Assembly (NCBI GenBank): GCA_017303795.1 | Contig: JAFLBR010000002.1 | Location: 124,001 to 188,000, forward strand | Direction: 5' to 3' | From: Cytophagales bacterium | GTDB taxonomy: Bacteria; Bacteroidota; Bacteroidia; Cytophagales; Cyclobacteriaceae | Length of the DNA: 64,000 nucleotides | In this document: positions 1 to 64,000 of the stretch, piece after piece | Numbering within the stretch: the first letter of the stretch is position 1 | Layout: the number at the start of each line of letters is the position of its first letter | Made by a program: the position numbers and the translations under genes | The notes under the pieces: generated by a model | Told to the model about the DNA's origin: nothing | Database searches by the model: none | The model's input: only the letters and a program-made list of their open reading frames with translations

Positions 1-25
1 GAATACCCGTTCTAATTCCAAAACC

Positions 26-1483
26 TCAATCATTTTGCTCACAAAGTTTATTGGCAAACAATTCGTCCTGTGGAATAAAATAAATATTACGATCATCATT
101 CCACTCTACTACGACTGAAGGTTGAACCCCAGGAAAAGTTCTGTCCATCGAAAGTTTGTTGCGGTACAAATCAATTGCACGATGCCCCTCATAGGCCAGT
201 TCAAGTCTCCGCTCCTGCAATACTGCTCCAAGCACGGTGGTTGCCCCTTGCAAATTGGCAAGCGTGTAAAGCGATGCGCTTAATCCGGCACGCGTCCGAA
301 TGACATTTATATCATCCAATGCTTTTTGATTTTGACCATCTTTTGCATACGCTTCCGCGCGGTTCAAATACATTTCAGCAAGCCGCAATACATGTGGCGA
401 ACTTAATGTGATTATATCATCCTGATACGAAAATTTAGTAATAAAGTACTTAGGAATTCCATTACGCGTAACAACGGTAACGCCATCGTTGGCCAACTGC
501 GGCACCACTAATGTGCTACGCACGTCTTGTGAATGTTGAGACATCAGGTTGCGCAGCGGTTCGGATTGATATACTTCACCCCAACCAATCAGATCAGTCA
601 AATACATTGAACCGATGGAAGCCAACCCTTTATCATCAGGAAGTAAATGTTTCATCACTAATATAGATTCATTTGAAGTATAAGTATTATGAAAGAGTTC
701 CAAATAGTTGGCTGTTGTTTCCAACTGGAAGTTTGGCGACTCAATAGCAAGGGTGGCATATTCAATAGTCTTCGCGTGATTTTCCATGTACAAATAAGCC
801 CGCGATAACAATGCCCACGCTGCTTCTTTGGAGGCATATTCATTACCACGGCTCGTTCCGTTAGCCATTAATTGTGCTGCTTTCAATAAATCGGCAACAA
901 CTTGATCGTACGATTCGCCCACGGTGGCGCGCGCCTGAAGGTCAGGTGAAGCGCTATTAAGGCGTAATATGATACCTTTATTATCTGTTCCGTGCGAATA
1001 GGGCTTCGCAAACAAACGCAACAAATCAAATTGCGCTAAAGCCCGCATAAAATAGTTCTCTCCTAACAGATAATCATTAGCAGCACTCGATCCTTCTTCG
1101 GCAGACTCAATATTCTGGTTGGCTGCGTTGATCATTTTGTATGCGATGTACCATACATACGTAGCATTTTCCATAGCAGGAAAATGTTGCCTTGTTGCTG
1201 CAAAGAAAAGCGGATCGGTAGTGGTGCCACTTAGTGTAACATTATCGCTGGCATACTCTAACATTTGATGCATGTTCCGTGCATATGAACTTCGGAAATC
1301 ATCACGCCCTTTGTACGGTAACCTATCTTTCATGAGGGAGTATACACCATTGGTAGCATACAATAACGCATTGGGCACGTCCGCCAGATTTTCTCGCGTT
1401 ACACCATCAAACGGGTCAATCTCCAGATTACAAGAAGTTGATAGCGTGATAAACAAGACGATGATACTAGTTTTGATCTTCAT
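26..1483 (-). CDS. RagB/SusD family nutrient-binding outer-membrane lipoprotein
   Basis: Surface lipoprotein that caps a SusC-type TonB-dependent channel and binds the glycan or oligosaccharide to be imported. Residues 1-18 form a lipoprotein signal with a Cys at 18 (STSC). The helical TPR-like core carries the family signature around residues 140-160 (NYFMRALAQFDLLRLFAK), and the C-terminal half has the usual RTRAGL and QERRLELAYEGHRAIDLYR segments. At 485 aa the length is typical. The gene lies 12 nt downstream of the SusC gene and is almost certainly cotranscribed with it. The C-terminus lacks the common NPxLxQNPGY ending but otherwise appears intact. The substrate cannot be read from the sequence. 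Confidence 0.95.
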   Translation of the reverse strand: MKIKTSIIVLFITLSTSCNLEIDPFDGVTRENLADVPNALLYATNGVYSLMKDRLPYKGRDDFRSSYARNMHQMLEYASDNVTLSGTTTDPLFFAATRQHFPAMENATYVWYIAYKMINAANQNIESAEEGSSAANDYLLGENYFMRALAQFDLLRLFAKPYSHGTDNKGIILRLNSASPDLQARATVGESYDQVVADLLKAAQLMANGTSRGNEYASKEAAWALLSRAYLYMENHAKTIEYATLAIESPNFQLETTANYLELFHNTYTSNESILVMKHLLPDDKGLASIGSMYLTDLIGWGEVYQSEPLRNLMSQHSQDVRSTLVVPQLANDGVTVVTRNGIPKYFITKFSYQDDIITLSSPHVLRLAEMYLNRAEAYAKDGQNQKALDDINVIRTRAGLSASLYTLANLQGATTVLGAVLQERRLELAYEGHRAIDLYRNKLSMDRTFPGVQPSVVVEWNDDRNIYFIPQDELFANKLCEQND

Positions 1484-1495
1484 ATCGAAAATGTT

Positions 1496-4483
1496 TTAGA
1501 AGCTGATTTGAATTCCAAAAAGATATTGTTTGCTGATGGGGTATTTAAAATCGTTCATACCGGCAATTCCAAACGAAGGCGACTCTGGATCCAAGCCCGA
1601 AAATTTCGTAAAGGTGAACAGGTTATCAGCAGAAACGAATAAGTTAGCCTGCGTCATCTTAACTTTTCTCAACCAATCATTTGGCAGATTATAGTTAAGT
1701 GTAATGTTCCGGATTCTCCAAAAACTTCCATCCTCTAAAAACCGGGATGAAGGTTTGTTGGATTGTAAGTTGCCACCATAAACAGGCTTTGGGTGTGTTG
1801 TTTTATCACCCGCAGTCTGCCATCTACTCCAACCATCTGCTAATTGCATCAAATTGAAGTTGAAGTTTGCACCATCGGCATCAATAAACTCGCGGGTGCG
1901 ATGGTAAACCATATTACCATATTGAAATGAAGAAGAGACCGTGAGCGTAAATCTTTCGTAGGTAAATGCTGAATTTAAACCGCCAAAAAACTTAGGCGTG
2001 GCTGAACCCACAAATTGAAGACTATTTGTTGAGGAGGCATCGGAATAGATATTCGTCACCTCATACCCAATAATATTTCCATTAGCATCTAATACCGCAC
2101 GTTCCCATTGCGGATCTCCGTTTGTTTCATTTACACCCACCCATTTCGGCAAGTACCACGAGTTGATGTCTTGCCCAACCTGAACAGATTGTTTTACGCC
2201 ATCGTAATCTTTGTTAACAGCGGTAGTACCCACCGCTAACGCTTTCACCGTGTTTCGCGCGGAACCTACGTTGAAGCTTACATTCCATTTGAACTTACCT
2301 TGCGTGAGTACATCGCCACTTATGCCAACCTCAACACCTTGGTTTACGATACGTCCAGCATTTTTGAAAACCTCGGCAATACCTTGCGAAGGCGGTAGCT
2401 GCACCTTTAAGAGTAGTTGGTCAGTGTCTTTATAAAAGGCATCAAGATTCACATCAATCTTGTTGAATAACGTCAAGTCTATGCCCACATTACCCGTCTT
2501 GGTTTGCTCCCATCCTAAATCAGCATTAGGCAAAGTTTCAGGATAACCGGCCGAACCACCGTTATATTGAGTCGTGAAATTATACTTAGCCAGGTATTGA
2601 AAGGCCGGGATATTGTCATTGCCAATTACACCATAGCTGGCACGAAGTTTCAAAAATGAAATTGATTTATTCAGCGAAGAGAAGAAGTCTTCTTTGCTAA
2701 CAAGCCATGAACCTGAAAGTGCCCAAAAATTTCCCCACCGCTTGTTGGCTCCAAAAATGGAACTGCCATCGCGCCTGAACGAACCCGTTAAAAAGTATCG
2801 CTCTTTATAATCATAATTCACTTCTGAGAGAACCGATAATGCGCGGGTCTGTAATGTATTACCTGAAATATCCTGTGGATTAGCTACTGCTCCCGGAATC
2901 TTAATGCCGGATACAATTCCATAACCAGAAGCCCCGGCAGTTTCTGCTGTGTATTGCTGGCCTTCAAAGCCGATGAAACCGCCTATTGAATGTAACCCCA
3001 TTTCTTTATTAAGTTTTATCAGATTGGTCGAGATCAGACTCACGCCTTCTGAAACCCCAAAAGAAAGTACACCATTATTAGCACTGCCTTCAATGGTACG
3101 AGAATCTTCGTAGGAGTCGTTGCGATACCCTGCATAGCCCACGCGGTTTCTTGACTGCACGGTAAGCCAGGAATTAACCTGCGCACTTAAAATAATATCT
3201 CCATTTACTGTAAAACCTTTAGTCTTATAATCATTATAAATCGCGCTGTGTAGAATGTTATTTTTGTCCCGCGTAAGGAAATCTGTGGTAGTGGCATCTA
3301 CATACCGAATGGAGCCATCTGAACCATACGGAGAATCGTAGGGTAAATAAAGAAAAGGTTGGTACGGCCACCGCCAATGATAGGAATTGTTTACATCGCG
3401 GGTAATGTTAAGATTTGTGGTAAGTTTTACCTTCTTGCTTACTTCAAAATTTAAATTTGATCGCAAGTTGAAACGTTCATAATCTGTTGTGAGTAACGTG
3501 CCTTGTTCGTTATAATAATCTCCGGCCAGGTAATAACTCACTTTGCCTGATCTTCCACTTGCAGCAACATTATGATTCTGAATTACACCTTGCTTATAAG
3601 CCAATCCTAACCAATCCGTATTCGTTTCCTTAACCGATGCCGGGCGAAGCGCATTGAACTGTGCTGAACTCGCGAACATAGCCCGCTCGGTGTCGTATAA
3701 TTCAGACGCATCCATTATACCAAATTTTCCGGTGGTGATATTGCGAAGACCAACCGTAGCTCTATAGGTAATTTCAGGTTTTTCTGACGTACCCTTTTTT
3801 GTGGTTACAACAATAACACCTGAATTTGCGCGCGAGCCATATAAAGCAATGGCACCCGCATCTTTCAGCACCGTTATACTTTCAATATCGTTTGGATTAT
3901 AACTACCGCCAATTATACCATCTACCACAATCAGCGGACCTCTGTCGGCATTGACCGATGAGTTACCCCGAATTCGGATTTCAGAAGCAGCCCCCGGTGC
4001 GCCCGTTGCAGTAGTTACCTGAACACCGGCAACCTTGCCTTGCAACAGGTACTCCAGGTTTGAACCGGTAACCCCCTTAAGCTTATCGCTCGAAACATTT
4101 ACGACCGAGCCCGTGATCTCTTGCTTCTTTTTTTCAGAGTAGCCAACCACTACCACATCGGATAGCAATTCTACAGCAGGCTCCAGCATCACATTGATTT
4201 CCGTTTGGGTACTCACTGTTATTTCTTGCGAAGCGTAACCAATAAAAGAGAAGATCAGCACTTCATTACGCGAAACAGAAATACCATAAGCACCATTTGC
4301 ATCAGTAGTGGTGCCAAGGGTGGATCCTTTAACAACAATATTTACGCCCGGCATCAGGGAATTGTCATCCTTTGACCGCACAATACCTTTTACCGTTAAT
4401 GTTTGGGCCAAAGCTGTTTCGAATAACAGACAACAGGCTATTATTACCGGCACCGCCTTGATGAGTGGTAGCAATTTATTCAT
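1496..4483 (-). CDS. SusC/RagA family TonB-linked outer-membrane transporter
   Basis: Outer-membrane TonB-dependent channel that imports oligosaccharides together with the adjacent SusD-like lipoprotein. Residues 1-26 are a Sec signal peptide and about 29-110 form a carboxypeptidase-regulatory-like beta domain. A plug domain follows (about 125-235) with the SusC hallmarks LLQGKVAGVQV and LKDAGAIALYGSRA. The 22-strand barrel runs to a C-terminal aromatic residue (LFGIQISF). At 995 aa the length is normal. It is first in a SusC-SusD transcription unit running leftwards. A 250-bp gap upstream separates it from the next gene on the same strand and should hold the promoter. Confidence 0.96.
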   Translation of the reverse strand: MNKLLPLIKAVPVIIACCLLFETALAQTLTVKGIVRSKDDNSLMPGVNIVVKGSTLGTTTDANGAYGISVSRNEVLIFSFIGYASQEITVSTQTEINVMLEPAVELLSDVVVVGYSEKKKQEITGSVVNVSSDKLKGVTGSNLEYLLQGKVAGVQVTTATGAPGAASEIRIRGNSSVNADRGPLIVVDGIIGGSYNPNDIESITVLKDAGAIALYGSRANSGVIVVTTKKGTSEKPEITYRATVGLRNITTGKFGIMDASELYDTERAMFASSAQFNALRPASVKETNTDWLGLAYKQGVIQNHNVAASGRSGKVSYYLAGDYYNEQGTLLTTDYERFNLRSNLNFEVSKKVKLTTNLNITRDVNNSYHWRWPYQPFLYLPYDSPYGSDGSIRYVDATTTDFLTRDKNNILHSAIYNDYKTKGFTVNGDIILSAQVNSWLTVQSRNRVGYAGYRNDSYEDSRTIEGSANNGVLSFGVSEGVSLISTNLIKLNKEMGLHSIGGFIGFEGQQYTAETAGASGYGIVSGIKIPGAVANPQDISGNTLQTRALSVLSEVNYDYKERYFLTGSFRRDGSSIFGANKRWGNFWALSGSWLVSKEDFFSSLNKSISFLKLRASYGVIGNDNIPAFQYLAKYNFTTQYNGGSAGYPETLPNADLGWEQTKTGNVGIDLTLFNKIDVNLDAFYKDTDQLLLKVQLPPSQGIAEVFKNAGRIVNQGVEVGISGDVLTQGKFKWNVSFNVGSARNTVKALAVGTTAVNKDYDGVKQSVQVGQDINSWYLPKWVGVNETNGDPQWERAVLDANGNIIGYEVTNIYSDASSTNSLQFVGSATPKFFGGLNSAFTYERFTLTVSSSFQYGNMVYHRTREFIDADGANFNFNLMQLADGWSRWQTAGDKTTHPKPVYGGNLQSNKPSSRFLEDGSFWRIRNITLNYNLPNDWLRKVKMTQANLFVSADNLFTFTKFSGLDPESPSFGIAGMNDFKYPISKQYLFGIQISF

Positions 4484-4642
4484 GATTTTAAAAGTAAGTT
4501 AAAGAAAGTAATATGCTTGCGAAATATTACTATTTATTGGTTATAAACAAACACTTAATTCATTTTTCTGTCGGCCCGGTTTAAACTAAATCCTGAATTT
4601 TGGCCCGGGTGAAGCTTCGCCAAGGAACTCACAGGCTATGAC

Positions 4643-4663
4643 TTGTGATAAGCGGCATCACAA
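4643..4663. promoter_or_regulatory. Perfect inverted repeat upstream of susC
   Basis: TTGTGAT, 7-nt spacer, ATCACAA: a perfect 7-bp inverted repeat about 160 bp upstream of the SusC start and 71 bp below the stop of the next gene. It resembles a CRP/FNR-type half-site pair, but the inner spacing (9 nt between TGTGA and TCACA) is wider than the classical 6. It could be an operator or a short transcript hairpin; no T-run follows. Confidence 0.3.
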
Positions 4664-4733
4664 AAAGTTCTTAATGGAGAGCGAGTCACAAAAGGAAAGG
4701 ACACTGAGCAGTTTCTCTCTTGGTTCGCAAAAG

Positions 4734-7475
4734 CTACAGCCGAATTAATCTCAGGCTGACGCGTTCGCTCCTAGTGTTTGTTATGGCTACAAAGTAGAGA
4801 CCTGAAGCAAGGTTTGAGAGATCAATCCTGCCAAGGCCATTTAGCACTTCCATTTTATAGGAATGCAGTTTTCTGCCGCTTAAGTCCGCCAGGTCTACGA
4901 TGAATTGACCATCACGTGCTGAGACAAGAAAATAATCTGATGCCGGGTTAGGGTAAATTTTAACATTTTCTTCAACACCCGTTATACTGGTTACCACCTG
5001 CGGAGTGCCGCTAACGATCTCTGAATTTTCGGAAATTCCAACCGCACTGAAGGCGTAAATTCGGTAGTAGTATTTCTTGCCTGTGGTAACTGTATTGTCA
5101 TAATGAACAACATTTTGCCGGGCCAATGTGGCAATTGGTTCAAAACCTGGTGTGGCTTGTTCAGAGCGTTCCAGTACATAACCTGTGCAAGCAGTACAAA
5201 TTTGCCAGGAAACAACCAGTTGTGTTTCGGGCAGATTGGGTGAGTTAGCAACAGTAAAGGCACTTACAGCCGCTGGAGGTAATGCCCGTAAAAACACGGC
5301 CGGTGGCTCGCCAGCTAAAGGCAGGTAGACTTTACTTTTACCTGCCGGTGTAATTTCAGCCGCAACACGAATAAGAAGATTTTGATTTAAGTTTAACAGT
5401 ACACCAAGCCTGATGGAGATTTCAGTAAAGATGCCTTGTTGTTTACGTTTCGTTTTTTCTACAAAAATCCAGTTGCCTGATTGAGCTCTGAAAACAGAAT
5501 CGTTTCGCAATGCGTAATCAAAGCCATTAGTTTGCCACGTTGTTATAGTTAGGCCCGTGAGGATATCGTTGTCGGTATCGAAGTAAATTTTAAACGAAGG
5601 GTTTATGCTACCCTCCACCAAAATGTTAACGCTATCTTTATCGGCTGAAAGCCGAAAGGCATGTGTTAGTCCTTCGGAATAAACACTGGCCACTGGCTTT
5701 GTTGCCTCCCATTCTTCTGGCAAACCATCCGTAGTAAAAGTATAGTAGGGTGGTTGTGTTGCTTTTGTTTCAATCTGGAATTGATTCGAGTGTTCTGAAA
5801 TCTGATTACCATTCGTTAAGCGACTCCGGTAGAAATAAGTAGCATTAGCTGTAAGTGATCTATCCACAAATGAAAAAACATCGGGTGCCAGAATGGCGAG
5901 CTGTTCATAATCAGTTCCATTTAATGAACGTTCAATTATGCGATACTCACTTGCACCGGTAATACCCCAATACAACAATACATTATTTCCAAATGAGGAC
6001 CCTAAAAGACCAGACGGTGCATTGAGTGTTACCGGATTTTCAGTGGGCAAAAAAAAATTTGTTCCGGTATAATCAGGAACAGATGCCGTGTTACTTACTA
6101 CTACTGTATGACCTAAGTTATTATAGCCGGATGCCGGTGACCAGACATTCGCGTTCGCTAATCGAATGGCATACATGGAATTTTCTTTGAGTTGCACAGC
6201 TGGGTCGGGTAAGTGCAAAGAAATTTCATAAGAACCTTGCTCCATGTCAACCGGAAGCCCTGCCGTTAATTCTATTTTTATGGTATCTGTCAAGCTCCAA
6301 CGTCTTGGGTCTTCCTGCGTAAGCAGCCGATACGCTTTTCCAGATGTTGCGTTTTTTAAAATCAACTCCACGGGGCGCGGGTTGTAGGGGTTGGCCCAGC
6401 CCTCGTTAACTAAATGAACATTTACCGTTACTGCACCACCGGGTTTACTGCTGTTTTGCAGTCGCGTTTCTGTAAGGCGGTATCGATAGCCCAACTGTTT
6501 TTCAACTTCATCCATACAACCGTTTGCCGTCCAACCATTTAACACGGTAGGATGATAATCCCGATTCAGGTAAGACCAATGAAAGCGTTTCAGCTCAGCT
6601 AATGCATTGGGACATTCAGAAAGAGGTACAAACGGAGCGCAGGTCTCACCACCCATCGGCAGATACTTTGTCTCTTCTTCCAGGTAAGCTTTCTCTTCTG
6701 TTAAATTAATGTACGTTCCATAATCGTCTGGCGAAGCCAGAAAACAATCGTTGTGATGACCCAAACGCGCTTTGGATGTTCCGGTAAATGCTTCGCCAGT
6801 AGTAATGGCAGGTGTTGATGTTATGAGCTTGCGTTTAATTTGCGGAGTGCGTACTTGTACGGCTCTGTTTGTTGGCAGTGCTTGTAACAAGGCTTGCACT
6901 ACGGCTCTTCTGTTAGCCCAATCGGATTCGTTTGGATTTCCCAGTTGCGCGGAAAAATGATCGGTGTAATACCACTCGCCCCAGGCTCCAATAAAGCCAG
7001 CCTGCATTAAGGCTATTACATCGCCGTTCTGCCTCAGTAACGGCTTTAATTGTTCAATATGCTGAAGCACGCGTGCTGGAGTGGCATCGCCATACGGTGG
7101 AGTTGATTTTTGAGTATAGGCAAATCGTACAATTATTTTGAAACCTGCTTTTCTGGCTACCGCAAAATCCCGTTCCACATTTTCCAGGTAAGCAGCAGAG
7201 ATGGGGCTATTCAAAAAGTTTTGCAAATAGAAAACCCGCAGTAATAACGTGTAGCCATTTCCACGATGCGTATTCAATGTGGCTTCGCTCAGCACATTGT
7301 AATTGCCGGAGAGTGCTTCGGTATGCTTGTAAAATCCCCTTTCGGGATTGGCGAAGTTAGTGGCGTCTTCCGGGTATGCATGGGTAGTGAAAGATTGTGC
7401 AGATGATAAAACCGGAATTGAAAAAATCAACACCAAAAGTGTTACGTGTTTTTTTAAAGCCATTCTAATACTCAT
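4734..7475 (-). CDS. DUF4874/DUF4832 secreted multidomain protein with T9SS sorting domain
   Basis: Secreted, probably cell-surface protein, 913 aa. Signal peptide 1-26. DUF4874 (about 33-200) and DUF4832 (about 215-455) follow, with motifs shared with two paralogs in this window: NPERGFY, an LLRVFYL strand, GFIGAWGEWYYTD (Glu167), HNDCFLAS and MGGETC. After these come a fibronectin-III-like segment (about 480-565), a CBM9-like beta-sandwich (about 575-720), a second Fn3 (about 730-830) and a type IX secretion C-terminal domain (YPNPASDYF, about 838-913). The strand-end glutamate in a barrel-like N-terminal region suggests a glycoside-hydrolase-like fold, but no activity is established for the family here. 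It lies beside SusC/D, so a role in glycan breakdown or binding is inferred. Confidence 0.88.
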   Translation of the reverse strand: MSIRMALKKHVTLLVLIFSIPVLSSAQSFTTHAYPEDATNFANPERGFYKHTEALSGNYNVLSEATLNTHRGNGYTLLLRVFYLQNFLNSPISAAYLENVERDFAVARKAGFKIIVRFAYTQKSTPPYGDATPARVLQHIEQLKPLLRQNGDVIALMQAGFIGAWGEWYYTDHFSAQLGNPNESDWANRRAVVQALLQALPTNRAVQVRTPQIKRKLITSTPAITTGEAFTGTSKARLGHHNDCFLASPDDYGTYINLTEEKAYLEEETKYLPMGGETCAPFVPLSECPNALAELKRFHWSYLNRDYHPTVLNGWTANGCMDEVEKQLGYRYRLTETRLQNSSKPGGAVTVNVHLVNEGWANPYNPRPVELILKNATSGKAYRLLTQEDPRRWSLTDTIKIELTAGLPVDMEQGSYEISLHLPDPAVQLKENSMYAIRLANANVWSPASGYNNLGHTVVVSNTASVPDYTGTNFFLPTENPVTLNAPSGLLGSSFGNNVLLYWGITGASEYRIIERSLNGTDYEQLAILAPDVFSFVDRSLTANATYFYRSRLTNGNQISEHSNQFQIETKATQPPYYTFTTDGLPEEWEATKPVASVYSEGLTHAFRLSADKDSVNILVEGSINPSFKIYFDTDNDILTGLTITTWQTNGFDYALRNDSVFRAQSGNWIFVEKTKRKQQGIFTEISIRLGVLLNLNQNLLIRVAAEITPAGKSKVYLPLAGEPPAVFLRALPPAAVSAFTVANSPNLPETQLVVSWQICTACTGYVLERSEQATPGFEPIATLARQNVVHYDNTVTTGKKYYYRIYAFSAVGISENSEIVSGTPQVVTSITGVEENVKIYPNPASDYFLVSARDGQFIVDLADLSGRKLHSYKMEVLNGLGRIDLSNLASGLYFVAITNTRSERVSLRLIRL

Positions 7476-7522
7476 GATGTAGCAAGTTAAACTTGTTGGT
7501 TCTACTACTCAAAAAACAAAAC

Positions 7523-8881
7523 TCAAAAATCATCACCTCGTGCAAACTCATTCTTTCTATTCATCCATTTTCCCTGCGTAAAATCCGGGAAATCTACGGT
7601 CTCACCACCTAATCGGATAGACGTTTCGGAAAGAGGCGTAATCGCACTCCACGTCACAGCATCATACACATCTTGTGGGGTGTTTGTTTTTCTTTTTACC
7701 GACTCCACAAATGCATGCAGTACAAACCAGTCCATACCACCATGGCCGGCACCGGCTGCTTCATGGGTGTATTTTTTCCAAAGCGGGTGGTCATACTTAT
7801 CTAACCACGCTTGTGCGTCATCCCACCCGTGTGGGGTCTTGCTTTTACCTTCCACGTAGATGGAATTATTCACATCCATCCACAGCCCGTTGGTTCCCTG
7901 CACTCTAAAGCCAAGGGAATAAGGGCGGGGTAGGTTGGTATCATGCTGCAATAAAATTGTTTCACCATTGTTGCATTTAAGCATGGTGGTTACAATATCA
8001 CCCAATTTAAATTCTACTTTAGCATTGGGGTGCGCTGCACCTCCTTGTTTAATTACATAATCGCGCAAACCTCGGGCTTTGGAAGCATACGAAACTAATT
8101 CTGTAATTCGATTGCCGCGGTTAATATCAATCATCATGGCCACCGGGCCAATTCCATGTGTAGGATACAAATCTCCGTTGCGCATAACCGAGTGTTGCGT
8201 ACGCCATTGGGCTTCTGAAAAACCTTTCTCGCCAAACTCAACACCCCCGCCATAGGCGTCTTGGCCATTGTTAAATTTTACTGCGCGCAAATCATGCTGA
8301 TAGCCACCTTGTACATGCACAATTTCGCCAAACACATTTTGGCGCACCATGTTTAGTACTGCCATTACATCGCGCCTGTAACACACATTCTCCAACATCA
8401 TTAAAGGCATGCCCGTACGCTCGCTGGTGTGTACCAATTCCCAGCACTCTTCAACCGTTTGTCCGGTTATCACTTCACAGCCCACATACTTTCTGGCATT
8501 CATGGCATCCAGACACATTACCGTGTGCCACTCCCACGGGGTGGAAATAATAACGGCATCAAGGTCTTTGTTTTCCAGCATCTTGCGATAGCCGTATGCA
8601 CCATCCATTATAACTTGGGGTATAAGCTTGCCCGATTTTTTAATCAGATACTTGCTCATGTCGATCATGCGTTGTTGCACATCACAGATGGCGACTACAT
8701 CAACATCGTTTCGTTCCAACGCCAGCTTGAGGGTGCCTTGCCCGCGAAGACCAACGCCAATAAAGCCAAGCCGAGCTTTGGTTGCGGATCCTGAAAATAC
8801 CTGACCGGGTAGAATTGAAAAGGCCATGCTGGCTAAGGCTGCGGACTTGATGAATTTTCTTCGTGATGAATTTTGATGCAT
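7523..8881 (-). CDS. TAT-exported Gfo/Idh/MocA protein, GH109-like
   Basis: NAD(P)-dependent oxidoreductase-fold protein, 452 aa. The N-terminus carries a twin-arginine signal (SRRKFIKSAA, residues 6-15). The Rossmann glycine motif GFIGVGLRGQG is at 39-49. Segments ECWELVHTSERTGMPLMMLE and YPTHGIGP (239-246) match the pattern of GH109 alpha-N-acetylgalactosaminidases, which use bound NAD+ in a redox-assisted hydrolysis. A GH109-type glycosidase is therefore the leading call; a plain sugar dehydrogenase of the same superfamily is the alternative. It lies 47 bp upstream of the DUF4832 gene on the same strand and may be cotranscribed with it. A terminator separates it from the PKD lipoprotein gene upstream. 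Confidence 0.88.
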   Translation of the reverse strand: MHQNSSRRKFIKSAALASMAFSILPGQVFSGSATKARLGFIGVGLRGQGTLKLALERNDVDVVAICDVQQRMIDMSKYLIKKSGKLIPQVIMDGAYGYRKMLENKDLDAVIISTPWEWHTVMCLDAMNARKYVGCEVITGQTVEECWELVHTSERTGMPLMMLENVCYRRDVMAVLNMVRQNVFGEIVHVQGGYQHDLRAVKFNNGQDAYGGGVEFGEKGFSEAQWRTQHSVMRNGDLYPTHGIGPVAMMIDINRGNRITELVSYASKARGLRDYVIKQGGAAHPNAKVEFKLGDIVTTMLKCNNGETILLQHDTNLPRPYSLGFRVQGTNGLWMDVNNSIYVEGKSKTPHGWDDAQAWLDKYDHPLWKKYTHEAAGAGHGGMDWFVLHAFVESVKRKTNTPQDVYDAVTWSAITPLSETSIRLGGETVDFPDFTQGKWMNRKNEFARGDDF

Positions 8882-8913
8882 ACGTTACATTTTAAAACTT
8901 CTGACTTATAAAA

Positions 8914-8944
8914 GATAAAGGCACCCTTATGGAGTGCCCTTATC
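8914..8944 (-). terminator. Rho-independent terminator after PKD lipoprotein gene
   Basis: On the minus strand a hairpin GATAAGGGCAC / GTGCCTTTATC with a short loop is followed by TTTTAT. It lies 18 bp below the PKD lipoprotein stop and insulates that gene from the downstream GH109-like gene. Confidence 0.75.
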
Positions 8945-8961
8945 TAAACCCTAAAACAATT

Positions 8962-9921
8962 TTATTTCGTGAGATCGATTTCCAACAACTTACCAGTAGC
9001 CGTATTGTCTTTAGGGAAAGTTCCTAAAGTAGCCCATGTTTCTGTATAATTTCGAGACTTTTCTTGCGCTCCGCCAGCGGCAAAGTAATAGTTGCCATCA
9101 ACATCCACCACGGCAAATGTTAACTTAGATGCGAGATTGGTAAACGCAGCGCGGGAAATTGAGAATTCAATTCCCTTCCCTGAACCAACTGTGGCAAAAT
9201 TCGAAGATTTGATAATGTTTGCCCCAATTTCACCAACTTTGTCAAATAAAAATTCAGTAACAAGGGCTGTTGACTTATGTTTGAATAACTCCGCGTCCCG
9301 CATCACAGAAAAATCGCCTTCAATAAGGTAATCTGCGCCATAGCCTTCAGGGTACCAACCGCTGAAATATCCGGTTGCCGGATTATTGTCTGTATTCAAA
9401 TACACATCAAAGAATCCGTTAAGTCCACCAGCTGTAGCCCCTGGACCGCCTGGTCCAGCAGTCCCTTCAACATAGAAATAGATTTTCAACGCATCATAAT
9501 CAACTTTCACTTTGGTAATGCTTCCAAATTTTTCAGGAGCCACCACCTCAGGAACATTAACCCACTCTGCAAAGTTGCCATCAATTACAACAGCCGAGGA
9601 CTTGGCAAGCGTAATGACATCCGGTAACGATAACTTACTTCCACCATCTCCTTTTACTTCCAGAGTAACAGTATAATCGCCATAAACCGAGTAGGTGTGG
9701 ACTGGATCTTTTTCTGTTGATGTAGATCCATCCCCAAAGGTCCATAAGAAAGTGGAGCCATTTGAAGACGTGTTGGTAAAGGTGACTTCTCTACCATCCG
9801 CCTCATACGTGAAACTGGCAGTAGGAGGGGTGGGATCATCTTCGCAAGCCGACATAAACAAGACAGCGACCAGACAGGCAACACTTAACATGCCACTAAG
9901 CATAAGTTTAAACTTTCTCAT
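8962..9921 (-). CDS. PKD-domain surface lipoprotein with CBM9-like module
   Basis: Probable surface glycan-binding lipoprotein, 319 aa. The lipobox FMSAC gives an acylated Cys at 26. A PKD domain occupies about 33-105 (FLWTFGDGSTSTEKDPVHTY). A beta-sandwich of the CBM9-like type fills about 112-319 and contains the YLNTDNNPATGY and GADYLIEG motifs that recur many times in the large DUF4832 protein of this locus. In SusCD loci such proteins take the SusE/F position of accessory binders. It is divergent from the DUF4832 lipoprotein gene starting at 10108 and has its own terminator downstream. Confidence 0.85.
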   Translation of the reverse strand: MRKFKLMLSGMLSVACLVAVLFMSACEDDPTPPTASFTYEADGREVTFTNTSSNGSTFLWTFGDGSTSTEKDPVHTYSVYGDYTVTLEVKGDGGSKLSLPDVITLAKSSAVVIDGNFAEWVNVPEVVAPEKFGSITKVKVDYDALKIYFYVEGTAGPGGPGATAGGLNGFFDVYLNTDNNPATGYFSGWYPEGYGADYLIEGDFSVMRDAELFKHKSTALVTEFLFDKVGEIGANIIKSSNFATVGSGKGIEFSISRAAFTNLASKLTFAVVDVDGNYYFAAGGAQEKSRNYTETWATLGTFPKDNTATGKLLEIDLTK

Positions 9922-10107
9922 AAAATTTGGTTTTGTTTTAGCTTTTTATAAGTTGATTTATTGTAATAACAACGATATAAAAGTATAAAAGCAATTAAAC
10001 AAAAGCAATAATGTTTCTTTTAATTTTTATTTATCGAAATAAATCTCCTATAAATGCAATAAAAACAGGATATTCGAGCGTTCTTTCTTCAAACGTAGCT
10101 CAGGCTT

Positions 10108-11616
10108 ATGAAACCTTCATTTTTAACGATTGGCTTACTTTACCTTGTTTTAGCGTGCGGAAGTGATCCGGAAACGGCAACGCTAACCAACTCCACTATT
10201 GAGTATCCAGAAAGCGCAGTTGATTTCCCTAATCCGGAGCGTGGGTTTTATCATTATTCAGAATCAAGGGCCAGCAGCTATAACCCTTTAAACTTAAGTA
10301 CGCTGCGCAACTACCGTAACTCACAGGCGGTTTCTGGAGCTACCTATCCGGTGGTAAGCACCTTGGTTTTCCGGTATTTTGTTTTGGATATTTTTAAGAA
10401 CTCGGCACTTACCACAGATTATATTAATAAAGTAAAAAACGATTTTTCTGTGGCCCGCAACGCGGGAGTAAAATTAGTAGTGCGGTTTACCTACACCGTA
10501 ACTTCCACGGCTGGCAGTTGCCCGGAAGGCTTTATTTGCCCGCCTTATGGCGATGCACCAAAAAATATTGTTTTGGAGCATATTAGTCAGTTGGCACCGG
10601 TGCTAACCGAAAATGCCGATGTAATTGCCTGCCTGCAGATGGGTTTTATTGGAACCTGGGGCGAACAATACTATACGGATTATTTTGGGGACGCTTCTTC
10701 GAACGGTCAAAGTAAATTGTTGGATAACAATTGGCAAGACCGCATTGATGTACTCAAAGCATTGCTCGATGCAACTCCCAAAGAAATAATGGTACAAGTG
10801 CGCTACCCACAAATTAAGCAACGCTTAATATATGGCATAAATGCGCCCGTAACTTCCGCTGCCCTAACAGAAGCAGAGGCATTTTCTGGCTTAGATAAGG
10901 CAAGAATCGCGTACCATAATGACTGCCTTTTAGCCAGCACAGATGATTTTGGTACCTATGAAGATTATGGTAACTCTTCATCACCCCGCGTTACCGCTAA
11001 TGCAACCCTGCGCGCTTATTTCTCAGCAGACAGCAAGTACTTGGTTGTAGGTGGTGAAACGTGCAGCGATGGGTACAGTCCTCAAAATGATTGTGAACCT
11101 GCCGGGAAAGCCGAGATGGAATTAAGTGATATGCATTATTCGTTTCTCAATACCGCATACAACAACCAGGTGAACAATGATTGGGTTACCGGTGGATGTA
11201 TGGAAAACATTAAAAAGAAATTGGGTTATAGGTTTGTGCTCAAAAATGGTAAGTTTCCGAATCAGCTTGAGCAAGGTGAAAACTTAACCGTAGCGTTGGA
11301 ACTTGATAACATCGGCTATGCTTCACCGTACAAATACAGGCCCGTTCAATTGATTCTGAAAAATAAAACTACGCAGGCTACTGTGGTGAAAGAGTTTACC
11401 ACCGACATTCGCAAGTGGTTTACCGGTGCAATTACACTAACTGAAAGCTTTGCACTTGACGCACCAGCAGGTGAATGGGAATTGTTTCTAAACCTGCCCG
11501 ATAATAACACCAGTATAAACACCCGGCCGGAGTACAGCATCCAACTTGCCAATGAAGGCGTTTGGAGTGAGACTACGGGCCACAACAGTCTCAAACATAC
11601 TATCATCATAAAATAA
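10108..11616 (+). CDS. DUF4874/DUF4832 lipoprotein
   Basis: Lipoprotein of 502 aa (LVLACGS, Cys 17) made only of DUF4874 and DUF4832, the minimal form of the three paralogs here. Shared motifs are NPERGFYHY, GFIGTWGEQYYTD with its conserved Glu, AYHNDCLLAS, VGGETC and a C-terminal beta-rich part ending at the protein end. It lacks the Fn3, CBM9-like and T9SS domains of the other two and is probably anchored by its lipid. The 186-bp divergent region to the PKD lipoprotein gene presumably holds both promoters. A carbohydrate-active role is inferred from context only. Confidence 0.88.
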   Translation: MKPSFLTIGLLYLVLACGSDPETATLTNSTIEYPESAVDFPNPERGFYHYSESRASSYNPLNLSTLRNYRNSQAVSGATYPVVSTLVFRYFVLDIFKNSALTTDYINKVKNDFSVARNAGVKLVVRFTYTVTSTAGSCPEGFICPPYGDAPKNIVLEHISQLAPVLTENADVIACLQMGFIGTWGEQYYTDYFGDASSNGQSKLLDNNWQDRIDVLKALLDATPKEIMVQVRYPQIKQRLIYGINAPVTSAALTEAEAFSGLDKARIAYHNDCLLASTDDFGTYEDYGNSSSPRVTANATLRAYFSADSKYLVVGGETCSDGYSPQNDCEPAGKAEMELSDMHYSFLNTAYNNQVNNDWVTGGCMENIKKKLGYRFVLKNGKFPNQLEQGENLTVALELDNIGYASPYKYRPVQLILKNKTTQATVVKEFTTDIRKWFTGAITLTESFALDAPAGEWELFLNLPDNNTSINTRPEYSIQLANEGVWSETTGHNSLKHTIIIK

Positions 11617-11748
11617 CATTAGGGATCCTCCCAATTCATGAAGGAGGGGCATTGCAATCTCGTTTACATGTTGAACGAGCCAGCACAGAAATGCTAGTAC
11701 TGGCTTTCGTTACCTTGTACTATCGCAACCAAAGAACTAAAATTCTTT

Positions 11749-11769
11749 AGTCTACTGTCTTTTTAGACT
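11749..11769 (+). other. Short hairpin in leader region of the 1790-aa gene
   Basis: AGTCTA, 9-nt loop, TAGACT forms a small hairpin with a TTTT run inside the loop. It lies between the two DUF4832 genes in a 267-bp gap. It may be a weak terminator of the upstream gene; the call is tentative. Confidence 0.25.
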
Positions 11770-11808
11770 TTCGGTAAATAAATAATGAAATTATTAAAGA
11801 AATACTTT

Positions 11809-11825
11809 GAAAGTATATTACTTTC
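11809..11825. promoter_or_regulatory. Inverted repeat 59 bp upstream of the 1790-aa gene
   Basis: GAAAGT, 5-nt spacer, ACTTTC: a perfect inverted repeat in the AT-rich promoter region of the large DUF4832 gene. Position and symmetry suit an operator, but AT-rich DNA gives such repeats easily. Confidence 0.25.
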
Positions 11826-11883
11826 GATAATCTTATTTATTTAGCTTTAATAACTTTCATTTAATTACTTTAAAATTAAGATC

Positions 11884-14800
11884 ATGAAAAAAGCTTTACT
11901 CCTGCTTGTCTTGCTGGCCTCCTTAGGCGCATCCGCGCAAACGCTAACTTCGGTTTCGTATTCCGAAGATGCATCTGTATTCCTGAATCCTGAACGAGGA
12001 TTTTACCATCATACCCAAACCCACGCGGGCATTGTGGATGATACAACACCCAGTGCACCCTATGTTCTGCTTACAGCTGGTGAGCTTGACAACATTAAGA
12101 ATGGAATTCCCGGCAATGGAAGTTATCCCGGTAAAACCAGTCTTGTACTGCGCCTCTTCTACTTGCATGAATTCCATAACTCCACCAATGTAAGCGCTGC
12201 CTACATTACTAATATGCAGGCAGACTTTAATCAGCTTCGCACCAAAGGGATGAAGGCTATTATCCGGTTTGCCTACACAAATAATGAAACTAAGAAAGAC
12301 TTAGGCGTAACCGTTGCCCGTATTCAGGGCCACTTGGCCTCCCTTAAAACAGTAATAGAAGCCAATCAGGACGTAATTCTGGTTGCACAACTGGGTTTGA
12401 TCGGCACATACGGTGAAAGCTACTACACAACCAACTTTGGCGATGCCGGTCAAGTAAGCCCAACTCAATGGAACATGAGAAGCCAGGTGGTACAATCTTT
12501 TCTGGACTTTCTACCAACCGGTTTGCAAGTGCAACTCAGAACACCGCTTCAAAAATCAAAATACCTCGAATATATTTCCCAATCCACCAACGCAGTTACA
12601 GAACAAGAAGCGCACAATACCTCTATTGCCAAATCGCGCATCGGACATTTTAATGATTGCATTCTTTCATCACCCGACCAGAAAATACAAGAGTTCAAAA
12701 TACTAAGGTCCGCATTTGCAGGACTATCCTCTACTATACGCATTGGCTATCGCGGTTTAAAGAATGGTACACTTGCACTCGGTTCTACTGAAAGTCAAAT
12801 GCCAGCGCCTGGTAATCCATTAGCAAGCTATGCGCTGGGTACTCCCAATGTAACAGGGGGTGTTCCCAACTGGTCTGCTATTGGGAATGTGGTTTTGTTT
12901 ACCAATGGTACTATTCTGGAACTAAAAGCTGCGCACGATGCTACCTACCTTTATTTCAGGGTGAAAGAAAGCGGGTATTTACAAAGCACTCGGGATACCT
13001 ACCAACTCTTTATTGACACCGATAATAATTCGTCAACCGGATGGATCGATGCCGCTGCTTGGTCATCCACGGGCGCTAATCATGTGATTGAGAATGATGT
13101 ACTAAAAGCACACACGCTCTCCGGAAATGGCTTTACGTTCAATACCGTTTCAACCGTGGCACCCACCGTATCCTATACCGGTTCGTATGATGATCAGGGT
13201 ACTTATATATTCCCTTCTGATATTGATTTCGTAGCAGACGAATCAAAATATGTAATGATTGGTGGCGAAACATGTGCACCAACCACACAAACGGAATGTG
13301 CGGTTTCATTGGCGCGTATGGCACTTCATCGCTATACCTTTCTGAATGAGGTTTATCATCCTACCGTACTCACCGGTTGGCAAACAAATAATTGCTATGC
13401 CGATTTTCAGAAGAAACTTGGGTATCGAATCCGATTGTTGTCGGCCAACATCCAGTCATCCGTTGAGGTTGGCAAAGGCTTATATGTGTCGCTCAGTATG
13501 ATCAACGATGGGTTTGCAGCACCAGCTAAGTTGAGAAAACTTAACCTGGTTCTAAGAAACACTTCGACCAACGCGATATATACTGTACCCTTTCAATCTC
13601 AGGCTGCCGATGCCCGAAAATGGCAAACCGGAAGTTTTACCGTAAATGAATCGCTTGCCATACCCGCGGATGTACCAACCGGCACGTATGCGTTAAGTTT
13701 GGCTATGCCGGATGCTTCCAGCAGTCTTGCAAGCAATGCGGCCTATGCCGTTAGATTCGCAAATACGGGCACATGGGATGCCACAAACGGCCGCAATAAT
13801 TTGAATACAAACATTACCATAACTGCAGCTACAACTCCAACCACACCGACAATAGTAATAGATGGGTTAACCACCGATTGGAACAACGTAGATAATGCAG
13901 GCCTCACGGGTACAACCACGTCTATTCAAAAAATTAAAGCGTTTGATGATGTGAACAATCTATACGTGTTGGCTACCGGAACGTTGAATTCAAATTATCA
14001 ACTTTACATTGATGCGGATGGTAAATCATTTACGGGTTATCAAAGTTGGGTAAACGGTGCAGATTATAAAGTAGAAGCTGGAAAATTGTATCGCCATGAA
14101 TGGGCCGAGTCCTGGGTGGAAATCCTGACGTTAAATTCCAGCCAGTTAGTAAAAAATGCAAGTGCCCTGGAAGTGTTAATCCCAAAGACTTCTCTATACG
14201 GAATAGATGAATATGTCGGCCTCGGCTATCGCGACTTGTCGGGTTCAACTGTAATAGGATCATTGCCAGCAACCGGTAATCTGGTAACCTATAACTTGAT
14301 TAATCCGGTTTCTATTGTACGCCCTGCCATTACCATCACTGTAAACGGAAGCTCCACGGATTGGGCATATGTAAACCCAATTGCTACAGCTGCGGGTACT
14401 GTGCAGCTAATGAAGGTTTATGATGACATCCAGAATGTTTACCTTTTACTCAAGGGTTCGTTAACCGCCACGGTCACTGATTATGATCTTTTCTTTAACA
14501 CGGACAATAACACAGCAACCGGACTTATTGATGCCGCCAGTTGGAGCTCTACCGGTGCAGATTATGCCATTATTGGTGGGGGTTTGTATAAACATGATGC
14601 TACCACGGCAAACGGTGTGAATGGTTGGGGCTGGACGTACCAAAGTTTAGTAGTGACAACAGCTTTTGATGGCGCATTCACTACGCAAGAGCTTGTTATA
14701 CCTAAGTCAAAATTCAATACGCTCACCACGGGTGCTGTCATTACCGTGGGCTACCGCAAATTGGCAGCCAATGCGGTGGTGGCGAAGTTGCCCCTAAGTG

Positions 14801-17256
14801 GTGGCATGGCTACATACACCATTGAAAATCCTTACATACCCAATCTGCAAACACTCACGTTGTCAGACGACATCACCAATCTGTATGCTACCATCCAAGG
14901 GGCTTCAATTACTTCAAACTATAAAATGTTTTTGAATACAGATAACAACACGGCTACCGGGTATGTGGATGCTCAATTCTGGAGCGTAATGGGTGCCGAC
15001 TATATGATTGAGAATGGAATTTTTTACCAGTATAACGGCACTGGCCAGGCTTGGGGCTGGACAACGGCTGCCAATACAGTATCGGTAGTAAACACTCAGC
15101 TTACACCTACACTCGCGCAACGAGTAATTACTATACCTCGCGCACAATTTCCAACACTTACAACAGGTAGCATTGTTTTGGCTGGCTTTGCTAATGACTT
15201 GGTAGCGGACAAATTGCCAACAGGTTCAAATCTACAATCGTATTCGCTTACCAAGGCATACATACCCGCTTTGAGTAGTTTTGTAATGCAGGATAACAGC
15301 ACTAATATTTTCTTAACTGTTCAGGGTAGTTCCTTACCTTCTACTTACGAAGCGTTTTTGAATACCGACAATAATACCAGTACTGGTTTTATTGATGCAA
15401 CGTGGAATCCCATGGGTGCTGATTTCATGATTCAGAATGGATCCTTGTATGCGTATAGTGGCTCGGGCAATGCATGGGGCTGGACACTGGTGCAAGCAGG
15501 TTTACAGGTAAACAACTCCACCGTTAGTACAGACCTTTATCAAAGGGAAATCCTGGTACCACGGTCAAAGTTGACAACACTTATTATTGGCGCAACCATT
15601 AAAGGCGGCTACCGAAGTGTAATTGGCGGAGTTACTGCGGCCGTTATACCTACTGCTGGTGGAGCCATGCAAAATCATACTATTAGCACAAGCTATGTTC
15701 CGGATTTACAAGACATCACGGTCAGCGACAACTCCACAAGCATCATTGTTACCGTTAGAGGTGGAAATCTATCATCTACTTATCAAGTGTATGTCAACAC
15801 AGATAATGTGGCGTCATCTGGTTACTCAGATGGAACCTGGGCCGCTACTGGAATAAATCACCTGGTTGAAAATGGCTTGTTATATGTTTATGCAGGTACG
15901 GGTGCTAACTGGTCGTGGACACCAATTTCAGGAAATGTTACCGTTACCAACAATACAGCATCAGGGGTTACAACCCGCACCATCACCATAACCAAATCAG
16001 CCTTAACCAATCTTGCCGGAACAATAAAAGTAGGTTATAGAAATCTGGTCAGTGGCTCACTATCCGGAAAACTACCGGCAGATAACGATATGTACTCATT
16101 CGTTTTATTGCCCGCGCTACAAAACATTGGTGAATCAGGAAGTCTAACATTCTCCCAACCCAATAAAGACGCCTGGTTTACAAAAACACTCACACGCTCA
16201 TACAATAACCCAGTAGTGATTATCAGTCCGTTAAGTTATAATGACGCAAACCCGGCAACCATTCGGGTTAAGAATGTGACAAGTAATAGTTTTCAATATC
16301 AGATAGACGAATGGGATTATCTGGACGGAGCACACGGGTCGGAGACAGTTTATTTTATAGTTGTTGAAGCCGGTCGCTATACGTTAGATGGTGGGGTGGT
16401 TTTGGAAGCTGGAACACGCAGTGTAAATAATAAGTGGTCGCTGCAAACTTTTGGATCATCCTTCGCAACCGTTCCGTTAGTGTTAGCACAAACTCTTTCC
16501 AGCAATGAAGCTACAGCCGTAACCACGCGAATCCGGTGGATAGGCAATACTAACTTTGAACTGAAAATTCAGGAAGAAGAAGCAAAAGACTATTTACCAA
16601 ATAGAATCAGGGCTAATGAAACCGTTGGCTACCTAGCCTTCACCGAAGGCAGCGGCAACTTTGGTTACACATTTGAAACCGATGGTACCAGCCGGTCATA
16701 CAACAACGACTTTAAAAAGATTTGGTTTTTGGGTACAGGTACAAAAGCATCTGTGTTTGCGCACATGCAAACATCCTACGGAGGCAATACAGCATCGCTT
16801 CGTTATAAATCCTTGACAAACACAAATTTTTATGTGATGGTACAAGAAGAGCAATCGTATGATTTTGAAACGGAGCATACTACTGAAGAAGTTGGATACT
16901 TGGTGTTGGGTGGGTCGGGTGTTTTTCAAGGAACTCCTGCAGCAAGCAGTGGTGGTGGTGGCGGTTCGGGAGCTCGTGTTGCCGCTAGCACAAGCGATCA
17001 AAAACAAGTAGAGGAAGCTGAAGCACAACTCGGAATTCAAGCCTATCCTAATCCCATTGATCGTTACTTGACTATAAAAAGTGATGTAGGTATTCAACAA
17101 CTCCAAATAACAGACATCAATGGCCGGATACTTGTTTCGGATAGCCACTCCGCATCTGAAAAAATAGTGGACACTGAAAGCTGGCCTGCTGGATTCTACG
17201 TGGTTCGTGTATTGCAAACTAACAGCACAACTAAAATGATTAAAGTAGTGAAGTAA
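11884..17256 (+). CDS. Giant DUF4874/DUF4832 protein with tandem CBM9-like modules and T9SS sorting domain
   Basis: Secreted 1790-aa protein. Signal peptide 1-19. A DUF4874/DUF4832 region covers about 22-650 (NPERGFYHH, LIGTYGESYYTT, HFNDCILSSPD, IGGETC). It is interrupted at residues 266-437 by an extra CBM9-like module in circularly permuted order. Five tandem modules of about 140-160 aa follow (about 654-1408), each with an NTDNNTxTGxxDA and GADYxIENG core. Three lectin-like repeats of about 85 aa (about 1415-1690) come next, then a Gly-rich linker and a type IX sorting domain (YPNPIDRYLTIKS, about 1717-1790). The architecture suggests a surface-attached glycan-binding or degrading protein with many binding modules. 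It is transcribed alone and followed by a terminator. Confidence 0.9.
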   Translation: MKKALLLLVLLASLGASAQTLTSVSYSEDASVFLNPERGFYHHTQTHAGIVDDTTPSAPYVLLTAGELDNIKNGIPGNGSYPGKTSLVLRLFYLHEFHNSTNVSAAYITNMQADFNQLRTKGMKAIIRFAYTNNETKKDLGVTVARIQGHLASLKTVIEANQDVILVAQLGLIGTYGESYYTTNFGDAGQVSPTQWNMRSQVVQSFLDFLPTGLQVQLRTPLQKSKYLEYISQSTNAVTEQEAHNTSIAKSRIGHFNDCILSSPDQKIQEFKILRSAFAGLSSTIRIGYRGLKNGTLALGSTESQMPAPGNPLASYALGTPNVTGGVPNWSAIGNVVLFTNGTILELKAAHDATYLYFRVKESGYLQSTRDTYQLFIDTDNNSSTGWIDAAAWSSTGANHVIENDVLKAHTLSGNGFTFNTVSTVAPTVSYTGSYDDQGTYIFPSDIDFVADESKYVMIGGETCAPTTQTECAVSLARMALHRYTFLNEVYHPTVLTGWQTNNCYADFQKKLGYRIRLLSANIQSSVEVGKGLYVSLSMINDGFAAPAKLRKLNLVLRNTSTNAIYTVPFQSQAADARKWQTGSFTVNESLAIPADVPTGTYALSLAMPDASSSLASNAAYAVRFANTGTWDATNGRNNLNTNITITAATTPTTPTIVIDGLTTDWNNVDNAGLTGTTTSIQKIKAFDDVNNLYVLATGTLNSNYQLYIDADGKSFTGYQSWVNGADYKVEAGKLYRHEWAESWVEILTLNSSQLVKNASALEVLIPKTSLYGIDEYVGLGYRDLSGSTVIGSLPATGNLVTYNLINPVSIVRPAITITVNGSSTDWAYVNPIATAAGTVQLMKVYDDIQNVYLLLKGSLTATVTDYDLFFNTDNNTATGLIDAASWSSTGADYAIIGGGLYKHDATTANGVNGWGWTYQSLVVTTAFDGAFTTQELVIPKSKFNTLTTGAVITVGYRKLAANAVVAKLPLSGGMATYTIENPYIPNLQTLTLSDDITNLYATIQGASITSNYKMFLNTDNNTATGYVDAQFWSVMGADYMIENGIFYQYNGTGQAWGWTTAANTVSVVNTQLTPTLAQRVITIPRAQFPTLTTGSIVLAGFANDLVADKLPTGSNLQSYSLTKAYIPALSSFVMQDNSTNIFLTVQGSSLPSTYEAFLNTDNNTSTGFIDATWNPMGADFMIQNGSLYAYSGSGNAWGWTLVQAGLQVNNSTVSTDLYQREILVPRSKLTTLIIGATIKGGYRSVIGGVTAAVIPTAGGAMQNHTISTSYVPDLQDITVSDNSTSIIVTVRGGNLSSTYQVYVNTDNVASSGYSDGTWAATGINHLVENGLLYVYAGTGANWSWTPISGNVTVTNNTASGVTTRTITITKSALTNLAGTIKVGYRNLVSGSLSGKLPADNDMYSFVLLPALQNIGESGSLTFSQPNKDAWFTKTLTRSYNNPVVIISPLSYNDANPATIRVKNVTSNSFQYQIDEWDYLDGAHGSETVYFIVVEAGRYTLDGGVVLEAGTRSVNNKWSLQTFGSSFATVPLVLAQTLSSNEATAVTTRIRWIGNTNFELKIQEEEAKDYLPNRIRANETVGYLAFTEGSGNFGYTFETDGTSRSYNNDFKKIWFLGTGTKASVFAHMQTSYGGNTASLRYKSLTNTNFYVMVQEEQSYDFETEHTTEEVGYLVLGGSGVFQGTPAASSGGGGGSGARVAASTSDQKQVEEAEAQLGIQAYPNPIDRYLTIKSDVGIQQLQITDINGRILVSDSHSASEKIVDTESWPAGFYVVRVLQTNSTTKMIKVVK

Positions 17257-17277
17257 ATTTGAGAGTATAGTAAATAA

Positions 17278-17306
17278 GCCCCACTTGAAGGCACTGCAGG
17301 TGGGGC
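17278..17306 (+). terminator. Terminator of the 1790-aa gene
   Basis: GCCCCAC / GTGGGGC 7-bp GC-rich stem followed by ATTTTACTTTT, 21 bp after the stop codon. Confidence 0.8.
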
Positions 17307-17332
17307 ATTTTACTTTTGTACAATTTTAATTA

Positions 17333-17443
17333 AGTAACCTACGGGCTCAGCTTGGTGCGGAGTTTTTCAAACTGATCTGGATCGCTGAAGCTACAATGTT
17401 GTTGGTTAAGGAGTTGCCTGAATTATATAAGCATAAAAACTAA
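17333..17443 (+). pseudogene. Possible C-terminal gene remnant
   Basis: The gap 17257-17584 (328 bp) holds two terminators and a short open stretch of about 36 codons without a start, ending in TAA. Its translation looks protein-like (contains LGAEFFKLIWIAEATMLLV). It could be the tail of a lost gene. The family was not recognised and it may be chance; nothing else was seen in this gap. Confidence 0.2.
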
Positions 17444-17516
17444 AATATAGTAAGTATACATTTAGAAGTTCCACTTGCACGAAACACTCGAGATTGGTTT
17501 TGGATTTAACAATTAA

Positions 17517-17545
17517 AAAGGAGACACCGTACAGATGCCTCCTTT
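17517..17545 (-). terminator. Terminator of fasciclin gene
   Basis: On the minus strand CTCCTTT pairs upstream with AAAGGAG and the hairpin is followed by TTTTTAATTG. It lies 40 bp beyond the fasciclin stop codon. Confidence 0.65.
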
Positions 17546-17584
17546 ACCCCACAATCCAACAAATTAACCCAACTAGAAAAAACC

Positions 17585-18124
17585 TTAAGGCATCACTACG
17601 GCATCAATTACATGGATTACACCATTTGATTGATTTACATCCATGATCGTAATTTTTGCTGTGTTGCCCTTCTCATCTTTTAGCACAACATCTTTTCCAT
17701 CCATCATAGCCCAGAGTTTTCCACCTTGCACAGTTTTGAATTCGGCTTTACCGTTTCCGTTTTTGATAGCTTTCGCCACATCCGCTGATGAGAATTTTCC
17801 GGCTACTACATGGTAGGTTAATACCGCTGTAAGTGTGGACTTGTTTTCAGGCTTCAACAAATTGTCGACAGTACCAGCCGGAAGTTTAGCGAACGCAGCA
17901 TTGGTAGGTGCAAACACGGTAAAAGGCCCCGTGCCTTGCAAGGTTTCCACTAACCCGGCAGCCTTCACCGCTGCTACCAAGGTGGTGTGATCCTTCGAGT
18001 TGACGGCATTTTCAATAATGTTCTTATTGGCGTACATCTGAGCTCCGCCCACCTCAACAGGCTTTTGCGCATAGGCTGCAACTGCAAGACATAAACTAAA
18101 AGCTGAAATCAATAATTTTTTCAT
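17585..18124 (-). CDS. Fasciclin (FAS1) domain secreted protein
   Basis: Secreted 179-aa protein with a signal peptide (1-19) and one FAS1 domain (about 38-178). The typical H1 and H2 motifs are present (TVFAPTNAAFAKLPAG near 80 and VIHVIDAVVMP at the C-terminus). FAS1 proteins act in adhesion or matrix binding. It appears monocistronic, with its own terminator, and lies 84 bp downstream of the TonB receptor gene on the same strand. Identification is secure; the ligand is unknown. Confidence 0.95.
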   Translation of the reverse strand: MKKLLISAFSLCLAVAAYAQKPVEVGGAQMYANKNIIENAVNSKDHTTLVAAVKAAGLVETLQGTGPFTVFAPTNAAFAKLPAGTVDNLLKPENKSTLTAVLTYHVVAGKFSSADVAKAIKNGNGKAEFKTVQGGKLWAMMDGKDVVLKDEKGNTAKITIMDVNQSNGVIHVIDAVVMP

Positions 18125-18208
18125 AAAAAATTTTTTTTGGTTTGTATTTATTTACGAGATGCAGGGGCTTGTTGGATTGCAGCCAATCACTATTTTTTTT
18201 GCTGGCTC

Positions 18209-20446
18209 TTAAAAGAAATAGCTCAATTTAAGTTTCGCGAAAAATGGCGTCCCCGGTGTGAAGTGAATTTCAGAAACCGGATCGACTTCGTTAAACAATC
18301 TTGATTCGGTATCGAACTGAGCCTCGTTCCAATTTTTGTTCAACAGATTTTCAACAGACATTCCGATTTCAAATCGAGACTTGGTATAATTGAGTACAGC
18401 ATCCAGTAGGAAATAACCATCCGCAACAACTGTATTTGTTTCATTGGCTGCCCGGTCAACCAGGTACCGGTAGCGCAAACTTCCGTTCCAACCGGTTTTT
18501 GATTTTACCGATAGCCCACCGATACTTGAAAACTTCGGAGCCAATGGAATGTAGCTCTCACCATCGGCAACACCTTTTGCTTTCGGATCGGCAAGGGTTA
18601 CATCTGTATCGGCAAATAGCCACGGTAACATCTGGTATCGAATTGAAAAATCAATTCCCTGACGTTTGGTTTTACCGCTTGCTTCTACAATACCGGCATC
18701 ACCTACATAAACAAACTCCTGATTGAGATCAAGTCGCCACACGGCTGCGTGCAATAAAAACTTAGCGCCAATTTTTTTATGAACGCCCACATCAACCCCA
18801 AAGGCCCGAGGTAAAATCTCTTTTGCATTTTGTTCCACTACCACGCGGGCATCGTTAGAGTGAAAGCCAGTACCCGACCGAACATAAACCGAAGTGTTGT
18901 CATTAGCCCGGTAAGTAAGGTTAAGTTTAGGACTTACAATTGCAGCCGTTTCTTTTTTAAGTTCATTGGTGAGCTGGTTAGTGTAGCCAAACGTAAAGTA
19001 ATCTAATCTTACTGCAGCGTTCATTGACCATCGGTTGCTTAGGGCAAGGGTTTCATTTATAAACACATTGGCATTTCCTTCTGTTAAATCACCGCGCTGC
19101 ACATCGCTTCTAAATTCTCGCTGCACGGTGTTGGACAATGAGATGTTACCCACGTTATCATAGCGCACCCCGCCACCAATGTGGGTTTGCAATTCTTTTC
19201 CAACTAATTTACTTAGTGAAGTATAGTTGGCTTTGTAACCGTAAATCATGCGCGATTCTTTTTGCTGAATCTGATCACCATTAACCGGATCGTTCAGGTA
19301 AAAAGTAAAATTGGAAAAAAGATTAAAATTGTAATGAATGCCATATACCTGTTGATCAAACGTAGAGCCGTTAATAAATTGATAACTGTGTTTCGCATAC
19401 AAATTAATCCGAGAGGTTTCTCCGCCTTCCGTATTATCTATTGCTCCGAATCTTGAAATCTCACCGTTGCTTACTGCCCGCTCTGGAATTTGTCCAGATG
19501 CATCCCAGGCACTGGTAAAGTAACTGGCACCCAGTGTTACACGGTGGGCTGCAATTCGGGTAGAAAATTTTCCCGTAAGGTTAAATCGATTAAAATTCTG
19601 CGGACTTTCAAAGAAACCATCGGATCGAAAAAACTCGGAAGCCACATAACCGGTTTTATTTTCCGCTGCTGACGAAATAAAATTTACCCCAGCTACACCA
19701 CGAAACGTTCCAAACTGTCCACCCTCCGTTTTAATGAAATTGCGTTCAAGCGAATTTTTGGTTTGAAAGTCTACATACCCGGCCGTAGTAAAATCTCCTT
19801 TGTCGGCAAAGTAAGGGCCTTTATCAAAGTCTGCATATTGAACGAGTTCAGGAATCAGAAAATGTAAGTCGGAATAACCTTGCCCATGTGCGTGCGATAC
19901 CATGTTTACCGGAAGACCATCTACTTCTAAGTTAATATCGGTGCCATGGTCAATATCAAAGCCGCGCAGAAAAATCTGTTCTGCTTTACCACCGCCAGCA
20001 TGTTGAGCGATAAATAATCCTGGTACTATGCGTAAAATATCTTGCGAGGTGTTGGTAGGCCGCAGTTGAATATCGAGCGGGGATAAGGTGTTGAGTACCC
20101 TATCGGCAGTGGACGAAATCATCACATCTGCCAGGTGCAGGTTGCCAGGCGTTAATTCGATAACGATATTTATTGGAACGCCAGTCTTTACCTCTATTGC
20201 ATGTACTGCTGTGGTGTATCCCACAAATGAAGCTTCTACCTCATAGGCTCCGGGTTGAAGAGAAGCAATGATAAAGTTGCCTTCGGCTTGTGCTATGGTT
20301 CCTTTCCCGGTTCCTTTCACTAAAACGTGCGCACCTGCCAAGGGCTGATGCGAGCCACTTTCGCGAACTATACCTTTCAATGTCTGGCTAAAAGCTGAAC
20401 TTGTGGCCAATAGAATAATAAGTATGATCTTGTACATAGAAGTCAT
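18209..20446 (-). CDS. TonB-dependent outer-membrane receptor
   Basis: Outer-membrane receptor of 745 aa. It has a signal peptide (1-20), a carboxypeptidase-regulatory-like domain (about 23-105), a plug domain (about 110-235) and a beta-barrel ending in an aromatic residue (KLSYFF). The plug contains IFLRGFDIDHGTDINLEVDG and a His-containing NMVSHAHGQGYSDLHF stretch. It is smaller than a SusC protein and has no SusD partner, so a metal-chelate or cofactor substrate is more likely than a glycan. Next upstream on the same strand are a His-rich membrane protein, a TPR lipoprotein and two DUF4331-type proteins, suggesting one functional cluster under the adjacent ECF sigma factor. Confidence 0.9.
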   Translation of the reverse strand: MTSMYKIILIILLATSSAFSQTLKGIVRESGSHQPLAGAHVLVKGTGKGTIAQAEGNFIIASLQPGAYEVEASFVGYTTAVHAIEVKTGVPINIVIELTPGNLHLADVMISSTADRVLNTLSPLDIQLRPTNTSQDILRIVPGLFIAQHAGGGKAEQIFLRGFDIDHGTDINLEVDGLPVNMVSHAHGQGYSDLHFLIPELVQYADFDKGPYFADKGDFTTAGYVDFQTKNSLERNFIKTEGGQFGTFRGVAGVNFISSAAENKTGYVASEFFRSDGFFESPQNFNRFNLTGKFSTRIAAHRVTLGASYFTSAWDASGQIPERAVSNGEISRFGAIDNTEGGETSRINLYAKHSYQFINGSTFDQQVYGIHYNFNLFSNFTFYLNDPVNGDQIQQKESRMIYGYKANYTSLSKLVGKELQTHIGGGVRYDNVGNISLSNTVQREFRSDVQRGDLTEGNANVFINETLALSNRWSMNAAVRLDYFTFGYTNQLTNELKKETAAIVSPKLNLTYRANDNTSVYVRSGTGFHSNDARVVVEQNAKEILPRAFGVDVGVHKKIGAKFLLHAAVWRLDLNQEFVYVGDAGIVEASGKTKRQGIDFSIRYQMLPWLFADTDVTLADPKAKGVADGESYIPLAPKFSSIGGLSVKSKTGWNGSLRYRYLVDRAANETNTVVADGYFLLDAVLNYTKSRFEIGMSVENLLNKNWNEAQFDTESRLFNEVDPVSEIHFTPGTPFFAKLKLSYFF

Positions 20447-20599
20447 CTTTAAATAATTGTATAAAATGGAAGTCCGTGTTGCGTATGAACCTGTAAAGCA
20501 TTAGTCTTTGTAAGACTGCTTTGGTTCAAATTCATGCAATCATTTTAGCTTGTATAGGCTAGCGTACTGAAAACCTGATCACCCTTGGTAGAACTACCA

Positions 20600-20965
20600 T
20601 TAACGCAGCGGTGGTGGAATAAGTGGTGTGTGGGGTACAGTTCTGACTTTATCAAATAAACCATTATTGATAAATCTGTTTGCAGGTGTTACCGAAATCG
20701 CTATTGGTGGTGCCTGAAAGAATAAATGGAAGCCAAAAATTTTAACGGAGATCGATGATTCTTGTTTGGTTAGGTGATCTTGAGAAAACACCTGGTGATC
20801 TTCTACATGGTGCGTTTTGAAATGCGTGTGAGTATGATAATTGGAATGTTGATGTGTTTTGCTTTTGAAGGCATGGAGTATTTCGTGGGTGCTGTCCAGT
20901 AATACGTATCCCGCTATGGATAACCCATAGATCAGGATAAGTAGTCGGGCAAGCGGAACTGTCAT
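20600..20965 (-). CDS. Small His-rich membrane-anchored protein
   Basis: Protein of 121 aa with one N-terminal hydrophobic segment (about 4-24), a His-rich stretch (about 31-62, HQHSNYHTHTHFKTHH) and a second hydrophobic part near 72-90. The family was not recognised. The His cluster suggests metal binding. It begins 1 nt after the stop of the TPR lipoprotein gene and is surely cotranscribed with it, with the TonB receptor gene 153 bp downstream. Periplasmic metal capture for the receptor is inferred only. Confidence 0.7.
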   Translation of the reverse strand: MTVPLARLLILIYGLSIAGYVLLDSTHEILHAFKSKTHQHSNYHTHTHFKTHHVEDHQVFSQDHLTKQESSISVKIFGFHLFFQAPPIAISVTPANRFINNGLFDKVRTVPHTPLIPPPLR

Positions 20966-20966
20966 A

Positions 20967-22256
20967 TTAAATTTTTGCTAAGGTATTTTTTATGTCACGA
21001 GTAATGATAGGTCCAAGTTCAAATGAACTTTCTATAGCCTCGTTCAAATATTTTTTAGCTTCCGAGGGTAGATTGTTTGCGAGGTAAATCATGCCAAGAT
21101 GGTATGCCGCATCGGGTTCAAATGTTTTTCCCTGCACATGCTCGTACGCGGTAAGCAATGCGTCTTCCGATCTTCCAAGTTGAAGTAAAGCCCAGGCCTT
21201 TAGATCATAGGATTGTGGCGTGGGTCGGTTGCGAATTTCTTCTTCGGCAATAGCCAGACTTAATTCCGGCTTGGCCAGATCATCGGCATAAATGCCTGCC
21301 AGGTATTTAGCATACATGGTTTTGTATTCATTTGTATCGGTAAGGTTTACAAATGCGGTAAGCTGAATATTTTTTTCTGATTCATTATTTTCGAGTGCTG
21401 CAATTTCGGCCAGCATCAAATGCGCCTCAGGCATACGCTTGCGCGAAGCTAAGGTGGTAATGATTCGTTTTGCTTCGGCATAATTGTGATCATGCGATAA
21501 TGCAATCCAGGCAATTCCTTTCAACGCATAATCGTATGAAGGTTCTTTTTGCAATACTGAAAGATAGGCTTGATAGGCTTCTTCAATTCTACCGGCATGG
21601 CCATACATATCGCCCAGGTTAGAGAGCGACCAGCAATACAACTCTTTATTTCCTTTAACTCGCTCAAAGGCTTGCTCCATGATAAGAATAGCCGAGTCCA
21701 GATCGCCTTCTTGATCTTTTACTTTTACCTGCCGGATGCGGTGCGCAAACGAATTTTTATTAGTGAACTGTTTTAAAATATTTGAAGCATAGGCAACATC
21801 GCCCAGTTCCAATGCGGCATCGGTTATTACCAATAACGAAGCCGCTTTGCGACCGCCTTCTTTTAGTGCAGCCTCTGCCAACGTGCGAGCTTGCCGGAAT
21901 TCATGGCGGGTAATTGAATTTTGAGCCAACGCTAAATAAATACCGGCCTTACCTGAAGTTGTGTTTAGCACGTAACTATAAAGGCTGTCCGATAAATTTA
22001 ATATTTCCGACTCGCCTGTCTTTCTAAACTGTGCGCTGTAAAGTCCTGCTAATTTTAGAATAGAGGCTTCGTCATTGGGTGTAGCTTCTAACCGCGCTTG
22101 CCAAAAAGCAACATCTGCGTCAATGTCAAAAGTACTTACCGGTTGTGCAGTAAGGTATACTTCATAATCACTAACTTTTGTAATTGGCTCGTTGGGTTGA
22201 GAACAACTACTGATCAAAAAAAATCCAAGTAGATATAATGCAGCTTGTGTTTTCAT
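20967..22256 (-). CDS. TPR-repeat lipoprotein
   Basis: Lipoprotein of 429 aa (signal with ISSC, Cys 18) made mainly of tetratricopeptide repeats, visible as repeated AYQAYLSVLQKEPSYDYALK and AWALLQLGRSEDALLTAY units. TPR proteins scaffold protein complexes; no catalytic motif is seen. It sits between the DUF4331-type pair and the His-rich protein/TonB receptor, all on the same strand. A strong hairpin lies just upstream of its start, so expression may be attenuated relative to the DUF4331 genes. Confidence 0.88.
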   Translation of the reverse strand: MKTQAALYLLGFFLISSCSQPNEPITKVSDYEVYLTAQPVSTFDIDADVAFWQARLEATPNDEASILKLAGLYSAQFRKTGESEILNLSDSLYSYVLNTTSGKAGIYLALAQNSITRHEFRQARTLAEAALKEGGRKAASLLVITDAALELGDVAYASNILKQFTNKNSFAHRIRQVKVKDQEGDLDSAILIMEQAFERVKGNKELYCWSLSNLGDMYGHAGRIEEAYQAYLSVLQKEPSYDYALKGIAWIALSHDHNYAEAKRIITTLASRKRMPEAHLMLAEIAALENNESEKNIQLTAFVNLTDTNEYKTMYAKYLAGIYADDLAKPELSLAIAEEEIRNRPTPQSYDLKAWALLQLGRSEDALLTAYEHVQGKTFEPDAAYHLGMIYLANNLPSEAKKYLNEAIESSFELGPIITRDIKNTLAKI

Positions 22257-22295
22257 GAATTAATAATTATTAGATGTAGACAACGGGAATTATTA

Positions 22296-22330
22296 AATAA
22301 GTCGGGAAAGGCTATCTCTCCCGACTTATT
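22296..22330 (-). terminator. Strong hairpin between DUF4331-type gene and TPR gene
   Basis: AATAAGTCGGGA / TCCCGACTTATT perfect 12-bp stem with an 11-nt loop, just after the stop of the 22338 gene. On the minus strand it is followed by TAATAATT, and on the plus strand by CAGGTTTTTA. Probably a terminator or attenuator that reduces read-through into the TPR gene. Confidence 0.75.
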
Positions 22331-22337
22331 CAGGTTT

Positions 22338-22874
22338 TTAAAACGGAGCTGCCAGATAAGGGAATGTTGTTAGAAATGCTTTATCGTTAGCATCAACATT
22401 ATCATCCGTAAGCGTGGGGTTACTGCTGCCATTTGGACCACCGAAAATGAGCAGCAGCTCAACGCTGATTACATCATCGGCCAGTGTGCGTCCAGTCAAA
22501 ACATTAGTCCCATCAAAAAAAGTAGTTGTACCGGTACGCGCCACGTTCAACACATCGGTTGCAAGCAAACCGGCAAACTGGGCTCCGGTTTGTCCAAGTG
22601 CGTTACCCGGATAGGTTCCGCCATTTAAAGACTTCAATACATTTTCAAACGGGCCTGCATAGAGGGCACCCATAGCCGAAGGAATAGTTTCGTTAAACAC
22701 ATCCTTTGGTGTACCACTAGCAATAAACACTGTGTTAATAGCAGGCCTTGCCATTTGATCTTCCTGTTCATACATCACTACTGGGTTCTTGTCGTCATCG
22801 TTATTACAAGCGGTGAAAGTAAACGCACCCACTATCGCCATTGCCCCAAGGGCATACTTCATAAACTTTTTCAT
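22338..22874 (-). CDS. DUF4331 C-terminal-half lipoprotein
   Basis: Lipoprotein of 178 aa (Cys 23, FTFTAC). The mature part contains ARPAINTVFI, KDVFNETIPS and NGRTLADDVISVELLL-like segments. In full-length DUF4331 proteins these lie in the C-terminal half, while the preceding gene holds the N-terminal half. The protein thus appears to be the second half of a DUF4331 unit made as a separate lipoprotein. No function is known. It is 25 bp downstream of its partner and cotranscribed. Confidence 0.75.
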   Translation of the reverse strand: MKKFMKYALGAMAIVGAFTFTACNNDDDKNPVVMYEQEDQMARPAINTVFIASGTPKDVFNETIPSAMGALYAGPFENVLKSLNGGTYPGNALGQTGAQFAGLLATDVLNVARTGTTTFFDGTNVLTGRTLADDVISVELLLIFGGPNGSSNPTLTDDNVDANDKAFLTTFPYLAAPF

Positions 22875-22899
22875 CTTTCAGATTTTTCGTTAAGTAGAT

Positions 22900-23577
22900 T
22901 TACATTTTGCGGTTTGAAGTTGCCCAAACGTTGATTGAGCCAGTTCCAGCACCGAGTTGAGACTTCGGGATTTCAATTACCAACGCCATAACATTGGTAC
23001 CGGCAAAAGAATCCGTGCCCGGATCATTGAATCCAGTAGCTGTACCACCCAAAATTGCTTTGAATCGACCCAAATCAAAAAAGAAAGGATCATCGCGGGG
23101 GCCTGCAAATACTTTAATACCACCAGCTGTACCAATAACCGGGGCATCGCCATATTCTGTTATGGCGGCTTCTACAGTTACATCGCTAAGCAATGTACTT
23201 TGCAAACCAGTAGTAACCGGTGTAGCCGGGCCATACACTTTTACCGTTCCATTTTCAAACGTGGCCTGAATAACCAGATCTTCCACATTGTCTTTTGTAC
23301 CACTGTTGTCGATGTTAATTTCCAACATCACTTCTTCATCGAATGAAGCAGAAGCGGTGGCTGCTGGCGAAAGCAAGCCTTGCGTGTTTACAACAAAAAC
23401 CATGTTGTCGCCATTGGCAAACGCATACACATCGGTAATGTCGGAACCTACACTGGCACTCCCGGCACCGGTAACTCCAGGGGCATCAATGTGGTCGGCC
23501 GCAATCAGGTATGCACCCGAGGCCACTGCCACCACACATGCTGCACCTAGCATTTTCATTTTGTTTTTCATGTTCAT
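22900..23577 (-). CDS. DUF4331 family secreted protein (N-terminal half type)
   Basis: Secreted protein of 225 aa with a signal peptide (about 1-26). It opens with the family hallmark ADHIDAP...GSDITDVYAF and has FVVNTQGLLSP and DPFFFDLGRFKAIL motifs; it ends in NVWATSNRKM. Longer DUF4331 proteins continue from here into a second half that is here encoded by the next gene. It is the first gene of the leftward cluster and diverges from an ECF sigma gene with 239 bp between the starts, a layout that suggests control by that sigma factor. Confidence 0.88.
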   Translation of the reverse strand: MNMKNKMKMLGAACVVAVASGAYLIAADHIDAPGVTGAGSASVGSDITDVYAFANGDNMVFVVNTQGLLSPAATASASFDEEVMLEINIDNSGTKDNVEDLVIQATFENGTVKVYGPATPVTTGLQSTLLSDVTVEAAITEYGDAPVIGTAGGIKVFAGPRDDPFFFDLGRFKAILGGTATGFNDPGTDSFAGTNVMALVIEIPKSQLGAGTGSINVWATSNRKM

Positions 23578-23816
23578 GATTGTTTAATGGTTTATTACAG
23601 GCATCTACGAAGTGCAAGCCTGGATTGGATTTCCAAAACTCTGAAAAAATAAGTGTTACAGATGCTCGCCCGTTGAACGGTTGATTTCAGCGTTTAATAG
23701 CTTACTAAGAGTTTTGACTAACAATTATCCAAGGTTAACTTAATCTTGTATCCCGTGGATTAAGTCACAGGTCTCATAATAATCTCTCAAGCCTCCATGT
23801 CGCCATATTGGGCAAA

Positions 23817-24404
23817 ATGGAATACTTTCAATACTTTTCAACAAAATTTGATCGTATCAGCGTAGAAAAAGCACATATAGAGGAGCGTGAATTGGTGGCA
23901 TGGTTGTTAAGGAAAGACCGGGCGGCTTTGGCTTACTTATACGATCATTATTCTGGCGCACTCTATGGTATTGTACTAAGAATTATTAGCAAAGAAGAAG
24001 TTGCGGAGGAAGTGTTACAGGATGTGTTTCTGAAAATCTGGGACAAGATTGAAGCTTATGATGCTACCAAGGGCAGGCTTTTTACGTGGATGATTAACAT
24101 CGCTCGCAATCAGGCTATTGATAGAACAAGATCGAAAGAAATAAGTAACGGAGGTAAAACCGGAACGATTGAAAATCTCGTAAATAGCATTGACAGAAAA
24201 GGATTTGTTGAGCAGGAAATCGAAGGTATCGGTATGAGTGAAGTACTACGTAGCTTACCCGCAGAGCAAAAGTTTGTCGTGGAGCACCTTTACTTTAAAG
24301 GCTTTACACAATCCGAGCTGGCCGAAGAATTTAATATTCCGTTGGGTACGGTAAAAACCCGCTTACGATCTGCTTTAAAACATTTACGCCTGGTAATAAC
24401 GTGA
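23817..24404 (+). CDS. ECF RNA polymerase sigma factor
   Basis: Sigma-70 family, ECF type, 195 aa. Region 2 (LAYLYDHYSGALYGIVLRII, EEVLQDVFLKIWDKI, LFTWMINIARNQAIDRTRS) and region 4 (LPAEQKFVVEHLYFKGFTQS, LGTVKTRLRSALKHLR) are intact. I chose the ATG at 23817; an in-frame TTG nine bases earlier is possible. The stop overlaps the GTG start of the anti-sigma gene (GTGA), indicating translational coupling. The pair diverges from the DUF4331/TonB cluster, its likely target. Confidence 0.93.
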   Translation: MEYFQYFSTKFDRISVEKAHIEERELVAWLLRKDRAALAYLYDHYSGALYGIVLRIISKEEVAEEVLQDVFLKIWDKIEAYDATKGRLFTWMINIARNQAIDRTRSKEISNGGKTGTIENLVNSIDRKGFVEQEIEGIGMSEVLRSLPAEQKFVVEHLYFKGFTQSELAEEFNIPLGTVKTRLRSALKHLRLVIT

Positions 24405-25192
24405 ACATAGACGAATACATATCAACAGGAATCTTAGAAGCATACGCCTTGGGTGACCTCACAGCAGCGGAGCGTGCAGAGGTGGAGAAAAACATTTCTC
24501 TGTATCAGCAACTGAAAGCAGAGTTAGAGCGGATTGAAGAAGCCCAGGAACAGTTGCTGATGAGCCACGCAGTTCAGCCCTCAAAAGCAGTCAAAGAAAA
24601 CTTGCTCAGGAAATTAGATTCTCAGCGGCCACAAGCCAAAGTTGTTGCATTAAACCAATCAGGAAACTTTTTGAGGTATGCTACTGCAGCCTCAATTGTG
24701 ATCGCGCTCAGTACTTCATATCTCGCATTAACCTATTATAACAAGTGGCAGAATACAGAAATCAGCCTTAGCGCACTTATAGCGCAAAACCAGAAGATTG
24801 CCCAGAACCTCAATACGGTGAATCAACGCTTAACTGAAATTGAAACAGACTTACGTGTAACCAGTAATCCTGCCTTTAACCGCATTCTATTAAAAGGCAC
24901 GGCCAATACACCAGATGCAATGGCTTCGGTATATTGGAATTCAGCAACACAAGAGGTTTATTTAAGCATTCAAAACTTGAATACATTAGCTCAGGAGCAT
25001 CAATATCAGCTTTGGGCAATAGTAGATGGCCAGCCGGTAGATGCAGGAGTATTTGAGCACATTACAGATGGTTTACAGAAAATGAAACTGATGGCTGGCG
25101 CCACTGCGTTTGCAATTACTATTGAGCCGCGTGGAGGTAAGCCCAGTCCCACCTTAGAAATGTTGCAGGTCATTGGTAATGTCAACGGCTAA
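24401..25192 (+). CDS. RskA-like anti-sigma factor
   Basis: Membrane anti-sigma factor of 263 aa. It has an N-terminal cytoplasmic sigma-binding part (ILEAYALGDLTAAERAEVE), one transmembrane helix (about 90-108) and a periplasmic RskA-type C-terminal domain (ATQEVYLSIQNL, YQLWAIVDGQPVDAG, AITIEPRGGKPSPT). A coiled-coil segment follows the membrane helix. It starts with GTG overlapping the sigma stop by 4 nt. It should hold the upstream sigma factor inactive until a periplasmic signal arrives. Confidence 0.92.
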   Translation: MNIDEYISTGILEAYALGDLTAAERAEVEKNISLYQQLKAELERIEEAQEQLLMSHAVQPSKAVKENLLRKLDSQRPQAKVVALNQSGNFLRYATAASIVIALSTSYLALTYYNKWQNTEISLSALIAQNQKIAQNLNTVNQRLTEIETDLRVTSNPAFNRILLKGTANTPDAMASVYWNSATQEVYLSIQNLNTLAQEHQYQLWAIVDGQPVDAGVFEHITDGLQKMKLMAGATAFAITIEPRGGKPSPTLEMLQVIGNVNG

Positions 25193-25602
25193 ATGCAAGG
25201 TCCGGGTAAAGAATTGGACGTCATTCCAAATTTTGAATTTTTCGGGAAAGCCTGACTTAATCTATCAAGATAAGGAGATGCAAGGTTCTTATCAGGTCCG
25301 CACATAAAATCAACTAAGATTTGTTGGTACTTTAAAATTCAAACAGTCAAATCACCTCAAGAACCGTTTGAGTTAAATTTTCCAGTTGTTGGTTTTGTTT
25401 TGCTTCACTTAACAATTGTTAACTCCGTTTTATTCAATTACCCATTAAATAGTACACAGCCTTTATTGAACACATAGAAAAGCGTACCTTATCCATCACA
25501 CCTCGGTGTAGTCTATAGTTTTTTTTATCAGGCGTTCAAAAACAAAGTAGATAAAGTGAGATTGAACGTTCGCCTGCAACAGGTCAACTTTAATCTGTCC
25601 GC
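25193..25602 (+). other. 410-bp intergenic region before the FecI-like trio
   Basis: No open frame or RNA gene was recognised. Composition shifts here from ordinary to the C-rich plus strand of the following genes, so a boundary of acquired DNA may lie in it. It contains the inverted repeat at 25533-25568 and presumably the promoter for the trio. Confidence 0.4.
25533..25568. promoter_or_regulatory. Inverted repeat upstream of the FecI-like gene
   Basis: CGTTCAA, 22-nt spacer, TTGAACG, ending 34 bp before the sigma-factor ATG. The outer flanks (AGG and CGCCT) extend partial symmetry. Candidate operator or promoter element. Confidence 0.3.
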
Positions 25603-26142
25603 ATGTCTGCCATTCTCAACAATGACCGATTCAGAAAGCTATTAGCCAAACAACCCGCGCTCGCCATCCAACTCCTGCACCAACTACACGGCAAAAGCCT
25701 CTACCAGATCGCACGCCAACTCACACAAGACCCAAACGCAGCACAGGACATCATCCAGGATACCTTCACCCTCATCTGGGAAAAACGGCACCAGCTAAGC
25801 CGTCACCATGAAAAGTCCCTCCTCCATTTTATCGTTCGCGTAGTCCGCAATAAATCCATCACCCACTTTAAACGCAAGAAACTATTCAACATAGACCAAC
25901 TCAGATTCCTCCAGCAAACTGATGGTGACACTTTTCAGGATCAGCTCATCAAAGACATGCGCAAGCACATCAACACCTTCTCGTTACGGGAACAACAATG
26001 TACTCTGCTCAAAATAGACCACAACCTGTCGCTGGATCAGATCGCCACCCAACTCGGTGTCTCCCGGAAGATGGTAGAAAAAGCACAAACATCGGCACTC
26101 AAGAAACTCCGCCAATGGGCAAAAGATTATCAACCGGAGTGA
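25603..26142 (+). CDS. FecI-like ECF sigma factor
   Basis: Sigma-70 ECF protein of 179 aa. Region 2 (AAQDIIQDTFTLIWEKRHQL, LLHFIVRVVRNKSITHFKRK) and region 4 (FSLREQQCTLLKIDHNLSLD, LGVSRKMVEKAQTSALKKLR) are recognisable and in the Bacteroidota FecI style. Codons end in C far more than in the neighbouring ECF gene at 23817, suggesting transfer. It is followed 72 bp later by a FecR-like gene and then an RteC-like gene. No TonB receptor follows, unlike usual FecI/FecR sets. Confidence 0.9.
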   Translation: MSAILNNDRFRKLLAKQPALAIQLLHQLHGKSLYQIARQLTQDPNAAQDIIQDTFTLIWEKRHQLSRHHEKSLLHFIVRVVRNKSITHFKRKKLFNIDQLRFLQQTDGDTFQDQLIKDMRKHINTFSLREQQCTLLKIDHNLSLDQIATQLGVSRKMVEKAQTSALKKLRQWAKDYQPE

Positions 26143-26168
26143 TGGAATCAAAAAGTTGTAAATAAAAA

Positions 26169-26184
26169 CCTACATGCAGGTAGG
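26169..26184. other. Small inverted repeat before FecR-like gene
   Basis: CCTAC, 6-nt loop, GTAGG in the 72-bp gap between sigma and FecR-like genes. Could be a minor translational or processing hairpin. Confidence 0.2.
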
Positions 26185-26214
26185 TAATCACAGTGCTTCT
26201 AAGAGTAAGTAGTG

Positions 26215-26796
26215 ATGGAAATCTCAGCACTCATCCTGCGTGTACTCAACAATGCAGCCTCTCCAGAAGAGGCCATACACCTCCGGCAATGGATTGCCGC
26301 TGACCATGAAAACGCACTGGAATATGAAGCCATCCACCTGCTGTGGCAACAATCCCTGGTCACAACAGAATCCATCACCCTGGACTATCAACCCATTCAC
26401 AACAACATCCGCCAGCAGCGCAGAAGAAAAAAAATCCTCATCGCAGTTTTTATAGCCGTACTCTTCATCGCAGCATTAATCACCATAAGCCAATTGAATA
26501 CCGCCACAAAACCTAAAGAACACCGGTTTGAGCAAGCGTCCCTTTCACACATCGCCACCATGCTCAAGGATCAATACCACACACAACTTCAAATTGTACC
26601 ATCAGCAACTCACTGCCACTTCACCGGCATCATCTTCAATGACACCCCGGCAGAAATCCTTCGCTACATCACCAATAATCTCAACCTCACACTCACACCC
26701 ACAGGCAAAAATACCTTCGTCATCACCGGCACCTGCACACCCGCTTCATCCGCGTCAAGACAAAAACCCATTTATGCCCCCACAAATAAAATATGA
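26215..26796 (+). CDS. Truncated-architecture FecR-like anti-sigma protein
   Basis: Protein of 193 aa, much shorter than the usual 300-400 aa FecR. The N-terminal part (about 1-60) matches the DUF4880 cytoplasmic region (PEEAIHLRQWIAADHENALE). A basic segment (QQRRRKK) and one transmembrane helix (about 75-93) follow. The C-terminal part (about 103-170) matches the DUF4974/STN-like domain (LSHIATMLKDQYHTQLQIVP, TPAEILRYITNNLNLTL). The central FecR beta domain is absent, with no sign of a frameshift, so this may be a real minimal form. ATG at 26215 is preferred to an in-frame GTG at 26212. Its end overlaps the next gene by 23 nt. Confidence 0.8.
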   Translation: MEISALILRVLNNAASPEEAIHLRQWIAADHENALEYEAIHLLWQQSLVTTESITLDYQPIHNNIRQQRRRKKILIAVFIAVLFIAALITISQLNTATKPKEHRFEQASLSHIATMLKDQYHTQLQIVPSATHCHFTGIIFNDTPAEILRYITNNLNLTLTPTGKNTFVITGTCTPASSASRQKPIYAPTNKI

Positions 26797-27922
26797 ACTG
26801 CAGGAATTTGAGCGCATCATGGCCGCAGCTGAAAAGCCGGACACCAAACCCCCACCACATTTCAAAGAGCAATTACAAACTGAAGTAGAAAGAATCAAAC
26901 GTACTTTCATCCATGAAGTCTTTCACTTCGATGATGAACGCCACCTGGAACGCTACATTCAATTCCACCAGCAAACACTCATCGGACTTTTAGACAAACT
27001 CGCCCACCAATCTCAAATCACCAAAGGCAGCCGCAAAGAATACCTATCGCTCATCTACATCCATCTGGACCTCATCCTCCAGTTTATAGAACGTCATTTT
27101 GTGCGCTACTTTGATCAGGATGCCAAAGCCCCTGAAGTGTACCTCTCCATCGCCCGCAAAGAACTGGCAAAAGACATAGACACAATCACCACAACCCTGC
27201 GGGGCGCAAATGCAGATGATCAACTCCTCACCGTTATGATGCAGGTGATTCAAAACATCCTGGACAACGGCTATCGGGAAATCACCTTCCGGCAAGTGAT
27301 GTATGCCAAAGAAATGCACAAAGAACTGTCCTTACTGACTACAAAAGATACTATTCGTGACATCAATGAAGAGTTGCGCCAGATCATGTATTACCTCAAC
27401 GTCAACTCCGTCAAAGCCGTTACCTATCACGCCCACTACATCAGCACGTTGCTGGACGCGGCCGCCACGCGCCATGAAAAAATTGAACAACTCTCGCTGG
27501 TCATGAAAACCATCAGCCAGGCACAAGTTAAACCCGGTATCCACTACAACCTCAAAGCCGCCAACCTCAAAGATCAACTTGCGGAATTCATCAGCGTAGA
27601 AATGGATTATCAGGAAAGGCTGCAACGCCTCAACGCTCCATCACCAGGTTCCGGTGCCTCCATCTCTGGATTTAAACTTAAGTTTGACGCCTCCGTAGCA
27701 CAACTCGCTTACCTCATTCGCATCTTTCTGGAAACAAAAATCATCGCCAACACTAACCTTACGCACATCATCCACTTTCTGGCGCAATTCGTGGTCACCA
27801 AAAAATCAGAAACGCTCTCATTCACCAGCTTCCGCACCAAATACTATAACGTGGAAGACAGTACCAAACAATCCGTGCGCACACTGCTCACCACCTTGAT
27901 TCATCACATTGATCAATCGTAA
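26774..27922 (+). CDS. RteC-like protein
   Basis: Cytoplasmic 382-aa helical protein. The C-terminal third (KLKFDASVAQLAYLIRIFLE through FRTKYYNVEDSTKQSVRTLL) follows the pattern of RteC, a regulator of Bacteroides conjugative elements. The N-terminal part is helical and not recognised. I chose the ATG at 26774, overlapping the FecR-like gene by 23 nt, because the in-frame open reading further upstream is only overlap with that gene. Strongly C-ending codons match the two upstream genes. No tra genes are present in the window, so its control target is unknown. Confidence 0.75.
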   Translation: MPPQIKYELQEFERIMAAAEKPDTKPPPHFKEQLQTEVERIKRTFIHEVFHFDDERHLERYIQFHQQTLIGLLDKLAHQSQITKGSRKEYLSLIYIHLDLILQFIERHFVRYFDQDAKAPEVYLSIARKELAKDIDTITTTLRGANADDQLLTVMMQVIQNILDNGYREITFRQVMYAKEMHKELSLLTTKDTIRDINEELRQIMYYLNVNSVKAVTYHAHYISTLLDAAATRHEKIEQLSLVMKTISQAQVKPGIHYNLKAANLKDQLAEFISVEMDYQERLQRLNAPSPGSGASISGFKLKFDASVAQLAYLIRIFLETKIIANTNLTHIIHFLAQFVVTKKSETLSFTSFRTKYYNVEDSTKQSVRTLLTTLIHHIDQS

Positions 27923-28033
27923 AGCAAGCACCAAACAATGTTTGAAATTCGCTTGCAGACTCCTGCAATGCCGGTAGCATCCCAATCAGTTTCGTCATAA
28001 TACAGGATGAAACACCAACACCCAAGGCAAGCA

Positions 28034-28729
28034 CTACGGTATATTCAGTATCGCCTCAATTTTTTTCTCTACTATCGCAAAGCGCTCCGCTGCAAGAAGA
28101 GGAGAAAGGTGTGATGATATGATCTCTGACCGGTAAGGATTATCCCACACACGCTGATACTGTGCCTTAACAAAATGCCGCACCGGTGCATCGGCCTTCG
28201 CGATCAAAGAAACAACCTGCGTGGCATTATCAGTGAGGTAGATAATATCTTCAAAATCATGACTGCCACGGTAATCACCTCGGCCACGCCCGTGAAAGGT
28301 TGAAAATTTGGTAGCCAGAAAGTACGGGAGTGTAAAGATCTGAATCTCCGGTCCACCCGGTAGTGCATGTTGTTGCAATGTCAGCAGTCCTGGCTTATAC
28401 CACGGATTAGAGAAACCCAACACTTTTTCATCATCAGGCATCATATCAACGGTGATGTCATCGTATAGAAACCTACATAAAATCGGAGCGGATGGATCAG
28501 GAGTAAACCCCAACGCAGTCAGTTCTTCCTGCAAACGTGCCCACGCACCATAACTTTCTTACGTAATACTCAGATCAATATCTTTTGTTGGCCGGAGTTC
28601 ATCCGCAGCCGGATCGTCTGTGTATAAACTGATCACCGCCCCACCCACAAAGGCAACTTTAGACCGCAGGTCTTTTAAGGCAATTGCAATCTTGCGCACC
28701 ACGCCAATGTTGATCACCTTATTCTCCAT
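28034..28729 (-). pseudogene. AbiEii-like nucleotidyltransferase with in-frame stop codon
   Basis: Frame from ATG at 28729 reads 56 codons including VAFVGGAVISLY and PTKDIDLSIT, the GG...DxDL signature of the nucleotidyltransferase fold of AbiEii/MenA-type toxins. It then meets TAA (28559-28561) and continues in the same frame for 175 codons (ESYGAWARL..., HDFEDIIYL...) to 28034. With read-through the product would be about 231 aa. The start overlaps the upstream HTH gene by 11 nt, as in type IV toxin-antitoxin pairs. Either a nonsense-inactivated toxin or a base-call error. Confidence 0.75.
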
Positions 28730-29249
28730 CTTTCAAAATAAGTTTTTTCAATTCTTGTTTCGCTAACTCCTGCTCACGCACACGTCCCACCCTTAAAGCG
28801 TCAATCAGTGCCAGGCTTTGGTAGAGGTAGTCGTCCTTTTTTGATGCTTCCACTAACGATGGATAAAGTGGTTCAATGGCTTGCCCACGGCTCTCCCCAT
28901 ACGCATCGGCCCATACGTAGTGCTCTTCAGACGCTATCAGGTTGGCTAACGGTGGTGCACTGTGCGCAGTCTTCAGGCCCCGTACTATTGCCCCCGGCTT
29001 TTGAGGGAACACATACCGGATGCCGTGTGACAGAAAATCCAGTAACGCCAATCTGCTCACCTCGCGCTTAGACCTGTTAATAAGATCACTCTGTACAGAT
29101 CGGTTCAGGGACTCACTGACCTCAGAGGCACTAATACCAAGATCGGCCGCTAACTTCTTCATCTGCCAGAGCTGACCTTTGCTGCTGTATGAAAGGATTT
29201 TCAGGAGTATGGGAACGTCCTGAGGTCTCATTGAAGTTATTTTTCTCAT
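28719..29249 (-). CDS. Winged-helix protein, AbiEi-like antitoxin candidate
   Basis: Protein of 176 aa with an N-terminal MarR/winged-helix segment (QLWQMKKLAADLGISASEVS, about 30-60) followed by a helical domain with HGIRYVFPQKPG and EPLYPSLVEA segments. It overlaps by 11 nt the start of a nucleotidyltransferase gene, the order antitoxin then toxin used by AbiE-type systems. Start at 29249 is taken; Met7 is an alternative. Function as an antitoxin/transcriptional autoregulator is inferred from the partner. Confidence 0.75.
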   Translation of the reverse strand: MRKITSMRPQDVPILLKILSYSSKGQLWQMKKLAADLGISASEVSESLNRSVQSDLINRSKREVSRLALLDFLSHGIRYVFPQKPGAIVRGLKTAHSAPPLANLIASEEHYVWADAYGESRGQAIEPLYPSLVEASKKDDYLYQSLALIDALRVGRVREQELAKQELKKLILKDGE

Positions 29250-29323
29250 AAATTTGCAATTCGCGAATTGCAGATTGAAAACTTAGGTTGAGATTAACAA
29301 GCCCAAAATTTCTATCCTGAACC

Positions 29324-29611
29324 TCAAAGTACTGCTTTATCATACGCATCCCCATGCCGCATCACCCACCGCTTATCCCGCTTCCAGCTCTCGGCTATCG
29401 CAGGGGTAATCCGCGCAACCAGCTCACATACTGCCTTTTGTTTTTCCAGCAGCTCCACCAACCGGTCATACAACACCTGCAACTCAGCCACTTTCTCCAT
29501 ATAATAAAATTGATCCACACGCTGATGTATCTTCACCGCATTCAACTGGTCCAACTCTTTTATAAATTCATTCAGCCGCGCAATCAATCGCGCCATCGTT
29601 CGGAGGTCCAT
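29324..29611 (-). CDS. Small coiled-coil hypothetical protein
   Basis: Protein of 95 aa, mostly alpha-helical with heptad-like Leu spacing (LIARLNEFIKELDQL, LYDRLVELLEKQ) and a basic C-terminal part (ESWKRDKRWVMRHGDAYD). The family was not recognised. Its codons end mostly in G or C, matching the compositional character of the surrounding stretch. A long inverted repeat with a T-run lies just upstream of its start and could attenuate it. Confidence 0.55.
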   Translation of the reverse strand: MDLRTMARLIARLNEFIKELDQLNAVKIHQRVDQFYYMEKVAELQVLYDRLVELLEKQKAVCELVARITPAIAESWKRDKRWVMRHGDAYDKAVL

Positions 29612-29637
29612 CAGGCAGGTTTTGGGTCATAAAAAAA

Positions 29638-29710
29638 GACCGGCTGCCATTCCCTAAACCAGTATGAAGAAATATTCTGATTACTCTAAACTGTAAATGG
29701 CAGCACGGTC
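29638..29710 (-). ncRNA. Long stem-loop with T-run, candidate attenuator or small RNA end
   Basis: On the minus strand GACCGTGCTGCCATT (29710-29696) pairs with AATGGCAGCCGGTC (29651-29638) with a single bulge, across a 44-nt loop. TTTTTTT follows directly. The shape is that of an intrinsic terminator with a long loop, placed 27 bp upstream of the 95-aa gene. It could end a small RNA or attenuate that gene. The rest of the 270-bp gap 29612-29881 shows nothing else. Confidence 0.4.
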
Positions 29711-29881
29711 AACAGACAAACCCACAAGGTTTATCATCGGTATTAAAATGACATGAAGGGTTAGAAAGAGGTTGGATTTTGATAAGAATTTTACCACAAT
29801 CCAATATATTTTTTGCCAATTCTTACTACCAAATCATTGCGACTCTTAGTAAATTTAACAATTGAATAAATTTGGAATACT

Positions 29882-30453
29882 ATGAAACCACCAGACAGGA
29901 CAGAAATTAGTTTTTCATTGAACCGATCTACTCTTGTTGTGGGGTTGGCAATTACAGCTGTAGCTATTTTGGTGACTTTTCTAATTTCCTATTACTACAA
30001 TTTCGAAGTCTACTTTCGAGATTACATTGCTTTATTCACGACAGGGATCGTTTGCACGACCTTGTTCTATCATTCAAAAAATATTGGCCTGACCCATGCC
30101 TATCATGTAGAAAAGCTATCGTTTGAAAGAGAAAAATTGAAAGCTGAAAATGAACGAAAAGTGGCCGAGTATTCGTTAATGATTTGCAGTGAATGGTTTA
30201 AGCCATCAGTTTCAACAGAGGTAAAATTAGGAGGACTGGTATTACAAGCCATATCAAGAAACTTTTTGAGGAAGGCTTTTTTAAGAAGCCAAGGTCGGTG
30301 AACGATATAATTAATCAATGTTTAAAAAAGTATAGCCTCGCTTTTCGAAGTGCTGAGACTTCTGGGGTGTTACTATTATTGGTTAAAAGCGGTGGTTTGA
30401 AAAAAGTTCGATCTGAAAAGAATAAGAATCTGTATCAGAACAGGCAGATCTAA
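29882..30453 (+). pseudogene. Frameshifted two-TM membrane protein with C-terminal HTH-like domain
   Basis: The first frame from ATG 29882 encodes two hydrophobic helices (about 18-38 and 47-63), a coiled-coil (LSFEREKLKAENERKVAEYS) and CSEWFKPS, and would end at 30301. From about 30210 another frame carries a convincing domain, ITSHIKKLFEEGFFKKPRSV then INQCLKKY...LLLVKSGGLKKVR...NLYQNRQI, ending at 30453. That part lacks a start codon and resembles small HTH domains found at the C-termini of such proteins. The simplest reading is one gene of about 190 codons broken by a frameshift or sequence error between 30200 and 30250. Confidence 0.6.
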
Positions 30454-31313
30454 TTGTTGGCGCCAATGGAGGCGATTTTGTCTTTACAAATCCGTTCAAC
30501 TACTGCCTTCATTTCGTTTAGACGATCAACGAGTATTGTTAGTTCTTCCCTTGTGATAAAGTAATCATCGCGGTACCTGGCATCCACATAGCCGCGTTTA
30601 AGCAGATCGAAAATGTGTTTTTCTTTTTTGTTACTTTCAGCAGGGAAGAGTAAGTAAAGTTCCTCCGATAACTCCTTCGCCTGTTTTCGAAGTTTACCAA
30701 GGTTATGCGTTTTGGGCTTGTACCCGGTAAACACTAGTAGAATTGTATAATAAAATGATTCCGCTACTTGATGCGATAGGAAAGCACCATCATTCAACTG
30801 ATCATCTTCTATATGACCGATAAGTTTAAGAAACGAGTTGCCTTTTGGATGCCATTTTTCAAAATACTGTCGAGTGAATTCTTTTTCTTCTGCCGGAGTG
30901 AGTTCGCGAGGCTCAGCAAATTGAACCTTCCCACTATCGTGAAGTGAAATACCTTCCTTAAGAATGTCCGTAAAAAAATATTGACCAACCTCAAGCCCTT
31001 CATTGATATAGCCAATGTCATGTATCTCCATATTAACAGCAGAGCGGTACATGCGGGACCGGTTCACCACTTTGTCCTCTAACTCGTATGATTTTTCCTG
31101 AGCTTCTTTGGTAACTACCAGTAGATCATAATCACTTACATACTCATATCGGATGCCATCCCGTCCTGTATACGTGTGCTCTGTAAATGTTCCTTTAGCA
31201 TAACTTCCAAACAAGATAATCTTCTCCGGGTCGGCTACCTCCCGGATGATTTCCACAATCCGCAAAATCTCGCGTTGATTGTTTTCCGGAAGGTGGGAAA
31301 GGGAGGTTTTCAT
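30450..31313 (-). CDS. MNT-HEPN fusion protein (nucleotidyltransferase plus HEPN)
   Basis: Protein of 287 aa. The N-terminal minimal nucleotidyltransferase has ILFGSYAKG (Gly36-Ser37) and VSDYDLLVV (Asp61, Asp63). A C-terminal HEPN helical domain (about 145-280) contains LSHQVAESFYYTILLVFTGY and DARYRDDYFITREEL. The MNT and HEPN halves, usually separate toxin-antitoxin genes, are joined. The HEPN RX4-6H ribonuclease motif is not apparent, so this copy may not be a toxin nuclease. It overlaps the converging frameshifted gene by 4 bp at its end. Confidence 0.85.
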   Translation of the reverse strand: MKTSLSHLPENNQREILRIVEIIREVADPEKIILFGSYAKGTFTEHTYTGRDGIRYEYVSDYDLLVVTKEAQEKSYELEDKVVNRSRMYRSAVNMEIHDIGYINEGLEVGQYFFTDILKEGISLHDSGKVQFAEPRELTPAEEKEFTRQYFEKWHPKGNSFLKLIGHIEDDQLNDGAFLSHQVAESFYYTILLVFTGYKPKTHNLGKLRKQAKELSEELYLLFPAESNKKEKHIFDLLKRGYVDARYRDDYFITREELTILVDRLNEMKAVVERICKDKIASIGANN

Positions 31314-31370
31314 AAACTACCATAGTTAGTTGTCAACGCGAATTTAATAATAATGTGGGCTTGAGTATAG

Positions 31371-31396
31371 GCTTTTGCCATGCAGACAGCAAAAGC
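31371..31396. other. Perfect 8-bp hairpin in intergenic region
   Basis: GCTTTTGC, 10-nt loop, GCAAAAGC in the 287-bp gap 31314-31600, about 57 bp upstream of the MNT-HEPN start. No T-run follows on either strand. Possible operator; nothing else was recognised in this gap. Confidence 0.3.
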
Positions 31397-31600
31397 AATT
31401 CATTTACGCAGGTCTTCTTCAGGGTTGATAATTGTCGCACCAAATGCGATGATTAGATACATATTCATCGCATCGGCAGGAAAATCAAAACATTTCCTAA
31501 AACCAGTGCTGAATTGACCATGGCCCAGCAAACTCCACACGTTTGCTTCTAACTATCGTCTTTCATACAAAATGCTTATTTTCAAATTATTAATTAGCAA

Positions 31601-31804
31601 ATGTTCAAATTAATGGATTTCAACCCATGGACACTTCACCTGAAGTTCAAGCGAAACGGAGGTTCTGGCTTTCAGTTTTTTGTAATAATCGCATGCATTG
31701 GTGCCGGGTTCTCAATCGGCTATGCGGTAGGGCGTGCGGTTGAAAAAAAAGAGTGGCTTGAATTGGTAAACCCACCAGCAGAGAAAAAACCGCAATCCTC
31801 ATAA
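31601..31804 (+). CDS. Small single-TM hypothetical protein
   Basis: Protein of 67 aa with one hydrophobic segment with small residues (FFVIIACIGAGFSIGYAVG, about 26-44) and a charged C-terminus. The family was not recognised. Its last base is the first base of the next gene, indicating a two-gene unit. Confidence 0.55.
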   Translation: MFKLMDFNPWTLHLKFKRNGGSGFQFFVIIACIGAGFSIGYAVGRAVEKKEWLELVNPPAEKKPQSS

Positions 31805-32061
31805 TGATGGTAAGAGGTATTTATGATTTTTTGTTCTTGCCGCAGAGTATGCAGTACACGCACACCTGGGAACATGGAATTTTTCTGGTATCAAGAGTGG
31901 GGGATGGTGTCGCCTTTAATCTGTATAGCTGTGGTAATTTTTTTGTCGAAATCAAGTATGCACAACCAGACAATCGGATTGAAGGTATCCGCGCATTTAA
32001 AAATAGTTCTCAGTTGGAGCCTTACCTGGAAAGCATCCCGGACCTAAGAAGACTCCTCTAA
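31804..32061 (+). CDS. Small hypothetical protein
   Basis: Soluble 85-aa protein with a mixed alpha/beta pattern (EHGIFLVSRVGDGVAFNLYS, FFVEIKYAQPDNRIEGIRAF). Similar short proteins occur near mobile genes in Bacteroidota; no function is known. It ends 40 bp before the tRNA-end remnant and converges on the recombinase gene. Confidence 0.6.
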   Translation: MMVRGIYDFLFLPQSMQYTHTWEHGIFLVSRVGDGVAFNLYSCGNFFVEIKYAQPDNRIEGIRAFKNSSQLEPYLESIPDLRRLL

Positions 32062-32100
32062 TCACCAAGACTTAATTACTGGTAAATCATCGCTAACCAT

Positions 32101-33708
32101 CTAAACAAATTCACACGGTTCGATTCCGTTCGGGGCTACCAAAGCGGACAGGTGAGGAATATTTCCTTCCTGTCCGTTTTTATTTTGCCTTAGCGACTCT
32201 GAGAATGAGTAAGTTAGAGCAAGTACTGGATTGACCTCATCGGTTCGATAATGGTCTATTTTTCGATCATACAATAATCCCTTCGGAAAGAGTAGATTTT
32301 GGATATTCTTCTTCTCCTTAGACCCACCAGAAAGCCACAAATTGACCAAATTTGACATGATTTCTAGTGCTTTATTCACCTGGACTAATGGGTTCGATAA
32401 AATCAAAGCCGACTTTTCAATTTCATTGGCTAAGTCTGTTAACTCAGCCTTTAATTTTTCTGAAATCTTCTCGTAAATCGATCTATCGATTTCACCATAC
32501 GCAAATCTTTCCTCAACTTTTTCAAGCTTCTGTTTCAGCTCTGTTAGTTTAGTTTTTATTTCCTTGTTGCCTGAAGCATTCTCTTTAACTACCTCCTCAT
32601 ACTGTTCAAGAATTTTATCTCGTAATACGGGTACCCACAATTCGTTAGTTTGGAACGCAGATAAAAGCTCTTGGAAACGAGCGTGAAGATGCTTGGCACT
32701 TTTATTACACTTACATCCTATCTTGTTACACTTATAGTAATATAGCTTTTTGCTTTTAACAATATAGGCAGTAAACGGAGTGCCACACTCTGCGCAATAG
32801 ACAAATTGCTTTAAAGGAACATTGTCATTTTCCTTTTTATGCTTGTACCCTGAAAGATTGGCTTTGGATTCTTTAATAATCTCATTTGCCTTAAAGAAGA
32901 CTTTCTCGGAAACAATAGGTTCATGGTTTCCTTTTACAACTTGTCCTTCCAGTAAAGAATGAGAAAGGAATCCACAGTAAAATGGATTCCTTAATATTTC
33001 TGAGATTCTCTTTCTGCTAAGTTTTAATCCGCCCTTCCAAAGTCGTTCAGCGATCTCTGTGTTTGAAAGCTTTTCATGTACTTTCATTTCAAAAGCTTTA
33101 CGTATCAACTTCCCCTGTTCGTTGGGAATAATTCGTTGAACTCTGGAATCTGATCGATCGTAGGAATAACCCACTGGAGCGCCACCAACCCATTCACCTC
33201 TCATGAGTTTCTCCTTCATTCCAGCGATACACTTTTGACGTCTTAAATCATTGTCGTACTGACTGAATAAGAAAAGAATGTTTTGTTGTAATACCCCTGA
33301 AGGATTACTTGTGTCAATTGGTTGAGTAACTGAAACAATTGTAATTCCTAACTCTCTTAATTGCCTTGATAACCAAATTGCATTTTCACCTGTACGGCTA
33401 AATCTTTCAAGACTGTACACAACGATGTAATCAATTCCTTCTTTATAGTTTTTTGCGAAGTTGACCATTCGCTTGAACTCATTTCTTTCGTCTGTCTGAG
33501 CACTCTCGTATGTTCCACCAAATCTTCCTTTCACTTGTAGTGAGTTCTTGATGGCAAATTGCTCACACCCTTTTAGCTGAACTTCAAGACTCAGATTTTC
33601 TGTTTGTTCTTTGCTTGATACTCGTGTATAAATAATTGCATTCTTACTACCACTCTTGATTTTCTTTTGACCCTTCCCGAAGTTTTGAAGAATTTTCAAA
33701 TTTTCCAT
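32101..33708 (-). CDS. Large serine site-specific recombinase
   Basis: Large serine recombinase of 535 aa. The resolvase catalytic domain (about 24-170) has the nucleophile in YTRVSSKEQ (Ser31) and the SLERFSRTGENAIWLSRQL helix. A recombinase domain (about 175-290, GYSYDRS, ILRNPFYCGFLSH), a zinc-ribbon (CAECG...CNKIGCKC, about 310-350) and a coiled-coil region (about 390-440) follow. Such enzymes cut and strand-exchange DNA at att sites to integrate and excise elements. The last 13 residues are encoded by a tRNA 3'-end remnant, suggesting that the gene ends inside its own attachment core. Start 33708 overlaps the small upstream gene by 62 bp. Confidence 0.93.
   Translation of the reverse strand: MENLKILQNFGKGQKKIKSGSKNAIIYTRVSSKEQTENLSLEVQLKGCEQFAIKNSLQVKGRFGGTYESAQTDERNEFKRMVNFAKNYKEGIDYIVVYSLERFSRTGENAIWLSRQLRELGITIVSVTQPIDTSNPSGVLQQNILFLFSQYDNDLRRQKCIAGMKEKLMRGEWVGGAPVGYSYDRSDSRVQRIIPNEQGKLIRKAFEMKVHEKLSNTEIAERLWKGGLKLSRKRISEILRNPFYCGFLSHSLLEGQVVKGNHEPIVSEKVFFKANEIIKESKANLSGYKHKKENDNVPLKQFVYCAECGTPFTAYIVKSKKLYYYKCNKIGCKCNKSAKHLHARFQELLSAFQTNELWVPVLRDKILEQYEEVVKENASGNKEIKTKLTELKQKLEKVEERFAYGEIDRSIYEKISEKLKAELTDLANEIEKSALILSNPLVQVNKALEIMSNLVNLWLSGGSKEKKNIQNLLFPKGLLYDRKIDHYRTDEVNPVLALTYSFSESLRQNKNGQEGNIPHLSALVAPNGIEPCEFV
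32114..32141 (+). other. tRNA 3'-end remnant, probable att core
   Basis: The stretch reads as the T-arm and acceptor end of a tRNA: CACGG-TTCGATT-CCGTT (four of five stem pairs), then CGGGGCT, discriminator A and CCA. Sequence to the left cannot form the rest of a tRNA (no AGCCCCG strand). The stretch overlaps the last codons of the serine recombinase (LVAPNGIEPCEFV), the pattern seen when an integrase gene abuts its attachment core. A second copy was not found in the window. Confidence 0.55.
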
Positions 33709-33871
33709 TTTCTTGATAGTTTTTCATGTGAATTGAAAGCAAGATGCGAGCCAGTCTTTCTATTGTATCTATTGCTCTTTCTGCTTCTTCATCACTAAAG
33801 TTTTCAAATCCTTTAAATTGTCTAAGTCTCTCCGGAGTCCACCGCGAAGACTTCAATCCCACCACACCCAT
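33647..33871 (-). CDS. Small hypothetical protein upstream of recombinase
   Basis: Protein of 74 aa with RWTPERLRQFKGFENFSDEE and AIDTIERLARILLSIHMKN, a helical pattern. It overlaps the recombinase start by 62 bp in another frame. Small acidic partners of this kind often precede recombinase genes in Bacteroidota elements. Possibly a directionality or regulatory factor; unproven. Confidence 0.55.
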   Translation of the reverse strand: MGVVGLKSSRWTPERLRQFKGFENFSDEEAERAIDTIERLARILLSIHMKNYQENGKFENSSKLREGSKENQEW

Positions 33872-33913
33872 TCTTTGACTCCTTAAATATATACCTACAA
33901 ACCACTTCCAAAA

Positions 33914-34396
33914 TTATTTTTTCCTTTTTCTCACATTAAAGAGAACAGGCCCCAGGTTTTCGCTGATTTTCTCCAAAGATCGACCTGCTACATATCCTCC
34001 AACACCTAAATCCATCAATGTCCAGATGTGATCATCAAGAGTAGTTATCGGAAGATTGAAGTACGGTACTAGCACGTAATTATTGAAAACTATAAACATG
34101 CAGATGCACATGAGTATCGGTCTCCAGTTCCGTTGCAACCAGCTTTCACCTTTTGTCTCTGATTCAATGATTTTTGATTTCGTTTCCAGGAGCTTGCTTT
34201 CATAATCAATACAAGCTCCTTCCATGTTCATAAGAAGTTCCTTGTACTTCAATTGAAGCTCAAGCTTCTCATCTGACTTGTCGATTTTGTCGATCGCATT
34301 TCCAATTGAATCGACTGTCTCCTTTACTCCAGCTCCGAGAATTTTAGACAAAAATCCTCCGATAGCTGGTTTTTTACCAACTTCACTTGCCTCCAT
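33914..34396 (-). CDS. Holin-like protein (GTA/phage 3-TM type)
   Basis: Protein of 160 aa. A helical N-terminal part with a central Lys/Glu-rich coiled segment (about 40-90) is followed by SWLQRNWRPILMCICMFIVF and a second hydrophobic stretch (about 125-145, LMDLGVGGYVAGRSLEKI). This order matches the 3TM holin family found in phages and gene transfer agents, in which the RNWRP segment precedes the membrane helices. Holins permeabilise the inner membrane at lysis. No endolysin gene is nearby, so the role here is uncertain. Confidence 0.7.
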   Translation of the reverse strand: MEASEVGKKPAIGGFLSKILGAGVKETVDSIGNAIDKIDKSDEKLELQLKYKELLMNMEGACIDYESKLLETKSKIIESETKGESWLQRNWRPILMCICMFIVFNNYVLVPYFNLPITTLDDHIWTLMDLGVGGYVAGRSLEKISENLGPVLFNVRKRKK

Positions 34397-34427
34397 ATTT
34401 GTATGTTTAATTGTTAGATAATTCTGT

Positions 34428-36038
34428 TTAGTAATGCTGACTGTCCTTTGTTGTCATGGCACTATTGATCGGATATGGTTTTAATTTTTGCTTGGCCATT
34501 GGCTCTTGCCATTGGATGCCGAACTGTCTGAAGAAGTCCAGAGTGCTCTTAGGTGCGTACCTGTTCTTGGTTATGTTCACTACACCTTTATGTACCTCAC
34601 CAGCAATCTCTGCGATATGCTCCCAATCTTTTCCACCTTTGAAATCCCCGGCTTTGGTATGCTGAAGGATAAAGATGAATGCTTTGTCAGGATGTTCCTT
34701 ACGAATCTCTTTGTATTCATTGATTTTCAATCCAAGGTCATTCACTGAATCAAGAATGATAAACTGATAATCCGAAAGGTCAGGGTCTTGCAAGTTTTCA
34801 GCGAAGTGCAACCTTGATGGCAGAGGATTCAAAAATTCGTTCACCTTCTTGGTCATGGTTGGCGAAGCAAACTCTTCCGATGAGACGTAAAGCACATTAC
34901 CGAAATTCTCAGCAAGGTATTGCGCAAGCTTTAGCAGGAAGATGGTTTTTCCATTATGCGGCTCACCATGAAACATCATAGTGAAGTTCCTTGCCGGATT
35001 TCCGAACAGAGAATGCCAGAATGAAAAGAAATTAAGCAAATCAAGCTTACGGGTTGCCATTTCTTCCGCAGTCAGCACTCCACTGAGTCCCCTGTTGTGC
35101 GAACAAGCCCCACGACTTGCATCGGAGTAGGTTTTACTCTTGCATGGTCTTAACTTCTTTCCGCCTGTATCATAAATTCTTCCTACCTCATTTTTGCATC
35201 CACAAGCTTTTACGATTCCTTCCAATCCATTTAGTTCAGCTTTTGAAATTGACACTTTAGCACTCGACCGTTGTCTCAGACTTTTGTAGATAGCATTTAC
35301 TTTATCGGCATAGGGATCATCCTTGGTCAGCTTCTTTTTGTCAACCAGGTTCTCCAGGTACTTGATGAAATCATTTATCTTCTTCTGGTCATCTTTTCCT
35401 TGGAGACCGATGTAGCGTTTAATAGCGGTTATCGACTGATACACCTTTTCACCACCTGCGATTGCGACAAGGTGATTCAGGTCTTTATCGTTGATCGCAA
35501 AAGACTCATCTCCCTTCATCTTGTTATATGCCTGAACAAGCTTGTTCTGAATCATTTCAATTTCTTCCGACAATGGCGAGGTCTTGCGGATGAGCTTTTG
35601 AACGATGGAACGTTGCAATGCTTTGATGAAAGCAAGTATGGCATTGGGCGACTTAACCTTGTTGTGTAACCCGACATACCTTTTAATAAACTTCACCTCC
35701 TCACGGATATGCTCAACGTGTTTTACATTCTTTGGCTCTTTTTTTTCTTTAACCGTTCTCTGCTTCGTTTTTTGTTCTGCCTTTTTGACTGGAGGTTTTT
35801 TCGTCTTCGATGGCTCAGGGGTTATGCTTTTCGGACTGACTGTATTTGCATACTCATTCAACTTTTGAAAATACAGGTCTATCACTTTCTTAATGCCTTC
35901 GCTGCTTTGGTAGTTCGCCCAATTGGTTCCATTGGAGGTACTCTTCACAACCAGGTCATGTCCTTTCTTTAGCGTTTCCGGAAAGGTCTCTATACCGATC
36001 CGCTCCACTTCAATAAAATAATTACTAGCCGTTATCAT
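34428..36038 (-). CDS. RecA/RadA-like P-loop ATPase with long N-terminal extension
   Basis: Protein of 536 aa. The C-terminal ATPase has a Walker A GEPHNGKT around 358-365 and a Walker B-like YQFIILDSVNDLG followed by AFIFILQHTK, typical of RecA-fold enzymes. The N-terminal 320 residues are basic, helix-rich and contain TSNGTNWANYQ near 34-44, Lys-rich linkers (about 85-110) and a Cys pair (ACGC...). Probably a DNA-dependent ATPase or loader for the adjacent helicase, whose gene ends at the base where this one begins (36038). The substrate and role are inferred. Confidence 0.75.
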   Translation of the reverse strand: MITASNYFIEVERIGIETFPETLKKGHDLVVKSTSNGTNWANYQSSEGIKKVIDLYFQKLNEYANTVSPKSITPEPSKTKKPPVKKAEQKTKQRTVKEKKEPKNVKHVEHIREEVKFIKRYVGLHNKVKSPNAILAFIKALQRSIVQKLIRKTSPLSEEIEMIQNKLVQAYNKMKGDESFAINDKDLNHLVAIAGGEKVYQSITAIKRYIGLQGKDDQKKINDFIKYLENLVDKKKLTKDDPYADKVNAIYKSLRQRSSAKVSISKAELNGLEGIVKACGCKNEVGRIYDTGGKKLRPCKSKTYSDASRGACSHNRGLSGVLTAEEMATRKLDLLNFFSFWHSLFGNPARNFTMMFHGEPHNGKTIFLLKLAQYLAENFGNVLYVSSEEFASPTMTKKVNEFLNPLPSRLHFAENLQDPDLSDYQFIILDSVNDLGLKINEYKEIRKEHPDKAFIFILQHTKAGDFKGGKDWEHIAEIAGEVHKGVVNITKNRYAPKSTLDFFRQFGIQWQEPMAKQKLKPYPINSAMTTKDSQHY

Positions 36039-39000
36039 TACGCTGCAAAGTTTAATAGTTCTAATTCGAGTTCCAGAGCAAGAGCTTCAAGCTCCAGTTG
36101 CTCCATTTCAGATTGTGATTGTTTAGGAAGCATGACGATGGTAGGCCTTGTCCTTGGTTCCTTCTTCGGAATCTCTCCTTTAATTACTTCGTATTGCGGA
36201 GGACTAAGCGAAACGCTATCGTTGAACTTCTCTTGAAGCACATTTACAAACTCATCAATTCTTCCTTCTCCCAATGATGCCGTCATTCGGTCAGAAATCT
36301 TTTCAAAGTTGTTTCCATCGACAATCTTCAAGAGGTCTGGATCAAGATAAGTATCACCACCCTTCGACCGTGAGGATGAAACTACAATCTTGAATTTCCC
36401 AGGCTGTCGAAAAATCGATACTCCATTCTTTGTTGTGATACTCGCTCCAATCGTTAAAGACCGGATGATCTTAATTGCTCTGGAAATGGGTACGACTGTT
36501 TTTTGCCCAACATCATTTCCTGGCTCCCAATATTCGGGCATGAGGATTCCTTTCTTGATTCCTCCATCAATAGTAGTATAACTGACAAGTTTCCCTTTGT
36601 AAGCACTGAAAGCTTGAAGAACATTTCCGGTAATGATGTGCCGTATCTTTCTATCAACCGTACTCTCTTTAATAGAGGCTTCCCATTTTGCCAAAAGCGA
36701 TTCCTTTTCAAGGTGCGGTAATCCGACACTTGAACCAATGATGGCTCTTACGTCTTGTGCGTAGCTTGCTGGAATGGAGATGTACTTGTTACTACTTGCC
36801 AATGCAAAACGAAGACGCATAGAACTTGGCGCATACGGGTTCTTCTTTTTCTTGTCAATGATGAAACCGAGGAAGACAGCAGGCACAAGTTCCTGACCTC
36901 CCTCATAACTACTCACGGGATAATTCAGATTTCGTCCTACATAAAAAGAAGTGAAAATGGACTCCAGATATTGTCTGCGATTGTTGAATGAGCGTTTTAT
37001 CTTTTCCTCCGAATCACTCATCGCTTTATGAAGCTCAGTGGTTCTGGCTTTAATAGCCTCTTGTGCTTCGGTAGCATTACCTTTCTCAACAAGTTTTTGA
37101 ATCTTCTTCTCTTCAGGAACCTTTTGCATGAGGTCTTCATAGTACGCCACATTATCCGCGATTTCCTTTTGAAGCTGCGACTCCATGTAGCCTTCATACT
37201 CCAGCTTCACTTCCTTTTGCAATTCCCTTCCATCTTTTCCCTGGAGTGATTCTGCAAGTAGGTTGCTTAACTCTTGCATAGAGAATGGTTTCTTGAGAAC
37301 GTTGGCCATGACTGTTTCCAAAATGCTATCGTCCCCAAACTCGCTTGTTCCTCCCTTACCCACAATCACGGTTCTGGAAGATTGTGTCTCTGCCTGAAGA
37401 TCCATCGCCTCCACTTCAAGGTCATACTCACCTATTTGTTTGAGATACTCTACATACTCACTGTAACGATTCGCGATTTCATTATAGAAGTCTTGCTGCA
37501 TAAGTGTTGATAGCACTGCCACTCTTCCAGAAACTCTGTGTGCAGCATCTTCTAATTCCGCTCCATCTACTTCGCGTGTTGAAAGACCCAATGGATCATC
37601 GAGGAGCATATTTACCTCTACATTCTCCTTTAGGTATTCAGCTACTATCCTGTCCCCATACTTATTCAGGAAGTCCGGAACATCCAGAATTTTTGTAGAT
37701 GACTTTTGGTTAGAGGTCGTGTTTGCATCCAGGGACTTCAACTTCTTCTGAAGCATCATCATCAATCGCTTCTCAGCGGGAATAGCAGAGTTAACGTAAT
37801 CATAGATAGGTTTAAAAATCTGTCCGGTGCGGTTTATCCGTCCACGTTTCTGAACCTCCGTATTTATGTCAAGCTCTGCTTGCAACACAATCATTACCCG
37901 CTGCTTCACTTTATCCTTCGAAACTTTTGGAGTTACAATGGCATGAGCGGAAGCTCCCGTACTTCCGGACTGATTGATTAGCAGAACGTCTGCCTCGTTA
38001 TTATTGAACTGACGAAAGGCATCATTGGTGTTAATCCGTTTTCGAGTAAGCACAAGTGCCTTGTTGGTCTTCGAATTGATTTGAAGTTCGTATTTACGAC
38101 CTGTAACCTCTGCCACTTTATATCCAGCTTCTGTAATTTTTCGAACAATCACATCAATGGGAGAAATGGTTATTCCAGTAGATGCTTCTTTGATTCTCTC
38201 ACTTATGCGGAAGTACTCAGCCTGGGCTTCTAAAGGGAAATCGGAGATTTCAAACTTCTTGAAAACCTTCTGACCATCCGTGTCGGTTTCCGTGTAACGC
38301 AAAATTCCATCAAGTCCCTTTTGAAGCACTACAGAAAAATCTGCATTAATGGTGTCACCATCGGTAACAGCGAGACCCGCATCATTCTCCATTTGTTCAA
38401 TAAAACTTCCCATCGTGCTGGCGAAGGCGATAACAGGTTTTTTGCCTTCCTTCAATCGTGCAATAGCTCGCTCTGCAACGGCTTCAGCTTTGATGCTGAA
38501 AAGCATTTGATTAATCACGTTGAATACTTTGGAGAAGTATGGCAGGTTATCTACTCCGGCTTGTGATGTTCCTTCTCGAATCTCCACTTGCTTTCCTTCG
38601 GCCACTGCAATGTCATCCAACTCTTCCACAATCTCATCTACATAGGTAGTTTGAAACTTGATAATGTCCCGAATGATGGAAGTGATATTGTCTGCAATGG
38701 CTTTATGCTCTTGCTCTTTATCCTCAAGGGTAATGTAGTTTACTTCCACGCCTTCGAATGAGCGCTCTCTTCGTATCATCTGACCTTCTGCTACAAGCTG
38801 ACTCGCCAGGATTTCTTGCAAGGCTACTCCACCTTTAGTAATTGCTTCAATCAGCGCATCTCTTGTCATACTTGCATCGCGGATAGAAGTTTTCATCGCA
38901 TAGATGGGCATGTTATCCGGACGCTTGGCGAAAGTTGCTGACAAGAAAACTACTCCCCTCGACTTAGATAATGCAGACTGCATGAAGTTTCCGGTATTAC

Positions 39001-40705
39001 CAGAACCGGATGAGTTATGAGCTTCATCCATGATGACAATGTTGTCTTCTGCTATCGCATTTAAGAATGCAGGTTTTGTTGGCTTCTTATCTGGAGAGTT
39101 GAACTGTGAATAAGTTGCTACCGCAAAATGAAAGTTTCGCGGTATGCGCTGCCCCTCAAATATTCTGCTTTGGTCTGCTGCCGGAAGTGCCTGGTAGATG
39201 ATGTTTCCATCTTCATCCTTGATGTCAGTCTTACTCTCGCGACCATTGACAATGAATGGAACAAGGTGCGAAGAACCTATCGCTGACAAATCACGATAAA
39301 TGTCAGAGAACAAATTTGCCTTTTCAGTAATAAAGACAGGTTGAACTCCTTGCTCAACTGCATAACGAATAATAGATGCAGCAATTCGACCTTTACCAAT
39401 TCCTGTTTGGTCTCCGATAATCATACCAACGCCTCTTTCTTCAATGTTATAAATTGACATCGCTACTGCATCAATCTGTTCTGCTGATAAAGCTTTGCAT
39501 AGTTCTACATTGCTACGATAGTTAAGTTTGATTCGTACATACTCATCTATATCACCACCTACTGCTTCCTTAATTCTCTGCAATGCACTGTGGGTTTCGA
39601 AGCCCATTGAATCAGGCACTACCGTATTGAGCACAAAGCAACTGCTTGATGCAGGAGTATATGGCATACCGAGTTCATCGAAGCTCATTAATTCAAGCTC
39701 CAGGGCAAGAGCCTGGGCTTCTAATTCAATTTTTGTCATTGTAAATTCTTGTCTTGGTGTTGTTACGCTCATCACTCGCTCATACAACTCTTCAAAGGAA
39801 TCAACTACTGCATCGCGTTCTGCATTTTTTAAAGGAGCTGCACCGGAGGGTTGAGATTTTCGTCCATCAATCAGCATTAACCTCGTATCGAACGAAGTTC
39901 CTTGACGGGAATAGAGTTTGGAGCCATCAATGGGAATGACATCGACTACATTATATCTGCTGAAGAGGTAATTAAAGAAGAAGCGGTTTTTCCCCTTTTG
40001 AATTCTTCCCTTCTTATCATAGCGTGTATGTCCTCCAATAATAATGGCAGCTTTACCATTATCCTTCATGCAATCCAATGCGCGTAGGGCCATGAGATGA
40101 TCGAGGACTTCAATATTGAAGCTCTCGTATTTTACCTCCCGATCTAAAAGTCCGAAAGGCGGATTTGTTAAGATGGCGTCAAACTTCCTTTCAAATTCTT
40201 TGAATGGTTGTGTGGCATCTTGCTTTAATACTTGACGATAGCCCTGGTCAGCTAAGTTCGATCTTCTTAGCTCATCAATTTCATTGACAATAACTCTGGA
40301 GGGATTGGCGGCAATGGTAAGCAGACCATTTCCAGCAGACGGTTCAAACGCAGAAATATTTTGTTCCGCATTGGTGAAAATTCCAGCAAGAAATGAAATG
40401 GGAGCCGGAGTACTGTATTGTTGTAATAGGATACTCTGACTTGTGCGGTGAGAAATATTTACCTGACTTTTGTAAAGCTCAACAATACTCCAATACTTAT
40501 CTTCAATAACTAATGATGAAAGTGCAATGCTTCTTGCTTTCAGAACAATAGCAAGTTCAGTGTATTCTTTTACCTCAGATTTATCAGTGATTCCGTAAGA
40601 CGAGGCAATGCTCTCAATAGATTTTCTATTGTGCTTATTCTTTGCATCCAGCTCCCTGCGAACGTGCTGAAGAAATTGTGCCTTTAAAATGATTTTGCCC
40701 CTCAT
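36038..40705 (-). CDS. Methyltransferase-helicase fusion of strawberry-notch type
   Basis: Protein of 1555 aa. An N-terminal adenine-type methyltransferase has motif I AFEPSAGNGLL (119-129) and catalytic NPPFG (181-185). An SF2 helicase of the strawberry-notch type follows with Walker A GDQTGIGKGR (431-440), DEAH (560-563), SATFAKRP and C-terminal RGRINRTGQIFKP. Similar fusions occur in phages and plasmids, where some (DarB-like) protect incoming DNA from restriction. A short acidic-Leu helix is present twice (about 326-342 and at the extreme C-terminus). Transcription probably starts in the 119-bp gap that carries a palindrome. Confidence 0.9.
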   Translation of the reverse strand: MRGKIILKAQFLQHVRRELDAKNKHNRKSIESIASSYGITDKSEVKEYTELAIVLKARSIALSSLVIEDKYWSIVELYKSQVNISHRTSQSILLQQYSTPAPISFLAGIFTNAEQNISAFEPSAGNGLLTIAANPSRVIVNEIDELRRSNLADQGYRQVLKQDATQPFKEFERKFDAILTNPPFGLLDREVKYESFNIEVLDHLMALRALDCMKDNGKAAIIIGGHTRYDKKGRIQKGKNRFFFNYLFSRYNVVDVIPIDGSKLYSRQGTSFDTRLMLIDGRKSQPSGAAPLKNAERDAVVDSFEELYERVMSVTTPRQEFTMTKIELEAQALALELELMSFDELGMPYTPASSSCFVLNTVVPDSMGFETHSALQRIKEAVGGDIDEYVRIKLNYRSNVELCKALSAEQIDAVAMSIYNIEERGVGMIIGDQTGIGKGRIAASIIRYAVEQGVQPVFITEKANLFSDIYRDLSAIGSSHLVPFIVNGRESKTDIKDEDGNIIYQALPAADQSRIFEGQRIPRNFHFAVATYSQFNSPDKKPTKPAFLNAIAEDNIVIMDEAHNSSGSGNTGNFMQSALSKSRGVVFLSATFAKRPDNMPIYAMKTSIRDASMTRDALIEAITKGGVALQEILASQLVAEGQMIRRERSFEGVEVNYITLEDKEQEHKAIADNITSIIRDIIKFQTTYVDEIVEELDDIAVAEGKQVEIREGTSQAGVDNLPYFSKVFNVINQMLFSIKAEAVAERAIARLKEGKKPVIAFASTMGSFIEQMENDAGLAVTDGDTINADFSVVLQKGLDGILRYTETDTDGQKVFKKFEISDFPLEAQAEYFRISERIKEASTGITISPIDVIVRKITEAGYKVAEVTGRKYELQINSKTNKALVLTRKRINTNDAFRQFNNNEADVLLINQSGSTGASAHAIVTPKVSKDKVKQRVMIVLQAELDINTEVQKRGRINRTGQIFKPIYDYVNSAIPAEKRLMMMLQKKLKSLDANTTSNQKSSTKILDVPDFLNKYGDRIVAEYLKENVEVNMLLDDPLGLSTREVDGAELEDAAHRVSGRVAVLSTLMQQDFYNEIANRYSEYVEYLKQIGEYDLEVEAMDLQAETQSSRTVIVGKGGTSEFGDDSILETVMANVLKKPFSMQELSNLLAESLQGKDGRELQKEVKLEYEGYMESQLQKEIADNVAYYEDLMQKVPEEKKIQKLVEKGNATEAQEAIKARTTELHKAMSDSEEKIKRSFNNRRQYLESIFTSFYVGRNLNYPVSSYEGGQELVPAVFLGFIIDKKKKNPYAPSSMRLRFALASSNKYISIPASYAQDVRAIIGSSVGLPHLEKESLLAKWEASIKESTVDRKIRHIITGNVLQAFSAYKGKLVSYTTIDGGIKKGILMPEYWEPGNDVGQKTVVPISRAIKIIRSLTIGASITTKNGVSIFRQPGKFKIVVSSSRSKGGDTYLDPDLLKIVDGNNFEKISDRMTASLGEGRIDEFVNVLQEKFNDSVSLSPPQYEVIKGEIPKKEPRTRPTIVMLPKQSQSEMEQLELEALALELELELLNFAA

Positions 40706-40713
40706 CCCCTGAT

Positions 40714-40733
40714 ATTCTATTCGAAAATAGAAT
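40714..40733. promoter_or_regulatory. Palindrome upstream of methyltransferase-helicase gene
   Basis: ATTCTATT, CGAA, AATAGAAT: a perfect 8-bp inverted repeat, 9 bp before the ATG at 40705, framed by CCCC and GGGG. Its position between start codon and presumed promoter suits an operator or a leader hairpin. Two copies of ACGATTA (40773-40779 and 40803-40809), 30 bp apart, lie further upstream. Confidence 0.4.
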
Positions 40734-40824
40734 GGGGACTAAGGGAAGGTTAAGGTTTGTTAATGACCGTTTACGATTATTAAAGATTTTAAAAGATTGT
40801 TAACGATTAATTTTTCGCCTTTAA

Positions 40825-41673
40825 TCATCTCGTAAGAAAAGGATGATTAATGCTTTCTTCCTCAATCCATTTTGAAGGCATTAGATTATCCATAATTTGC
40901 TTGGCCTCAATAGTGAAAAGCGAATAATCAATTTTGGTTTTCCACTTTGAAACCGTGTCCGAGAACTTTATAGGCTCTTGTGGAATAAGTATTTGAATAC
41001 CTGGAAAAATATTTTTCTTTATGTCTTGGTAAATTTCAATTCCTCTATTGTCCCAATCGCATAAATAGTAGAACGGGATAGCAGGTTCGACTACAAACTT
41101 TAATTTGGCTGTATTTCTTCCTCCTGCATACCAAAGCTCAATGTCATCAAGTCTAGGTTTGGTCAATTGATTGAGGTTCTCACAAAGTATGATTGACTTA
41201 GGAACTTTAGTTCTACAATGGAGAATGAACAGAAATTGCTGCTCATGTTCTTTTGCGGGTAATTCTACTACATGCAAAATCTTAAGTATGGCCTTGTAAA
41301 GTGCACTACCTTCAGTTAAATACTTTGCACTATCAAAGTATATGGTGGATATTTCTTTTTTAGTTTTTCCTGTAATTAATATCTCCTCCTTGTCACTTTG
41401 AATTCTCAAAAGTGCAGCAAGTTCAGTTTCTTCAAAATTGGTCTCCAATAAGTCTAGCGAATCAAGTAACGTATTAAATGATTTATATTTTAATAATAAT
41501 TCCTTCCTATAAAAGGAGTCATACAGTTCCGTTTTCACTAAGGTTTTTTGATCTTGTTCTGCTATTAACTCCATTTCTTGCCAACGCTTTACTAATGGAA
41601 TCTTTAGAACCACGCTGGAAGTTACTCCATCCATGAATAGGCTATGTAGCTGCTTAATTTCCTTCCAAGTCAT
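40825..41673 (-). CDS. jetD: JetD-like Toprim nuclease subunit (Wadjet)
   Basis: Protein of 282 aa, the fourth gene of a jetABCD-type operon. The C-terminal half has the Toprim acidic set of topoisomerase VI-A/JetD: ILCENLNQL (Glu165), then WYAGGRNT and YYLCDWDNRGIEIYQDIK (Asp206, Asp208). JetD is the nuclease that cuts DNA once the SMC complex has extruded a small circle. The N-terminal part is shorter than in classical JetD of about 400 aa, so the arm domain seems reduced. It overlaps jetC by 20 nt. A divergent subtype is likely. Confidence 0.82.
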   Translation of the reverse strand: MTWKEIKQLHSLFMDGVTSSVVLKIPLVKRWQEMELIAEQDQKTLVKTELYDSFYRKELLLKYKSFNTLLDSLDLLETNFEETELAALLRIQSDKEEILITGKTKKEISTIYFDSAKYLTEGSALYKAILKILHVVELPAKEHEQQFLFILHCRTKVPKSIILCENLNQLTKPRLDDIELWYAGGRNTAKLKFVVEPAIPFYYLCDWDNRGIEIYQDIKKNIFPGIQILIPQEPIKFSDTVSKWKTKIDYSLFTIEAKQIMDNLMPSKWIEEESINHPFLTR

Positions 41674-44600
41674 TATTCTTAATTAAATATTCCTCCAGTT
41701 CAATATTCTTTGATTTAGTTTTGAAGAAACTCATAGGTGTGTAATTCCTAAACTTATCTTCCTTTCCCTTTACTAGCATATGCAAATACCATTCTTCGTC
41801 CGTATATGAGCCAAAGGGCTTAGGTGTCATAGTAATTAACTGATAACCAAATCTCTTGGCGATTTGAGGGAAAATATTAAAGTTAGTATCGTCAATGTTT
41901 GATAACTCTTCGATGATTATGAATCTTATACCTAGATGTTTCTCTTGTTGTTTCTGAACAATTGATAGCCTTCCGATACATAAAAGAGCAAGTGCGGTAT
42001 AAGCTTGTCCGCCACTTCCGGAGTTCTGTTTTCCATCATCGTCTTCCATCCTAACGTTTATAGTAAAATAATATTTAGGGTCTAATAAATTAGATGGATC
42101 AGGATTTGCAGAGCTATAAAATTGTTTCGCAATATTTCGTATCAGATTTTCAGGTGTGTTGTCTTGTGAAGGAAAATCTTCGGGATTTGTAAACAGGTCA
42201 ATGCCATGTTTATGAACTCTAGTCTTTTCCTTCATTTTTTGAATCCAGTCAATGTTAATATCCTTTTTAGGTGAAAATTCTACCCTAAACTTGTAACTAT
42301 CACTAATTCTATTTTTCTCAAAAAAGAAGTTTAGATTTAGAATTGTTTTGTAGAAGTCATCATATTGTTTTTCAACCATCCCAAAAACTTCGGTCAGTAT
42401 TTTCAATTGAAGTTCACCCAATGTCTTTAGGTTGTCATTCAATTCTGAAAGTTTATTGGTTAAGTGCTCTAGTCCTATCTTTCCACAAAGGAGGCTTACC
42501 AAAGAATAAAAGTTGAAGTAAGGGAGACCATCTGATTTATAGATTTCTGGATTTCGATTGATTGATTTCGATTCTTCAAACATTTCAGCCACGTGAGAGT
42601 ATTCTGAATTGTAGCGAGTTTGTAAGGTCTCATATTCAGTTTTTAGATTATCCACAATTTCTTGAGTTACATCACCCATTTGAAGCTGATTTCCAAAGAT
42701 AACGTCTGTGTTTTCTTCTAAATTCCTTTTTGCTTCTTTAAACTGAAGTTCGGAATGGGTCTTATTTGATTTCAGTATAGGGATATTTCTTCTGCACTCA
42801 TCAATGATACCTTTTTGATCATCACGTTTTGATTTGGTTTTAAGACGAGTTTTCTCTAGCGCCTTTATTTCTTTTTTATTCTCGCTACGAGTCTCAATAA
42901 GCTTATCCAAATCAATTAGTCGTAAATCAAGATTAAGCCTTTCAATTGGTTTTGTGTGTTCCTTCTTAATTTCATTGATATGATCGTTAAGTAATTCTGT
43001 TAGGTCTTCAAGATTTTGCTTAAGCTTTGTCTCAATGACCATTGAATCTCCAATTAGTTTATCAATTTTCGCGTTAAGCTCTGAAGCTGTTCTGTTCAAG
43101 GAATCAATTTCAAATAGTTGTTGAAAATTCGTAATTGCAAAATTGATATTCTCTTCTGTAAATAAGCTATTAGGTTGCCAGTTCTGATACTTCTCCCTAT
43201 CAACATATATATTAAAGTAAGCTTTGTTGAATCCAATGTTGTTTAAAGCTTCATTTAACGCCCTTATTTCTTCACTCTCATTTTCCAACTCAGCAATCTC
43301 ACCTTTGATGTTTTCTTTATCGTTTTCAATCGCTTGTTGAAGTTTTCCCTTACTGTTAAATATTTGCTTTGAAACTAGTGGATAATACTCTGAAACATCG
43401 CCTAAGTTTACCCAAATTCCTTCACCATCACTTTCAAACGAACCTAACAATCCCTTTGGGTTTAAAGTATATCTTTTGCCCTGGATAGCTGAGATTCTCT
43501 TTGTGAAAATCTCCTTAAAATGCATTACAATTGTTTCTTGTTCTCGAGACAGGACTTCGTTGTTCTTAATAGCCCAATTAAAAAGCGAGTCAGGATTATT
43601 GCCATCGTAAAGAGATAAGACTTCCTTTAGCGTTCTTACAGAGTTTGTGAGAGTTCTACTTTTCTCATTGTAATAGTCGTATGCATTAGAGTAGTCTTTG
43701 CTCCATAGAGAATCTTCAAACTCTCTAAATAAATTCATTCCACTTAACGTATCGAGTTTCCTTTTATACTCCTTTTTAAGTTGATAATCGTTAAAAGCAT
43801 TTTCTATTTGTTCAATTGTTTTGTATTCCTCTGTTATTGGTCTAACTCTCGCTACAGTCTCAATGAAATTCTGTTTCTCTCGAAGTTCCTTCTTTAGAGA
43901 CTCAATATTCTGCTTCCCAGCCTCTGCTTGTTGTTCTTCCAGCCGTACTCTAACCTCATTACATATTTCTTTCTGCTCAAGCATTTTTGAGTAAGAGGCT
44001 ATGATTTGTGTGTCGTATTCCTCCGAAGAACCCTTAAATTCATCAATTGCTTTATTCAGCTTGTTCTCATTATCATTAAATGTCCTTTCGTCTGATTTAA
44101 AGTGATTGAACAACAAATGGCAGTTTTTAAGGAGGTACTCCTTTTTGGAATTATCGTATGTGTTAAACGTCAGTTGCAAGTGCTCCAGTTTCTCTTGCTT
44201 TAATTTCAAGGTTTCAATCTCTTGCTTAGAGGTGTGGAAGTTTCTGATATGCTCATTTAGCACTTCTTTTCTTGTCTCAAAAGTTGCTTTGATTTCATCG
44301 TTATCTTCGAATAGAAAATCTTGCAAGCTTTTAGACTTGTTAATATCAAGAGTCTTTGCTCTTGAGAACGACTGCAAAACCTTAGCAAAAGATTTTAGAT
44401 TGACTTCTTTTGTTAAGTCAATGGGAAGTATCTGATTTTTGAAAAGTAAGTCAAAGTAATTGTTTACTTCTTCTTTATTAAAGAAATCCTTGAGATGAAT
44501 CTTATAGCTATCATACAGATGTCTCTTTAATGCCTTTAAGTCATATATATGTCCTGTATCCGCAATGAAGTCCTTGGCTTTAAGAATATGCTTAAATGTC

Positions 44601-44995
44601 TTTAACCTTGAACCCTTAGTTTCAAAATCTTCGCCTTGTTGGATTATGAAAGGTCTAACGGGGACCCGTGAAGTATTTGGAATAAAAACTCCTATGGTCA
44701 AAAATTGCCCTTTCGATTTCTCAATATTTAAAAAGCTGTAAGCAAATTGAATCCAATCTTTTTCAAGGGGTATACTTTCGATTCTCCTTTTGTCTTTGTC
44801 AAGACCCTCCGTACCTGGTTTCCACTCATCCCTAAGAGGAACAAAAATCAATTGTAATAAGTCAGCTATTATGGACTTACCTAAACCGTTGTTACCCGTA
44901 AAGTCCGTTCTTACACTATGCAAATGATAATCAACATTTTCATGCTGCCTCACTCCCACAGTAGATAGCGAGTATATTTTAGGAGAGTTCGTCAT
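41654..44995 (-). CDS. jetC: JetC-like SMC/MukB-type ATPase (Wadjet)
   Basis: SMC-like protein of 1113 aa. The N-terminal ATPase lobe carries Walker A GNNGLGKS (34-41). Two long coiled-coil arms surround a middle hinge-like region. The C-terminal lobe has the signature region NSGSGGQAYTALALL and a Walker B IIIEELSNIDDTNF followed by LITMTPKP. In Wadjet the JetC dimer extrudes DNA and selects small closed circles such as plasmids. It overlaps jetB by 17 nt and jetD by 20 nt, so the four subunits are translationally coupled. Confidence 0.88.
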   Translation of the reverse strand: MTNSPKIYSLSTVGVRQHENVDYHLHSVRTDFTGNNGLGKSIIADLLQLIFVPLRDEWKPGTEGLDKDKRRIESIPLEKDWIQFAYSFLNIEKSKGQFLTIGVFIPNTSRVPVRPFIIQQGEDFETKGSRLKTFKHILKAKDFIADTGHIYDLKALKRHLYDSYKIHLKDFFNKEEVNNYFDLLFKNQILPIDLTKEVNLKSFAKVLQSFSRAKTLDINKSKSLQDFLFEDNDEIKATFETRKEVLNEHIRNFHTSKQEIETLKLKQEKLEHLQLTFNTYDNSKKEYLLKNCHLLFNHFKSDERTFNDNENKLNKAIDEFKGSSEEYDTQIIASYSKMLEQKEICNEVRVRLEEQQAEAGKQNIESLKKELREKQNFIETVARVRPITEEYKTIEQIENAFNDYQLKKEYKRKLDTLSGMNLFREFEDSLWSKDYSNAYDYYNEKSRTLTNSVRTLKEVLSLYDGNNPDSLFNWAIKNNEVLSREQETIVMHFKEIFTKRISAIQGKRYTLNPKGLLGSFESDGEGIWVNLGDVSEYYPLVSKQIFNSKGKLQQAIENDKENIKGEIAELENESEEIRALNEALNNIGFNKAYFNIYVDREKYQNWQPNSLFTEENINFAITNFQQLFEIDSLNRTASELNAKIDKLIGDSMVIETKLKQNLEDLTELLNDHINEIKKEHTKPIERLNLDLRLIDLDKLIETRSENKKEIKALEKTRLKTKSKRDDQKGIIDECRRNIPILKSNKTHSELQFKEAKRNLEENTDVIFGNQLQMGDVTQEIVDNLKTEYETLQTRYNSEYSHVAEMFEESKSINRNPEIYKSDGLPYFNFYSLVSLLCGKIGLEHLTNKLSELNDNLKTLGELQLKILTEVFGMVEKQYDDFYKTILNLNFFFEKNRISDSYKFRVEFSPKKDINIDWIQKMKEKTRVHKHGIDLFTNPEDFPSQDNTPENLIRNIAKQFYSSANPDPSNLLDPKYYFTINVRMEDDDGKQNSGSGGQAYTALALLCIGRLSIVQKQQEKHLGIRFIIIEELSNIDDTNFNIFPQIAKRFGYQLITMTPKPFGSYTDEEWYLHMLVKGKEDKFRNYTPMSFFKTKSKNIELEEYLIKNNDLEGN

Positions 44996-45644
44996 CGGTT
45001 AAATAAGCTTGAATTGAATCAACATTATGTATCACATCTCTATATAGGCGACTGATTCTTTCAATGCTTGGCATGATTTCAAACTTTACCTCCTCAATAC
45101 CCTTAATTTCTATCCAGCCTAGCTTTTCAAAATCCTTTAAAATACTTTTGACTTTATCTTTAACACTAAGTTCTTCATTAATCGTATAGCTCGGCTTTAC
45201 ACGGCCAAAAAGTAACTTCTGCCAAAGTTCCTTATGCTCGCCTTCTTTAAAAACTTGTTCTAGTTCCGTCCATTCTATTTCCTTATGTTCAAAAAATCTT
45301 CCTTTGTAAATATTTAAAAGCAGAATAGCAAAGATTACTTTTTCATCTTCCAATTCTTTACTTCTATTTTCCTTTCCGAATTTTCCTTTACCATCATCAG
45401 GAAAGTCTAAGTAATAGAAGACTTGATTATCGTTCTTATCCCTTACTAAATTCATTTGAAATAGATGTTGATAATAGTCCTTTAGTCCCTTATCGTAGTA
45501 TTCATCTACAAATGAAAATAGTCTACTATCCATGCCATAGTCTTGCAAGTGCTTACCTTGTTTTAGGGCAATATCTGCATCGGCAAAATATCTAGCTGCC
45601 CTATCAGTGTTTATGAATTGATAATATTGGCCTTCATTCTCCAT
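44979..45644 (-). CDS. jetB: JetB-like MukE/KITE-type subunit (Wadjet)
   Basis: Protein of 221 aa with a winged-helix/MukE-like pattern (DYYQHLFQMNLVRDKNDNQV, VIFAILLLNIYKGRFFEHKE, FGRVKPSYTINEEL, LKDFEKLGWIEI, IMPSIERISRLY). It matches the DUF4194-type JetB in length and position. The subunit bridges kleisin and SMC heads. It overlaps jetA by 34 nt and jetC by 17 nt. Assignment rests partly on operon order because sequence divergence is high. Confidence 0.78.
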   Translation of the reverse strand: MENEGQYYQFINTDRAARYFADADIALKQGKHLQDYGMDSRLFSFVDEYYDKGLKDYYQHLFQMNLVRDKNDNQVFYYLDFPDDGKGKFGKENRSKELEDEKVIFAILLLNIYKGRFFEHKEIEWTELEQVFKEGEHKELWQKLLFGRVKPSYTINEELSVKDKVKSILKDFEKLGWIEIKGIEEVKFEIMPSIERISRLYRDVIHNVDSIQAYLTDDELS

Positions 45645-46939
45645 AATGATAATTCATTTTCTTGCTTTTGAATTTCAGTTTGCTCAATTTTTATTACTAC
45701 ATTTTCATGTTTATTATGTTGCTCAATCAAGCCGAAGCAAACATTTATTGGGACTTCAAGATTATTCTCTTGGTCAATTATTTTATCAAACCATTGTTCA
45801 AAATCGATTTCATTTCCAGCTTTACCTTCAGCATTGATTTTGTCTAACCATTGTGAGGTTGCTTCTTGAATTTTTAATAGAGCAAGACCCTTTTTCCGCT
45901 CAGCATCTTCATGCATTTTATCATAGTTTTGTTTTTGAGGCTCGGTCGTATAAATATTTTTGAAATCAATTTTTGGGATCGCGACAAACTTTGTCGGTAT
46001 AAATGGAATTAATCTCTTCTCAATAGAATTATGCAGTTTGATTTGACCTTTCTCATTCTTGCTTGTTTTTAATAGAATTGTTAAGAATCTTTCAATTTGA
46101 ATTTTAAAAAGCTGCTTATGTTTTAATGTATTAAAAAGATTTTTTAGACGTTTTGAAGCAAGTTGAATCTTGTCATTGATTGAACTAATTCGTCTATCAA
46201 TGCTTTGAAAGAAACCATCAATTTCTCTCTGCATTTTATCGAAGCGATTAAATGTCTCCTCATTATTCGAAAATTTGTTCTTTAGCGATTTGATTTTATT
46301 TAGTGTTTCGTTTTTGTAATCAAGGGTGTTTATAAGACCTATCGTTTGTGTCTCTAGTTCCTTAAAAATGGTTGTAAAGGAATTGATTAGTTCTTTTGGA
46401 TTATCAATCTCAGGCTTTAACAGGTTTCTTAAATCACTAATCTTTTCCTCAATTGCTGTTTGCAACATTTCAGTGTTTCGAAGGATTGTTTTCTGTGCTG
46501 GTAAAAAGTTATGCTCATACCAATGACTGAACTTTTCAATATTTTGTAAATCTTCATCTTGAAGTGGTAATGTTCTATTAAGAACGTGATATAGTTCAAA
46601 CTTTTTAAGTTCTGGTTGAACTTGGTCTATTAACAACCTGCACATTTCTTTAGCAAAAACAGTTAAGTGCATGTAGTATTTGTTACCAACTATTTGTGTG
46701 TGGCAGAAGTGAGCACTTAATTTCTTTAGTAGTGTTTCTTTCTGTATGGAGCTTCCTTTTTGCATAAACTCCGCAACTTCTTCAATTGTGTCATCAAGGT
46801 CTTTCTGTTCAAAGTCCTCATTGATATAGCCATTCTCAACCTTTTGGTAAAGCCATACCAGTAACAGTAGAGACTCTTCGTTTTGCGGAAGGATGTCTGT
46901 GAAGTTATTTGAAAGGGATATTAGAATTTCTCTTTCCAT
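45611..46939 (-). CDS. jetA: JetA-like kleisin subunit (Wadjet)
   Basis: Protein of 442 aa, first gene of the operon. An N-terminal winged-helix-like part (about 1-130) is followed by long helices typical of MukF/JetA kleisins (ILRNTEMLQTAIEEKISDLR, IDGFFQSIDRRISSINDKI), with a C-terminal part about 330-442. JetA links the SMC heads in Wadjet complexes. It has no strong known-domain motif by eye; assignment comes from length, fold pattern and the A-B-C-D order. The 148-bp region upstream holds the palindrome TTGTG-T-CACAA and presumably the operon promoter. Confidence 0.75.
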   Translation of the reverse strand: MEREILISLSNNFTDILPQNEESLLLLVWLYQKVENGYINEDFEQKDLDDTIEEVAEFMQKGSSIQKETLLKKLSAHFCHTQIVGNKYYMHLTVFAKEMCRLLIDQVQPELKKFELYHVLNRTLPLQDEDLQNIEKFSHWYEHNFLPAQKTILRNTEMLQTAIEEKISDLRNLLKPEIDNPKELINSFTTIFKELETQTIGLINTLDYKNETLNKIKSLKNKFSNNEETFNRFDKMQREIDGFFQSIDRRISSINDKIQLASKRLKNLFNTLKHKQLFKIQIERFLTILLKTSKNEKGQIKLHNSIEKRLIPFIPTKFVAIPKIDFKNIYTTEPQKQNYDKMHEDAERKKGLALLKIQEATSQWLDKINAEGKAGNEIDFEQWFDKIIDQENNLEVPINVCFGLIEQHNKHENVVIKIEQTEIQKQENELSLWRMKANIINS

Positions 46940-46976
46940 AGTGAGGTCTGCTAATTTAAATAAAATCTATGCCAAC

Positions 46977-46987
46977 TTGTGTCACAA
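46977..46987. promoter_or_regulatory. Palindrome in jetABCD promoter region
   Basis: TTGTG-T-CACAA, a perfect inverted repeat with a 1-nt centre, 38 bp upstream of the jetA ATG. Candidate operator, possibly for the element's repressor or HTH proteins. Confidence 0.35.
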
Positions 46988-47072
46988 ACGTTGATTGGGA
47001 ATTTGACTTTTGGGCATGATGCCTTAATAATTCCATATCAGCATAATAGCAGATTACACTACTAATGAACTT

Positions 47073-47084
47073 TTAAGTATTGCT
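47073..47084. repeat. 12-bp direct repeat copy 1
   Basis: TTAAGTATTGCT, repeated exactly at 47400-47411, so the two copies bracket the small HTH gene 47088-47366. May be operator half-sites for the element's regulators. Confidence 0.35.
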
Positions 47085-47087
47085 GAA

Positions 47088-47366
47088 TTATGCAGCCTTA
47101 AACATTTCCTCCACCTCTGACAACGAGACCTTGAATCGCTTAGGCATACCAAATATCTTGAAGATAATAAGTACCTGGTTAATACTGTAAAAGTGTCCAG
47201 TCTTCTTTCCGATTTGGTCTTCATTCTTTTTCACCCATCTCTGAAACGTCAACCAACATACTCCGTAGAAGTCCGCCAGTTGCTTGTGATTGTACGGTCT
47301 CAAGACGAAAATTTCTGGTTTGTGTCCGGTTTCCTCGGTTTTTGTGATTTCACGCTTCATATACAT
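47088..47366 (-). CDS. Small HTH DNA-binding protein, paralog 1
   Basis: Protein of 92 aa. The core FVLRPYNHKQLADFYGVCWL plus TFQRWVKKNEDQIGKKTGHF and the tail VSLSEVEEMF match position for position the gene at 48250-48516. The HKQLADFYG...TFQRW part is a helix-turn-helix of the MerR/excisionase-like kind. It is divergent from the CI-type repressor with an 82-bp shared promoter region. Regulator or excision factor of the element is inferred. Confidence 0.8.
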   Translation of the reverse strand: MYMKREITKTEETGHKPEIFVLRPYNHKQLADFYGVCWLTFQRWVKKNEDQIGKKTGHFYSINQVLIIFKIFGMPKRFKVSLSEVEEMFKAA

Positions 47367-47393
47367 TCTCTTTATAATTTTTTCAGCCAGTTT

Positions 47394-47410
47394 GCAATGT
47401 TAAGTATTGC
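47394..47410. promoter_or_regulatory. Inverted repeat in the divergent repressor promoter
   Basis: GCAAT, 7-nt spacer, ATTGC between the small HTH gene and the CI-type repressor gene. Its right half belongs to the 12-bp repeat (47400-47411) also found at the end of the HTH gene. Likely operator. Confidence 0.45.
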
Positions 47411-47448
47411 TTACTAATATTGTCAAGTTTTACTAAACAAATAAATTT

Positions 47449-48249
47449 ATGCTGACAAAGAGTGTCTTAGGAAACCAAATTAAGGTCTTAAGGCTGGAAA
47501 AAGGGCTTTCTCAGGAGGAATTTGGCACTCCAGTGGATTTGAGCCGTTCAGCCGTTTCACAAATTGAAAGTGGCCAGATGTACCCCTCTCTGGAGTCAAT
47601 TGATAAGATAGTTAAGTACTACTCAACAAGTTGGGATAATATAGTAGGACGTGCAAAGAGCAAAAAGACAGCAGAAATGACTGTATCTCCCGTCAGGACT
47701 TTAGTCACTACTGTGGATAAAACCGGAAGAGATAACATTGTGCTGGTTCCAATTAAAGCACAGGCCGGATACCTGCAAGGAGCGCAACAACCTGAATACA
47801 TTGAGCATCTTCCAACCTTTTGGCTTCCTGGTCTGAATCACGGAACGTACCGAGCGTTTGAAGTAAGCGGATATAGCATGTTAGCAGATCGCACAGGATT
47901 TTTTCCTGGAGATATTGTGGTGGGTGAATATGTTGAGAGACTGGAAGAAATTAAAGACGGCTTCGTCTACATTTTGGTTAACAATGCCCAGGAAGTTGAT
48001 AACATAGTATTGAAGCGTTGCCTGAACTACCTCGATAAAGGAGGTGTGATTATTTGTAAATCCGATAACAAAGACCCACAATATCCAACGTTTCCTCTGC
48101 CAGTTGAGAATATTAAAGAGGTTTGGAAATTCAAAATCAAGCTCACCCGTCAGGCACCAGAACCTTCTGGATTGTATGAGAGGATTAATGCCTTGGAGGG
48201 TGACATGGTGTTATTAAAAGAGCAACTCAAAAAAGCACCGCAAGGATAA
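47449..48249 (+). CDS. CI/LexA-type repressor with S24 peptidase domain
   Basis: Protein of 266 aa. An XRE helix-turn-helix (about 8-62, LSQEEFGTPVDLSRSAVSQI) is joined to an S24 domain. The candidate nucleophile is Ser143 in SGYSML and the general base Lys189 in VLKR. An Ala-Gly pair (AQAGYLQG, 106-107) stands at the position where LexA/CI proteins self-cleave on RecA activation. A coiled-coil tail ends the protein. It likely keeps the element quiet and releases it on DNA damage. It is the only plus-strand gene in the block and is flanked by two minus-strand HTH paralogs. Confidence 0.92.
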   Translation: MLTKSVLGNQIKVLRLEKGLSQEEFGTPVDLSRSAVSQIESGQMYPSLESIDKIVKYYSTSWDNIVGRAKSKKTAEMTVSPVRTLVTTVDKTGRDNIVLVPIKAQAGYLQGAQQPEYIEHLPTFWLPGLNHGTYRAFEVSGYSMLADRTGFFPGDIVVGEYVERLEEIKDGFVYILVNNAQEVDNIVLKRCLNYLDKGGVIICKSDNKDPQYPTFPLPVENIKEVWKFKIKLTRQAPEPSGLYERINALEGDMVLLKEQLKKAPQG

Positions 48250-48516
48250 TTACCTCTGTGACTTAAATAATTCTTCAACATCATTAACTGTAACGTTAAT
48301 CTGCTTTGGTATTCCGAAGAGTTGAAAGATTTTTCGCACTTGGGGTACGTGGTAAAAATGTCCTGTTTTTTTGCCTACTTCTTTTTCTACTTTCTTAATC
48401 CAATTTTGAAACGTTAACCAACTCACTCCATACATCTCTGCCAGTTGTTTATGAGTAAGAGGTTTTAAAACAAAAACCTCTTCCTTCATCCTTCCTCTTA
48501 GCTCTTCCACTTTCAT
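48250..48516 (-). CDS. Small HTH DNA-binding protein, paralog 2
   Basis: Protein of 88 aa, close paralog of the gene at 47088-47366: FVLKPLTHKQLAEMYGVSWL, TFQNWIKKVEKEVGKKTGHF and the tail VTVNDVEELF align without gaps. Its stop abuts the stop of the repressor gene, so the two converge. The same inferred regulatory role applies. Duplicated copies with different surface residues may bind different sites. Confidence 0.8.
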   Translation of the reverse strand: MKVEELRGRMKEEVFVLKPLTHKQLAEMYGVSWLTFQNWIKKVEKEVGKKTGHFYHVPQVRKIFQLFGIPKQINVTVNDVEELFKSQR

Positions 48517-48700
48517 TCTATTATTTTTTTATTTTTTTGAAACAATATCAGAACACGTGAAAGCCCACCTTAATGCTTTTTAAGGAATATGAAACATTAT
48601 GAATGATTATCAATGAATTCAAGATTTGCATTCCGAATTACTACAAGTTGAAATTAAGTTGAGATTGAGTTGAAAATATTTGAAGTAATCTTAAAAAGAG

Positions 48701-48772
48701 TCAGTTTAAGGTCATTTTGACACCAATTAATTTTTCAATCATGATGAATGTCATTGATATTCAGTTTAAGGT
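48701..48772. repeat. Two 12-bp direct repeats exactly 60 bp apart
   Basis: TCAGTTTAAGGT at 48701-48712 and 48761-48772, upstream of the FISUMP gene in the 290-bp gap 48517-48806. The gap is AT-rich with no recognised gene. Six helical turns of spacing suits looping regulation. The region is also a candidate for the right end of the element. Confidence 0.35.
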
Positions 48773-48806
48773 TTAATAAACTTTACAGGTCAAAAAATAA
48801 GATGCT

Positions 48807-49505
48807 ATGAAATCACAACTGAATTTAATAAGCAAAGCACTATTTGTATTGATTTACCTGCTGTTTGCATCATGTAATGAGGATGAAATAGGAACTAACG
48901 CCATAGTTAAGGATATCGATGGTAATATCTATCACACCGTAACAATTGGTACACAAACCTGGATGGTCGAAAACCTTAAGACAACAAAATTTCGTGATGG
49001 TTCCAGTATTCCAAATGTTACCGATAACAACGATTGGACAAATTACGGAGCTATGAATATGGGCGCCTATTGTGATTACAACAATACGGACAGTTACTCA
49101 AACACGTATGGAAGACTTTACAATTGGTATGCTGTTACTAACGAACGGAATATTTGTCCTCCAGGCTGGCATGTACCATCAAGTGCGGAATGGGAAACCT
49201 TAATTTCATTTTTAGGCGGAAAAAATGAAGCAGGAGGTGCCATGAAAGAAAAAGGCACAACGCATTGCAGCGGACCCAATATTGGAGGCACCAATAGCAG
49301 TGGATTTACTGCTCTTCCAGGGGGTTGCAGGCAAATAGATAGTGGAATGTATTATGGCAATGGCGTTTCGTGTGCATGGTGGTCTAGCTCCCAAATTAAT
49401 GAGCAGTCTGCTTGGTACTGTCAACTGTATTACAACCAAACCAGCATTAATAAAATGGCCTTTGATAAGGCAGCAGGATGTTCTATTCGTTTGATTAAAG
49501 ATTAG
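48807..49505 (+). CDS. FISUMP-domain lipoprotein
   Basis: Lipoprotein of 232 aa (signal with FASC, about Cys 23). It contains a Fibrobacter-succinogenes major paralogous domain: DIDGNIYHTVTIGTQTWMVE, GRLYNWYAVTN, CPPGWHVPSSAEWETL, GFTALPGGCR and a SIRLIKD end. The family is a C-type-lectin-like surface fold in Bacteroidota, ligand unknown. Upstream DNA carries two 60-bp-spaced repeats. It is probably a cargo or flanking chromosomal gene rather than part of the jet operon. Confidence 0.92.
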   Translation: MKSQLNLISKALFVLIYLLFASCNEDEIGTNAIVKDIDGNIYHTVTIGTQTWMVENLKTTKFRDGSSIPNVTDNNDWTNYGAMNMGAYCDYNNTDSYSNTYGRLYNWYAVTNERNICPPGWHVPSSAEWETLISFLGGKNEAGGAMKEKGTTHCSGPNIGGTNSSGFTALPGGCRQIDSGMYYGNGVSCAWWSSSQINEQSAWYCQLYYNQTSINKMAFDKAAGCSIRLIKD

Positions 49506-49529
49506 AACGAGTTCAGGTCGTTTCGTGAG

Positions 49530-51497
49530 CTAAAAAGTCATTCTTTGAATCCTTACGGCATTCAATATTGCCAATAATGCTACACCCACATCAGCAAACA
49601 CAGCTTCCCACATGGAGGCCAATCCTCCTGCCCCAAGTGCCATTACAATTACCTTTACTCCAAAAGCTAAGGCGATGTTTTGCCAAACGATTTTATTAGT
49701 TGCTTTTCCAATTTTGATAGCGGTCACAATCTTCGAAGGTTGATCGGTTTGTATGACAACATCAGCGGTTTCAATGGCTGCATCACTACCAAGGCCACCC
49801 ATTGCAATGCCTACATCGCTTAAAGCAAGAACAGGAGCATCGTTAATTCCATCACCGACAAATGCAACGGCTTCTTTCTTACCTTTCTTTATTGCTTCGA
49901 CTTTTTCAACCTTGTGTTCAGGAAGAAGATCGCCATAGGCTTGGTCAATACCTAATGATTTAGCCACTTTATCAGCTACTGCTTGTTTGTCGCCACTCAG
50001 CATTATGGTTTTTATTCCCAAAGAGTGCATAAGCTTAATTGCACCTGGGCTATCCTCTTTTACTTCATCAGCGATTGTTAAATATCCAGCAAACGATTTG
50101 TCTACCGCGACTGCAACAATTGTATCTGTTACTGATATGGTATCCTGATCTACAGGAACACCGAACATAGTTAAGAGCTTAACATTTCCAGCAAGAACCT
50201 CCTTACCCTGCACAATTCCTTTCAATCCATGACCTTTTATTTCTTCAAGGCTATCAACACCGACTTTATCGAATTTTCCATTTGCATACTCCACAACTGC
50301 TTTTGCGATCGGATGATTGGAGTTGGATTCCAACGCTGCGACAAGTGGAATCCATTCATTTTCACTCATGTCTTTGCTCACAACTTGCTGCACTTTGAAA
50401 ACACCTTTGGTAAGTGTTCCGGTTTTGTCCATGACAACCGTATCTACCCGTGTCATCAAGTCAAGATAGTTGGAACCTTTGAACAATATCCCATTACGGG
50501 AACCCGCTCCAATACCTCCGAAGTATCCAAGTGGTATAGCAACAACCAGGGCACACGGACAAGAGATGACCAGAAAAATTAAAGCGCGATAAAGCCACTG
50601 ATCAAAAACATATTCCTGCACGAAGAAGTAAGGTAAAAGTGTAAGCGATACCGCGAGGAATACGACAATGGGTGTATATACATTGGCAAATCTTCGGATA
50701 AACAATTCTGTCTTTGCTTTCCGGCCTGTTGCATTTTGTACCAACTCAAGGATTCGTGCCAGTGAACTTTCGTTGAAGAGTTTTGTGACTTTTAAATCAA
50801 CTACTTTTGATTCGTTGATCATTCCTGCCAGCACCGTTTCACCTTTTTCTAACGTAGTAGGTTTGCTTTCGCCCGTGAGCGCAGCAGTGTTAAATGAACT
50901 TCCCTCACTCAACATTTCTCCATCGAGCGGTACACGTTCGCCAACCTTTATGAAAATAGTTTCACCAACCTTCACTTCAGTTGGGTCGACATTCACAACA
51001 TTACCATTTCGATAGACAGAAGCTATGTCCGGTCTCACATCCATGAGCGCTTTGATACTGCGCTTGGCTCGGTTTACTGCCGCACTTTGAAATAGTTCTC
51101 CAATAGCATAAAAAACCATGACTGCAACGCCCTCCGGATACTCACCAATATAAAAAGCTCCGATAGTCGCAATGCTCATCAGAATAAACTCCGTGAATAC
51201 TTCACCCCGAAATGCATATTTGATTCCTTTTATTAAGACCGGAAGCCCTACAGGAAGGTAAGCAACGGCATACCATGCAAACCGAAACATGCTTTCAAAC
51301 CACGAGGGTTGTATCCAATTGTCCAGTAGCAAACCTGTGGCTAGTAGAATAAAACTGGCGATGGCCGACAGCCATTCTTTATTGATGCCCTTATCATTTT
51401 CTGTTTGGTTGGATTGTTTGTTTTGCAACACAGTTTTTTGTTCGGGGGTGCAGCAAGCATCATCCGATTGAATATTTGTATGTTGATGTTCAGCCAT
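49530..51497 (-). CDS. Heavy-metal P-type ATPase (Zn/Cd/Pb type)
   Basis: P1B-type ATPase of 655 aa exporting divalent metals. It has the actuator TGE (208-210), the CPC metal site in the membrane (313-315), DKTGT phosphorylation (357-361), HP-type SNHPIAKAV and GDGINDAP. The usual N-terminal HMA ferredoxin-like domain is missing and replaced by a short His/Cys segment (HQHTNIQSDDACCTPEQ). CPC without a Cu-type membrane signature suggests Zn, Cd or Pb rather than Cu. It is the last gene of a metal-efflux unit beginning with the CzcA-like gene. Confidence 0.93.
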   Translation of the reverse strand: MAEHQHTNIQSDDACCTPEQKTVLQNKQSNQTENDKGINKEWLSAIASFILLATGLLLDNWIQPSWFESMFRFAWYAVAYLPVGLPVLIKGIKYAFRGEVFTEFILMSIATIGAFYIGEYPEGVAVMVFYAIGELFQSAAVNRAKRSIKALMDVRPDIASVYRNGNVVNVDPTEVKVGETIFIKVGERVPLDGEMLSEGSSFNTAALTGESKPTTLEKGETVLAGMINESKVVDLKVTKLFNESSLARILELVQNATGRKAKTELFIRRFANVYTPIVVFLAVSLTLLPYFFVQEYVFDQWLYRALIFLVISCPCALVVAIPLGYFGGIGAGSRNGILFKGSNYLDLMTRVDTVVMDKTGTLTKGVFKVQQVVSKDMSENEWIPLVAALESNSNHPIAKAVVEYANGKFDKVGVDSLEEIKGHGLKGIVQGKEVLAGNVKLLTMFGVPVDQDTISVTDTIVAVAVDKSFAGYLTIADEVKEDSPGAIKLMHSLGIKTIMLSGDKQAVADKVAKSLGIDQAYGDLLPEHKVEKVEAIKKGKKEAVAFVGDGINDAPVLALSDVGIAMGGLGSDAAIETADVVIQTDQPSKIVTAIKIGKATNKIVWQNIALAFGVKVIVMALGAGGLASMWEAVFADVGVALLAILNAVRIQRMTF

Positions 51498-51507
51498 AAA
51501 TGAAGTT

Positions 51508-52119
51508 TTAATGAATAAAGAATGAAAGAATACCTGTTAACACCAATGTGAAACCTGTTATTATTCCTGCATTGTGTTCCAGAGTATGCCAATTAAGTTT
51601 TAGTAAACCAGTGTATGTAAAGCGTACCCACATCACCATGCCACCAACGGTAACTACAGTATAAAGCGTTGCAAGCATGGCAACCATCCACCAACCCTGG
51701 CTACCTGCCATAAGAAAATAGGCTTCGATTTCCAGGCAAGGAGAAAAGAACATCGCCAGTGCCAGGCTGGCAATAATCTTTTTGTCTGAAACGATTTCGT
51801 CATGTTTGTGCAGATGAAAGTGTTTGTGTTTGTGATGCTGATAGATGTAAAACAATCCCAATGCGATAAGAACTGAAGGAGCAATGAAGTGAGTGAAATA
51901 GTTAATCTTATCGGCCAGTGTGAAGCCGATCAATCCTACAGCCATACCTACCAGCACCGTACTCAATGCATGTGAAAGGCCAGCGATAAACGTAATAGAT
52001 GTAGTGCGGCTCAATGTCCAACCTTCTTTTCTTGCAATAGCTAATACCGGAAGCCAATGATTTGGGATCAAGGCGTGTAGTACACTCAATACAAGACTTC
52101 CGGCAATTAGTGTAATCAT
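51508..52119 (-). CDS. HupE/NiCoT-like membrane protein
   Basis: Integral membrane protein of 203 aa with about six helices and a His-rich loop (YQHHKHKHFHLHKHDE) in the middle. The first helix HALIPNHWLPVLAIARKEGW and LSHALSTVLVG are characteristic of the NiCoT/UreH/RcnA-like group. Probably transports a divalent metal ion. Its start overlaps the stop of the DUF3703 gene by 1 nt and its stop lies 10 nt before the ATPase gene. The exact metal is unknown. Confidence 0.8.
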   Translation of the reverse strand: MITLIAGSLVLSVLHALIPNHWLPVLAIARKEGWTLSRTTSITFIAGLSHALSTVLVGMAVGLIGFTLADKINYFTHFIAPSVLIALGLFYIYQHHKHKHFHLHKHDEIVSDKKIIASLALAMFFSPCLEIEAYFLMAGSQGWWMVAMLATLYTVVTVGGMVMWVRFTYTGLLKLNWHTLEHNAGIITGFTLVLTGILSFFIH

Positions 52120-52496
52120 TAGTTAGAGCGATAAGGTTTCAGAATAGCCTGAAGGTCTTCTGGTATTTCCATTGGTCGCAAGGGTGGTACATCGGCACCA
52201 CCTGTATTACCCACTGGAATTGTACCCACAAATGATTTGACTCCACCAACCAGAAGCCTGGGTATTTGCCCAATGATCTCTCTTGTATCTTTTATCCGAA
52301 TGCCAAACTTGAGCATGCTCCAATGTACTTGAGAATGCTCCACTGGCCAGGGTTGCCCAAGAATATGAGCACGTTCCAGGTGTCGCCAGGCTACCTGCAA
52401 ATTTCCTTTAGCCATTTCCTTCTTGTAGTCCTTAAGTTCCTGATGATAATGAACCTTCAAACCATCAGGCATTTTCCAGTGCAATTTCATTTTCAA
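52119..52496 (-). CDS. DUF3703 domain protein
   Basis: Soluble 125-aa protein with the DUF3703 features LQVAWRHLERAHILGQPWP, HSQVHWSMLKFGIRIKDTRE and VPVGNTGGADV-type end (here IPVGNTGGADVPPLRPMEIP). The family is regularly found in metal-resistance operons, function unknown. It sits between the CzcB-like and HupE-like genes, coupled on both sides. Confidence 0.88.
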   Translation of the reverse strand: MKMKLHWKMPDGLKVHYHQELKDYKKEMAKGNLQVAWRHLERAHILGQPWPVEHSQVHWSMLKFGIRIKDTREIIGQIPRLLVGGVKSFVGTIPVGNTGGADVPPLRPMEIPEDLQAILKPYRSN

Positions 52497-52507
52497 CCAT
52501 CTAAATT

Positions 52508-53710
52508 CTAATGCTCCTCAGTAGCTCCTTGCGATTTTGATAAAATATAAAATGCTCCTTTTATAACAACCCTTGTTGTCCCTTGTAATTCCTCCAAGGG
52601 CCTGATTTCAATAAAACCTAAATCTGAAACGCCAGTTACAACTTCGGTTTTTTTGAAATAAACCCCGCCTTCTTCTTTTCCAACCTCTTCTTCTTTACCC
52701 TCTGCTTGCTTTTCCTCTAAGAGGATAAAAATGTAGTTCTTTCCTTCAGACTTTACAATCGCATCAACAGGAACCGCTTTCACTTTTTGCGCCCCAATGT
52801 CAATGGATGCGGACACATACATTCCAGGAAAAAGCTTCAAGCCTTTAACATTTTTTACAACGGCATGTGCCAATACTGCTTTACTTTCTCCTTCAAATGA
52901 TTGATTCACACCATAAATCTCGCCTTGAATCTGCTGATTATTCTGATTAGTAAGCATGAAGTTTACTTTTTGTCCAACTTTCACTTTGAACAAGTCTTTT
53001 TCATATACCTGAAGGTCGCAATGAATTTGAGAGTTATCCACAATATCCATGATCACTTTACCAGGTTCAACGAAAGTGCCCAGGTTCACAGAGATGTGAG
53101 CCACTACTCCGCTAATTGGAGCAACCACAGAAAAGTCCGGAATTATTTCGCCTCCTGATAGCTGATTCAGATTTACATTCAATTGCTGTAACTGCTTAGA
53201 CAAGGATTGAAGTTTTGCCTTTTCAGCGTGATAGCTTGCTTCCGTTTGTTGAAAAACCTTACCCGTTCCGGCATTCTTTTCGTTTAGTTCTTTTTGTCGC
53301 TGAAATTCCTTTTCTGTGTAGCTGAAGTTACTCAGATCAGCCAGGTATTCCTGCTGCATTTTTATGAACTCAAGATTTGCTATCGTTAGCAACACCTGAC
53401 CTTTCTTCACATAGCTTCCTTCGAGAACAAAAATTTGTTTAACTGAGCCTCCCATTAGTACAGAAATATCAGCTCTGTTCTGAGGGGGCACTTCCAGCAT
53501 TCCACTCGCCTTGACAATAGCACTTAGGTTTTTTTCTTCGATAGTGTCTATCTCAATACCGACAGCATCGATTTGTTCTTGTGTCAGTTCAATAATATCA
53601 GTCTGTTCATCATCATGATGTTCTGAATCTACTTCGGCTGATTTTTCATTGTTGCAAGCACCTGTTGCAACAAGTAGCAAAATGAATGCATATATTTTCA
53701 ATGTTTTCAT
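52508..53710 (-). CDS. RND efflux periplasmic adaptor (CzcB-like)
   Basis: Membrane-fusion lipoprotein of 400 aa (Cys 19, ATGAC) with barrel-sandwich and hairpin domains: VLEGSYVKKGQVLLTIANLE, a coiled hairpin (about 120-180) and VVAPISGVVAHISVNLGTFV. It bridges the inner-membrane CzcA part and the outer-membrane channel. An acidic/His N-terminal stretch (DSEHHDDEQTD) is consistent with metal handling. It lies 22 bp after the CzcA-TolC fusion gene. Confidence 0.92.
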   Translation of the reverse strand: MKTLKIYAFILLLVATGACNNEKSAEVDSEHHDDEQTDIIELTQEQIDAVGIEIDTIEEKNLSAIVKASGMLEVPPQNRADISVLMGGSVKQIFVLEGSYVKKGQVLLTIANLEFIKMQQEYLADLSNFSYTEKEFQRQKELNEKNAGTGKVFQQTEASYHAEKAKLQSLSKQLQQLNVNLNQLSGGEIIPDFSVVAPISGVVAHISVNLGTFVEPGKVIMDIVDNSQIHCDLQVYEKDLFKVKVGQKVNFMLTNQNNQQIQGEIYGVNQSFEGESKAVLAHAVVKNVKGLKLFPGMYVSASIDIGAQKVKAVPVDAIVKSEGKNYIFILLEEKQAEGKEEEVGKEEGGVYFKKTEVVTGVSDLGFIEIRPLEELQGTTRVVIKGAFYILSKSQGATEEH

Positions 53711-53731
53711 AGTCTCTTAAATTTATTCGCT

Positions 53732-56700
53732 CTATTGATTAGCTGAACCAGTTAAATAATCGATGTTGATAATGGTTTGGTTGAAATTGTTTACTGTTTC
53801 AATGTAAAGAAGTTTGCTTTGAATGGCCTGAGAGGTATTCTGGATGAATTCTACATATCCTATTTCTCCCTTGCTGTATGCAAACTCTGAAATACTTAAT
53901 AACTCGTCAGCTTGTTGTAGCCCACTTGTCTCAAAATATGAGAGGGTCTTTTGCAACTTCTGTAATTGTTTTACTTTTTGATTGTAGGTGGCCTTAAGGA
54001 TATTGGTTGCGTTCTGAAGTTCTGTCTCCGAAACTTCCCTGTTGATTTTTGCCGCCTGAACCCGACCTTGTTGCCCGTTGAAGAAAAGCGGAATGGCCAA
54101 CCCGACTTCGAAACCACCACTTCGTGTTCCAGGAAAATATGAGCGAGTAATGTCCGCAGGATTGTAACCACTCACCACAACCTGACGGTTAAAGCCAATT
54201 GTCAGATCGGGTAAGTACCTGTTTTTTTCAAATTTAAGTTGAGATGACGCTACGTTGATTTTTTGGCGTTGAAAATTCAAGACTGGATTTTGGTTAATGG
54301 CTGATGTATCCGGTAAAACTTCTGATACAAGCTTTGGTAAGTTTCCATCAACAGGCACAATCACGTCACTGGTATTCAAAAGTTTTTGCAGTTCCTGCTG
54401 ATAAATGAGCAGATCTGTCTCGGCCTGTTGCTTCAACAGTTGTACTTCCTTGAATCGGTTTATAGCGGAAAGCCTTTCGAGATTAGAAGTTTCTCCTGTC
54501 TGATAGCGAATGGCTGCACGCTCTGCAAAATTTGAATAAATGCTATCCTGATAAGATAGCAGTTTTAACCGTTCCATTCCATACACAAGATGATAGTACG
54601 CCAGTCGTACTTCTTTTATCAGCTCAAGTCGTGCTACCTCAGCCGATTTTTCACTTAGCGCAGTCTGTTGTTTCAATGTTTTGGTCTGTGCCGTATAAAC
54701 GGTCGGGAATGAAATCGTCTGAGATATGCCAAGGCTGTTATCAATATTTCCTCCACTCGTGGGATCTTGTGTGAGAAGAACATTTGTCTTTTGAATATCC
54801 CAACCAGTTTTTTCCAGTGACTTGCTTTGAAGTATCCCCAGGGTTGAAAGTTTTGATTGAAGGTTATCCTTTACTGCTCGATTTATACACTCCTCCACTG
54901 ACAACGGTTTAGTTTCTTGTGCAAGAGTTAATCCTGGGATGGATAGCAATGCAACAAATAGAATTAAACCAGGTATTGAGTTCATAGGCATTTTTAATTT
55001 TACTTCTCTGGAAAACAAAATGTACAAGACGGGCAAAACGAGTAGTGTTAGCAATGTTGCAGACGCCAAACCACCAATTACAACTGTAGCGAGTGGCTTT
55101 TGAACTTCCGCTCCTGCACTTGTCGAAAGAGCCATCGGAAGAAAGCCAAGAGAGGCAACCGAAGCTGTCATGATCACAGGTCGTAAGCGATCACTGGTTC
55201 CCTTTTTTACCCGTTCGATAATATCTGTGATGCCTTCTTGCTTAAGCTGATTGAAATATCCAATTAGAACAATTCCGTTTAGCACTGCTACACCAAACAA
55301 AGCGATAAACCCGATTCCCGCTGAAATGCTAAAAGGCATATTACGAAACCAAAGAGCAAACACACCACCAATTGCAGAAAGAGGAATGGCCGTAAAAATG
55401 AGCAGTGTTTGCCTGAATGAATGAAACGTGAAATAGAGCAATATCAAGATCAGAATTAAAGCAACGGGCACTGCAACTGAAAGCCGCTGGTTGGCCTCAC
55501 GCAAGTTTTGAAACTGGCCTCCGTATGTTGTGTAATAACCTGGAGGTAACCGCAGCTTCTCATTTAGAATTTTCTCAATTTCCTCCACCGTACTTTCAAC
55601 ATCACGACCGCGCACGTTAAAGCCTACATAAATTCTTCTCTTTCCATTCTCGCGGCTCACCTGGGCAGGTGCGTCTTTAATGGAAACATCGGCTACCTGG
55701 CTAAGCGGAACTTTATTACCGGATGGAAGTGGAATAAATAAATTTTCAATGCTGGTAATGTCTTCGCGGAGCTCCTGTTGAAGTCGAACTACAAGATCAA
55801 AACGTTTTTCGCCCTCAAAAACAACACCCGCTACGTTTCCCGCAAACGCAGTCTTAAGAATCATATTAATATCGGAGATATTGAGTCCATATTGTGCCAT
55901 TTTATCACGGTTGTATTCCACAATAATTTGAGGAAGTCCGGTCACGCGTTCAACTATCGGCTCACTAACGCCATCAACAGGTGCAATAAGTTCAGCTATT
56001 TTATTTGCCTCTGCCGTCAACACATCCAGCTCATCGCCAAAAACTTTTATCGCAACATCCTGCCTAATGCCAGTCATCAGTTCATTGAATCGCATTTGCA
56101 TAGGCTGTGTTACCTCTACATTCACTCCGGGCAAAACAGAAAGTGACTCCTCAATTAGCTCCTGCATTTCTTCGCGACTGCTAACACGCCACTCTTCCTT
56201 TGGTTTCATGGAAAGCATGATGTCACCCCGCTCAATCGGCATCGGGTCAGTGGGAATTTCTGCACTTCCTATGCGGGTAACGGCCTGTTTAATTTCGGGA
56301 AACTCTTTTTTCAGAATGCCTTCGGCCATTGAAAATGTTTTTACAGTTTGCGTTAAGGATGTTCCCTGCATCATGCTGATTTCTACTGTCAAGTCTCCCT
56401 CTTCGAGAGTTGGAATAAATTCTCCCCCCATTGTACTAAAGAGCCATAATGCAAAGGCCAGAAGAAGAACAGATAAACCAATGGTGACTGCTTTAAAGCG
56501 TAATGCAAAGGTCAGCACTGGCGTATATATCTGATGAAAGAAGCTCATCAGCTTGTCAGAAATATTGGGCTTATGTTCGGTCTTGCGACTCAGAAACAAG
56601 GCACTCACCATAGGTATATAGGTGAGTGAAAGAATGAAGGCACCCAGAATAGCAAATGCAACAGTTTGTGCCATTGGCTTGAACATTTTTCCTTCGATGC

Positions 56701-58111
56701 CTATTAAGGCAAATAGCGGAAGGTAAACGATCAGGATAATGATTTCTCCGAAGGCCGCACTGTTCCTGATCTTGGAGGCAGCCGAATAAACTTCCTCATC
56801 CATTTGTTGTGAAGACAATTTGTTCACACCTGGGTAAAGAGCTTTATTGATAGCAATCCGATGAACGATGGCTTCAACAATAATCACTGCGCCATCTACA
56901 ATCAATCCGAAATCAATAGCTCCCAGGCTCATCAGGTTTCCGGATACTCCAAAAAGATTCATCATCGAAATAGCAAAGAGCATAGCCAGTGGAATAACTG
57001 ACGCTACCACCAAACCTGCCCGAAGATTGCCTAATAACAAAACAAGTATAAAGACTACGATCAAACCGCCTTCAACCAAGTTCTTCTCAACGGTTCCAAT
57101 AGCTCTGCCTACAAGCTCAGTCCGGTCTATGAAAGGTTCTATCACCACACCTTCAGGAAGGGACTTTTGAATTTGTATCATCCGCTCTTTTACATTTTTG
57201 ATAACATTGTTAAAGTTCTCGCCCTTCAGCATGAGTGTAATACCCGCAACCACTTCACCTTCACCATTTCGGGTTACTGCTCCATAGCGCATGGCACTTC
57301 CGAACTGCACCCTAGCTACATCGCGTACCAATACAGGAATTTCGTTTACATTTTTGATTACAATTTTCTCGATGTCCTGAAGTGATTTAACCTGACCGAG
57401 ACCTCTTATAAAATAGGCACTACTCCGTTGCTCAATGTAACTGCCTCCGGTGTTCTCATTGTTTTTCTCCAATGCTTCATAGATTTCCGGAATAGAGATG
57501 TTTAACGCATTCAGTTTGTCATTATCTAATGCAATTTCATACTGCTTAACAAATCCTCCCCATCCACTTACTTCTGCAAGTCCTTCCGTTCCCGCAAGTT
57601 GCCTTCTCACTATCCAGTCCTGAATGGTTCGCAGTTCCGTTGCGGAATACTTTTCTTCAAAGCCTGGCTTTGCATGTATTACGTAATGATAGATTTCACC
57701 GAGGCCTGTGGTGATGGGAGCTAATGTCAACTCCCCAAGTCCTTTCGGAATTTGAGCCTCCGCCTCTTTCAGTTTTTCGCCCACTTGTTGTCTTGCCCAA
57801 TAAATATCAACGTTGTCTTTAAAAACAATTGTGATAACTGAAATTCCCGACCGCGAGATTGAACGTTTTTCAATTACATTGGCAATATTGCTCAAAGCAA
57901 GTTCGATAGGAGCGGTAATAAATTGCTCTACTTCCTGCGCTCCGAGTGTAGGTGCTTGCGTAATTACCTGCACTTGATTATTGGTTATGTCGGGCACTGC
58001 ATCGATGGGCAGTTGAGTTAATGAGTAAGAGCCCCACGCAATTAACAGCAGGGTAAAAAAGCCGATCATCAGCTTATGTTTTATGGAGTAATGAATAATC
58101 TTGTCTAACAT
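53732..58111 (-). CDS. CzcA-type RND pump fused to TolC-like outer-membrane channel
   Basis: Protein of 1459 aa. Residues 1 to about 1035 are a heavy-metal RND pump (GFFTLLLIAWGSYSLTQLPI, periplasmic porter loops, DFGLIVDGAVIIVEAIVHR in TM4). Then comes MPMNSIPGLILFVALLSI (from 1041), a signal-peptide-like segment, followed by a TolC/CzcC-type outer-membrane factor (about 1070-1459, LSVEECINRAVKDNLQSKLS). The pump and channel, normally separate, are translated as one chain. It is the first gene of the metal unit; the DUF6660-type gene upstream ends 200 bp away. Confidence 0.94.
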   Translation of the reverse strand: MLDKIIHYSIKHKLMIGFFTLLLIAWGSYSLTQLPIDAVPDITNNQVQVITQAPTLGAQEVEQFITAPIELALSNIANVIEKRSISRSGISVITIVFKDNVDIYWARQQVGEKLKEAEAQIPKGLGELTLAPITTGLGEIYHYVIHAKPGFEEKYSATELRTIQDWIVRRQLAGTEGLAEVSGWGGFVKQYEIALDNDKLNALNISIPEIYEALEKNNENTGGSYIEQRSSAYFIRGLGQVKSLQDIEKIVIKNVNEIPVLVRDVARVQFGSAMRYGAVTRNGEGEVVAGITLMLKGENFNNVIKNVKERMIQIQKSLPEGVVIEPFIDRTELVGRAIGTVEKNLVEGGLIVVFILVLLLGNLRAGLVVASVIPLAMLFAISMMNLFGVSGNLMSLGAIDFGLIVDGAVIIVEAIVHRIAINKALYPGVNKLSSQQMDEEVYSAASKIRNSAAFGEIIILIVYLPLFALIGIEGKMFKPMAQTVAFAILGAFILSLTYIPMVSALFLSRKTEHKPNISDKLMSFFHQIYTPVLTFALRFKAVTIGLSVLLLAFALWLFSTMGGEFIPTLEEGDLTVEISMMQGTSLTQTVKTFSMAEGILKKEFPEIKQAVTRIGSAEIPTDPMPIERGDIMLSMKPKEEWRVSSREEMQELIEESLSVLPGVNVEVTQPMQMRFNELMTGIRQDVAIKVFGDELDVLTAEANKIAELIAPVDGVSEPIVERVTGLPQIIVEYNRDKMAQYGLNISDINMILKTAFAGNVAGVVFEGEKRFDLVVRLQQELREDITSIENLFIPLPSGNKVPLSQVADVSIKDAPAQVSRENGKRRIYVGFNVRGRDVESTVEEIEKILNEKLRLPPGYYTTYGGQFQNLREANQRLSVAVPVALILILILLYFTFHSFRQTLLIFTAIPLSAIGGVFALWFRNMPFSISAGIGFIALFGVAVLNGIVLIGYFNQLKQEGITDIIERVKKGTSDRLRPVIMTASVASLGFLPMALSTSAGAEVQKPLATVVIGGLASATLLTLLVLPVLYILFSREVKLKMPMNSIPGLILFVALLSIPGLTLAQETKPLSVEECINRAVKDNLQSKLSTLGILQSKSLEKTGWDIQKTNVLLTQDPTSGGNIDNSLGISQTISFPTVYTAQTKTLKQQTALSEKSAEVARLELIKEVRLAYYHLVYGMERLKLLSYQDSIYSNFAERAAIRYQTGETSNLERLSAINRFKEVQLLKQQAETDLLIYQQELQKLLNTSDVIVPVDGNLPKLVSEVLPDTSAINQNPVLNFQRQKINVASSQLKFEKNRYLPDLTIGFNRQVVVSGYNPADITRSYFPGTRSGGFEVGLAIPLFFNGQQGRVQAAKINREVSETELQNATNILKATYNQKVKQLQKLQKTLSYFETSGLQQADELLSISEFAYSKGEIGYVEFIQNTSQAIQSKLLYIETVNNFNQTIINIDYLTGSANQ

Positions 58112-58280
58112 AATAGTTATTAGAAATGATGAAGTACGACATGCCGGATTAAGTTTATTAATCCCAGATCGAAAATCACGGCCATTTTATGTATTAAAAT
58201 GTCTATTGCCGCTCTGAACCCAGAGTGATTTTTTATCTAGCGCACAGCGCAACAGTAAAATGAAATGATTGATTATAAGG

Positions 58281-58300
58281 GAATGACGGAACTGTCATTC
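58281..58300. other. Perfect hairpin between DUF6660-type and CzcA genes
   Basis: GAATGAC, 6-nt loop, GTCATTC, 12 bp beyond the stop of the 58312 gene. No T-run follows, so it may be a weak terminator or an operator for the metal operon. Confidence 0.4.
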
Positions 58301-58311
58301 TCGCAGATTAT

Positions 58312-58665
58312 TCAAGCAAGCTTAGGAGGTTGCCAGATAGAATGGTTTTCGTTCGAAACAGGATTTTCGAAATACAAAGAGAGTTGCTTTGTGTTGTGTG
58401 CAAAAGCAGAGAACTCCTGACTAGCTAATGTGTTCAATTGAACGTGCGCGGCACAGCAAGCACAAATACAGAAAGGTGTACAAAAATCCTGCTCTGAAGT
58501 ATTATGGTCGTGGCTACCATTGTCTACAAAGGTAATTCCGGTCTTCTTCTCATCTATACACGTCTCCCTGTCGCTGCACGGATAAACCGCCAGGAAAAGG
58601 ACATGTAGTGCGAATAAGAATTGAATCACTTTCACGATGCAAAAATAAACGAAAAAACAATGCAA
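58312..58665 (-). CDS. Small Cys/His-containing secreted protein (DUF6660-type)
   Basis: Protein of about 117 aa. A hydrophobic signal (VIQFLFALHVLFLAVYPC) is followed by a Cys/His-rich middle (DRETCIDEK, DHNTSEQDFCTPFCICACCA). Such small proteins occur beside CzcCBA systems of Bacteroidota and may bind metal in the periplasm. The ATG at 58665 is used, but a GTG about ten codons later would put the signal peptide at the very N-terminus and is at least as likely. Confidence 0.7.
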   Translation of the reverse strand: MHCFFVYFCIVKVIQFLFALHVLFLAVYPCSDRETCIDEKKTGITFVDNGSHDHNTSEQDFCTPFCICACCAAHVQLNTLASQEFSAFAHNTKQLSLYFENPVSNENHSIWQPPKLA

Positions 58666-58688
58666 TAGGGTTGCAACATACCAAATCG

Positions 58689-59912
58689 CTAAAAATAGCT
58701 TGAAAAACCAAACTGAAATCCAGCAGTTTTAGATGGAGGATTTCCTAAAATGTCAGTTTGCCAGGCATATCGGTAATTTAAACGAACAACGGTTTGTGTT
58801 GTAGGTCGCCAGCTAATTCCTGACACAACCGATAGAATGTCTTCGTGAATGTTGTCTCCGGATTCTAAAAATTTGCCTTTATTCCAATCTACATACTCAA
58901 AGCGACAAATGACATTTACCACGGAGCTTTCAAAACCGAACATGCTTCTTCGCAAAACTGGCTGAACCACATCAAAGAAACCACCCCACTGTTTATCACC
59001 ATATTGCTGACTGTAGGTAGAGGGCACATCAATGGTTGTGAAAGACCATTCGGAATTCAAGTAGGTACCTGTTGGTAAAACGGTATTGAAATCAATTGCC
59101 AAGGTGTGATGATTTCGCTTTTCATCCAATGTCAATCCATCTTCTTGAAATTTATTATATACTCCGCCCATATAGGAAACCCCGATTTCTCCAAAACGTT
59201 TGTTGCGTATCGCTACTTTAGCCGTTAACAGGGGTATACCGTTAAAACTTTCTTCAAACCTATCCTTGTTTAATTTTGAAGCAGGAAGAAATGTTTTGTT
59301 CTCACTGTTGCTAATAATCTGATCATCGAATCCATTAGTGAGATACGTTTCATACGCATATACCCAATTTCCTTTATATAGTTTGCCATACAAACCAAAG
59401 CCTACATTACTCCACGTAGCGGGTAGTAGTTGAGTGGCGGAAATCGGGCGATCAATAAATTCCCATTTAGGCCCATCGTGGTTTTGATTGAACGCACCAA
59501 TAGGGTTCATAACAATTCCTCCTCGCAAATTCAATAGCGGATGAAATTCAAAATCAACAGAAGCAAATTCAATATTGATTTCTTTTGTGCCGTCTTCAAA
59601 CTCTATTTCCGAAAGGAATTTTATTCGCCTGGAAATGCTTGACGCGATAAATAACGTGAGGCGTCTCATTTGAAATTGATGCCCTTCACTTACCCCATCG
59701 GTGCCTAGGTGTTGCCAGTTAGCTTCTACATAGCCACCAACGGCAACAGGTAGTTTACTGACTGACAGAAAGGGTCGGTTATAAACCGCATCCATATTGA
59801 GAAGTAGTTTAGAAGTGTCCTGCTGAGTTCTTTTAAACAACGTAGAATCTACTTGTGCAGTCAAGGTTAAGCACATCACTAAAGCAACTAGTATTAGTAA
59901 ACTTTTTTTCAT
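58689..59912 (-). CDS. Outer-membrane porin (phosphate-selective porin O/P-like)
   Basis: Outer-membrane beta-barrel protein of 407 aa with a signal peptide (1-19). It has repeated amphipathic strands and aromatic strand ends, MRRLTLFIASSISRRIKFLS and a C-terminal GFQFGFSSYF. The pattern fits the porin O/P family. Its ATG overlaps the Rieske-gene stop by 4 nt, so it is coupled to the redox genes upstream. The substrate is unknown; given the neighbours, an anion or metal is possible. Confidence 0.82.
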   Translation of the reverse strand: MKKSLLILVALVMCLTLTAQVDSTLFKRTQQDTSKLLLNMDAVYNRPFLSVSKLPVAVGGYVEANWQHLGTDGVSEGHQFQMRRLTLFIASSISRRIKFLSEIEFEDGTKEINIEFASVDFEFHPLLNLRGGIVMNPIGAFNQNHDGPKWEFIDRPISATQLLPATWSNVGFGLYGKLYKGNWVYAYETYLTNGFDDQIISNSENKTFLPASKLNKDRFEESFNGIPLLTAKVAIRNKRFGEIGVSYMGGVYNKFQEDGLTLDEKRNHHTLAIDFNTVLPTGTYLNSEWSFTTIDVPSTYSQQYGDKQWGGFFDVVQPVLRRSMFGFESSVVNVICRFEYVDWNKGKFLESGDNIHEDILSVVSGISWRPTTQTVVRLNYRYAWQTDILGNPPSKTAGFQFGFSSYF

Positions 59913-60355
59913 GATTGTCGCAAGTCTATGGTGATGGTCTCGTTTTGTACAATGATGGGAAAGGAACGCAGATTTTTTTCCGCTGGTCCGTTACTTACTG
60001 CACCTTTATTGGTGAATTCACTTCCATGACTTGGGCAATGGAGCGCGTCACCCGCTGCTTGTAGCTCTGCGCCCTGGTGAGTGCATTTCATCCATAGAGC
60101 ACTATATTCAGTATCAGAAAATCGGTACACGTAAATTGGAAATTCCAATTTGTCGTTTTGAATGATGATGTACTGACGGGTAAGCGTCTGTTCTTTCTTC
60201 AGGTATGTGAATTCCGACTTCGGCACACTGATACCCGTTGCGTTCATTAAACCACTTGTGTAATGTGTCGCCTGGCAACCAGTGATTAAAAATGGAATCA
60301 ACCCGCCACTCACGCAGGTGATACAAGTTTGTTTGACAAAGGTGCGTCTGTTCAT
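59909..60355 (-). CDS. Exported Rieske [2Fe-2S] protein
   Basis: Protein of 148 aa. The N-terminus MNRRTFVKQTC is TAT-like with a hydrophobic stretch and a GCQ lipobox-like cysteine. The Rieske ligands are in CTHQGAE and CPSHGSEF. A small single-domain Rieske protein in the periplasm should serve as an electron carrier. It sits between a di-haem oxidoreductase gene (2 bp upstream) and the porin gene (4-nt overlap). Confidence 0.92.
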   Translation of the reverse strand: MNRRTFVKQTCITCVSGGLIPFLITGCQATHYTSGLMNATGISVPKSEFTYLKKEQTLTRQYIIIQNDKLEFPIYVYRFSDTEYSALWMKCTHQGAELQAAGDALHCPSHGSEFTNKGAVSNGPAEKNLRSFPIIVQNETITIDLRQS

Positions 60356-60357
60356 GG

Positions 60358-61539
60358 CTATAAACTTTCGAGGAATTGAATGAGTTTTGTTTTTTCGTCA
60401 GCCGTTAGCGCCTGATAATTATCTCTTATTTGAGTAGCCTCTCCACCATGAAGCAAAATAGCTTCGTCAATGCTTCTGGCTCTTCCATCGTGCATCAAAA
60501 AGTATTGATTCCCTTGCGAGTTTTTTGAAAGACCTAAACCCCAAAGCGGTGGCGTTCGCCATTCAAAGGTTTTTGCCGAGCCTTCGGTGTATCCATCATC
60601 GAGTGCGGTGCCCATGTCATGTAACAATAAGTCACTGTATGGAAAAAAGATTTTGTTGGATATGGAGGCAATAGTTGAGTTCCCGGTTTTCATTTCAGGG
60701 CGATGACATTTTGAGCACCCAATGGCGGCAAACAATTGCTTTCCTTCAAGAATTGAATTGCTTTCAGGCCGTGGCACAGGTGCCTTAAGTGTTTTTAAAT
60801 AGAAGACCACATCATTGATGGTTTGATTGGAAACTTCGGGATCAAACACCAATCCAGAATGCGGGTCAATAGGTTCGAAACTTGATGTAATTCCGATGTC
60901 TTGATTATAGGCTGTGGCTGTTTGTTGAAGCAGATCATAGGTGGCCGCTTTCTTACCGAAACGGCCAATATATTTACCGTTTTCGCTGACACTGTTCGGT
61001 CGCTGCACTACATACTCTTTGAGGTTGATCCAGTTGGGCGTTCCGCTAATACCGTCTCCATCTACATCTTCCGGGTCGGACCAGGCCAAAATATCCGCAT
61101 CGCTAACTGCATCAATAAAACCAAGCCCTGTATTGGCAGGTGGCGTAAAAGACGAGAAAGTAGCATCAGGTGGAATTGCTTCTGGTTGAAACCCAGGAAT
61201 TGCCCGATGTTGTAATTGCGGGCCGCCCACATTCAAATATTGATTACCATTTTCATCGGTTTGCCCAAATCGCGTAAGGGTTGTGAAAGGATGACCCTTC
61301 CCGTCTCCAGGATGACAACTGCCACAGGATGGGGCTACAAACAGAGGCCCAAGACCATTTTGTAAGGTGAATATTTCAGTATTAAAGGCGGCATCGCCCT
61401 TCAGAAACTGAATATTTTCAGCATTATTTAGCCCTTCCACCGGACCGTCCAAAATGTCAAAATCGGCTGGGGCTTCGGGTTCAAATGTCTCGCAAGCGCT
61501 TAATATAAGCACACCACATAGTAACGTTTTAAAGTTCAT
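60358..61539 (-). CDS. Di-haem oxidoreductase (DUF1111-type c-type cytochrome)
   Basis: Lipoprotein of 393 aa (signal with SAC near 15) carrying two haem c sites, CGSCH (near residue 75) and CSKCH (near residue 275). The C-terminal GLSKNSQGNQYFLMHDGRAR and LLHGGEA segments are typical of the di-haem oxidoreductase family linked to peroxidase-like MauG proteins. Such proteins accompany metal and iron uptake loci. It starts the three-gene redox unit and diverges from the DtxR-type regulator gene. Confidence 0.92.
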   Translation of the reverse strand: MNFKTLLCGVLILSACETFEPEAPADFDILDGPVEGLNNAENIQFLKGDAAFNTEIFTLQNGLGPLFVAPSCGSCHPGDGKGHPFTTLTRFGQTDENGNQYLNVGGPQLQHRAIPGFQPEAIPPDATFSSFTPPANTGLGFIDAVSDADILAWSDPEDVDGDGISGTPNWINLKEYVVQRPNSVSENGKYIGRFGKKAATYDLLQQTATAYNQDIGITSSFEPIDPHSGLVFDPEVSNQTINDVVFYLKTLKAPVPRPESNSILEGKQLFAAIGCSKCHRPEMKTGNSTIASISNKIFFPYSDLLLHDMGTALDDGYTEGSAKTFEWRTPPLWGLGLSKNSQGNQYFLMHDGRARSIDEAILLHGGEATQIRDNYQALTADEKTKLIQFLESL

Positions 61540-61571
61540 ACCTCAATAATACGACTAGTATAAATATAATG

Positions 61572-61585
61572 TTAGACTAATCTAA
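61572..61585. promoter_or_regulatory. DtxR/MntR-type operator candidate
   Basis: TTAGACTAATCTAA is symmetrical at 12 of 14 positions (TTAGA...TCTAA) and resembles the DtxR/IdeR box core. It lies in the 101-bp divergent region between the di-haem oxidoreductase gene and the DtxR-family gene, 33 bp from the former's start and 55 bp from the latter's. Confidence 0.5.
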
Positions 61586-61640
61586 TAAATTAATTTTAAG
61601 GTATTAACAAAAAGCTTTATTTTTCAATAAAAATGCAGAA

Positions 61641-62300
61641 ATGGGTACGCTGACAGAGGAGAATTATATTAAGTCGATTTACTCGCTTTCACTGGCTACA
61701 GGTGAGGTATTTGTATCCGAACTGGCCAAAAAACTAGAAGTAAAGTTGCCCACCGTAAATAGTATGGTAAAAAAATTGGCTGCCAAGAAGTTCGTGGCCT
61801 ATGCGCCCTACCAGGGTATAAAATTGACGGACAAGGGAAAGAAGGAGGCTTTGGCTATCATCCGCAAACACAGGTTAGCCGAGTTATTTCTGGTAAAAGT
61901 AATGGGACTTGGTTGGGAAGAAGTGCATGAAATAGCCGAGCAATTAGAACACGTAAACTCCGAACGATTTTACAACCGAATGGATGAATTGCTAAACTAT
62001 CCAAAAGCAGACCCTCATGGTGAGCCGATACCAGATACTCATGGTAAAATTCCTACAGAGAAAAGAACTCCGCTTAGCGCGCAGAAAGAAGGGAAGAAAG
62101 TAAAAATTATTGCTGTATCGGTCGATCAAAAATCATTTCTCGATCACTTAAACGCAAAAGGGTTACAGATTGGTGATACCATCATGATCGTGAAACGTGA
62201 ATTATTTGATGGCTCTGTGACTATCCTAAAATCACAGAAAGAAATAGTTCTCAGTCATCAGGTTTCCGAAAATATTCTGGTATCTGGTGATGAAACTTAA
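61641..62300 (+). CDS. DtxR/MntR family metal-dependent regulator
   Basis: Protein of 219 aa. An N-terminal winged helix (EENYIKSIYSLSLATGEVFV, LPTVNSMVKKLAAKKFVAYA) is followed by a dimerisation/metal-binding domain (RKHRLAELFLVKVMGLGWEE, HEIAEQLEHVNSERF, CP-less YPKADPHGEPIPD). A FeoA/SH3-like C-terminal domain runs from about 140 to 219. It should repress target genes when Mn or Fe is bound. A candidate palindrome lies in the shared promoter region. It likely controls the divergent redox/porin genes and itself. Confidence 0.94.
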   Translation: MGTLTEENYIKSIYSLSLATGEVFVSELAKKLEVKLPTVNSMVKKLAAKKFVAYAPYQGIKLTDKGKKEALAIIRKHRLAELFLVKVMGLGWEEVHEIAEQLEHVNSERFYNRMDELLNYPKADPHGEPIPDTHGKIPTEKRTPLSAQKEGKKVKIIAVSVDQKSFLDHLNAKGLQIGDTIMIVKRELFDGSVTILKSQKEIVLSHQVSENILVSGDET

Positions 62301-62397
62301 TTTGCTCAAGATTGCCAAGGGTCACTCTTTGGTCAGTTAGGTTCTTTTATAAGGTAGTCTTAAAATAAAACGCTATATCTTGCTATACCATATTGGA

Positions 62398-64000
62398 ATG
62401 AAACTCATTCAACAGCAAACCATCCAGGAGTCCCTCTCAGTCTCTTATCAGATCGAAAAGATTGGGAAATCTGAATTAGACCTTTTTAAGAAAAACCTGG
62501 TTGAGTACCTCTCCAAAATTAATCCCGCTGAACACGAAGAGAACGCTAAAAACCTGGTGCGTGATTTCTTTCGGGATACATTCTACAACGGAAAGAATGA
62601 CATTAACACAAAGGGAAGGATTGACCTGGCCATTTACCAGGACGAAAAGCCCGTAGTAATTTTTGAAACCAAAAAGCCTTCAACAAAAACTGACCCCGAC
62701 ATGGTGCAGGCAGGCAACCTCAAAGCCAAGGCCATGTATCAATTGGTTCTTTATTTTCTTGAAGAGCGAATCCAACACAATAACATCAATATTAAATACC
62801 TCATCGCAACCAACATGCTTGAGTGGTTTATTTTTGATGCTGCACTTTTTGAAAAGCTCTTTCTCAAAAACAAGACGCTGGTAAAAGATTATACAGAGTG
62901 GCGCGCCAAAGCCAAGGTAAGTAGTGATCGTGATCTTTTTTACAAGCAAATTGCCAAGCAAGTAATAGAAGAATTAGAACCTCAATTAGCCTACACGTAT
63001 TTTGATATTAGGGATGCTGAAAAACTGATTAAGAAAAACTCAAAGGAAGCTGATAACAAACTTGCTCTTTACTTCAAGGTATTTTCACCAAGGCATTTAC
63101 TAAAGGAAACAGCACGGAACGACAGTAATCAACTCAATAAAGAATTTTATAATGAGTTGTTGCACATTATTGGATTAGAGGAAATAAAGGACGGGGGAAA
63201 GAAACGTATTGATCGTAAAAAGAAAGACATAGAAGAAGGGTCACTTCTGGAGAATACAATCAATATTTTGCAGACCCGAAGTAAGCTACAGAATATTGAG
63301 AACCTGAATCAATATGGTGAAAAGGAAGAAGACCAGGTATTTAGTGTAGCACTGGAGCTTTGTATTACATGGCTTAACAGAATCTTGTTTTTAAAACTAC
63401 TCGAAGGTCAACTCATTACCTTCCATCGTAAAGATCCATCGTATGCTTTCTTAAATACTGGCAAGATTGCAGACTTTGATGAACTGGACGAACTCTTTTT
63501 TGAAGTATTAGCCGTGCCCCAGACAAAGCGTTCTGCATCCGTTGTAAAGAAATTTGGCAACATTCCGTACCTCAATAGCTCCCTGTTTGAGGCCAGCGTA
63601 TTAGAAAATTCATCGCTTCGAATCGCGGATTTAAAAGACCGTTTAGATTTAACTGTTTACTCAGGCACCGTACTGAAAGACAATTCAGATAAACGCTACA
63701 AGGGAAAGAAAAACACCCTGCAATACCTGTTTGAGTTTTTGAATGCCTACGACTTTGCCAGCGAAGACACTGAAAATGTAGTGGTCGAGACAAAGAAGGA
63801 TGTGATTAACGCATCTGTGTTGGGTTTGATATTCGAAAAAATTAATGGTTACAAAGATGGTTCGTTTTTCACGCCTGGTTTCATTACCGAATACATGTGT
63901 CGTGAAAGTTTGCGTAGGGCGATAATAGAAAAATTCAAAGTTCACGAAGCAAGTATAGAATCATTTGAAGATGTTAAATCTTACGTTCATAAATTTTATA
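62398..64000 (+). CDS. Type IIG-like restriction-modification protein, 5' part
   Basis: Open from ATG 62398 to the window edge without a stop (534 codons seen), in one uninterrupted frame. The N-terminal part has a PD-(D/E)XK-like nuclease motif, RIDLAIYQDEKPVVIFETKK (Asp then Glu-x-Lys). A long helical region follows, and near residue 490 the methyltransferase entry FFTPGFITEYMCRESLRRAI begins, typical of Eco57I-type enzymes. The methyltransferase catalytic and target-recognition parts lie beyond the window. It probably cuts and methylates DNA as a single chain. No partner gene is visible. Confidence 0.85.
   Translation, partial: MKLIQQQTIQESLSVSYQIEKIGKSELDLFKKNLVEYLSKINPAEHEENAKNLVRDFFRDTFYNGKNDINTKGRIDLAIYQDEKPVVIFETKKPSTKTDPDMVQAGNLKAKAMYQLVLYFLEERIQHNNINIKYLIATNMLEWFIFDAALFEKLFLKNKTLVKDYTEWRAKAKVSSDRDLFYKQIAKQVIEELEPQLAYTYFDIRDAEKLIKKNSKEADNKLALYFKVFSPRHLLKETARNDSNQLNKEFYNELLHIIGLEEIKDGGKKRIDRKKKDIEEGSLLENTINILQTRSKLQNIENLNQYGEKEEDQVFSVALELCITWLNRILFLKLLEGQLITFHRKDPSYAFLNTGKIADFDELDELFFEVLAVPQTKRSASVVKKFGNIPYLNSSLFEASVLENSSLRIADLKDRLDLTVYSGTVLKDNSDKRYKGKKNTLQYLFEFLNAYDFASEDTENVVVETKKDVINASVLGLIFEKINGYKDGSFFTPGFITEYMCRESLRRAIIEKFKVHEASIESFEDVKSYVHKFY

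Follow-up and report, generated by a model that had tools for sequence, protein, structure and literature searches.

MukBEF folds the chromosome (PMC7617805, in its accessible text), and according to the accessible part of a 2023 review most research on Wadjet to date has concerned type I (PMC10586767). Type I, or MksBEFG, is represented by systems of C. glutamicum, P. aeruginosa PA14 and E. coli GF4-3 and consists of four genes, for a kleisin, a KITE subunit, an SMC ATPase and a Toprim nuclease, whereas MukBEF of Gammaproteobacteria is without an associated JetD nuclease. A 2025 census of the Wadjet group used six profile-search rounds with size limits of over 890 aa for MksB, 400-1200 for MksF and 150-800 for MksE (PMC7617805, accessible text).

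We analysed a stretch of 64,000 nucleotides from Cytophagales bacterium GCA_017303795.1 (contig JAFLBR010000002.1, positions 124,001 to 188,000, forward strand), hereafter the window. Like the type I systems it carries four genes in the order kleisin, MksE, SMC, Toprim, at 46939-40825 on the minus strand:

45611..46939, minus strand, kleisin subunit (MksF/JetA-like), 442 aa; fold match, no Pfam family above cut-off
44979..45644, minus strand, KITE subunit (MksE/JetB-like), 221 aa; Pfam PF21980 MksE
41654..44995, minus strand, SMC ATPase (MksB/JetC-like), 1113 aa; Pfam PF04310 MukB_N and motifs
40825..41673, minus strand, Toprim nuclease (MksG/JetD-like), 282 aa; E165, D206, D208

The four frames are all open, with correct overlaps of 34, 17 and 20 nt in succession, and with the Pfam and fold matches below they bear out the preliminary description of this DNA, which had read them as a complete Wadjet/MksFEBG-like set. 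The set is a Wadjet-group (MksBEFG) system, and its arrangement is not due to chance, because all 65 relatives have kleisin and MksE genes ahead of the SMC gene and 61 of them have a Toprim gene behind it. We found no description of this operon in the accessible text of the published literature. We consider it likely that the operon encodes a Wadjet-group complex with a MukBEF-like motor that would cut small closed circular DNA, with the stopping of rival elements as its probable benefit.

The 221-aa protein matched Pfam PF21980 MksE (1.6e-18; 68 bits, cut-off 27), and the profile of its family retrieved MukE (8.3e-13), matches that by sequence indicate a KITE (MksE) subunit. The kleisin was weak by sequence (9.2 bits to MukF in the HMM comparison): no Pfam family scored above its cut-off, and a PDB sequence search with the kleisin profile returned mainly coiled-coil chains, the best 60 of its 94 hits including no kleisin. 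An AlphaFold model (31-sequence alignment; mean pLDDT 75.6, pTM 0.40) was then compared with Foldseek, and ranks 1-9 went exclusively to MukF or Wadjet-II JetA, with a best E of 3.4e-5 and a TM of about 0.2. MukF was the top match, and the type II kleisin (9qe0, Neobacillus vireti) matched at E 8.3e-5; the modelled fold thus points to a kleisin subunit. The preliminary description had said that its reading would fall if the 442-aa and 221-aa proteins were not kleisin and KITE, an outcome that did not occur.

The Toprim protein has Glu165, Asp206 and Asp208 where they had been placed earlier, an E and DxD set that type I has as well, and these ligands are invariant in 34/34 aligned proteins, the window's included; CEN and DWD motifs are present in all intact operons (52 of 52). 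In a fold search with the model, MksG (8b7f) and JetD (7til) ranked first, at TM-scores of 0.41 and below. JetD_C was detected in 18 of the 34 aligned proteins (E up to 0.1, best 3.5e-5) and not in the window protein itself, in which Pfam recognised no DUF3322 arm domain; a PDB sequence search with the Toprim profile found no chain. Type I JetD carries a second C-terminal glutamate (LEQE) whose position is not matched here, the motif being WIEEES. Fold and ligands together suggest an MksG/JetD nuclease with predicted cleavage activity.

Typing with PADLOC 2.0.0 gave two weak matches among the window proteins, JetD1 (7.4e-4 over 37 residues) and JetC1 (0.11), and none to JetA, JetB, JetC2 or JetD2, while a type I operon used as positive control (L106) was typed throughout (JetA 3.4e-146, JetB 8.4e-63, JetC 0, JetD 7.7e-126). 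The type I markers DUF3375 (JetA), DUF4194 (JetB) and DUF3322 (JetD) were likewise absent from the window proteins in Pfam and present in the control. The search against type I-III profiles that had been proposed earlier therefore upheld the claim that the subunits diverge from the textbook types, and judged by these profiles the operon appears to fit no catalogued Wadjet type well. Weak PADLOC scores also occur outside this branch, as two other Mks loci (L099 and L103) were likewise only weakly matched. In the proposed phylogeny, which covered type I, MukB and a further Mks group but no type II or III JetC, the SMC heads of the window group formed their own deep branch (100/99), separate from these three and seen so far in Bacteroidota. 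On this sequence evidence and a tree of that coverage, the operon most likely belongs to a separate branch of the Wadjet family, one missed by the PADLOC catalogue.

It is nevertheless quite possible, if somewhat less probable than otherwise, that this is an already catalogued Wadjet operon, merely scored poorly by the PADLOC 2023 models and listed under a known clade in the 2025 census. That census may already include these operons, as far as its accessible text goes, and the window operon falls within its size limits (PMC7617805). Relatives of the nuclease also weakly matched JetD1 (9/34, the commonest profile; best 5e-6) and JetD3 (7/34; best 2.8e-6). The typed control beside a JetC1 score of 0.11 and missing JetA and JetB, and the separate deep branch in a tree without type II/III JetC, speak against this explanation.

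The core resembles MukBEF more than type I: the SMC, MksE and kleisin HMMs scored 33.4, 42.2 and 9.2 bits against MukB, MukE and MukF, compared with best type I scores of -2.8, 12.5 and 1.8, while the nuclease was nearest type I JetD. These MukBEF-like scores had no place in the preliminary description. The SMC family profile also retrieved MukB (1.1e-10). The likeness is not unanimous, as profile-profile alignment ranked MukB below another Mks group for the SMC and, by a small margin, MukF below that group for the kleisin. We considered the window branch as a sister group of MukB and rejected this, since in the best tree MukB pairs with the other Mks group (86/58). In AU tests neither grouping of the window branch was rejected, whether with MukB (p 0.259) or with that other group (p 0.305), so that more than one deep branching order is compatible with the data.

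Given these scores and the known chromosome folding by MukBEF (PMC7617805, accessible text), the complex could mainly condense, segregate or stabilise the element or chromosome, its nuclease only resolving or checking DNA. We regard this as unlikely. Unlike in MukBEF, the Toprim gene overlaps the SMC gene, and the JetD-type nuclease follows in 61/65 relatives with metal ligands unchanged in 34/34 aligned proteins; the distribution (3/395 Bacteroidota genomes) is rare and patchy, unlike that of a housekeeping factor; and neither tree nor AU tests show a sister relationship to MukB. A MukBEF core and a JetD-type protein do share one operon, mukF-mukE-mukB-DUF2220, on the Burkholderia pyrrocinia plasmid pBPJTT. 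Its nuclease is DUF2220 by annotation and in phmmer closest to another Mks nuclease, and the operon differs from that of the window in that its MukB is a true one, scoring 279.7 bits against E. coli MukB and falling outside the window SMC branch.

The SMC protein, of 1113 aa compared with 1486 in MukBEF, matched PF04310 MukB_N (25.5 bits, cut-off 23). Its Walker A motif GNNGLGKS begins at residue 34, its signature region, GSGGQ, at residue 993 and its Walker B region, IIIEEL, at residue 1026; it appears from these to be a MukB/MksB-type ATPase that may hydrolyse ATP. The Walker A motif given earlier stood, but the description had missed that the usual Walker B aspartate is a glutamate. This change could indicate a decayed or inactive cargo operon, as could the second Mks operon of the same genome, with its SMC in two frames, and three related loci (L041, L043 and L069) in which the SMC is short or absent and a Toprim gene was not detected. 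Decay nonetheless seems quite improbable for an operon of four open, correctly overlapping frames, since the substitution marks the window's sub-branch (12/18 aligned SMCs) and is common to relatives from different families, with the following glutamate invariant. That the operon is instead unrelated to Wadjet, as an SMC-like repair or Lamassu/Rad50-type system, is hardly credible: all are SMC-like ATPases with partners and the SMC weakly matched the NCBIfam TrlF ATPase family (20.1 bits, cut-off 350), but MksE and MukB_N above Pfam cut-offs, the kleisin fold, a nuclease fold ranking JetD/MksG first and the lack of an LmuB match for this SMC in PADLOC (at a sensitivity where HMMER filters drop most hits above 0.1) argue against such a system, and the unrelated repair match named earlier as a refutation did not occur.

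Under a strict rule, all four genes were intact and adjacent in 52 of 64 parsed loci, and 4/65 relatives were without a Toprim gene in the examined DNA. Relatives in Saprospiraceae had kleisin and MksE upstream in the same stretch (5/5). Recombinase or conjugation genes (TraG/TraM) lay nearby in 31/64 neighbourhoods versus 1/40 control stretches, a contrast flattered by profiles that were derived from these same loci; the count was 18/34 once the set had been thinned at 85% SMC identity, and 33/64 neighbourhoods had none of the markers. Pfam confirmed representatives of TraG, TraM and the tyrosine integrase. The SMC tree intermixes bacterial families, which fits the expectation for mobile cargo. 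Searches for phage or plasmid relatives of the SMC came back empty for 50,697 phage records (threshold 1e-3) and for 72,556 plasmid records (threshold 1e-5); in IMG/VR one contig had such a relative.

By analogy with the studied relatives (PMC10586767 and PMC10123090, accessible text), we infer cleavage of circular DNA and exclusion of rival elements, while the SMC ATPase, kleisin, KITE subunit and JetD/MksG-fold nuclease with its metal ligands are recognised by sequence or fold. The SMC-kleisin-KITE ring would load on DNA and use ATP to extrude loops; with a small closed circle this would run to its end and activate the Toprim dimer to cut, and the chromosome, being too large, and linear DNA, which releases, would both be spared. 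Rival plasmids or circular transfer intermediates would thereby be kept from settling in the same cell, a likely benefit given that integrative and conjugative elements are frequent companions of the operon. The adjacent CI-like gene may switch the operon with element state, which is a guess. A broader proposal, offered tentatively, is that MukBEF-like SMC complexes armed with a nuclease form a lineage in Bacteroidota, distinct from Wadjet I-III, which has become regular cargo of such elements and cuts rival circles, expression being shut when the carrier excises as a circle. A branch combining a MukBEF-like core with an intact JetD-type nuclease offers another place to study the step between plasmid defence and chromosome organisation; if the proposal is true, this branch and the Burkholderia operon would mean that MukBEF-type motors still exist nuclease-armed and that the step is directly studiable. 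The position beside conjugation genes also poses a question, in that an element carrying a small-circle cutter must itself become a circle to move.

The following genes surround the operon:

47449..48249, plus strand, CI-like repressor, divergent from the operon; N-terminal Pfam HTH_3 4.6e-11, C-terminal part matching no family
47088..47366, minus strand, small HTH-like protein between repressor and operon; weak matches to phrog_534 DNA binding protein (0.0033) and HTH_29 (0.022)
48250..48516, minus strand, second small HTH-like protein; Pfam HTH_29 0.0013, below cut-off
36038..40705, minus strand, methylase and strawberry-notch-type helicase, 1555 aa; PF13872 5e-23, PF13871 6.8e-21
34428..36038, minus strand, ATPase protein, 536 aa; phrog_6891 ATPase 2.7e-22
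33914..34396, minus strand, holin-like protein; PF11351 GTA_holin_3TM 7.2e-12
32101..33708, minus strand, large serine recombinase, 535 aa; PF00239 (Resolvase) 2.4e-27, PF07508 1.6e-12

The CI-type repressor gene noted earlier is indeed present, on the opposite strand, but its control of the operon did not find comparable backing. Three AAGTAYTGCTT-like sites, short repeats near gene starts, were candidate operators; 35/100 shuffles reach 3 matches with 2 mismatches, and genome-wide at up to 1 mismatch the control had 6 sites and this motif 11, among them one that lies inside an ORF on another contig and has the same sequence as the copy at 47075. With such weak statistics the repeats are not established as repressor operators.

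The recombinase-bearing element of the preliminary description stood in part: the recombinase lies ~7 kb from the operon, among genes shared with a plasmid, but no att repeat was found that would back a complete or mobile element, no repeat over 9 nt joining the recombinase flank and the right edge. The P-type ATPase gene in the right flank was uninformative as an empty-site marker, and a 12-nt repeat of no evident role occurs at 31910 and 40815. The helicase gene, on the same strand as the operon and 119 nt below the nuclease gene, encodes a protein with 50.6% identity over 96% to two genes of Persicobacter plasmid pPP10, and two pieces of the 536-aa ATPase match pPP10 proteins at 29-31%. The GC content of these two genes is 42%, compared with 32-34.5% in the operon.

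The four genes of the operon run along the minus strand from 46939 to 40825, with neighbours overlapping by 34, 17 and 20 nt, and a CI-like gene diverges from them:

45611-46939, minus strand, gene 1, kleisin
44979-45644, minus strand, gene 2, MksE (KITE subunit)
41654-44995, minus strand, gene 3, SMC
40825-41673, minus strand, gene 4, Toprim nuclease
47449-48249, plus strand, CI-like gene
32101-33708, minus strand, large serine recombinase

Two subunits exceeded the Pfam cut-offs: gene 2 as MksE (1.6e-18) and gene 3 as MukB N-terminal (1.3e-5). All matches for gene 1 were sub-threshold and gene 4 had none in Pfam, therefore we collected relatives. One conserved-peptide scan over the genome collection, confirmed by tblastn, returned 65 loci (63 named Bacteroidota; 2 with uninformative titles), although relatives in other phyla may have been missed since the scan patterns were derived from three Bacteroidota SMCs. 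Kleisin and MksE lay upstream of the SMC in every locus (65/65) and a Toprim gene lay downstream in 61/65. Among the loci parsed by script (64/65), the four genes were adjacent and intact (SMC >1000 aa) in 52, and family profiles bore out the kleisin, MksE and Toprim assignments in each of them (52/52). The operon is genuine and complete: the four-gene kleisin-MksE-SMC-Toprim set proposed in the preliminary description is present here as overlapping genes and recurs in each intact relative. The Toprim-less loci (L041, L043, L066 and L069) each also had an SMC frame that was short or missing; L066 sits at a contig end, and the other three, where no Toprim gene was found in the fetched DNA, are perhaps degraded copies. 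In two Saprospiraceae loci (L014, 3589-14167; L016, 5544-14344), kleisin-MksE shares the strand of SMC-Toprim and lies ~4 to 6 kb upstream of it, with other ORFs between the pairs in L014.

To place the branch holding the window SMC and its relatives, we used an SMC-head tree of 42 rows (a first set of 49, minus ten similar rows, plus three MukB-type rows). The branch occupied one side of a split (support 100/99). On the other side were four type I rows, four MukB rows and five rows from another Mks group; the tree contained no type II/III SMC. The first, 49-row tree agreed on a separate branch. PADLOC gave the operon no name, whereas our positive control, the type I operon of a different Bacteroidota genome, was named at once. 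The subunits look divergent, as first suspected, from the Wadjet types that PADLOC covers. By sequence, the branch appears to be a variant within a known kind of system, set apart from type I, MukB and the other Mks group in that tree. In the best tree MukB tentatively pairs with the other Mks group (support 86/58), one of several possible branching orders of these four groups at depth.

SMCs of this branch occurred in 3/395 Bacteroidota genomes, home genome included, by both single-sequence and profile search; at most two candidates were scored per genome, so the true number may be higher. Counting every kind of MksE gave 59/395 genomes. A second Mks locus, of a different kind, is present in the home genome (L099, G000:C21:279001-295000, 2812-9121). 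It encodes a DUF3584 SMC, MksE (1e-34) and a DUF7281-type Toprim, and the C-terminal portion of this SMC is read in another frame, as a 183-aa ORF. On Burkholderia pyrrocinia plasmid pBPJTT (L124, 3420-10814), a mukF-like gene, mukE, mukB and a DUF2220 gene form one run, adjoined by a SAVED effector. The mukB gene there encodes a true MukB, so a MukBEF armed with a nuclease apparently occurs outside the branch studied here.

A review describes studied relatives as loading on DNA, extruding loops and cutting once extrusion ends on a small circle (PMC10586767). The anatomy here is likely compatible with this mechanism, apart from the Walker B change and the nuclease C-terminus (WIEEES vs JetD LEQE). 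The complex would load, extrude loops and cut when extrusion completes on a small circle; if so, a rival plasmid would be the target and the integrated carrier would be safe, yet the carrier would itself be at risk on excision. The CI-like gene next to the operon is a speculative candidate for its switch. The Walker B Asp is Glu (IIIEEL, residues 1026-1031 of the window SMC, 41654-44995) in the window's sub-branch; the other sub-branch has DE.

We surveyed neighbourhoods with any testable ORF (63 loci plus the window), searching 15.2 kb of each on average. A serine recombinase (11/64), tyrosine integrase (8/64) or TraG (12/64) was nearby without overlap, totalling 31/64, and 33/64 had none of these markers. 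The same profiles matched 1 of 40 stretches of 20 kb taken arbitrarily from ten Bacteroidota genomes. After thinning at 85% SMC identity, 18/34 operons were marker-positive (Fisher p 4e-7 vs control), a comparison that favours the loci since the profiles were built from them. Pfam confirmed TraG (1.3e-61) and conjugative-transposon TraM (1e-40) in one locus and a tyrosine integrase in another. One relative (L107) comes from IMG/VR, on a contig where some ORFs look integrase-like by eye; the SMC of L107 spans two overlapping frames (290 + 808 aa; 7821-11098). Other defence genes adjoin some loci (PADLOC matches for 7/10 hand-picked neighbour proteins), including an RT-nitrilase in a Sphingobacterium locus (8e-114). 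A large gene, presumably a CusA-like efflux pump, lies near the operon in 8/64 neighbourhoods (window 53732-58111; L018, L019, L040, L045, L047, L048 and L072).

Downstream of the window operon, on the same strand, are a 1555-aa methylase-helicase, an ATPase gene, a holin-like gene and the large serine recombinase. The helicase (50.6% identity) and ATPase genes resemble those of the 53-kb Persicobacter plasmid pPP10, and have 42% GC vs 32-34.5% in the AT-rich operon. A single protein at 30450-31313 carries nucleotidyltransferase and HEPN domains and had no PADLOC match. DUF4331 homology is split across two ORFs (22338-23577), perhaps an interrupted gene. Around the repressor and operon, a 26-nt imperfect repeat with weak statistics occurs three times, each copy close to the start of a gene (29318-29343, 47066-47091 and 47393-47418). 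An identical 12-nt word, TCGCCTTTAATC, lies at 31910, beside the recombinase gene, and at 40815, by the nuclease gene's end.
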